A stretch of 33,428 nucleotides of DNA from Prevotella sp. (lineage in GTDB: Bacteria > Bacteroidota > Bacteroidia > Bacteroidales > Bacteroidaceae): positions 1 to 33,428 of the forward strand of contig JAEEZP010000304.1 in the NCBI GenBank assembly GCA_016291915.1, given 5' to 3'. Each line of letters starts with the position of its first letter. The first letter of the stretch is position 1. Shown here in pieces: positions 1-33,428 of the stretch. Position numbers and translations under genes: made by a program. The notes under the pieces are model-generated. The model was not told the DNA's origin, made no database searches, and saw nothing but the letters and a program-made list of their open reading frames with translations.

Positions 1-933
1 GGTGTCTAACCCTTTACGATGCTGCCAACGGGCGATGGAGTGGGCCGCACGACGTATCTTTCCTTTCATCTTTTGTTTTGTGGCTTCGGAAATGTCGATG
101 GATCTGTCCAGACATTTGAATCCCAGAAAGTCGAAAGGCTCATCAGGAGCATAGATTCTTTCTTTGATAGGGTTGATCTCGAGTCGGTACTTTGACAGAT
201 AGTTTAGCAATGTGGTTTTATAAGACATCAACGTCTCGTAATCCGGAGCAAAGAGGATAATGTCATCAGAATATCGTGCATAGAGAATACCGGCATCAGC
301 GAAATAGCGATCCACTTCCATCAGATAGACATCGGCTAAAAAAGGAGCGGTAGGGGTGCCTGCCATCACTCCCTTCTGTCTGTGAATGATCTTCCCGTCA
401 ACAAGGGTTCGATCATCGGTAAGTATCCGTTCAAAGAAGGAAAACAGTGTAGGATCATCCGATAACAGTTCTTTAAGAATGGGGAGTAGGATGGGGATGG
501 ATATGGAATTGAAGTAATCGTGGATATCCGTCTTATACGCCCACATCCTTTTTCCCCGCAGGATCTTACGAAGTGAGAAGATTGCATCGGATGCCTTCAT
601 TCCACGGCGGAAGGAATAACAATTAGGGGCAAAGTGACTGTCATAGCGATACAACAGATGGGAGATGAGTTTGAGAACCCGTGTCTCATCGGGTGGATAA
701 CAGTAAACAATCCGTTTCTTACCCGTCCCCATCTTATTCAGACGGATGCATTCCGGTATGTCGGGCTTTTCCTGGGTCAGAAAAGCACGTGCCGTAGGAA
801 GATATTGCTCTTCTGCCACGAAAGCATCGGCATACTTGAATAACGGCCAAGTAAACCTGCCCTTCATCAGACGATGAGCAAGGAATTCCTCCCACACCGC
901 TTGGTTCTCTAATTGACTGAGGATGTCTTCCAT
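1..933 (-). CDS. Reverse transcriptase (RNA-directed DNA polymerase), 3' end truncated by window edge (311 codons visible)
   Basis: Manual minus-strand translation from ATG at 933: MEDILSQLENQAVWEEFLAHRLMKGRF...GTGKKRIVYCYPPDETRVLKLISHLLYRYDSHFAPNCYSFRRG...YKTDIHDYFNSISIPILLP...HRQKGVMAGTPTAPFLADVYLMEVDRYFADAGILYARYSDDIILFAPDYE...INPIKERIYAPDEPFDFLGFK. It has RT motifs DIxDYFxxI, AGTPxxPFLAxxYL, the catalytic YSDD and the downstream LGFK. Not in the supplied ORF track because it is open at the left edge. Confidence 0.93.
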   Translation of the reverse strand, partial: MEDILSQLENQAVWEEFLAHRLMKGRFTWPLFKYADAFVAEEQYLPTARAFLTQEKPDIPECIRLNKMGTGKKRIVYCYPPDETRVLKLISHLLYRYDSHFAPNCYSFRRGMKASDAIFSLRKILRGKRMWAYKTDIHDYFNSISIPILLPILKELLSDDPTLFSFFERILTDDRTLVDGKIIHRQKGVMAGTPTAPFLADVYLMEVDRYFADAGILYARYSDDIILFAPDYETLMSYKTTLLNYLSKYRLEINPIKERIYAPDEPFDFLGFKCLDRSIDISEATKQKMKGKIRRAAHSIARWQHRKGLDT

Positions 934-1086
934 GTTGGTAAAGGAAAAAGGGGAAAGATTTTGAATCCGCAAAATTGCGGATCACGGGAAGGGTACACAG
1001 CCCGGTCGCCTGCAAGACCGTTTAAGGACTATGCTGCCTCCATCGCAGGCGCAAACGCTGTTGCATCCCCTTCTTCCTGAATAAAA
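934..1086 (-). ncRNA. Candidate structured RNA leader between the 175-aa gene and the RT
   Basis: Minus-strand sequence contains several hairpins: ATCCGCAA/TTGCGGAT (965-982), CGGTC/GACCG, GCCT/AGGC and GCAA/TTGC, plus a 7-bp long-range complementarity CGCCTGC/GCAGGCG. No credible ORF fills the gap. Confidence 0.35.
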
Positions 1087-1614
1087 CTACATAAACTTCT
1101 TGAGGCGGCTCACCACATAGCTCCGTTCATTTGGCATCTGTGTGTAGAAATTGATGTAAGGCAGTCCGCATTTCTTGGCATACATCCTGGCAATCAGATA
1201 CTTGACATTGGAATCATGACTATGACCAGAACCCAGCATCACAACAGCCTTAGGTGATGCACCCTCATAAAGCACGAAGGTATATGGCTGGCCCCACTCA
1301 GCCTTGTAAACCTGACGCGGGCGGGTGGTGTACAACTGGAATTCATCTGCCACAAATCCTGCTATCTCTGTCACGGGAACATTTTCACGGATAGCTAATG
1401 CGGGATATTCGCACTGCAGAATCTCCCTGAAATAGGTCTTCCATTCCGCTGCTGTTCTCTCGGGTACTTCGTCAGAGTATGACTGCTGGGGAGCAGCCTC
1501 TCTGATTGTTGGGCGTGTCTTTTCAGACACAGCATTATTGATGGCTGCTTCCACTTCTGAGATGGCTTTTCCAGCCACGGCTTTAAGAATATTCGATAAA
1601 AGTCCCATAAGCAT
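1087..1614 (-). CDS. Hypothetical protein, 175 aa; C-terminal segment weakly resembles a degenerate nuclease-fold (PD-(D/E)XK/DUF2726-like) core
   Basis: ORF MLMGLLSNILKAVAGK...PYTFVLYEGASPKAVVMLGSGHSHDSNVKYLIARMYAKKCGLPYINFYTQMPNERSYVVSRLKKFM. A minus-strand promoter-like box TATATTTG (CAAATATA at 1641-1648) lies ~27 nt upstream of the start. Internal start MGLLSN at 1608 is equally possible. Confidence 0.7.
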   Translation of the reverse strand: MLMGLLSNILKAVAGKAISEVEAAINNAVSEKTRPTIREAAPQQSYSDEVPERTAAEWKTYFREILQCEYPALAIRENVPVTEIAGFVADEFQLYTTRPRQVYKAEWGQPYTFVLYEGASPKAVVMLGSGHSHDSNVKYLIARMYAKKCGLPYINFYTQMPNERSYVVSRLKKFM

Positions 1615-1640
1615 TTTTATTAAAAGGTTTATATCATCTG

Positions 1641-1648
1641 CAAATATA
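1641..1648 (-). promoter_or_regulatory. Bacteroidetes-type -7 element (TATATTTG) for the 175-aa gene / RT operon
   Basis: Revcomp of CAAATATA matches TAnnTTTG. The -33-like CTTG (1670-1673) is at ~21-nt spacing. Confidence 0.45.
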
Positions 1649-1753
1649 ATGAAAAGAAATGAAAAGCCTCAAGAATAATTAAAAATTATTTACTTTGGAC
1701 AATAGCGAAAACTAAAATAGGGATAAAATAAGTGGTTTTATTAATTTTGTTAG

Positions 1754-1761
1754 TATATTTG
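1754..1761 (+). promoter_or_regulatory. Bacteroidetes-type -7 element (TATATTTG) upstream of the DUF6056-like gene
   Basis: TATATTTG ends 5 nt before the annotated ATG at 1767. Confidence 0.4.
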
Positions 1762-1766
1762 CACAG

Positions 1767-3311
1767 ATGATGGTACGTGTACAACTTTCTGAGTTATGGA
1801 AGAAGCCTATGATAATGCTTCTTCTCCTGTTCGTAATATATACAGTGTCCTTTTATATAATGGACAGTTATGCTATCTCCAACATTGATGACTGGAGATA
1901 TGCATTCTTTTGCGAGCCTGAAGGAGAAAACTATCTATCGGTTTTTAAGGACGGTTTCACCAGAGAGCCGATAACATCCTTTACGGATGCTGTAAAATCA
2001 CAGGAACATGACTATTTTAAGACTAATGGTCGCTTTATCACTCACACACTGACACAATACTTTTGTGGGACATGCTCCATGAAACAGTTTGTCATCATTA
2101 ATACACTTGTATTTGCAATCTTTGTCTTGTGTGTCATCAAGCTGACAAGGCCAAAACAGTTAAATATAAGTAGTCTGCTAATTATACTGATGGGTATCTG
2201 GCTGCTTATCCCATTCAAAGGCATCACTTTTATGGGGAATATCTCACTCAGTATCAACTATCTATGGGCGGCAGCTTTTAATCTGCTCTTTATCATACTC
2301 TATCAACATATATTCAATCGACAGTGCTCCCTCTGGTGGTTGGTATTTATTCTACCATTTGCAATTATCACAGGTTCATTACAAGAGAGTTTTTCTATAG
2401 GTATCTGTGGTGCCTTGTGCTTTCATGCTCTTATCCACTACAAACGTCTCCGTTTTTTTGAAATAGCTATCCTATGTGCTTATGTGATTGGTTCTATGAT
2501 ATGTATTCTTTCACCTGCCAATTTCAATAGAGCTGATGATATTGGAGGATTTGGTTTTCATTTAGGTGGTATCTTTGGACTATTTGCTTCACCCGTTATG
2601 TGGTTGTTTTTAATAACGCTCATCTTTCTTGCCAAAAGAAAGGCTCTCCTTAGCTATTTCCTGAATGATTCCATGATGCTATCAGCAGCCATCATTACCA
2701 TCCTTTTTGTTCTTTTTGTGGCATATAATGGACGACATCAACTGATGTCTGTCAACATATTCATGTTTATCTTCGTTTGTAAGACATGGTTCTCTCTCTG
2801 TAAACAACGAAGGATTTTTCAAGCCGCTGCCATAATGCTTACCATTATATTCCTACTCACATGGTATCCTATATTACATGCCCGAAAGACTTATTATGAC
2901 GCCTATCAACAACTCGTCAAGAGATGTTATGAAAGTCAAGATGGTTATGTTAACGGTCATGATTTTGAATACCTCTCAGCAAAATACTTCAGAAATCTTT
3001 TCCTCAATTACAATTATGTCGGGACATTTACTTTTTTGGATTGGGGACTTCATGATCGTGATTTGTCACTATGGATGACGAAAGGGAAAAACAATACACT
3101 TGTAACTGCTATACTGCCAAATGATAAATCCCTTATTGTAAAGGACTGCAACAAGGAAAACGAGATACAGCCCAATCTGTTCAGAATATCAGATGGCCCT
3201 TTACTGTATTATGTGTTGAAATCATCTGTTTTCGTGGAACCGGAAAGTATTAAGGTCCGTATTCAGGCACCTTCAAAATATATTATTCTCCCGGATGAAA
3301 AGAAAGAGTAA
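1767..3311 (+). CDS. Polytopic membrane protein, DUF6056-like, 514 aa
   Basis: Many hydrophobic segments (MIMLLLLFVIYTVSFYIMDSYAISNIDDWRYAFF..., ISSLLIILMGIWLLIPF...). The N-terminal DDWRY motif and overall layout resemble DUF6056 proteins often found near glycan loci. Confidence 0.7.
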   Translation: MMVRVQLSELWKKPMIMLLLLFVIYTVSFYIMDSYAISNIDDWRYAFFCEPEGENYLSVFKDGFTREPITSFTDAVKSQEHDYFKTNGRFITHTLTQYFCGTCSMKQFVIINTLVFAIFVLCVIKLTRPKQLNISSLLIILMGIWLLIPFKGITFMGNISLSINYLWAAAFNLLFIILYQHIFNRQCSLWWLVFILPFAIITGSLQESFSIGICGALCFHALIHYKRLRFFEIAILCAYVIGSMICILSPANFNRADDIGGFGFHLGGIFGLFASPVMWLFLITLIFLAKRKALLSYFLNDSMMLSAAIITILFVLFVAYNGRHQLMSVNIFMFIFVCKTWFSLCKQRRIFQAAAIMLTIIFLLTWYPILHARKTYYDAYQQLVKRCYESQDGYVNGHDFEYLSAKYFRNLFLNYNYVGTFTFLDWGLHDRDLSLWMTKGKNNTLVTAILPNDKSLIVKDCNKENEIQPNLFRISDGPLLYYVLKSSVFVEPESIKVRIQAPSKYIILPDEKKE

Positions 3312-3441
3312 CACCCAGATGATGTGTTTGAGTTTAATCACTATTATTACTATCTTATCATTAATCCTTGGAGAAATTTCATGGTGTTATCGGTCATTTC
3401 TGAATCAGGAGAGTAACATCCATAGTGTTTTTGCTTTTTAA
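3295..3441 (+). CDS. Candidate 48-aa single-pass membrane microprotein, overlapping the previous gene
   Basis: ATG at 3295 in +1 frame relative to the upstream ORF (overlap 3295-3311): MKRKSNTQMMCLSLITIITILSLILGEISWCYRSFLNQESNIHSVFAF*. Basic N-terminus plus one hydrophobic helix; below the 60-aa cut-off of the ORF track. Confidence 0.4.
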   Translation: MKRKSNTQMMCLSLITIITILSLILGEISWCYRSFLNQESNIHSVFAF

Positions 3442-3447
3442 TCATTA

Positions 3448-4017
3448 TCAGAAGATCTTTCCGAAAACGATGTTGATGAATGTTTTGGTGAGAATCTTGA
3501 TGTCGAGCCACCATGAACGATGCTCTAAGTAATACAGGTCCAGTTCCAGTCGGCGCAGCATCTTCTCCAACGTATCTGTATAGCCGTTATAAAGCGTGGC
3601 GTATGAGGTTACCCCCGGTCGTATCTGATAAAGATACACATAACGCGGATCACGCTCCATAATCTGTTTGATGTAATACTCCCGTTCTGGTCTTGGACCG
3701 ATAAAAGACATATCCCCTTTCAGTACATTCCACAATTGCGGCAACTCATCTAAGTGATGATCACGTAGGAACCTGCCAATCTTCGTCAGTCGTGGGTCAT
3801 TGTCAATCTGCCGCAGTTCGATGCCATTCTCTTCTGCATTCGTCTTCATGCTGCGGAACTTATAGATATAAAAAGGTTTACCTCCTTTCCCGATCCGTTC
3901 TTGCTTATAAATAGCCGGACCTCCCGTTAACCTGATGGCCAGATAGCATATCAGCATTAATGGAGAGAAGATGACCAGGCATATGATTGATAATATGATA
4001 TCAAAAGCACGTTTCAT
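3448..4017 (-). CDS. Bacterial sugar transferase (polyprenyl-phosphate phosphoglycosyl transferase, PF02397/WbaP-PglC type)
   Basis: MKRAFDIILSIICLVIFSPLMLICYLAIRLTGGPAIYKQERIGKGGKPFYIYKFRSMKTNAEENG...DELPQLWNVLKGDMSFIGPRPEREYY: classic family motifs. Confidence 0.96.
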   Translation of the reverse strand: MKRAFDIILSIICLVIFSPLMLICYLAIRLTGGPAIYKQERIGKGGKPFYIYKFRSMKTNAEENGIELRQIDNDPRLTKIGRFLRDHHLDELPQLWNVLKGDMSFIGPRPEREYYIKQIMERDPRYVYLYQIRPGVTSYATLYNGYTDTLEKMLRRLELDLYYLEHRSWWLDIKILTKTFINIVFGKIF

Positions 4018-5096
4018 GTGGCGTGACGGATCTTGAGATTAATAATGTAATTAACCACACAGTAGAGAGCAATGTCGATAATGACAATGACGGTCTGTGG
4101 CAGGACGGAGAATAACAAGTAATTAAGAACAATATAACATACTGCTAGTAAGAGTATGCTGATAAGTGCCTGATGCTGTGACAATCCTGCACGCATCAGT
4201 TTGTGGTGAATATGGTTTTTGTCGGCATTGAAAAGAGGTTGGTGATGACGCATACGGTGTAATGTTACCCTTACTACATCCGCCAATGGTATGAAGAGTA
4301 ATGTCAGTGGTACGATGATAGCTTCTTGGCGAGTGGGCCATACGGCGGTATTGTCCATAGCACATTTTACAGCGAAGAATCCTAATATATAACCGAGGGA
4401 AAGACTACCGGAGTCACCCATGAAAATTTTTGTATTGATTTCTGGCTTCCCGAATATATTGAAATAACCGAAAGCTACCAATACCCCCATCATACCTGCA
4501 GCAAGGATACAATAGGTATTTAGGAATACTTCATAGTGTAGGAAATATAACATGAAACCTGCAAGTGCGAGGAGTGACAGACAGGTCGCCAGTCCATCGA
4601 TGCCGTCAATAAGATTGATGGCATTGTCTATAGTGACGATAAGGAATATTGTTAATGGGAAACCGATATAATACGGTATCTCATGTATTCCGAAGAGTCC
4701 GTAGAAATTATTGATATATAATCCTGCTAAAGGGAAAAGAAAGCCGGTGATTATCTGAATAGTGAATTTCGTCTTAGCTCCTAAACCAATCAAGTCGTCG
4801 ACAATACCGGTAGCATAAATCAATACCAGTCCGCATAAGAAACCGAAACTCCACAGATTGATGGAAACGGTATCCTCCTCGGTGATAGAAAGGATCACTA
4901 AGATAGCCGCAAAGGCAGTCAACATGCTGGGTAAGAAGGTGATACCTCCCATCCGTGGCGTGGCATTTTTGTGTACCTTTCGCTCATTGGGGATATCGTA
5001 AAGTCTCCGACGTTTACAGAAGTCAAGAATCATCGGTGTGAACACAAGTCCACAGATTAAACTTAATAAAAATGCACCGAGTAAATATATAGTCAT
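4014..5096 (-). CDS. MraY/WecA-family undecaprenyl-phosphate N-acetylhexosamine-1-phosphate transferase
   Basis: VHKNATPRMGGITFLPSM...GIVDDLIGLGAKTKF...DNAINLIDGIDGLATCLS...FMGDSGSLSLGYILGF...HIHHKLMRAGLSQHQA. Overlaps the next gene by 4 nt. Confidence 0.95.
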   Translation of the reverse strand: MTIYLLGAFLLSLICGLVFTPMILDFCKRRRLYDIPNERKVHKNATPRMGGITFLPSMLTAFAAILVILSITEEDTVSINLWSFGFLCGLVLIYATGIVDDLIGLGAKTKFTIQIITGFLFPLAGLYINNFYGLFGIHEIPYYIGFPLTIFLIVTIDNAINLIDGIDGLATCLSLLALAGFMLYFLHYEVFLNTYCILAAGMMGVLVAFGYFNIFGKPEINTKIFMGDSGSLSLGYILGFFAVKCAMDNTAVWPTRQEAIIVPLTLLFIPLADVVRVTLHRMRHHQPLFNADKNHIHHKLMRAGLSQHQALISILLLAVCYIVLNYLLFSVLPQTVIVIIDIALYCVVNYIINLKIRHAT

Positions 5097-5193
5097 AAAC
5101 TGTAGTCTGCCAATACCATATTATTAACTGACAAACATGGTTATTATTGTGCTGGTTTATTGAAATTTTATGCAGTGGTATGAGCTAATAATA

Positions 5194-5955
5194 CTACCAC
5201 CATTTAAATTCAAAAACCTTAGCAAAATATTTCACACATATAAAGATGAAATTAGTGTACATCCCATTTCTCCTGCAAGCTATCACATCCTCTTTTGATA
5301 TCTGCAACCTACTTCGGATATTGCGGGTGCTGATCCCCCCTATACGCATGGTTACGAAATCAAGATTGATATATTTAGCACGAATCTTATACTTGTAAAA
5401 CAGGCGAACCATCATGTCATAGTCAGCAGCAATCTTATAATCAAGAGCGTATAATCCATAGTTTTCATACACGCTTCTCTTAGCATAAAAAGAAGGATGA
5501 GCCGGCATAAAACCGAACCTCAGTAGCCAGGGACGGAAGATGGCTGATGAATAGTAACGAACACATTTGTCCGGCTTACCATCATGTATGAAATGTACGT
5601 CTCCATAAAGGGCATCTATCCTATTATCTTCCTGAAATTCATAGACAACCCTTTCTAGTATATTATCTGAAGAGTAGTAGTCATCTGAGTTAAGTATCCC
5701 GACGATATCCCCTGTAGCCATACAGATACCTTTGTTCATGGCATCATAAGTTCCCTTGTCAGTCTCTGATATCCATCGCATCTTTCCTTTGAATAACGGC
5801 TCGTATTCCTTTATGATGTTCATGGAATCATCTGTAGAAAGACCATCTACGACAATTAATTCGAAATTGTCGTATGTCTGTCGAAGAATACTCTCAAGCG
5901 TGTCTCCAAGTGTCTTCGCACTGTTAAATGACGCGGTGATGATGGATACTTTCAT
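5194..5955 (-). CDS. Family 2 glycosyltransferase
   Basis: MKVSIITASFNSAKTLGDTLESILRQTYDNFELIVVDGLSTDDSMNII...DKGTYDAMNKGICMATGDIVGILNSDDYY: GT-A fold, GT2 motifs. Confidence 0.95.
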   Translation of the reverse strand: MKVSIITASFNSAKTLGDTLESILRQTYDNFELIVVDGLSTDDSMNIIKEYEPLFKGKMRWISETDKGTYDAMNKGICMATGDIVGILNSDDYYSSDNILERVVYEFQEDNRIDALYGDVHFIHDGKPDKCVRYYSSAIFRPWLLRFGFMPAHPSFYAKRSVYENYGLYALDYKIAADYDMMVRLFYKYKIRAKYINLDFVTMRIGGISTRNIRSRLQISKEDVIACRRNGMYTNFIFICVKYFAKVFEFKWW

Positions 5956-5958
5956 CTT

Positions 5959-7188
5959 TTATTCAGTTTGTTTGTCTATGAGCATTCGATAAAGGTTAAG
6001 ATAATCCATATACCGGTCCTGCTCATTGAAATGTGACAGGGCATAGTCGCGGCAGATAGTTAGGTACCTGTTTTTATCCGCACTACATATCTGTCGGATG
6101 GCCGTACATACTTGTTGCAGATCTCCTTGGTTAACAACAAATCCGTTACTGTCGGTGATACATTCGGAACAACCGCCAGTATTGTAGGTTACTACAGGTG
6201 TTCCACAGGCTAAAGCCTCAATATTGGTTGTGGGGAAGGTATCTTCCCAAGTAAGGTTGAGAAACACATCTGCCATACTATATAACGAGGCAAGCTCACG
6301 AATATTGTCTGTTCGTTCAATACCAATAATCCCTTCAGGTAGAGCTTTAAGCTGTTTCTTATTCACTCCTACCATGATGATTGCGTATTTCTCTGGAAGT
6401 GATTTCCTTAGCGAGATGAAATCGTCAAATCCTTTGTTCTTATACCATTTTGAGGCTACTCCAAGTACAACCTTTTTCCCTTGGGGAATTTGATATTTTG
6501 TTCTTACTGATGGGTTGGTTTCCTGTGGACAGAATATGGAAACGTCGATGCCATTGTAAATATGCCTCACAGGATAATATTTCAGGAAAGAAACGGATAC
6601 ATTCTCTTCTAACCATTTGCTGACAGGGATAATAGTCATGTTTCCCACCGAGAGGAAGGTACTTTTCTTCTTGATGAAATTTCTTGCAGACTGATCCATC
6701 CACCAACTCTTGGGATAGGTATGTGTCAACGGACAATTACGACAACTCGTCTGCCATTTTTCACAAGCCTTTGTCATGAAATGAGCACAGTGACCTGTAA
6801 ATGACCAACAGTCATGAAGGGTCCATACTACGGGAGTTCCTGATTCTGCTAAGTATTGAAACAAGATGGGGTAGTTCAGATAGTAACCATGGATGTTGTG
6901 AAGATGGATAATGTCAGGGGATAGCTGACGGATATACTCTACCAACTGGCGTGTAACCCTTTTTGAGCCCAATCCGTGGCTGTCAAAAAGACGGGTCAAT
7001 GCTACATGTCCATATTCATCTGCCATGTTACCAATATGATAAAGATGTGACACACTGGCATTTGCGTATCTACCGTATGCAATATAACTATCCCATCCCT
7101 GACTTATGGCCAGTTTGCCTATACCCTCTGCGATTTTCCCGTGGGAACCCCAGTTTGCTGTGATATTGATTTGCAGTAGTTTGGACAT
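5959..7188 (-). CDS. Family 4 glycosyltransferase
   Basis: DIIHLHNIHGYYLNYPILF...VPVSKWLEENV...VLGVASKWYKNKGFDDFI...LNLTWEDTFPTTNIEALACGTPVVTYNTGGCSECI: GT-B/GT4 signature. Confidence 0.95.
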   Translation of the reverse strand: MSKLLQINITANWGSHGKIAEGIGKLAISQGWDSYIAYGRYANASVSHLYHIGNMADEYGHVALTRLFDSHGLGSKRVTRQLVEYIRQLSPDIIHLHNIHGYYLNYPILFQYLAESGTPVVWTLHDCWSFTGHCAHFMTKACEKWQTSCRNCPLTHTYPKSWWMDQSARNFIKKKSTFLSVGNMTIIPVSKWLEENVSVSFLKYYPVRHIYNGIDVSIFCPQETNPSVRTKYQIPQGKKVVLGVASKWYKNKGFDDFISLRKSLPEKYAIIMVGVNKKQLKALPEGIIGIERTDNIRELASLYSMADVFLNLTWEDTFPTTNIEALACGTPVVTYNTGGCSECITDSNGFVVNQGDLQQVCTAIRQICSADKNRYLTICRDYALSHFNEQDRYMDYLNLYRMLIDKQTE

Positions 7189-7958
7189 CAGTATTGTTTA
7201 TTACAACTTAAGAAATAGTTAACATGACGCAATGGCCAAAATGGTTCAAAATGCCTTCGGTTGATCACTTTACCATCAAAGGAGAAATAGTGCTTGTAGT
7301 CTGACTGGGAGAAAACAAATTTGTAAGTATCGCAGGCGATATCAATAGCCTTACGATTAGCATGCTCAAGTCTCCCATAAGGAAAGGCGAAATAGTCACA
7401 TGGCGTATGAAGGTGACTCTCTATACTATCCTTACAGAGGGCTATCTGCTGATGGAGAATGACGGTGTCGTCGGTATTAATCATATAATGATCCATCGTA
7501 TGTGCCCCGATGATATGTCCCCGTTGTGCTAACTCTTCCAGTTGTGACCATCGCATAGGTCGCTTGTTGGGTGTCATGACAACCTGTTCATTAAAGTGCT
7601 GGATATAATCTTCATCCCCGTCAACGTAGTTCGGATTAACAAAGAACAGGGCATTAACGCTATGTCTTTCCAGCACGGGTGCAAAATATTGGTAGCAATC
7701 CTCAAATCCGTCATCGAAAGTAAATGCTACCAAGGGGTGGTCTGGTTGAATATGCCGTATAATCATGTTGACGGCATCTTCTACCCGGATAAAGGAAACT
7801 TGTTTAGACAACTCATTTAGCAGATGTTCAAAGGTGTCAGGTTCCATCTCTTTATAGGTACGATGTCCATTCAGCAGATGGATGCCATTTGCCGGATGAG
7901 AGAATGCTCCTAAGATATCAAGGACTATTCCTCTTGCGTATGATCTGATAGCAGACAT
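7188..7958 (-). CDS. Polysaccharide deacetylase family protein (NodB/CE4 fold)
   Basis: VAFTFDDGFEDCYQYFAPVLERHSVNALFFVNPNYV...GHIIGAHTMDHYMI...YFAFPYGRLEHANRKA: TFDDG and HTxDH motifs. Confidence 0.93.
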   Translation of the reverse strand: MSAIRSYARGIVLDILGAFSHPANGIHLLNGHRTYKEMEPDTFEHLLNELSKQVSFIRVEDAVNMIIRHIQPDHPLVAFTFDDGFEDCYQYFAPVLERHSVNALFFVNPNYVDGDEDYIQHFNEQVVMTPNKRPMRWSQLEELAQRGHIIGAHTMDHYMINTDDTVILHQQIALCKDSIESHLHTPCDYFAFPYGRLEHANRKAIDIACDTYKFVFSQSDYKHYFSFDGKVINRRHFEPFWPLRHVNYFLSCNKQY

Positions 7959-7959
7959 A

Positions 7960-9114
7960 TTATAATTCAGAGATTACTTTTTTTATAACATCTATTTGAT
8001 AGTGAATATTCCATTTGCGGTCAATCTCTTCAAAGGCAGCCATCCTTGCAGTATGTCTTTCTGAGGGGGAGAGGCTGGTCCATTTCTTGATGCTTTCTTT
8101 CAAACTGTTGACATCGTCTTGTTGAAAGAAATCTCCTGTAATGCCTGGTTTAATGGATTCAAACTCGGGCATCTGATCGGGGAAGTTCCCGTGGGTGATG
8201 ACCGGACAACCGAAGGATAGGGCGTGGATGGCCGTAAGCCCCACGTTGCCTGGAGAGACACATACTTGGGCATTATAGAACAGTTCTCCCAAAACTTTCG
8301 CATCATAGCAAGGACCATACATCCATATCTGTTGCTCAATACCTGCCACTCTGGCATATTCCTCAATATGCACACCCTCCACATCTTTACCTACGTAGAT
8401 GACATTTACCGGATAGCCCTCTTGTCTTAACAGTCGTATGCCGTCGATGAGCATCTCCAGTTTTTTCCCTTTTTGTATTCTTCCGCAGTAAATAATGACG
8501 GGATAATCATTGTGGAAATAATCATTATAGACAGAAGTCTTACATAAGTGCTTCCTGATGTCCTTCTCAACATCGGAGTCAAGAGAATTGGCTATGCAGA
8601 ACATCTTCTTTGGATTGATCCCTTCCTTCTTCATAAGAGCAATTGCATACTCACTGTAGATAAGCAGCCGGGTGTGCATGGAGAAGAACACTTTCTTGAT
8701 AACTCTTTTAAGGAATGACTCTCTGCCGTACCAACCATGTGTCCAGGCGATTGTCTTCTTCCCTGTCAGTTTCGACAGCAGCAGAATCACCCATGATGAA
8801 AGACAATAAGGCTCTCCATCCATGATATAATAGGTGTAGGGCTTGAAGAGAAGTCCGACCGATCCGTATTGCCAATAGAAAGGGTGAAAGAAATAATTCT
8901 TCAGTGTTTTCCGATACCCTTTCAACGACTCATACTTGAATGTTTTTATGGGACTCTTCCACTTGTCACCTAAATAAAAGTCACATGGAAGTTCTTCCCC
9001 CATCAAGCTAAATATAGGAAACCGATAATGAGGCCCGATATTGGTGATAAAGCATATCTTATGATCTTGTGCCATTAAATCTTCAAGAAAAACTGTCCTA
9101 CAGTATTTGTTCAA
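7960..9114 (-). CDS. Family 4 glycosyltransferase
   Basis: Internal ...YPVIIYCGRIQKGKKLEMLIDGIRLLRQEG...VCVSPGNVGLTAIHALSFGCPVITHGNFPDQMPEFE: GT4-like C-terminal domain. Confidence 0.9.
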   Translation of the reverse strand: MNKYCRTVFLEDLMAQDHKICFITNIGPHYRFPIFSLMGEELPCDFYLGDKWKSPIKTFKYESLKGYRKTLKNYFFHPFYWQYGSVGLLFKPYTYYIMDGEPYCLSSWVILLLSKLTGKKTIAWTHGWYGRESFLKRVIKKVFFSMHTRLLIYSEYAIALMKKEGINPKKMFCIANSLDSDVEKDIRKHLCKTSVYNDYFHNDYPVIIYCGRIQKGKKLEMLIDGIRLLRQEGYPVNVIYVGKDVEGVHIEEYARVAGIEQQIWMYGPCYDAKVLGELFYNAQVCVSPGNVGLTAIHALSFGCPVITHGNFPDQMPEFESIKPGITGDFFQQDDVNSLKESIKKWTSLSPSERHTARMAAFEEIDRKWNIHYQIDVIKKVISEL

Positions 9115-10373
9115 ATATCTTCACCTACTCTAATAACGTTGGTGTCTTTGGAATTATTGTTTTTCTCCCTTTTATTCTTGTAGCCTCCAAACACATATCC
9201 GAAGATTAAGAACAGTTTAAAGGATGAAATCCAGTATCCGCTGAACGCTGCTTGTACGAGGGAACCGAGTAACAGTAACAAAAGAAACATATCGAAGTTA
9301 CTGTTCTTAGAACGGTGAAGCAGACTTATCACCATTCTCGCGATGACAAAGAGCATGATGGTGGTTCCTACTAGTCCCATCTCTGCTAAAAAGTCGGTCA
9401 GGATATTATGAGAATAGAACCCCACTGTCCACCAGATGGACCCAATTCCCCAACCGATGAGTGGTGATTCGGCAAAGGCATTTAGGGCATCTGTCCATGA
9501 CTGCATTCGTAACACATCGGTGGTAAGTCCCTTTGATACTCTTTCGGCTCCTACTGAGTGGAAGATGTCAAAGTAGGTGGCAATGATAACCATCAGGACA
9601 CCGACAATGCCGAGAATAAAGAAATATTTAATCTTGTTCTTTCCCTTGCTTCTCTTGATGACACGATATACAAGATAAATGGTTATTAATACCAGATATA
9701 CGAATGCGCCACGACCGCCCCCGAGAATACAGCCGACGGCACAGAAAAAGATTAGGAAAATGACGATCAGATACTTGATAGTGCTGAGGAGTCCCTTTTT
9801 ATCTTTGTTGTCCTTATGATAAAAGAAAACGTAAAAGAAACTGTAGGAAAAGCAATATGACAGATAGTAGGATGAATTCTGATAATCAAATCCGTCGCCG
9901 GTGCCATTCAGCAAGAAACCGAAGAAAGCACTAAACAAGACCACATAGCCTACGATCAAAGAGACAACAATTAAGAACAGAGGCAGCAACTGCAGCATGG
10001 CTTTCTCATACCCGCCTCTTGCCAGTCGTATTCCAACGTAGGCGGCAGGTATGCTCAATGAACCGTAGGATAGCAGGTAGGCTATATAATTGTTATAGAT
10101 GAATGTGTGAGGGTAGAGAAATCCCGTTAGCACATAAAGTGCTAAAATGATGAAAAGTGTGAGAAACTGAAGGTAGTTTCTGAAAGAAAATCTGTTTTTA
10201 AGAATATCCCACGTCATCATCATATACGCTACTCCCGCTATCAGCATGGCTTCTTTGGATTTCATGCCTGATTCTATGAATATCCCGCTAATCAACAAAA
10301 AGGAGTTGAACAGCTCATCTGAAAAGATGACAAAAAGCGCGAAAAACGGAAAGATATATTTGGATATGTTCAT
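9111..10373 (-). CDS. O-antigen ligase/polymerase-like membrane protein (Wzy-type)
   Basis: Multi-pass membrane protein with the Wzy/WaaL-type loop MQSWTDALNAFAESPLIGWGIGSIWWTVGFYSHNILTDFLAEMGLVG. Overlaps the downstream gene by 4 nt. Confidence 0.85.
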   Translation of the reverse strand: MNISKYIFPFFALFVIFSDELFNSFLLISGIFIESGMKSKEAMLIAGVAYMMMTWDILKNRFSFRNYLQFLTLFIILALYVLTGFLYPHTFIYNNYIAYLLSYGSLSIPAAYVGIRLARGGYEKAMLQLLPLFLIVVSLIVGYVVLFSAFFGFLLNGTGDGFDYQNSSYYLSYCFSYSFFYVFFYHKDNKDKKGLLSTIKYLIVIFLIFFCAVGCILGGGRGAFVYLVLITIYLVYRVIKRSKGKNKIKYFFILGIVGVLMVIIATYFDIFHSVGAERVSKGLTTDVLRMQSWTDALNAFAESPLIGWGIGSIWWTVGFYSHNILTDFLAEMGLVGTTIMLFVIARMVISLLHRSKNSNFDMFLLLLLLGSLVQAAFSGYWISSFKLFLIFGYVFGGYKNKREKNNNSKDTNVIRVGEDI

Positions 10374-10409
10374 ATTCTTCTTGACGTTGTTATCAAAGAC
10401 AATTATTCG

Positions 10410-11537
10410 TTATGGATGGAGAATCCTCTCAACAAAATGTTCTTTTCTCATCTTCTCCTTATATGCAGTCTCTATCAGATAGGGCTCGGCACTCTCCATT
10501 GCTTTTGCTAGTGTTCGTGGAGTGATGCTTTTTAAAGCTATTCCAAGATTGTTCCTGCGGATAATCTTACCGAGAAGACCGTGGGAAGGACCGATGACGG
10601 GCTTGTTGTAATAAGCTGCATAACTTATTACGCCACTGGATTGAGCTTCTGATTCGTAAGGTGCTAATATGTAATCGGCTGTGTAGCAAAGATCAGCAAT
10701 CAGCTCGTTGCTGCAGAAAATATCATAGATAATAATCCTGATGGTGTTTTTTAATTGTTCTGTAACACGGTAGAACGTGTCGTGAATGTCTGGATATACT
10801 TTTCCTGCAAATACGAGAGTCATCTTTTCACGTTGTTCTTGCGGTATCTCATTGATGGCTTCTAAGACGGTGAGAGTTCCTTTGCGTTTGGCTAATCCTC
10901 CAAAATGCAGAAATACTCTTGAGTCATTTGCTATCCCCAGTTCTTCCCTGATGTTCTTAGGTTCATAGTCTATCTCGTTAAAAGGATCTGGCAAAAAGGC
11001 AAAACACTCAGTCTTATATAACTTGTTAAAACATAAGGTTGCCGAATTGTCGTTAAGAATAAATACCTTGTCAATCGCTCTTGTATGAGAGAGCAACCAG
11101 TAGATTATCACACTTTTTGCTTTCCTTAACCAGTTCATCTGTTTCCATTTATATAGATAGATGTGATAGATGATGCCTGAGATCTTCAGATTGGAAGGCA
11201 GGATGAAAAGAATGAAGGGCAGGTAAGCCATCAGGTCAATAAGAAAGATTGTATCCGGTCTGTGTGCGTTTATCTTCTTCTTCACTAACATGGCGTTTCT
11301 CCAGGCTGATTTGATAAGACTCTTTTTAGAGGCTGCATCCAATTCTTTACTAGTGAGGAAGTCAAACTGTATATTATCTGCCTTCGGCCAATGATACTTA
11401 TCGCGTTCTTCTTGAAAAGATTCAGGAATGGCAAAGACGTACTGAACATCATGATCTTCCACCATACCCATGTAGAGATGGTGGATATATTCCAAGTGGT
11501 GCCCTGTGATATCTTTGTCAAAAAAGAACTTTTTCAT
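10410..11537 (-). CDS. Glycosyltransferase, GT4-like
   Basis: MKKFFFDKDITGHHLEYIHHLYMGM...RVFLHFGGLAKRKGTLTVLEAINEI...ADYILAPYESEAQSSGVISYAAYYNKPVIGPSHGLLGKII. Confidence 0.88.
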   Translation of the reverse strand: MKKFFFDKDITGHHLEYIHHLYMGMVEDHDVQYVFAIPESFQEERDKYHWPKADNIQFDFLTSKELDAASKKSLIKSAWRNAMLVKKKINAHRPDTIFLIDLMAYLPFILFILPSNLKISGIIYHIYLYKWKQMNWLRKAKSVIIYWLLSHTRAIDKVFILNDNSATLCFNKLYKTECFAFLPDPFNEIDYEPKNIREELGIANDSRVFLHFGGLAKRKGTLTVLEAINEIPQEQREKMTLVFAGKVYPDIHDTFYRVTEQLKNTIRIIIYDIFCSNELIADLCYTADYILAPYESEAQSSGVISYAAYYNKPVIGPSHGLLGKIIRRNNLGIALKSITPRTLAKAMESAEPYLIETAYKEKMRKEHFVERILHP

Positions 11538-11598
11538 ATCTGATGCTATGTGTAAACGATAGAATTCTACAATCTTTCCACGGTATAACCCGTGGTGC

Positions 11599-13002
11599 TT
11601 ATTTTTTCCATATCCCTGTGGCCTTATCGTTGATAATCTTATGAAGCTGTATATTCCCGAAAATACCTTGTGTTAAATAGACCAAGGCAGGGATGGAAAT
11701 GATACCGATGATGCCCCAGCGACATGATAAAACGAACAGGGGCCAAGCGATGAGTGCAAATATGACATACAGTATGGTCTGCAATCTTACATATCCGATG
11801 CCATTGATAAGATACATGTTAATGACACCGTAAGTCTGCACGAAGACACTTATTGCCATCGCGGTGGTCACATCATATGGGATGTCCATGGTGTCTCCTA
11901 TCCAGATGAAATAACAGTATTTGGAGATAAAGATCATCACGATGTGGATGAGGAAGATGACCGACAGTCCGATATATAGTTTTGAATAGACTTTTTTCAT
12001 CCAAGTGAAATCTTTTTTTGTATAGGCATCCGTGAACGCAGACCAGAATGGCGAGATAAGGGCAATCACGCTCATATAAACAACATTGAAATATTTGTTG
12101 GTGATGTTATAGACAGACACTTGTCGGACTCCCAACTCTCTGCTGATGACGATGTTCACGATCTCAAATATAAAGATCATGCAGATGTTGATGATGAAAA
12201 ACTGTACACCAATATTACAGATGCTTCTGATCAACTTGAAATTTACCTCTTTGTAGGTAGGACGGTAGATCTTATATCTGCTAAAACGGAAGGCTATGAC
12301 TGACACCAATAAAACGACGATACATGGTATTCCTGAAAAAAACAGGGCGAGGTAGGTCAGGCTTCCTTCCGTTGTCTTTGACAGGATATAAACGGAAAAG
12401 AGGGAAAGCAATTGTCCGAGTGCCTGAATGATAGATGCCAATCCGATCTTCTGGTCTGCCGCAAGAAACGAGATGAAGATGTTCGCAATCATGTTGATGC
12501 TGGTAAATGTCAGTACGACTGAAAATACAAAGTTAAGTTCTTTCTGATAGCTGTCGCTTACTTTAAGAACATCCGACCAGTTAATGAAACAGTTTGTAAT
12601 AATGGCAACGATGAAAGCGGTCACGACGATTGCGGATAGGGCAAAATAGGTTGTACTTAAATATTGCTTTGCCAGACTTAAGTTTCCGAGTGCCTTTGCC
12701 TCTGCGAAACGATTCCGGAATCCGTTGCTCAAACCTAAATCAAAGAAGGTGATCCATCCGATAATGGAAGATAGCGTAAGCCATATTCCGTATCTTTCCT
12801 GGTTCAGGTAATGAATAGTGAGTGATACAATCAGCAGATGTGAGATGATTGTTATGACGCGTGACAATCCAGAGAGACCTATATTTACCATTGCCTCTTT
12901 GGAGCGATGATCTTTATGGAGAAGCTCTTGGATAGACGAAATGCGTGATTTGTTAGTTGCTCTCACGAATTGCTTTTTTGATAATGTCTTTATTAATGAC
13001 AA
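11599..13002 (-). CDS. Wzx-type oligosaccharide flippase (polysaccharide biosynthesis/MATE-like)
   Basis: 467 aa, ~12 hydrophobic segments; YLNQERYGIWLTLSSIIGWITFFDLGLSNGFRNRFAEAKALG is characteristic of Wzx. The 5' end overlaps wzz by 50 nt, so the true start may be internal (e.g. Met at 12891). Confidence 0.9.
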   Translation of the reverse strand: MSLIKTLSKKQFVRATNKSRISSIQELLHKDHRSKEAMVNIGLSGLSRVITIISHLLIVSLTIHYLNQERYGIWLTLSSIIGWITFFDLGLSNGFRNRFAEAKALGNLSLAKQYLSTTYFALSAIVVTAFIVAIITNCFINWSDVLKVSDSYQKELNFVFSVVLTFTSINMIANIFISFLAADQKIGLASIIQALGQLLSLFSVYILSKTTEGSLTYLALFFSGIPCIVVLLVSVIAFRFSRYKIYRPTYKEVNFKLIRSICNIGVQFFIINICMIFIFEIVNIVISRELGVRQVSVYNITNKYFNVVYMSVIALISPFWSAFTDAYTKKDFTWMKKVYSKLYIGLSVIFLIHIVMIFISKYCYFIWIGDTMDIPYDVTTAMAISVFVQTYGVINMYLINGIGYVRLQTILYVIFALIAWPLFVLSCRWGIIGIISIPALVYLTQGIFGNIQLHKIINDKATGIWKK

Positions 13003-14032
13003 TAGCGGTACATATCATTGCCAGGAAGAGCATGGTAAGTACGAAGGCCATTCTCTTCGGACCGGCAGGGTGTAGTGGCACGGAAGCACCTTTTATGACC
13101 GTAAAGGCGGGAGTTCGCTCCTGCAGTTTTGCCTGAGCCATCTGCAGTTGGTTCTGCATCATGGTATAGGTGTTGAACTTCAGTTGCATGTCATTTTCCA
13201 AATCATTCTGTTTCAGTCTGTAGCTTTCTATGATAACATCCATATTACTATCGGAATAACTACCGTACAGTTGACGTGCCTTCTCATAGTTCTGTTTCGC
13301 TTCTTGGGCAAGTTTCCGATAATGATTAACGTCTATTCGTGACTTGTTCGTACGGTAGTCGATAATGAAATCCTGAAGTTTTGCTCTTACAGAATCTGCA
13401 ATCGTGGCACAGATGAGTGGGTCTTGTTCCTTAACAGAAATCGTAATGGCACCCGTCTTGATGTTGATGGAACAATTTACTTTACTACTGATATCCCCGA
13501 ACACATTATTCTGCTCTTCTGTGAGTTTAAAGGGATTCAAGTCTTTATTGCCACCGGTATTACTGGCATTGTCTTTTTTCGAGGAAAAGAGACTGCCGAT
13601 TGCCCCTCTCATTTTATCCAAAGGAATCAATAGCGGATTCTTTTTCTTGTGCTTGAGGATATATTCGTAATAGGTTGTCTTAATGGAGTGGTCTTGGCTT
13701 TCAATGGGGATGTTGATAAGTTTCTTAATGAAATTGTTCGATTCCAACACCTGTGGGTACAAGTCAGGATAGATAGCATCGCTAGTAAGGGCATTGCCAA
13801 GATTCATGCCCATAGCCGATGTGATGGTCCCCAGCGCTCCTTCACTTCCTGCCGAATTCTCCGGAGCCAGTACAACACTACACTGGTAATAACGTGGTAC
13901 ACAGAGTATGAACAGACTGGAGACAACAGCAGTGATCAATGCAACTTTTATAAAGAGTGACAGTTTCTTACGGCAGTTTGTCAGCACCGTAAAGATATCA
14001 ACATCCGATTTGATTATATCATTATTCTCCAT
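12953..14032 (-). CDS. Wzz/chain-length determinant family protein (no kinase domain)
   Basis: N- and C-terminal TM segments flanking a coiled-coil region; FTVLTNCRKKLSLFIKVALITAVVSSLFILCVPRYYQCSVVLAPE and C-terminal GASVPLHPAGPKRMAFVLTMLFLAMICTAIVI. Confidence 0.92.
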   Translation of the reverse strand: MENNDIIKSDVDIFTVLTNCRKKLSLFIKVALITAVVSSLFILCVPRYYQCSVVLAPENSAGSEGALGTITSAMGMNLGNALTSDAIYPDLYPQVLESNNFIKKLINIPIESQDHSIKTTYYEYILKHKKKNPLLIPLDKMRGAIGSLFSSKKDNASNTGGNKDLNPFKLTEEQNNVFGDISSKVNCSINIKTGAITISVKEQDPLICATIADSVRAKLQDFIIDYRTNKSRIDVNHYRKLAQEAKQNYEKARQLYGSYSDSNMDVIIESYRLKQNDLENDMQLKFNTYTMMQNQLQMAQAKLQERTPAFTVIKGASVPLHPAGPKRMAFVLTMLFLAMICTAIVINKDIIKKAIRESN

Positions 14033-14040
14033 GGGACAGT

Positions 14041-16542
14041 TTACTTAATTATATTTGCCAATGTTGCGATCATAGTGGCGATGCTTGCCACGCTGGTGCC
14101 GATGGTTAGGATCTCTGCGAGGGTCTTTCCGTCGCGCTTGGGTTTTGTCGGCACAACGATTTCGCAACCAGGTTGCGGTTTTACGTTATGACCCACCTTC
14201 GAGATCTTTCCGTTCATGTAGATGATATAGGTATGACTCTTCTTCGCCCGGTTGCCAAAGCCGCCGGCCTGGTTGATGTAATAATTGACGTTCTTTCCTT
14301 TCAGGTAACCTACCGAGTTAGGATACATCACATCTCCGCTAACCCTCACAGTTCCGTTATACTGTGGGATGATGATACGGTCGTTCTCTCGCAGTACGAT
14401 ATCGTCGTCACTACCCGGATTAGCCAGTGCTTTGTCAAGTTCAATACCCACATAATAGGTGTCACCTAAGTCGAGTTTCTTAATGTCTAAAGTATCCTTC
14501 TCACCACTCTGTGCCTGTGTCATCTTCAGCAAAGACTCCATGCGCAGACGCTCCTCAGGAGTAATATAGCGCAGCAGACGGGCACCCTTCACGTAGGCAC
14601 GGTCGTTAACACCACCGGCTTTCTTGATCAAGTCGCTCAGTCGCTCGTCTTTCTTCGAGAGGGTATAGGTACCTTCAAACATGATCTCTCCTTCCACAAA
14701 CACATTCTCTTGCGTGTGGTATCCGGGACTCTTTCGTACATACACCTCATCGAAAGGCATCAGGTGGAATCCGGATTCTCCATCGACGACAAAGCCGTCT
14801 TTCAAGGCAAACGTAAAGGTCTGAGCCGTAATACTATCTACCTGTACAGCCTTGGGGTTGACGATTCTTCTGGCTACATCCACCTTGACGGTTGAGGCTG
14901 TTTCCTTCAAGCCACCTGCCTGCAGGATAAAGTCCTCGAGTGTTTCATTATCGGCATATTTGTATTTACCAGGGTAGTGAACCTCTCCGTGAATAGTGAT
15001 GGTCCGTTCTTCCATCATCTCTTGTTTAGTAGGGATAAAGAGCACATCATTACTCTGGATAGGAATATCTGCCACGGTGCCGTTCATGATACCTTCCACA
15101 TCTATGGGGATCACCTCCAAGGTGCGGTCTTTCTTCATACGGTGCATCACGGCATGCGCTGTGAATGCGTCTTCTTTCAGTCCGTCAGCCTGTTCCAATA
15201 ACGAGCGGACACTGTTGATGGATCCTCCCACCTGGTACATACCTGGGCGGAATACGGCACCCTTGAGCTCTACCATATTAGAGTAACGTGGCAGGATGGA
15301 GTCAACGGTGACGGAGTCTTCATCGGCCACCTTGAAGGAACCCATCTCGAACTCTCCGATGTTATACACCGATTTCTCTTTTCCGGTCTTTCTGATCAGG
15401 CGCACCGACTTGGTATAGGCATCACCGGTGAATCCACCGGCATATTCCAACAGGGATGTGATGCTCTCGCTCTTCTTCATCTCATAGAACATCGGGCGCT
15501 TTATCTTTCCGGATATGTTCACCAGACAATCGTAAGGACCGACCACGATGACGTCGTTGTCTGCCAGACGGATATTACCGCTCAACTTACCATTGAGGAT
15601 ATAATCGTAGATATCCACAGTGGTGACCAACCGGTTTTGACGGTACACCTCAATTTTTCTCAGAGTACCGATATCGCTGATGCCCCCGGCCATATACAAA
15701 GCATGGAAAACGGTGGCGAATGCCGACAGAGTATAGGTGCCAGGTGTCTTCACTTCACCCATCACGTTTACCATGATGGTACGTGTCTGTCCCACAGTTA
15801 GTTTGATATTACTGCTGGTGTAGCGTGAGCCTACTGTGGAGCGCAACCGGCTGTTAGCCTGTGCCACGGTCAGTCCGCTCAGCTGTACGGGTCCGTAACC
15901 CTCGATGGTTACGGTGCCATCGGGTGAGATGGTTGACTCGATGGTTCTCTGCGAAGCTCCGTAAATCTCGATATACACTGCATCACCGGGACCTAACCGG
16001 TAGTTCTGTGGCGTGGCGATGTTCATGTTTGGCTCAAAAGTCAGATTCTTCTTGTTGAAGATGTCCCGTCCGAACACCTTACGTTTATTCGCATCACGCT
16101 CTTCTATCATTTGTTCTAGCATTCGGGTGGAGTCGGGCATAAAGCCGTTGAGCTCTCGCTGCATCATCAACCATTGCTCGTCGTTCTCGTCGTAGGTATT
16201 GACAGTGCGCTCTCCCTGAATACGGTAATTTGTTGACTTCTGTTGTAACTCACTGTTGTTCTTTCGGGTTCGGTCGTCGATTTTTCCGTCGGTTGCCTTC
16301 TCTTTTACAGAGCCGAGCCCTTGACCTTTAAGGTCACGCTCATATTTTTGTCTAACTTTTTGCAGGCGTGTTACATCCACTCCCCGTTGCATTAGTTTGA
16401 TGACAATCTGTTGCTGAGAGGTTCCTGCCTCTTGCTCTTTCAATACAAAACTGATAATCTGATCATCGGTCATCGACGACTGCGCCTGGATGGTCAGTGT
16501 GCCAATGGCAAACAACAATGCGCCTATAATGAGTTTCTTCAT
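14041..16542 (-). CDS. Polysaccharide biosynthesis/export protein, Wza-like with multiple SLBB domains
   Basis: RLGPGDAVYIEIYGASQRTIESTISPDGTVTIEGYGPVQLSG (Poly_export) followed by repeated SLBB units (VMGEVKTPGTYTL, LKGAVFRPGMYQV, IHGEVHYPGKYKY, VEGEIMFEGTYTL, VSGDVMYPNSVGY). Start moved from 16575 to 16542 (MKKLIIGALLFAIGTLTIQAQ signal peptide). Confidence 0.94.
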   Translation of the reverse strand: MKKLIIGALLFAIGTLTIQAQSSMTDDQIISFVLKEQEAGTSQQQIVIKLMQRGVDVTRLQKVRQKYERDLKGQGLGSVKEKATDGKIDDRTRKNNSELQQKSTNYRIQGERTVNTYDENDEQWLMMQRELNGFMPDSTRMLEQMIEERDANKRKVFGRDIFNKKNLTFEPNMNIATPQNYRLGPGDAVYIEIYGASQRTIESTISPDGTVTIEGYGPVQLSGLTVAQANSRLRSTVGSRYTSSNIKLTVGQTRTIMVNVMGEVKTPGTYTLSAFATVFHALYMAGGISDIGTLRKIEVYRQNRLVTTVDIYDYILNGKLSGNIRLADNDVIVVGPYDCLVNISGKIKRPMFYEMKKSESITSLLEYAGGFTGDAYTKSVRLIRKTGKEKSVYNIGEFEMGSFKVADEDSVTVDSILPRYSNMVELKGAVFRPGMYQVGGSINSVRSLLEQADGLKEDAFTAHAVMHRMKKDRTLEVIPIDVEGIMNGTVADIPIQSNDVLFIPTKQEMMEERTITIHGEVHYPGKYKYADNETLEDFILQAGGLKETASTVKVDVARRIVNPKAVQVDSITAQTFTFALKDGFVVDGESGFHLMPFDEVYVRKSPGYHTQENVFVEGEIMFEGTYTLSKKDERLSDLIKKAGGVNDRAYVKGARLLRYITPEERLRMESLLKMTQAQSGEKDTLDIKKLDLGDTYYVGIELDKALANPGSDDDIVLRENDRIIIPQYNGTVRVSGDVMYPNSVGYLKGKNVNYYINQAGGFGNRAKKSHTYIIYMNGKISKVGHNVKPQPGCEIVVPTKPKRDGKTLAEILTIGTSVASIATMIATLANIIK

Positions 16543-16572
16543 GTTCCTTTTCTTATGTACCTTATTAAATAA

Positions 16573-16580
16573 CAAAAATA
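16573..16580 (-). promoter_or_regulatory. Candidate -7 element (TATTTTTG) for the exopolysaccharide operon
   Basis: Revcomp of CAAAAATA matches TAnnTTTG, 31 nt upstream of MKKLIIG. It overlaps the 16575 start, supporting the shorter ORF. No clear -33 box. Confidence 0.4.
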
Positions 16581-16661
16581 ACGCCGTTTTGTTGTATCGC
16601 TGGTTCTTTTTTTCTAAATATAACGAATGAACAGTCTTTTTTTTGAAAAATAATTCTTTTT

Positions 16662-16693
16662 TTTGCTTATCACAATTATTTTTGTTATCTTTG
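16662..16693 (+). promoter_or_regulatory. Bacteroidetes sigma-ABfr promoter for ssrA (TTTG-N20-TATCTTTG)
   Basis: -33 TTTG at 16662-16665, 20-nt spacer, -7 TATCTTTG at 16686-16693. Confidence 0.75.
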
Positions 16694-16738
16694 CAGTCTG
16701 TTCCGTTTTTCGTGGTTGATTCCTGAAGGAACCGTAAT

Positions 16739-17134
16739 GGGGTTGACTGGATTTGACAGCGGGTAGAAATGGTACGTAAGCACGCGGAGCGTCGGCTGTT
16801 TGCTCCTAAATATCAGCGGTCATCAAATTAATTGGCGAAAACAATTACGCTCTCGCTGCTTAATCGAAGTATAGTAGATTTTGAGCTTAATTCCGTCACC
16901 AGGTGATGGAACGAGACGTCGCTCAAGGGATGTTGTCCCGAATCTCCTAGAATCAGCGGCGCAGGTAAATCGGGAATAGTTCAGGCAGGCCCCGATGTCT
17001 GGATGAGATTCAGGGGATAAGGTTGCGGTTGGTGGCTTGGGTCTTGCCGTAGCACGAAAATCAAAACCAAGATAAGCGTGTAGAAAGCGTATGGTTTCCT
17101 CGTTTGGACGAGGGTTCGACTCCCTCCAGCTCCA
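16739..17134 (+). ncRNA. ssrA: tmRNA (transfer-messenger RNA); tag peptide GENNYALAA encoded at 16834-16863
   Basis: 5' GGGGTTGACTGGATTTGACAGC, internal tag ORF GGC GAA AAC AAT TAC GCT CTC GCT GCT TAA, 3' TΨC-like GAGGGTTCGACTCCCTC and acceptor strand CAGCTCCA pairing with the 5' GGGGTTG. CCA is not encoded (CTCCA|CAAT). Confidence 0.98.
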
Positions 17135-17246
17135 CAATATTAAAGATATTGACAATAGATTTTGCCTTCATCTTTCTCGTAATGATTTGATACATTTATC
17201 GTTATGGAAATGTAGGCAAGTCTTTTGTTTTTATAGGCCTTTATAT

Positions 17247-17270
17247 AGGTAAAACGACTTGTTTTACTTT
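17247..17270. repeat. Palindromic repeat copy 1: AGGTAAAACGACTTGTTTTACTTT
   Basis: Identical 24-mer to 17313-17336; internal inverted repeat GTAAAAC-GACTT-GTTTTAC. Confidence 0.85.
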
Positions 17271-17312
17271 AGTTTTAATCACCTTTTCGTATAGAAAAGA
17301 TAGCCTTTTCCA

Positions 17313-17336
17313 AGGTAAAACGACTTGTTTTACTTT
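17313..17336. repeat. Palindromic repeat copy 2: AGGTAAAACGACTTGTTTTACTTT
   Basis: Identical to 17247-17270, 66 nt apart start to start. Confidence 0.85.
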
Positions 17337-17381
17337 TGTATAGGTTACTATCGACCGGGCTTTTAGGTACTAAAGCTCTTG

Positions 17382-17485
17382 AATTCTCGTGAGAATTGGG
17401 AAGTAGAGGTGGTTTATCGGAATACCAGTAGGGATCGACTTATATTGATCCGGTACTTCGGGCAGGGATAAACCCTCCTCCCCAA
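17382..17485. other. Long multi-part stem-loop (candidate structured RNA or palindromic element)
   Basis: Nested pairing TTGGG(17396)-GAGG(17406)-GGTTTATC(17411)...TACC(17423)-GGATC(17432)...GATCC(17447)-GGTA(17452)...GATAAACC(17467)-CCTC(17477)-CCCAA(17481), preceded by AATTCTC/GAGAATT (17382-17397). Confidence 0.55.
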
Positions 17486-17496
17486 CCAAAAAATAA

Positions 17497-17524
17497 CCCT
17501 AAACTCTAAACCCTAAACCCTAAA
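17497..17524. repeat. Heptamer tandem array CYCTAAA x4
   Basis: CCCTAAA CTCTAAA CCCTAAA CCCTAAA read directly. Confidence 0.9.
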
Positions 17525-17530
17525 CTAATC

Positions 17531-17572
17531 ATGTCAACCTCATGACAACCTTTGTCAGCCTCCGACAGGTTG
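17531..17572. repeat. Helically phased direct repeats (TG[T/A]CA[A/G]CC, ~10-11 bp period) plus overlapping hairpin
   Basis: ATGTCAACCTC / ATGACAACCTT / TGTCAGCCTC / CGACAGGTTG with conserved G at 17533, 17544, 17554, 17564. CAACCT-TT-GTC/GAC-AGGTTG hairpin at 17546-17572. Confidence 0.6.
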
Positions 17573-17619
17573 CAAAGCCATTACTACAAAGGGTTTTGAC
17601 AACCTTACAACCTTTTTTT

Positions 17620-17651
17620 ACAAAACAGAATGGATCGTTTTGTGTTTTTTT
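17620..17651 (+). terminator. Possible Rho-independent terminator (AT-rich)
   Basis: ACAAAAC-N10-GTTTTGT followed by GTTTTTTT. Confidence 0.35.
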
Positions 17652-17661
17652 GTTAGTTTTT

Positions 17662-17692
17662 TTTGAGTGTTATGATTTTTTTAGTAACTTCG
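17662..17692 (+). promoter_or_regulatory. Candidate Bacteroidetes promoter for the GH31 gene (TTTG-N19-TAACTTCG)
   Basis: TTTG 17662-17665, near-consensus -7 at 17685-17692, ATG at 17716. Confidence 0.5.
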
Positions 17693-17715
17693 CCTTCTGA
17701 TAAAAGGAAAAAGAC

Positions 17716-20037
17716 ATGAGGAAGATTTTATTCGTGATGTTACTGTGGTCGACAAGCATGGTTGCCTTCTCACAGAATGTAAAGATTGAATTCTTTACAC
17801 CAAGTATCGTGCATGTGGTAAAGGGGCAACCCACGAAGAGTCTTGTTGTTATTGCCAAGTCTCAGCAGGTATCTGTCATACGAAAAGGTAATAATATTTC
17901 AAGCAGTGAACTGACTGTGAAAACAGATGCTAAAGGCAACCTGTCGTTTTTCACATCCAAGGGAAAGTTGTTGTTAAAGGAGAAGGACTGTGATATTACT
18001 CATGCTCGTCAGACGTTCCTTCTTGATAAGGATGAGGCTGTTTATGGCTTAGGCACCGTTCAGAATGGAAAGATGAATCGCAGGGGTGAGAAGATACGAA
18101 TGGAGCAGTCGAATACAGAGGACTACCAGAATGTGTTGCAGTCGATCAAGGGATGGGGTCTCTATTGGGAGAACTATTCCCCGACCGTTTTTGAAGATAA
18201 TGCCTATGGTATGACCTTCGACTCAGAGGTAGGCGAGGGGATAGACTATTATTTTATGTATGGCGGTTCTGCTGACGGTGTAATCGCCCAGATACGTCAT
18301 TTATCCGGTGATGTGCCGATGTTCCCGTTATGGACCTACGGATTTTGGCAGTCTAAGGAGCGTTACAAGAGTGCTGCTGAGACAGAAAGCGTCGTTGATA
18401 GTTACCGTGCGTTGCAGGTGCCGCTCGACGGAATTATTCAGGACTGGCAATATTGGGGTTCCAACTATCTGTGGAATGCGATGGATTTCTTGGCAGAAGA
18501 TTTCAGGGACGGTCCTCAGATGATAAAGAATATTCATAAGAAACATGCGCATTTCATGATCTCCATCTGGGCAAGTTTCGGTCCTCAAACAAAGCAATAC
18601 CGTGAGTTGGAAGAGAAGGGTCTACTGTTGCCTATCGAGACTTGGCCACAGAGCGGTATCTCCCATATCTGGCCCCCGATGATGGATTATCCCTCCGGTG
18701 TGAAAGTCTATGATGCCTTCAGTCCTGAAGCCCGTGATATCTATTGGAAATATCTGAAGCGACTTTTCGATGCCGGTACTGACGCATGGTGGATGGATTC
18801 CACCGACCCCGATTTCTTCAATCCTAAGGAGAGTGACTACGATCATCAGGTATTTGGTGGAACATGGCGATCACAGCGTAATGCCTTTCCGCTGGAAACG
18901 GTACGAGGTGTATATCAGGCACAGCGTAAGGAGGAGAATGACAAAAGGGTGTTTATCATGACCCGGAGCAGTTTTGCCGGACAGCAGCACTATGGATCGA
19001 ACATGTGGAGTGGTGACGTTACCTCTTCGTGGGATATGCTGCGAAAACAGGTACCTGCCGGATTGAGTTTTTCGTTGACGGGAAATCCCAATTTCAATAC
19101 TGATATCGGTGGTTTTTTCTGTGGTTCCTATAATACGAAGGGTGGTGGTTCAGCTCCCCGAAATCCACAGTATCAGGAACTTTATGTGAGATGGATGCAA
19201 TATGGTTTGTTCTGTCCTGTATTACGCAGTCATGGGACGGATGCACCGAGAGAGATATGGCAATTTGGTAAGAAAGGTGAACCCGTTTATGATGCCATCG
19301 AAAAAATGATACGACTGCGCTACCGGTTCATCCCCTATCTCTATAGTGCCGCCTGGCAGGTGACATCGAATAATGGCAGTTATCTCCGTCCGTTATTCAG
19401 TGATTTTGCTGAGGATAAGATGGTGTGGAATATGACGGATGAGTTTATGTTCGGCCGCAATATCCTCGCTGCTCCCATCGTGGATCCTCAATATACGGAT
19501 GAAAAGATTCTCAGAGAAAGAGCTACGGAGGATAAAACGGAAGCAAAGGTGAAGAAGGATTATGAAAAGGTGGACTGGAGTGTTGTGAAGACGACGGAAA
19601 AGTATCTTCCTAAGGGAACCCTCTGGTACGACTTCTGGACGAATAAATCATATAAGGGTGGCCAAAAGGTTATCTTTGAGACAACTCTTGACCGTGTGCC
19701 GATGTTCGTTCGAGCAGGTAGTATCCTGCTTTTGGGACCAGAAATGCAGTATGTGGGTGAGAAGAGTTGGGATTCTCTAGAACTGCGTATCTATCCAGGA
19801 GCAGATGGTGACTTCTTACTTTATGAAGACGAGGGAGATGGTTACGACTATGAGAAAGGCGTTTATTCCACCATTTCATTTAAGTGGGACGATCAGCATC
19901 GTACTTTGTCAATCGGTGAACGTCAAGGCAGCTATCCGGGAATGCTCAAGACCAGAACCTTCATTGTTGTTAGGACGGATGGATCCAGCCAATCCGTTGA
20001 CTATGACGGAAGGGGGAAAATCATAAGAATGAATTAG
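17716..20037 (+). CDS. Glycoside hydrolase family 31 (alpha-glucosidase/alpha-xylosidase type), secreted
   Basis: Signal peptide MRKILFVMLLWSTSMVAFSQ; VYGLGTVQNGKMNRRGE; DAWWMDSTDPD (nucleophile region); FIMTRSSFAGQQHYGSNMWSGDVTSSWDML (acid/base region); TGNPNFNTDIGGFF. Confidence 0.95.
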   Translation: MRKILFVMLLWSTSMVAFSQNVKIEFFTPSIVHVVKGQPTKSLVVIAKSQQVSVIRKGNNISSSELTVKTDAKGNLSFFTSKGKLLLKEKDCDITHARQTFLLDKDEAVYGLGTVQNGKMNRRGEKIRMEQSNTEDYQNVLQSIKGWGLYWENYSPTVFEDNAYGMTFDSEVGEGIDYYFMYGGSADGVIAQIRHLSGDVPMFPLWTYGFWQSKERYKSAAETESVVDSYRALQVPLDGIIQDWQYWGSNYLWNAMDFLAEDFRDGPQMIKNIHKKHAHFMISIWASFGPQTKQYRELEEKGLLLPIETWPQSGISHIWPPMMDYPSGVKVYDAFSPEARDIYWKYLKRLFDAGTDAWWMDSTDPDFFNPKESDYDHQVFGGTWRSQRNAFPLETVRGVYQAQRKEENDKRVFIMTRSSFAGQQHYGSNMWSGDVTSSWDMLRKQVPAGLSFSLTGNPNFNTDIGGFFCGSYNTKGGGSAPRNPQYQELYVRWMQYGLFCPVLRSHGTDAPREIWQFGKKGEPVYDAIEKMIRLRYRFIPYLYSAAWQVTSNNGSYLRPLFSDFAEDKMVWNMTDEFMFGRNILAAPIVDPQYTDEKILRERATEDKTEAKVKKDYEKVDWSVVKTTEKYLPKGTLWYDFWTNKSYKGGQKVIFETTLDRVPMFVRAGSILLLGPEMQYVGEKSWDSLELRIYPGADGDFLLYEDEGDGYDYEKGVYSTISFKWDDQHRTLSIGERQGSYPGMLKTRTFIVVRTDGSSQSVDYDGRGKIIRMN

Positions 20038-20069
20038 TTTTATGATAAGGTATTATAAGGTAAATTGAT

Positions 20070-20882
20070 ATGAAAAAGATATTCGTTGTTTTGTTGCTGA
20101 CTGCCTTGACACTGACGGCTGTGGCACAGGGTTACAAGCAGATCAATGACATCTGTTATACCAAGAAGACTGATGTCTATGCTCAAGAGCGTCTGAAGTT
20201 GGATGTTTATTACCCAGAAGGAATGAAAGACTGCCCGGTCATCGTGTGGTTTCACGGTGGAGGACTGGAAGGCGGCAAGAAAGAGATACCCAATAAACTG
20301 AAAGAGAAAGGGTATGTCGTGGTTGGTGCTAACTACCGTCTGTTGCCAAAGGTTTCGGTGGATGAAACCCTTGATGATGCTGCCGAGGCTGTGGCATGGG
20401 TATTCCGTCATGCTGAGGAGTATGGAGGTGATACACGGAAGATTGTTGTCACGGGTCATTCAGCCGGTGGTTATCTGGCGATGTTGCTGGGTCTAAACAA
20501 GGCGTGGTTGAATCATTATGCGGTGGATGCGGATGATGTGATGATGTATGTGCCGTTCAGCGGTCAGGCAGTGACACATTATAATGTGCGTAAAATGAAA
20601 GGGTTGCAGCCGTTGCAAGTGACTATCGATGAGTATGCGCCTATATTCTGGGTGCGCAAGGATTGCCCGCCGTTGGTACTTATCTGTGGTGACCGCGAAT
20701 TAGAGTTATACGGTCGTTATGATGAGAATCAGTATCTTGCCCGCATGATGAAGCTGGTGGGGCATGAACAAACCTATCTTTATGAGATTGACGGTCATGG
20801 GCATGGTAAGATGTTGGAACCTGCTTTCCATATCCTCGAGACACATCTGAGCAGGATGTTAGGTAAGAAAGTGAATCCGTGA
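20070..20882 (+). CDS. Secreted alpha/beta hydrolase (carboxylesterase/acetyl-esterase-like)
   Basis: Signal peptide MKKIFVVLLLTALTLTAVAQ; VWFHGGGLEGGKK oxyanion motif; VVTGHSAGGYLAML nucleophile elbow; terminal DGHGHGKM histidine. Confidence 0.93.
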   Translation: MKKIFVVLLLTALTLTAVAQGYKQINDICYTKKTDVYAQERLKLDVYYPEGMKDCPVIVWFHGGGLEGGKKEIPNKLKEKGYVVVGANYRLLPKVSVDETLDDAAEAVAWVFRHAEEYGGDTRKIVVTGHSAGGYLAMLLGLNKAWLNHYAVDADDVMMYVPFSGQAVTHYNVRKMKGLQPLQVTIDEYAPIFWVRKDCPPLVLICGDRELELYGRYDENQYLARMMKLVGHEQTYLYEIDGHGHGKMLEPAFHILETHLSRMLGKKVNP

Positions 20883-20884
20883 GA

Positions 20885-20933
20885 AACAATAAACAATTAA
20901 CAATAACCATTAACCAATAACCATTAAACTATA
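20885..20933. repeat. Degenerate heptamer array AMCAWTA x7
   Basis: AACAATA AACAATT AACAATA ACCATTA ACCAATA ACCATTA AACTATA, starting 2 nt after the TGA of the preceding gene. Confidence 0.8.
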
Positions 20934-20979
20934 ATCGGGGTATTGTGAGAGGTTAATAACTATAGAGTGTATTATATTT

Positions 20980-21567
20980 ATGGAAATTATTAGTTCATCC
21001 TATTTCATCGTTTACCTCATTATTCTCAATGTGATGACGTTCTTCGTGTATGGTCTTGATAAATTGAAGGCAAAGCGCAGGAAGTGGCGGATAAGAGAGG
21101 CGTCGTTGTTGCTGTTGGCTGTTCTCGGTGGCAGTATTGGAGCATGGCTGGGCATGAAGGTGTGGCATCATAAGACACAACATAAGAAGTTTAAGTATGG
21201 TGTTCCGCTGATTCTATTGGTACAGATTGTATTACTTTTTCTTTGTTCCTGTAGCAGTAAACAACAGTTGATGAGCGGAACAGAGGTGTTGTCATCAACG
21301 GTTGCTGAGTACTCCCCGACAGTGTTGATCGTGATGTACGACAAAGAGATTGGGAAACAACCGTTGTTGGATGCTATCAAAAAGTACAAGGCTACAATCA
21401 AATACGACTATCATCAGATTCCCGGCATGGCGATACAGAAGCCTGATGACATGACGCTTGAGGAGACAATGGCATTATTTAAAAAGGTAAAAGGTGTACA
21501 GACAGTGGAGTATGATTATGTGCATCGTCTCACGGATCCGGTAAGGCCGCGGCTTGAGACCCGTTGA
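20980..21567 (+). CDS. DUF1294-domain membrane protein fused to a C-terminal peptidase-inhibitor-I9-like domain
   Basis: N-term NVMTFFVYGLDKLKAKRRKWRIREASLLLLAVLGGSIGAWLGMKVWHHKTQHKKFKYGVPLILLVQIVLLF is DUF1294. C-term PTVLIVMYDKEIGKQPLLDAIKKYKATIKYDYHQIPGMAIQKPDDMTLEETMALFKKVKGVQTVEYDYVHRL has the I9 propeptide pattern. Confidence 0.85.
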   Translation: MEIISSSYFIVYLIILNVMTFFVYGLDKLKAKRRKWRIREASLLLLAVLGGSIGAWLGMKVWHHKTQHKKFKYGVPLILLVQIVLLFLCSCSSKQQLMSGTEVLSSTVAEYSPTVLIVMYDKEIGKQPLLDAIKKYKATIKYDYHQIPGMAIQKPDDMTLEETMALFKKVKGVQTVEYDYVHRLTDPVRPRLETR

Positions 21568-21670
21568 ACATCTTTTCACCGATGATACCCTTCTATATCG
21601 CCAGAAAAGAAATATTGGTGGTAAAAGTTACTTTTTTTTATTTTTATCACTGATAATCAGATTTTTATTT

Positions 21671-21678
21671 TATCTTTG
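21671..21678 (+). promoter_or_regulatory. -7 element TATCTTTG for the NimA-like gene
   Basis: Exact TAnnTTTG match 31 nt before ATG 21709. It overlaps the TTG start proposed by the ORF track at 21676. Confidence 0.55.
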
Positions 21679-21708
21679 CATGTCTATTACAACAAGATAT
21701 GCAGTAAT

Positions 21709-22224
21709 ATGAGAAGGGCTGACAGAGAGATGGATGCGGCATTTGCCATGGAGGTGTTTGACAAAGCACCCTATATCACGGTGAGTTTTACCCTTCCCAA
21801 CGGAAAACCATACGGTGTGCCGTTGTCATTGGCAAGGACAGACGAGAAAACCTTCTATTTCCATGGAGCCATGGAAGGAAGAAAGTTGGATTGTATTGCC
21901 GCCAATCCGAATGTAGCCTTATCAGCTGTTACCAAGTGTGCTCCCATGGTAGGGCCGAAAGATAATAGTTTTACCCTACAGTATAAATCAGCGATGGCTG
22001 TGGGGGTGGCAGAGGTGGTCACCGACAGACAAGAGAAGATAAAAGGGCTAATGGCTATTTGTCAGCGTTTCCTCCCTCATCACATGGATGTTTTTGATGA
22101 GGCCATCGCCAGGAGCCTGGATCGTACTGCCGTGGTAAGGATTACTTTATCAGACCCTCCGACCGGAAAAAGAAAACAATACGATAACCATGGAGAAGAG
22201 ATGAAATGGGGGCGTAATTGTTAA
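21709..22224 (+). CDS. Pyridoxamine 5'-phosphate oxidase-fold flavoprotein (NimA/nitroimidazole-resistance-like)
   Basis: MRRADREMDAAFAMEVFDKAPYITVSFTLPNGKPYGVPLSLARTDEKTFYFHGAMEGRKLDCIAANPNVALSAV. Start corrected from 21676 to 21709. Confidence 0.88.
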   Translation: MRRADREMDAAFAMEVFDKAPYITVSFTLPNGKPYGVPLSLARTDEKTFYFHGAMEGRKLDCIAANPNVALSAVTKCAPMVGPKDNSFTLQYKSAMAVGVAEVVTDRQEKIKGLMAICQRFLPHHMDVFDEAIARSLDRTAVVRITLSDPPTGKRKQYDNHGEEMKWGRNC

Positions 22225-22249
22225 TAGGAAAAGGATATAACGAAGTACA

Positions 22250-22816
22250 ATGGAAACCCAAATGATGATAGATAAGCGAGCTGAGAATGCTCATCTTGAA
22301 TTCAAGAAGCTTTATGGGAAATACTATAAAGCGTTGGTTATCCGTGCCTTCCAGTTTGTGTCTGACCGTGCCGTGGCAGAGGATATCGTGCAGGAAGTGT
22401 TTGCCAGTATGTGGGAGCGTGACGTGGATATCAAATCAGCGTCAGCCACACATATATATCTGTATAATGGTGTGCGCAACCGTTCGTTCAACTATTTGGA
22501 GCATCAGCAGGTAGAGCGTTCGTATATACAGAAGAAAATGCAGGAAATTCCTGAGTATGACATCAACGGCAGTGATGAAGAATTACGGATCACGGAAGCT
22601 ATCTTCGATCGTATCTTCACCTATATCGATCAGTTGCCTGAGAAGCAGCGTCAGGTAATCAGACTGATGTTGGAAGGAAAGAAGTTTGGTGAGATTGTGC
22701 AGGAATTGCAGTTGTCTGCCTCCACGGTGAAGACCCATCGCAAGCGTGCGATGACTTTCTTAAAATCTAAAATGACAGCTAAAGAATACCTGTTGTTTTT
22801 GCAGTTTTTCATTTAA
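22250..22816 (+). CDS. ECF RNA polymerase sigma-70 factor (FecI-like, Bacteroides expansion family)
   Basis: Sigma2 region AEDIVQEVFASMWER and sigma4 region LPEKQRQVIRLMLEGKKFGEIVQELQLSASTVKTHRKRAMTFLK. Confidence 0.95.
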   Translation: METQMMIDKRAENAHLEFKKLYGKYYKALVIRAFQFVSDRAVAEDIVQEVFASMWERDVDIKSASATHIYLYNGVRNRSFNYLEHQQVERSYIQKKMQEIPEYDINGSDEELRITEAIFDRIFTYIDQLPEKQRQVIRLMLEGKKFGEIVQELQLSASTVKTHRKRAMTFLKSKMTAKEYLLFLQFFI

Positions 22817-22899
22817 AAATATCATTTTATTCACTTTTTTTATTTTTCCTGTCATCTTTTTTATGAATTGTCTGTCTGAAAATAAAAAAGAAGACAATT

Positions 22900-24090
22900 A
22901 TGCATAAACAAGAAATAACGGATATCATTATTCGTTGTCTTTCGGGAGATGCATCGGATGCTGATCAGCAACAGTTAAAAGAATGGTTTGAAGCAGATGA
23001 GAAGCATCAGATGTTCTTTGACCGATTGGCAGCTACCCAGGATGTGGATGCACTTTATGATATCCATCATGAGGTGGATGTTGATAAGTCATGGAAGAGT
23101 TTCCTCCAGAAGTACAACTATCAGGAGCCCCAGACGAAAAAACGTAATTGGTGGCGATATGCCGCCACGATCCTATTGCTGTTTGTCGCTGGTGGTGGCT
23201 TATGGTATTTACAGTACACAAAAGTGGTTCCTCCAGTAATCTCTGAGGAGGTACAGCATGCTATGTATCAGAGTAAGGAGAGTGGCAAGCAGGCGGCAGA
23301 AGTAGATGTGCTCAGCGAGGAACTGAATAGTATTGATGAGCCGTTCGCTGTAACAGATGTTGTTTCGCAGTCCAACTCAAAGAAAGATCATTCTTCAGCC
23401 TTTACCCTTCAATCTTCTCTTTCCAAGGAGCAACTCCTAACGGCCCGCCGTATCACCACGAAACATGATAAGGAGTTTTGGGTGACTTTGGATGACGGTA
23501 CCTTGGTGCATCTTAATTACAACACTCGTTTGATTTATCCGGAGAAGTTCGGTAATTACAACCGTAATGTGATCCTTGAGGGCGAAGCCTATTTCATGGT
23601 GGCTAAGGATAAGAGTCGTCAGTTTGTTGTTCATACCCCCCAAGGAGACATCCAAGTATATGGTACAGAATTCAATGTGAAGACAATTGGATTCGAAGGA
23701 GATGAAAACGGGCTTTCCGAGACAAATATTGTTTTAGTGAAGGGTAGTGTGGGTGTCACTCCACAGAATGGCAAGGAGTTGATGATGAAGCCCGGTGAAC
23801 AGTGTAAGATCTCCGATACGCAGTGCGTGGTGGAGAATGTAGATGTAGAGCCTTATGTGGCATGGAACACCGGAACCTTTGTCTTTGAAGACTGTCCATT
23901 GGAGACTGCACTGAAGGTGCTCTCCCACTGGTATGGCTTCAATGTGGTTTATCTGAATGAGGATATCAAAAAGGAGCGTATCACCGGTGATTTCGATAAA
24001 TATATCAAGCCTAATCAGCTGTTGGATGCTATCAGTAAGTCATCCGGATTGATGATAAGAAGAGAAAATAACACCATATTTATTAAATAA
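22900..24090 (+). CDS. FecR-family anti-sigma factor with C-terminal DUF4974
   Basis: Cytoplasmic helical N-term, TM WWRYAATILLLFVAGGGLWYL, FecR domain (WVTLDDGTLVHLNYNTRLIYPEKF...VILEGEAYFMVAKDKSRQFVVHTPQGDIQVYGTEFNV), DUF4974 (CPLETALKVLSHWYGFNVVY). Confidence 0.96.
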   Translation: MHKQEITDIIIRCLSGDASDADQQQLKEWFEADEKHQMFFDRLAATQDVDALYDIHHEVDVDKSWKSFLQKYNYQEPQTKKRNWWRYAATILLLFVAGGGLWYLQYTKVVPPVISEEVQHAMYQSKESGKQAAEVDVLSEELNSIDEPFAVTDVVSQSNSKKDHSSAFTLQSSLSKEQLLTARRITTKHDKEFWVTLDDGTLVHLNYNTRLIYPEKFGNYNRNVILEGEAYFMVAKDKSRQFVVHTPQGDIQVYGTEFNVKTIGFEGDENGLSETNIVLVKGSVGVTPQNGKELMMKPGEQCKISDTQCVVENVDVEPYVAWNTGTFVFEDCPLETALKVLSHWYGFNVVYLNEDIKKERITGDFDKYIKPNQLLDAISKSSGLMIRRENNTIFIK

Positions 24091-24100
24091 CCTAAAAATT

Positions 24101-27100
24101 ATGGAGAGAATGCAGAAAAGCAAAAGCAGAATGCTGTCTGTATTATTATCAATTGTCTTAATGTGCGTGGCTTTCCCCTCGCATGTTCAGGCGCAGAATA
24201 ATCAGACAGGGAAGAAAGATCTGGTGACTCTCGACATGAAGTCAGCAACCGTCACCCAAGTATTCCGACAGATTAAAGAACAGACGGGATACCACTTTGT
24301 GATCAACAGTGATCTTGCCTCCTCATTGCCAAAGGTTAATGTGCAGGTGAAAAACAAGTCAGTGCCTGAGGTACTCGACATTGTTTTGGCCAACCTTGAT
24401 TGTGCGTATGAGATCAATGGGAACATGATCACTGTGTATAAGAAGTCTGTTCCCAGAACAGTGACTAGTGTACCGGCGACCACCAACCCAACTGGCAGAA
24501 GGGTGGCCCTGCGTGGTGTCGTTTCCGATGACAGTGGTAATCCACTGCCGGGTGCAACCGTTAAGGTTGACGGCGGAAACGAGATGACGGTAAGCGATGC
24601 CGACGGTAATTACACCCTTTATGTAGATGCCAACGAGAAGCGCAGTATCGTTTATTCGTTCGTCGGCATGGAGGACAAGAAAGTACGTTACAATGGACAG
24701 CGTGTACAGGATGTTCGCCTACGTGACGACAGTCATGTACTCGGTGAGGTAGAGGTGTTCGGCAACGGTATCTTCAAGCGCCGTACCGAGAGCTTTACCG
24801 GTAGTGCAGCAACGTATAACCAGGAGGACTTAAAGAGTGTGGGTAATGCCAATATCCTGAAGAGTCTTGCCGACCTGGATCCGTCGTTTATCCTTGAAGA
24901 CAACGTGCTCAACGGTAGTGACCCGAATGCTCTGAATGACATCACCATCCGTGGTAATGCATCGTTTGCAGGCTTGCAGGGAGAATATTCCGGTAACCCG
25001 AACTCACCGCTCTTCATCATCGACGGTTTCGAGTCATCACAACAGCAAGTGTTCGACCTCGATATCAACCGTGTGGAGAATGTGACGATTCTGAAGGATG
25101 CTGCTGCCAAGGCTATCTATGGAGCCAAGGCTGCTAACGGTGTCGTGGTTGTTGAGACCAAACAGCCGGAGGCAGGACGTATCCGTCTGACTTACACCGG
25201 TGATGTGAATGTCACAGCTCCTGACTTGAGCAGTTATGACCTGACAAATGCTGAGGAGAAACTGCTTGTGGAAAAGAACTCCGGTCGTTATGACGCCAGC
25301 TCTCCTTCTTTTGCACAGAGTTATCGTGAGCAGTATAATGAGATTCAGAAGAATATCTCTCGCGGTGTGGACACTTATTGGTTGGCAAAACCACTTCGTA
25401 CAGGTGTCGGACATAAGCATACTATTTATATGGAAGGTGGTGACGACAGAATGCGTTACAGTGGAACAGTTTCTTACAACGGTGTAACCGGTGTTATGAA
25501 GGGTTCTGATCGTAGAACAGTCTCCGGAAATATCCAGTTGAGCTACCGCTATAAGACATTGCTCTTCCGTAACTCACTGAGTATTACCTCTAATAAGGCA
25601 GACAACTCTCCTTACGGATCCTTCTCCAGCTATTCTTCAGCTAACCCTTATTTCTCACCATATGATGAGAACGGTAACCTGGTAAAGGTGCTGGGATATT
25701 TCCAAAATCCAGGAACAGGTGGTTCACGTACCACTTACTACAATCCATTATATAATGCCACAATCGGCACAAAGGATTTCTCAAAATACAACGAATACAC
25801 CGAAAACTTCTATATAGAGTGGCGTCCCACCAAGCAATGGACCTTCTTAGGACGTTTCGGTTATACACATCAGGATAACCAGAGTGATGTGTTCTATCCC
25901 GGTGACCATACACGATTCACTGAGTGGACGGGAGACAGATACTTCCAGCGTGGATCTTACTCCATGACAAACGGTAACAGTGAGAATATCTCTGCCGACC
26001 TTGCAGGTACCTATACCGGCAGATGGGATAAGCACTTGCTCATTGCCAATGCTGCATGGAGTATGAACTCCAGTTCTTCTTATACCCACGGTATGGAAGC
26101 ATGGGGATTCCTCAACAACCATGTTGACTATATCAACTTCGCTAAGCAGTATGCAGAGAATGGTCGCCCGTCAGGTTCTGAGGCTAAGACTCGTTCACTG
26201 GGTATCACAGGTACTGCCAACTATTCTTATGATGAGCGTTATCTCTTTGACTTCTCCGTACGTTACAACGGTTCTTCCATCTTCGGATCTAACAACCGCT
26301 GGGGTACTTTCTGGTCAACCGGTATTGGTTGGAATATCCATAACGAGAAGTTCGTGAAAGAGAATATGCGTTGGATTAATCAGTTTAAGATCCGTGGCAG
26401 TTATGGACTTACCGGTAGCCAGAACTTCAGCCCATATCAAGCATTGGCTACCTATCAGTTCTATGACAACATCGTTTATGACAATATCGTAGGTGCTTAC
26501 CTGATGGCTGTCAACAACGATAACCTGAAGTGGCAGCAGACAGCCGACCTGAACTTCGGTGCTGATATCCGACTGTTTAACTCACTTAGTCTGAGAATCG
26601 ATGTCTATAACAGCACGACGAAGGATGCGCTCCTCGCCATGACACTGCCTACCTCTACTGGATTCAACTCCTATCAGGAGAACCTCGGTAATATCGTCAA
26701 TAAAGGTTTTGACGCATCTGCCAGCTGGCGCTTCTTCCACAAAGGACATAACTATATGTCATTGAATGGATCAGTAAGCCATAATACGAATAAGGTGAAG
26801 GAGATTAACGACGCCCTCCGCTCATTCAATGAGACACAGGATGCAACAGGTGTTACTACCCCAATCATCCGTTATGAGGAAGGACAGTCAATGTCTGTCA
26901 TCTGGGCCGTTAAATCACTGGGTATCGACCCTGCAACCGGTCAAGAGGTATTCGTGAAGAAAGACGGTAGTACAACCTATAACTATTCTACCGACGACTA
27001 TATCGTAGCCGGTGACAGTAATCCTAAATGGCGTGGAAATTTCGGTTTGAGCGGTGAGTATGAGGGTATCGGACTGAACATATCATTCCGTTATCGTCTG

Positions 27101-27478
27101 GGTGGTGATGTTTACAACCAGACCCTCGTTGACCGTGTGGAGAATGTGAATGTGGCTAACAACGTTGACCGCCGTGTGCTCAAAGACACTTGGCATCAGG
27201 TAGGCGACGTGGCAACCTTCAAGCGTATCAGATACACGCCGTCAACAACGTATGCTACCACTCGTTTCGTGGAACGTGATAATATCCTTGAGCTTGCATC
27301 ACTTTCTGCATACTATGACTTCAAGTATCAGTCATGGCTGCACAATCTGAAGATGGAGCGCCTGCGCGTACAGTTCTATATGAACGATATCTTCCATCTG
27401 TCAACGGTGAAGCAGGAGCGCGGTCTCTCTTATCCGTATGCCCGCAGTTTCTCGTTCTCGATATCCGCAACATTCTAA
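24101..27478 (+). CDS. SusC/RagA-family TonB-dependent receptor with N-terminal STN signalling domain
   Basis: STN (LVTLDMKSATVTQVFRQIKEQTGYHFVINSDLASSLPKVNVQVKNKSVPEVLDIVL), carboxypeptidase-like domain (LRGVVSDDSGNPLPGATVKVDGG), plug (SPLFIIDGFESSQQQVFDLDINRVENVTILKDAAAKAIYGAKAANGVVVVETK), C-terminal beta-strand FSFSISATF. Confidence 0.97.
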   Translation: MERMQKSKSRMLSVLLSIVLMCVAFPSHVQAQNNQTGKKDLVTLDMKSATVTQVFRQIKEQTGYHFVINSDLASSLPKVNVQVKNKSVPEVLDIVLANLDCAYEINGNMITVYKKSVPRTVTSVPATTNPTGRRVALRGVVSDDSGNPLPGATVKVDGGNEMTVSDADGNYTLYVDANEKRSIVYSFVGMEDKKVRYNGQRVQDVRLRDDSHVLGEVEVFGNGIFKRRTESFTGSAATYNQEDLKSVGNANILKSLADLDPSFILEDNVLNGSDPNALNDITIRGNASFAGLQGEYSGNPNSPLFIIDGFESSQQQVFDLDINRVENVTILKDAAAKAIYGAKAANGVVVVETKQPEAGRIRLTYTGDVNVTAPDLSSYDLTNAEEKLLVEKNSGRYDASSPSFAQSYREQYNEIQKNISRGVDTYWLAKPLRTGVGHKHTIYMEGGDDRMRYSGTVSYNGVTGVMKGSDRRTVSGNIQLSYRYKTLLFRNSLSITSNKADNSPYGSFSSYSSANPYFSPYDENGNLVKVLGYFQNPGTGGSRTTYYNPLYNATIGTKDFSKYNEYTENFYIEWRPTKQWTFLGRFGYTHQDNQSDVFYPGDHTRFTEWTGDRYFQRGSYSMTNGNSENISADLAGTYTGRWDKHLLIANAAWSMNSSSSYTHGMEAWGFLNNHVDYINFAKQYAENGRPSGSEAKTRSLGITGTANYSYDERYLFDFSVRYNGSSIFGSNNRWGTFWSTGIGWNIHNEKFVKENMRWINQFKIRGSYGLTGSQNFSPYQALATYQFYDNIVYDNIVGAYLMAVNNDNLKWQQTADLNFGADIRLFNSLSLRIDVYNSTTKDALLAMTLPTSTGFNSYQENLGNIVNKGFDASASWRFFHKGHNYMSLNGSVSHNTNKVKEINDALRSFNETQDATGVTTPIIRYEEGQSMSVIWAVKSLGIDPATGQEVFVKKDGSTTYNYSTDDYIVAGDSNPKWRGNFGLSGEYEGIGLNISFRYRLGGDVYNQTLVDRVENVNVANNVDRRVLKDTWHQVGDVATFKRIRYTPSTTYATTRFVERDNILELASLSAYYDFKYQSWLHNLKMERLRVQFYMNDIFHLSTVKQERGLSYPYARSFSFSISATF

Positions 27479-27505
27479 TATCACCTATTACAATATAGAA
27501 GCAAT

Positions 27506-28933
27506 ATGAATAAGAATATATATTATATAGTATTTGCACTCATGCTGACATTCAGTTTGTCTGCTTGTAACGACTGGCTTGATGTCAATCCTGAGTCACA
27601 GGTAGAAGACAACGAGCTGTTCGAGTCTGAATCTGGTTTCAAAGAGGCATTGGCAGGCGTATATTCGGGAATGGTCAGCGAAGCTACCTATGCCAAGGAA
27701 GCCCTTTATGGAGCATACGCTGTATTAGCACAGGAGTGGATCAACGTACCGACAAGTTATCAGGATCTGATAGCTTACAACTATGATGCTACGTCACCCA
27801 CCAATCTGTTTGCCAATATCTGGCGTTCCAATTACAATGCCATCGCTAACGACAATAACCTGTTGAAAGCCATTGATGAGAACCGTTATAAGTTCAGTGG
27901 TAACAACTACAACATCATCAAGGGTGAGGCACTTGCCCTGCGGGCATTACTTCATTTCGACCTGCTCCGCGCTTTCGGTGTGAGCTATGAGGTGAACGCC
28001 AATATGCCGTCTATTCCATACAGTACGGAGTTGTCTTACCGTGTATTCCCACAGTTGAGCGTAAGAGATGTGGCAGAGAAAGTCATTGCCGACCTGAAAG
28101 AGGCTGAGCAACTGCTCAAGGTGGATCCTATCTATACCGGTGAGGAGGTGACCGAGTCTGATGACAATGGTTATCTGATGCACCGCACACTTCACATGAA
28201 CTACTACGCTGTGAAAGGTTTGGAGGCTCGTGTGTATATGTGGACAAAACAGTATGACCTTGCCAAGGCTGCCGCTGAGGAAGTGATCAACTCCGGAAAG
28301 TTCTCTTGGGCAACACCACCGGCAATAATCAGTCAGGGAACAAATAATTATCCTACAACCAGTGAGCATCTTTTTGCACTCGACGATGTGAACCTGAGCA
28401 ACCGTGCGGACAACTACTTCAACGAGAATGTGAACACTTCCAGTTTCTCTCTCGATGCTACCACGCTGCTCGACTATTACGATAGTGAGACAACGGATTA
28501 CCGTTATCTGTATCAGTTTGCCAGCGGAACAAACTACGACTACGTAGATAACCGCTATAGTACAAAATATTGGTCACCGAGTTCCAGTTCTTCAGGTGGT
28601 GCCAATCGTCTGCCGATCATTCGTCTGAGTGAGCTTTATCTGATTCTCTCAGAAATTGATTATCGCAATGGTGGAACGGGTCTTGACCGACTCAATGAGT
28701 TACATAGCGCACGTGGAGTGGGTGATTTGGACATGGCGGTTGATTACTATGATACACTGATTCGTGAATACCGTCGTGAGTTTATCGGTGAGGGACAGTT
28801 GTTCTTCCTCTATAAGCGTCTTAACTATGCAACGATTCTCCGTAGCGACGTAGATCCTATTGCAGAAAAGATTTATACCTTCCCGTTACCGCAGAGTGAG
28901 ACATCTGCCGCACAGCGTGAAGCTAACCGTTAA
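27506..28933 (+). CDS. SusD/RagB-family outer-membrane lipoprotein
   Basis: Lipobox FSLSAC|NDWLDVNPESQVEDNELFESESGFKEALAGVYSGM; RALLHFDLLRAFG; PIIRLSELYLILSEIDYRNG; YRREFIGEGQLFFLYKRLN. Confidence 0.97.
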   Translation: MNKNIYYIVFALMLTFSLSACNDWLDVNPESQVEDNELFESESGFKEALAGVYSGMVSEATYAKEALYGAYAVLAQEWINVPTSYQDLIAYNYDATSPTNLFANIWRSNYNAIANDNNLLKAIDENRYKFSGNNYNIIKGEALALRALLHFDLLRAFGVSYEVNANMPSIPYSTELSYRVFPQLSVRDVAEKVIADLKEAEQLLKVDPIYTGEEVTESDDNGYLMHRTLHMNYYAVKGLEARVYMWTKQYDLAKAAAEEVINSGKFSWATPPAIISQGTNNYPTTSEHLFALDDVNLSNRADNYFNENVNTSSFSLDATTLLDYYDSETTDYRYLYQFASGTNYDYVDNRYSTKYWSPSSSSSGGANRLPIIRLSELYLILSEIDYRNGGTGLDRLNELHSARGVGDLDMAVDYYDTLIREYRREFIGEGQLFFLYKRLNYATILRSDVDPIAEKIYTFPLPQSETSAAQREANR

Positions 28934-28937
28934 CATA

Positions 28938-29723
28938 ATGAAGAAGATGGATATGAAAAAGGTATTTTTCTATATACAGGCAGCACTGCTGATGGTATTG
29001 TCATTAGGCAGTTGCAGTGAGAATGAAACACCTGTTTATGACACCAGCCTATCTGCATTGCATATATGGGTGGGTCGTCAGGCTATTCCTTCTGATCAGG
29101 TGATCTACAACTACTCGTATACCATGGGTACCGACAGCGTGGTGTTCTACGCACGTGTACTCGGCATGCCGGCAGATCATGATCGACAGTTCACCCTCGA
29201 AGCCTTCGAAGGAAACATACAGGAGGCAGCAGGCAGTTATACGATAGGTACATACACTATTCCTGCAGGCGCTATTGAGGGTAGTTTCCCGATCTATTTC
29301 AATACGGCAGCCTTGTCTAACCCAGCCGCTTTTTCAACAAGCGATGGCGAACTGCATCTCCGACTGGCTCCCAACAGCGAGTTTGAGACAGGTGCTACGG
29401 AACTGAGTGTTATCAATATTGTTTTGCGTAATTACCTCTCTAAACCCGAAGACTGGGATGCCGCTGTTTATCCGAACCGGCCTTATCTCAATTATTTCGG
29501 TGCTTACAGCAAGGTGAAGTATCAGTTTATGATTCAGACGATAGGACTAGTTGACTTCCATATCTCATGGACACAGTCTGTCAACTACAATGAATCAACA
29601 AACACCGTTTCTGATCCCTATGCTCAGTATCTCCGCCAGCAGCTTGTGGTTGCACTTGAGGAATACAACAGTACACACAGTACTCCGTTGACCGATGAGA
29701 ATGGTACTATCGTAACGTTTTAA
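28938..29723 (+). CDS. DUF4843-family lipoprotein
   Basis: Start at 28938 (MKKMDMKKVFFYIQAALLMVLSLGSC|SENETPVYD); operon position after SusD and overall pattern match DUF4843. ORF-track start 28860 overlaps susD by 74 nt. Confidence 0.82.
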   Translation: MKKMDMKKVFFYIQAALLMVLSLGSCSENETPVYDTSLSALHIWVGRQAIPSDQVIYNYSYTMGTDSVVFYARVLGMPADHDRQFTLEAFEGNIQEAAGSYTIGTYTIPAGAIEGSFPIYFNTAALSNPAAFSTSDGELHLRLAPNSEFETGATELSVINIVLRNYLSKPEDWDAAVYPNRPYLNYFGAYSKVKYQFMIQTIGLVDFHISWTQSVNYNESTNTVSDPYAQYLRQQLVVALEEYNSTHSTPLTDENGTIVTF

Positions 29724-29742
29724 CTAATTAATTAATCCGATT

Positions 29743-31323
29743 ATGAACAGATTAAGATTATCCTTATATACTTTTGCAGTTGTTTTGTTCTGTATGTGTG
29801 TTACAGCATGTTACGAAGACAAGGGCAACTACGATTATACTGAACTGACAGAAGTCAGGATCGATACGGTGGGTACAGGAATTCTGGATTTTTACAGTGT
29901 GCAGCGTTACGATGTGTTGACACTGGCTCCCAACGTATATTATGATGGCAGACTGGCTACCGACAGTGATCCGCTGGATTATGTGTGGACGATGTATGCA
30001 ACGGCCACTAGTGCTATCACTGACTATACGGTGGACACTTTAGGTACTGAGCGTGTTCTGAGTGCTCCCATCACCCGTAAGGCTGAGTCGTATGCTTTGC
30101 AGTTGACTGTTACCAACCGTGAGGATCTCACCCAGACTTATTTCCGTACGAGTCTGCGTGTGGATGAGGTGATTGCCGGTGGTTGGGTGGTATTCTATGA
30201 ATGTGCCGATGAACCTGGCAAGAGCGATGTGGGTGTGGTGATGAATAATCTCACCAAGAGGAATCTTGTCAAGGACCGTGAGTTCTGGGATCTTTACACA
30301 GCCTCCAATGGAGAGCATCTCGACGGTGTGCCGGTGAGAGTACGTAAGACCGTGGTGTCTCTGGCCGATGACCCCATCACAATGGTAACCGACAAGGAAC
30401 TGGTGCTGGTTAACAATGCATCGTTCGTCAATACCTTTAATTTTGAAGACTTCTTCTTCGATGCTCCTTCTGTCCGCAAGATAGCGTTCTACGGAAATAC
30501 GGGTATGGCAGCACGTGGTGAGTTGCTCATCAATGATAATAAGGTATACACCACTTCGTGGAACGGTTTGAGTCGTACAAACTCTTTCGGTGTGGGCTCT
30601 TATGGTGATTACGGTGAATTGGCTCCATGGGCAAGTGACATCAAGGGACAGAACTTCAACTCGGTGGTTTATGACCAGACCAACAAGCGTTTCATCAAAC
30701 AGAACTATGGTACGGTAGAGATGACTCCTTTCGCTGCTCAGGATGAGGATGTGGCCTTCGACGTGAACAATGTCGGCGGAACAATGCTGATGGGTGACTA
30801 TGGTATGGGTGCCTCTGTCAACATGCCTTACGAATATCATATCTTCAGTAATGGTAACGAGCGTTTCCTTACCATCAGCAACTTTGCGAATACCAATGCT
30901 GCTTCTACACGTGTGGGTATGAACAAGTATGATATCACGGCTTCTCCTGGAATTCAGCAGGCTACAACCATGGCAGCTGCCAGCTTGGGACAGTATGTGC
31001 TCTATGGCTCAGGCAATAAGGTTTATAACCTGCAGTACAACCGCTCAACGACTGCTGATGTTTATTGGACAGCTCCATCCAGTGGTGAGGAGGTCGTTTG
31101 CATCCGTATGCAGAAATTCTACTTCTTCACGCTCCACAGAGCTATGCTCCCGAACGCCGACGCTGTGGTTCATATCGCAACCTGGAATGAGTCCACGAAG
31201 GAGGGTAAGGTTTATATGTATCAGATCAATCCTGCCAGTGGCGCTTTCGTAGGTGATCCGTATATCTACACTGTGCCCGGCAAGGTGAAGGATATGTGCT
31301 GGAACTCTATCATGGGTGGATGA
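29743..31323 (+). CDS. PKD-like family lipoprotein
   Basis: Lipobox CVTAC|YEDKGNYDYTELTEVRID; DYVWTMYATATSAITDYTVDTLGTERVLSAPITRKAESYALQLTVTNREDLTQTYFRTSLRVDE is PKD-like. Confidence 0.82.
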   Translation: MNRLRLSLYTFAVVLFCMCVTACYEDKGNYDYTELTEVRIDTVGTGILDFYSVQRYDVLTLAPNVYYDGRLATDSDPLDYVWTMYATATSAITDYTVDTLGTERVLSAPITRKAESYALQLTVTNREDLTQTYFRTSLRVDEVIAGGWVVFYECADEPGKSDVGVVMNNLTKRNLVKDREFWDLYTASNGEHLDGVPVRVRKTVVSLADDPITMVTDKELVLVNNASFVNTFNFEDFFFDAPSVRKIAFYGNTGMAARGELLINDNKVYTTSWNGLSRTNSFGVGSYGDYGELAPWASDIKGQNFNSVVYDQTNKRFIKQNYGTVEMTPFAAQDEDVAFDVNNVGGTMLMGDYGMGASVNMPYEYHIFSNGNERFLTISNFANTNAASTRVGMNKYDITASPGIQQATTMAAASLGQYVLYGSGNKVYNLQYNRSTTADVYWTAPSSGEEVVCIRMQKFYFFTLHRAMLPNADAVVHIATWNESTKEGKVYMYQINPASGAFVGDPYIYTVPGKVKDMCWNSIMGG

Positions 31324-31329
31324 TTTTAG

Positions 31330-31386
31330 TTTAGAGTTTAGGGTTTAGAGTTTAGAGTAATAACTCGTTTACTCGTTAACTTGTTT
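31330..31386. repeat. Heptamer array TTTAGRG x4 followed by octamer array ACTYGTTW x3
   Basis: TTTAGAG TTTAGGG TTTAGAG TTTAGAG (31330-31357), then ACTCGTTT ACTCGTTA ACTTGTTT (31363-31386), starting 7 nt after the stop of the PKD-like gene. Confidence 0.88.
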
Positions 31387-31397
31387 ACTAATATAAC

Positions 31398-32555
31398 ATG
31401 AAAAAACCGATTTTGTTAGTTGTAATGCTCCTGTTCCTTGTGCTTCATGCACAGGGACAGGGCATGGTTTTTGAACCGCAGGGAACCCTCTTCAAAGATG
31501 CTGTTGCCAAAGCACAGCAGACCGGTAAGAAGATTTTCCTGGATTGCTACACTTCCTGGTGTGGTCCTTGTAAGATGATGGCTCGCGATGTGTTCCCACA
31601 GGAGAAAGTGGGGGCTTTCATGAATGCCTCGTATGTCAACATCCAGATTGACATGGAGAAGGGTGAAGGCCCTGAGCTGGCTAAGAAATGGGAGGTTTCC
31701 GCTTATCCCACCTTTATTATCTTCAACAGCAACGGCCAGGAGATTGGACGATTCCTCGGTGGCAGTAATGCCGACGAGTTTATCAAACGTGTCGGTGATC
31801 ACAGTATCGACAAAGGCTCTGATGTGATGGATCAGCGCTGGAACAATGGTGAACGCAGTGAGGCATTCCTCTATGAATACCTTGCTACGCTGAGTAACAC
31901 CTACAAGCACAACCAGTGTAATCTCGTGGCTGAGGCATTGCTGAAGGGTAAGGCAGAGACATTCGCCAGTGATGAGAATCTGCGTAATGTCTTCATGCAG
32001 CATCTCACCAATCCGCTGGATCCTGCTTTCATCTATACTGCCAAGCACCCTGAAGCCCTAAAGGCTGCATTGGGTGACAGACAGGTAGATGGTAAACTCT
32101 TCCGTGTATGGAGCACCTTCGGTCGTGACCTGATCATCGAGGAGGGTGGTAAGGTATGGCTCGACCAAGAGCGCTTTGACAAATGGGTGGCGCTCATGAA
32201 TGAGTGTAATGTCATGGGAAGAGATTCCTATCGACTGAATACGCTTATCAAACTGGCTGAGCGGCAGAAAGACTGGCGTTCGTATGTGAACTGCTGCACA
32301 GAGTATTTCAACCATCCTGACTTGGATATCTCTGACCTTGAATTGCTGAAGTGGATGAACCCACTGATGAAGGAGTGTAATGATGCAGATCTCAAGAAAG
32401 AAGCTGCGGCCTTATTGCAGACACGCTATGATGATATCCAGAGTGGTAAGCGTCAGGCTCAGACACGTGCCGGTGCTATGACCATGTCAGGTAATCTTAC
32501 TGCAATCATGCCGCGTATCATCGCTGCCCTCAAAGGAGAGCGCACCGGCTTTTAG
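31398..32555 (+). CDS. Secreted thioredoxin-domain protein with large C-terminal helical region
   Basis: Signal peptide MKKPILLVVMLLFLVLHAQGQ; GKKIFLDCYTSWCGPCKMMARDVFP redox motif; YPTFIIFNSNGQEIGRFLGG cis-Pro region; ~230 aa C-terminal extension. Confidence 0.92.
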   Translation: MKKPILLVVMLLFLVLHAQGQGMVFEPQGTLFKDAVAKAQQTGKKIFLDCYTSWCGPCKMMARDVFPQEKVGAFMNASYVNIQIDMEKGEGPELAKKWEVSAYPTFIIFNSNGQEIGRFLGGSNADEFIKRVGDHSIDKGSDVMDQRWNNGERSEAFLYEYLATLSNTYKHNQCNLVAEALLKGKAETFASDENLRNVFMQHLTNPLDPAFIYTAKHPEALKAALGDRQVDGKLFRVWSTFGRDLIIEEGGKVWLDQERFDKWVALMNECNVMGRDSYRLNTLIKLAERQKDWRSYVNCCTEYFNHPDLDISDLELLKWMNPLMKECNDADLKKEAAALLQTRYDDIQSGKRQAQTRAGAMTMSGNLTAIMPRIIAALKGERTGF

Positions 32556-32588
32556 TAGATCATAGTTACGTTTAGTTATTGATTGTTT

Positions 32589-32621
32589 CCATAGCATTCC
32601 CTCCAAGTGGAGGGGCTATGG
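32589..32621. repeat. Perfect two-part palindrome CCATAGC-ATT-CCCTCC-AAGT-GGAGGG-GCTATGG
   Basis: Read directly; 7-bp and 6-bp stems with a 3-nt bulge. Confidence 0.75.
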
Positions 32622-32628
32622 GATGGTG

Positions 32629-32683
32629 AAAAGCCTCTTTGGTTCTTTCCCTTGGGAAGAGAAAGAATGAAGGAGGCTTCTTT
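32629..32683. terminator. Candidate terminator-like composite hairpin
   Basis: AAGCCTC...GAGGCTT outer stem with inner TTCTTTC/GAAAGAA, followed by TCTTTCT. Confidence 0.35.
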
Positions 32684-32760
32684 CTGTGACGTTTCTACAA
32701 GAAGGAAGAAGGTACAGAAAGAAAAAAACGAATGAGATGTGGTTTTTCATTTTTTTTTCG

Positions 32761-32768
32761 TATTTTTG
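32761..32768 (+). promoter_or_regulatory. -7 element TATTTTTG for the DUF3667 gene
   Basis: Matches TAnnTTTG, 55 nt before ATG 32824. Confidence 0.4.
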
Positions 32769-32823
32769 CAACGATATTTTATAGTTTTGTATATCCTCAT
32801 TTGAAGAATTCCATCTGAAACAC

Positions 32824-33428
32824 ATGCAGCTACTCCATAGAATCAGCGAGTGGTGGCGGCGGCTTGACGAACGGCAGCAGCAGCCCACGATGCACACGGT
32901 GATCACCGACGAGCAGCATACGTGTGCAAACTGCGGAACGGTGTTCGTGGGGCGATTTTGCCCGCAGTGCGGCTTGCGTGCCAACCGTCAGCGTATGACG
33001 GGTAAGAACGTAGCGCAGGGGTTTCTCGATATCTGGGGCATGGGGTCTCGGCCGATGATGCGTAGTATCCACGAGCTATTCTGGCGTCCTGGCTATATGA
33101 TGCGCGACTACCTGAACGGTCATCAGCCGCTCTACTTCCCGCCTTTCAAGATGCTCATCATCATCACCCTTTTCTTTGCCCTGGTGTGCTCGCTGCGCGG
33201 CATGTCGCCGAATGCAGAGGATGCCTTTGTATATGGCGATGTGTTTCAGCGTTATGGGGATACACCATGGGTGATCAATTTATTTGCACGTATCGATAAG
33301 GTGTTGGTATGGCTGCATACCCATCCGGCTTATCAGACCATTGTGGCAGGCATTTTCTATATTCTTGCTTCATGGCTTGTTTTTCTGCGGCGGATGACAT
33401 TCTTCGAGGTGTTTTTCTCACAGATTTA
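32824..33428 (+). CDS. DUF3667-family zinc-ribbon membrane protein, truncated by right window edge
   Basis: MQLLHRISEWWRRLDERQQQPTMHTVITDEQHTCANCGTVFVGRFCPQCGLRANRQRMTGKNVAQGFLDIWGMGSRPMMRSIHELFWRPGYMMRDYLNGHQPLYFPPFKMLIIITLFFALV; CxxC...CxxC zinc ribbon then TM segments. Not in the ORF track because it is open at the right edge. Confidence 0.88.
   Translation, partial: MQLLHRISEWWRRLDERQQQPTMHTVITDEQHTCANCGTVFVGRFCPQCGLRANRQRMTGKNVAQGFLDIWGMGSRPMMRSIHELFWRPGYMMRDYLNGHQPLYFPPFKMLIIITLFFALVCSLRGMSPNAEDAFVYGDVFQRYGDTPWVINLFARIDKVLVWLHTHPAYQTIVAGIFYILASWLVFLRRMTFFEVFFSQI

What the first reader, a model, noticed from the sequence alone, without database searches (positions are those of the whole stretch)
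1..1648. Reverse transcriptase with a structured leader and an upstream partner gene: candidate RT-based system
Seen: the RT ORF (ATG at 933) has catalytic YARYSDD, and its motif-4 region is KGVMAGTPTAPFLADVYL instead of the QG-x-x-x-SP form typical of group II intron RTs. A 153-nt gap upstream holds several hairpins, and a 175-aa gene precedes it under one recognisable promoter (CAAATATA at 1641-1648 on the minus strand). Established: retrons and several defence-associated RTs pair the RT with an adjacent structured ncRNA and often a partner protein. Inference: this could be a free-standing RT system of an uncharacterised clade rather than an intron maturase. The RT C-terminus is outside the window, so a fused thumb, maturase or effector domain cannot be judged.
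Basis: partly seen in the sequence, partly recalled or inferred. Interest (0 to 1): 0.72.

Follow-up and report, generated by a model that had tools for sequence, protein, structure and literature searches.

The report
Uncharacterised reverse transcriptase–RNA–partner defence cassette
A gut Bacteroidales genome carries a three-part operon, made of a possibly membrane-bound partner protein, a knotted non-coding RNA and a reverse transcriptase, that looks like an untested relative of the bacterial anti-virus systems that copy a small RNA into DNA.

Summary
The RT is UG26 (PADLOC E = 1.9e-110; next model 3.8e-31), a group of defence-type RTs for which I found no experimental study in the held literature. 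The missing C-terminus lies on another contig, joined by a unique 141-bp overlap: 406 aa, RT plus thumb, no maturase domain. The 153-nt gap holds Rfam RT-5 RNA (91 bits). Its full form is larger than the Rfam model: a closing stem, a 5' hairpin and a pseudoknot, all supported by strong covariation. The 175-aa gene precedes the RNA in all 74 testable close homologues; it has an amphipathic N-terminal helix and a degenerate nuclease-like (COG2852-type) domain, and is fused to transmembrane helices in one relative. One conserved Bacteroidetes-type promoter precedes the operon. In four loci other genes separate RNA and RT, so the RNA is not just an RT leader. About 3% of Bacteroidales genomes carry it. 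Best explanation: a tripartite DRT in which RT-5 RNA scaffolds and templates cDNA synthesis and the partner is a membrane-linked effector or sensor. Anatomy is strong; antiphage function and template site are inferred. RT and RNA were catalogued separately; partner, full RNA fold and assembly are the new part.

The parts
1..933 (-). UG26-type reverse transcriptase, residues 1-311, cut by the contig end; residues 265-406 and the stop codon are on contig C10:1-429 of the same assembly
   Evidence: PADLOC RT_UG26 E=1.9e-110; exact unique 141-bp contig overlap; AF2 model of the full-length homologue L002 pLDDT 91.5
943..1078 (-). Full RT-5 non-coding RNA, about 135 nt
   Evidence: Rfam RF03026 91.4 bits, E=1.2e-18, for 952-1054; covariance model R1 finds G000:C60:942-1079 with 135.8 bits (the window is one of the sequences R1 was built from); z=-4.6
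1066..1077 (-). Closing stem, 5' arm (GGAAGAAGGGGA), pairs with 943-954; not in the Rfam model
   Evidence: A7: 10 of 12 pairs with changes on both sides, 96.8% of cells paired
943..954 (-). Closing stem, 3' arm (TCCCCTTTTTCC)
   Evidence: as above
1051..1064 (-). 5' hairpin (HP1), not in the Rfam model
   Evidence: A7: 4 of 5 pairs with compensatory change
1045..1050 (-). Pseudoknot strand a (GCCTGC)
   Evidence: 100% of cells paired; 5 of 6 pairs with changes on both sides, e.g. GCCTGC/GCAGGC to ACCCGT/ACGGGT and GCTTTC/GAAAGC
1008..1013 (-). Pseudoknot strand a' (GCAGGC), in the loop of a 4-bp hairpin (1019-1016/1007-1004)
   Evidence: as above
1026..1041 (-). Helix b, 5' strand, pairs with 987-1003
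   Evidence: 13 pairs in two parts, 12 with compensatory change in A7
987..1003 (-). Helix b, 3' strand
   Evidence: as above
965..982 (-). Hairpin 3 (ATCCGCA ATTT TGCGGAT)
   Evidence: 7 of 7 pairs with compensatory change in A7
953..965 (-). Single-stranded linker with conserved UUCAAA; candidate template (A-B-A' = UUC-AAAAUCU-UUC), inferred
   Evidence: UCAAA invariant in 66 of 66 close homologues and kept in distant ones; the A-B-A' repeat is only weakly enriched (>=4 nt p=0.03, >=3 nt p=0.20)
1087..1614 (-). Partner gene, 175 aa (probably 173, start near 1608): amphipathic N-terminal helix, low-confidence linker, degenerate PD-(D/E)XK-like domain
   Evidence: Present upstream of the RNA in 74 of 74 testable homologues; PADLOC RTasCOG2852 in 61 of 63 members, best 6.8e-8; AF2 model, Foldseek, hydrophobic moment
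1641..1648 (-). Promoter -7 element TATATTTG (TAnnTTTG)
   Evidence: 40 of 73 homologues against 4.5 expected; 0 of 73 directly before the RNA

Best explanation
The locus is a tripartite UG26 defence-associated reverse transcriptase (DRT) operon. One promoter drives a partner protein, the RT-5 pseudoknotted ncRNA and the UG26 RT (shown or strongly supported by sequence). The RNA folds into a closed, pseudoknotted particle that the RT binds; the RT copies a short single-stranded part of it repeatedly into cDNA, as class 2 UG RTs do (inferred). The best candidate template is the conserved UUCAAA linker after hairpin 3, which would give in this genome tandem repeats of about (AGATTTTGAA)n (speculative). 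The partner, a degenerate nuclease-fold domain on a membrane-seeking helix, would sense or execute the response at the membrane, in the place that SLATT proteins take in DRT10 (inferred). The likely purpose is antiphage immunity (inferred from family).
For: RT: UG26 by PADLOC over the full profile in close and distant members; next best are UG27, UG17 (=DRT10), UG4, DRT9 and DRT3a. The fold resembles group II-type RT plus thumb (TM 0.74) and DRT9 (0.60). RNA: 47-pair structure with a pseudoknot, 94.3% of cells paired, 42 pairs with changes on both sides, 0/500 shuffles and no slid control close. RNA found only in genomes that also carry the RT (6 of 394). Other genes lie between RNA and RT in L091 (a 444-aa ORF and a TrkH-like ORF) and in L116/L118/L119 (a 155-aa lipoprotein-like ORF), so the RNA is not simply an RT leader. 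Partner in 74/74. RT, partner and RNA distances correlate, r = 0.76-0.82. Patchy spread: 10/295 order, 9/301 family. Membrane link: significant hydrophobic moment in 62 of 80; TM-fused partner in L108. Published class 2 DRTs use cis-encoded ncRNA templates (PMC13174585; PMC12632851).
Against: No experiment; no RNA-seq or cDNA data. Neighbouring genes are mostly not defence genes: few of 111 adjacent genes match PADLOC. Some distant UG26 loci (L095-L098) have RT and RNA but no adjacent partner. The template assignment is weak. The published class list for UG26 (Mestre et al. 2022) could not be read here.
Confidence: 0.66

Rival explanations
1. Retron-like system: the closing stem is the a1/a2 inverted repeat, and the RT copies a discrete short stretch (hairpin 3 side) into a single msDNA instead of repeats, with the partner as the retron effector or toxin.
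For: The RNA has a long closing stem and sits beside an RT and a small partner gene, the layout of retrons.
Against: The RT matches UG26, not retron models. The retron RT hallmarks NAxxH and VTG (recalled from general knowledge) are absent from nearly all of the 61 sequences. Retron RTs usually end near 310-330 aa; this one is about 406 aa with a long thumb region.
Confidence: 0.12
2. The RNA is only a cis-regulatory leader that controls RT translation, and the RT acts on other templates.
For: It usually ends a few bases before the RT start codon, and its 3' arm could mask or expose the start.
Against: Whole genes lie between RNA and RT in four loci. The size, pseudoknot and depth of conservation exceed what a simple attenuator needs.
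Confidence: 0.1
3. A domesticated non-defence RT (repair or regulation) kept at stable chromosomal sites.
For: Neighbours are mostly non-defence genes; three related genomes share the same flanks (L095, L096, L098); 10 of 19 genomes in one genus carry it.
Against: Only about 3% of Bacteroidales genomes have it and integration sites differ widely among close homologues, which suits a mobile accessory system.
Confidence: 0.12

Closest known systems
UG26 RTs (PADLOC RT_UG26)
   Same: RT matches the model over almost its full length (E=1.9e-110; full-length homologue 5e-157), and so do distant homologues
   Different: I found no published function, RNA or partner for UG26 in the held literature
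Rfam RF03026, RT-5 RNA
   Same: Same RNA: 91.4 bits against gathering score 45.7
   Different: The Rfam model (104 nt) lacks the 5' hairpin and closing stem, and its displayed structure shows no pseudoknot pairing; the partner gene is not part of it
DRT10 (UG17 RT, ncRNA, SLATT protein)
   Same: Tripartite: membrane-linked partner, structured ncRNA, RT of similar size with full-length similarity (PMC12632851)
   Different: Partner is not SLATT but a degenerate COG2852-like domain on an amphipathic helix; the RNA matches Rfam RT-5, whose relation to the DRT10 RNA was not tested; repeat synthesis not shown
DRT9 (UG28) and DRT2 (UG2)
   Same: ncRNA next to the RT; DRT9 is the closest UG structure (TM 0.60); the DRT2 RNA is pseudoknotted (PMC12039810)
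   Different: No universal U-rich template seen; a partner protein is nearly always present in this clade

Membership tests
UG26 / DRT (PADLOC) | RT assigned to the RT_UG26 profile over nearly its full length, well above other UG models | tested here: met
   1.9e-110 vs 3.8e-31 for the next model; full-length homologue 5e-157
UG26 / DRT (PADLOC) | Antiphage activity that depends on RT catalysis | not testable with these tools
   needs phage challenge
Rfam RT-5 RNA | Score above the gathering threshold | tested here: met
   91.4 vs 45.7 bits
Class 2 DRT (ncRNA-templated) | Conserved structured ncRNA encoded in cis with the RT | tested here: met
   74/74 close loci with full upstream sequence and most distant loci; strong covariation
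Class 2 DRT (ncRNA-templated) | Tandem-repeat or homopolymer cDNA from a confined template | tested here: inconclusive
   A-B-A' repeat in the linker only weakly enriched (p=0.03 for >=4 nt, p=0.20 for >=3 nt); the loop in helix b shows none
Class 2 DRT (ncRNA-templated) | Protein priming by a C-terminal hydroxyl residue | tested here: inconclusive
   Aromatic pair at 394/395, mostly Tyr, near the C-terminus; chemistry not testable
Group II intron maturase | Maturase X/En domain and intron RNA domains V/VI | tested here: not met
   Pfam RVT_1 only; no group II RNA in the window or first 3 kb of C10; 109 vs 300 bits
Retron | Retron RT profile with NAxxH and VTG motifs | tested here: not met
PD-(D/E)XK / COG2852 nuclease (partner) | Restriction-endonuclease-like core | tested here: inconclusive
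   RTasCOG2852 in 61/63 members, best 6.8e-8; AF2 order alpha-beta-beta-beta-alpha-beta; Foldseek top hits TnsA and PfoI but E 0.065 and 0.28
PD-(D/E)XK / COG2852 nuclease (partner) | Catalytic D and (D/E)xK residues | tested here: not met
   Positions matched by eye carry invariant M126 and nearly invariant G128; one distant member keeps ESK (L108)

The most novel reading that the evidence does not exclude
UG26 is a new DRT type in which a pseudoknotted RNA templates a roughly 10-nt tandem-repeat cDNA, telomerase-fashion, from the UUCAAA linker, and that cDNA is sensed by a membrane-anchored dead-nuclease partner that executes abortive infection.
Probability: 0.25. Interest if true: 0.85.

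Novelty: new variant of a known kind. Interest (0 to 1): 0.62.

Why it matters
Each DRT group studied so far makes DNA in a different odd way (gene-assembling concatemers, poly-dA, 9-nt telomere-like repeats, protein-templated repeats). UG26 joins two entries that were catalogued separately, an RT group and an orphan Rfam RNA, into one conserved operon with a third, new component. It gives a full RNA structure, a candidate template and a partner with a testable membrane role, so the system can be tested directly.

Tried and rejected
Group II maturase and retron membership were tested and rejected. The template in the variable loop of helix b: no repeat enrichment. The A-B-A' test in the linker gave only weak support and is not corrected for shared ancestry. 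PADLOC of 111 neighbouring genes found no general defence-island setting. Scans of viral contigs failed three times with no answer from the machine. Phage records hold only RTs below 27% identity and plasmids hold no partner homologue. The two source papers (Mestre et al. 2022; Weinberg et al. 2017) are not held. No RT tree was built; placement rests on profile scores.

Full report
OBSERVATION. The RT ORF starts at 933 (minus), the gap to the upstream ORF is 153 nt, and the 175-aa ORF is at 1087-1614. The window begins at the end of contig C60. The missing RT end is on contig C10: the two contig ends share an exact 141-bp sequence that occurs only at these two ends, which looks like an assembler k-mer overlap. 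Joined, the RT is 406 aa and ends in a stop. It is the only RT found in this assembly with the RVT_1 profile (completeness 83%).

RT IDENTITY. PADLOC assigns it to RT_UG26 (1.9e-110; next model 3.8e-31). Full-length homologues match UG26 over almost the whole profile; the next UG models are UG27, UG17, UG4, DRT9 and DRT3a. UG17 is DRT10 (PMC12632851) and DRT3a lies in class 2 (PMC13174585). Group II, retron and other NCBIfam models stay far below their cut-offs. Pfam finds RVT_1 alone. The AF2 model of the full-length homologue L002 (pLDDT 91.5) matches group II intron RTs with thumb (TM 0.74) best, and among UG RTs DRT9 (0.60).

CO-OCCURRENCE. A genome-collection search gave 77 homologues at 53-74% identity, all from Bacteroidales-type records, many from ruminants. 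In all 74 whose contigs reach far enough, the partner lies directly upstream, mostly with a gap of 145-165 nt. Pairwise distances of RT, partner and RNA correlate (r 0.81, 0.82, 0.76; permutation p 0.001); this is expected for co-inheritance and is not by itself proof of interaction. No other neighbour is widely shared.

PROMOTER. TAnnTTTG occurs within 150 nt upstream of the partner in 40 of 73 loci against 4.5 expected, 39 of them at 30-56 nt, and in none of 73 directly before the RNA. The three parts are therefore probably one transcript.

RNA. The gap is Rfam RF03026 RT-5 (91.4 bits). Aligning 66 members shows a larger element: 12-bp closing stem, 5' hairpin, helix b containing a small hairpin, a pseudoknot between GCCTGC and the GCAGGC loop, and hairpin 3. 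On those 66, 95.1% of cells pair and 30 pairs change on both sides, with 0/500 shuffles as high. A covariance model then found divergent members, including loci whose RT is only about 31-40% identical to the window's. On 25 distinct sequences 94.3% of cells pair, 42 of 47 pairs have changes on both sides, and slid controls fall to about 45%. That alignment was fitted to the nested structure, which favours those helices, but the pseudoknot was not part of the model: it is 100% paired, with compensatory change in 5 of 6 pairs. The window's own RNA is more stable than shuffles (z -4.6).

THE RNA IS NOT MERELY A LEADER. In L091 a 444-aa ORF and a TrkH-like ORF lie between RNA and RT (gene names by eye). 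In L116, L118 and L119 a 155-aa lipoprotein-like ORF lies between them. In 394 genomes of the order, all six with the RNA also have the RT. Some distant RTs lack a detected RNA or partner nearby (L122; L095-L098 lack the partner).

PARTNER. Conserved core (E106, W107, F113, M126, K138 and others) after a variable linker. AF2 confidence is above 90 for about residues 55-175. Structure matches are weak; the top two, TnsA and PfoI, are both restriction-endonuclease folds (E 0.065 and 0.28). Independently, 61 of 63 members match PADLOC's RTasCOG2852 (best 6.8e-8). The acidic positions expected of such a nuclease are not conserved, so it is probably not an active nuclease of that type (inference). 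The N-terminal helix is amphipathic (median moment 0.51; 62 of 80 exceed shuffles at p<0.05). In L108 two copies of the core are fused to hydrophobic N-terminal segments and a zinc-ribbon-like stretch. This points to the membrane.

DISTRIBUTION. 10 of 295 genomes of the order, 9 of 301 of the family, only this genome among 398 of the phylum; 10 of 19 in one genus. Neighbours are mostly not defence genes.

MECHANISM. Published class 2 DRTs use cis-encoded ncRNA to make repetitive cDNA. DRT10 needs an A-B-A' template just after a stable stem-loop. Here the linker after hairpin 3 has an invariant UCAAA and often an AUUC...AUUC repeat 10 nt apart. Enrichment over shuffles is weak (p 0.03 for 4 nt or more, 0.20 for 3 nt or more), so this is a proposal. 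C-terminal tyrosines (394/395) are candidate primers by analogy only.

NOVELTY. RT group and RNA were catalogued separately. No paper in the held library that I found treats the function of UG26 or RT-5, but the two source papers were not readable, so priority for parts of this cannot be excluded.

Noticed in passing
window 16739-17137 (+): tmRNA gene (Rfam RF00023, 143 bits).
   Followed up: no
window 3448-16575: A long polysaccharide-type gene cluster (glycosyltransferase-like, WecA-like, Wzx/Wzy-like, polysaccharide-export-like ORFs, named by eye) starts next to the RT cassette; a DUF6056 membrane protein (1767-3311) lies between.
   Followed up: no
window 22900-28933: FecR-like, SusC-like and SusD-like ORFs in a row (by eye): a typical Bacteroidales uptake locus.
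   Followed up: no
L095, L096, L098: Distant UG26 RTs with RNA but no partner share the same flanks (YggS-like gene upstream, LysO-like gene downstream, by eye), suggesting a stable chromosomal site in that genus.
   Followed up: partly
L116, L118, L119 (about 940-1490): A 155-aa lipoprotein-like gene sits between the RNA and the RT; possible extra component or insertion.
   Followed up: partly
L108 28-1338: Partner domain duplicated and fused to transmembrane segments and a zinc-ribbon-like stretch.
   Followed up: partly
L122, L123 (second RT copies in G991 and G986): Some genomes carry a second UG26 RT copy; one full copy without a detected RNA or partner upstream, one partial.
   Followed up: no
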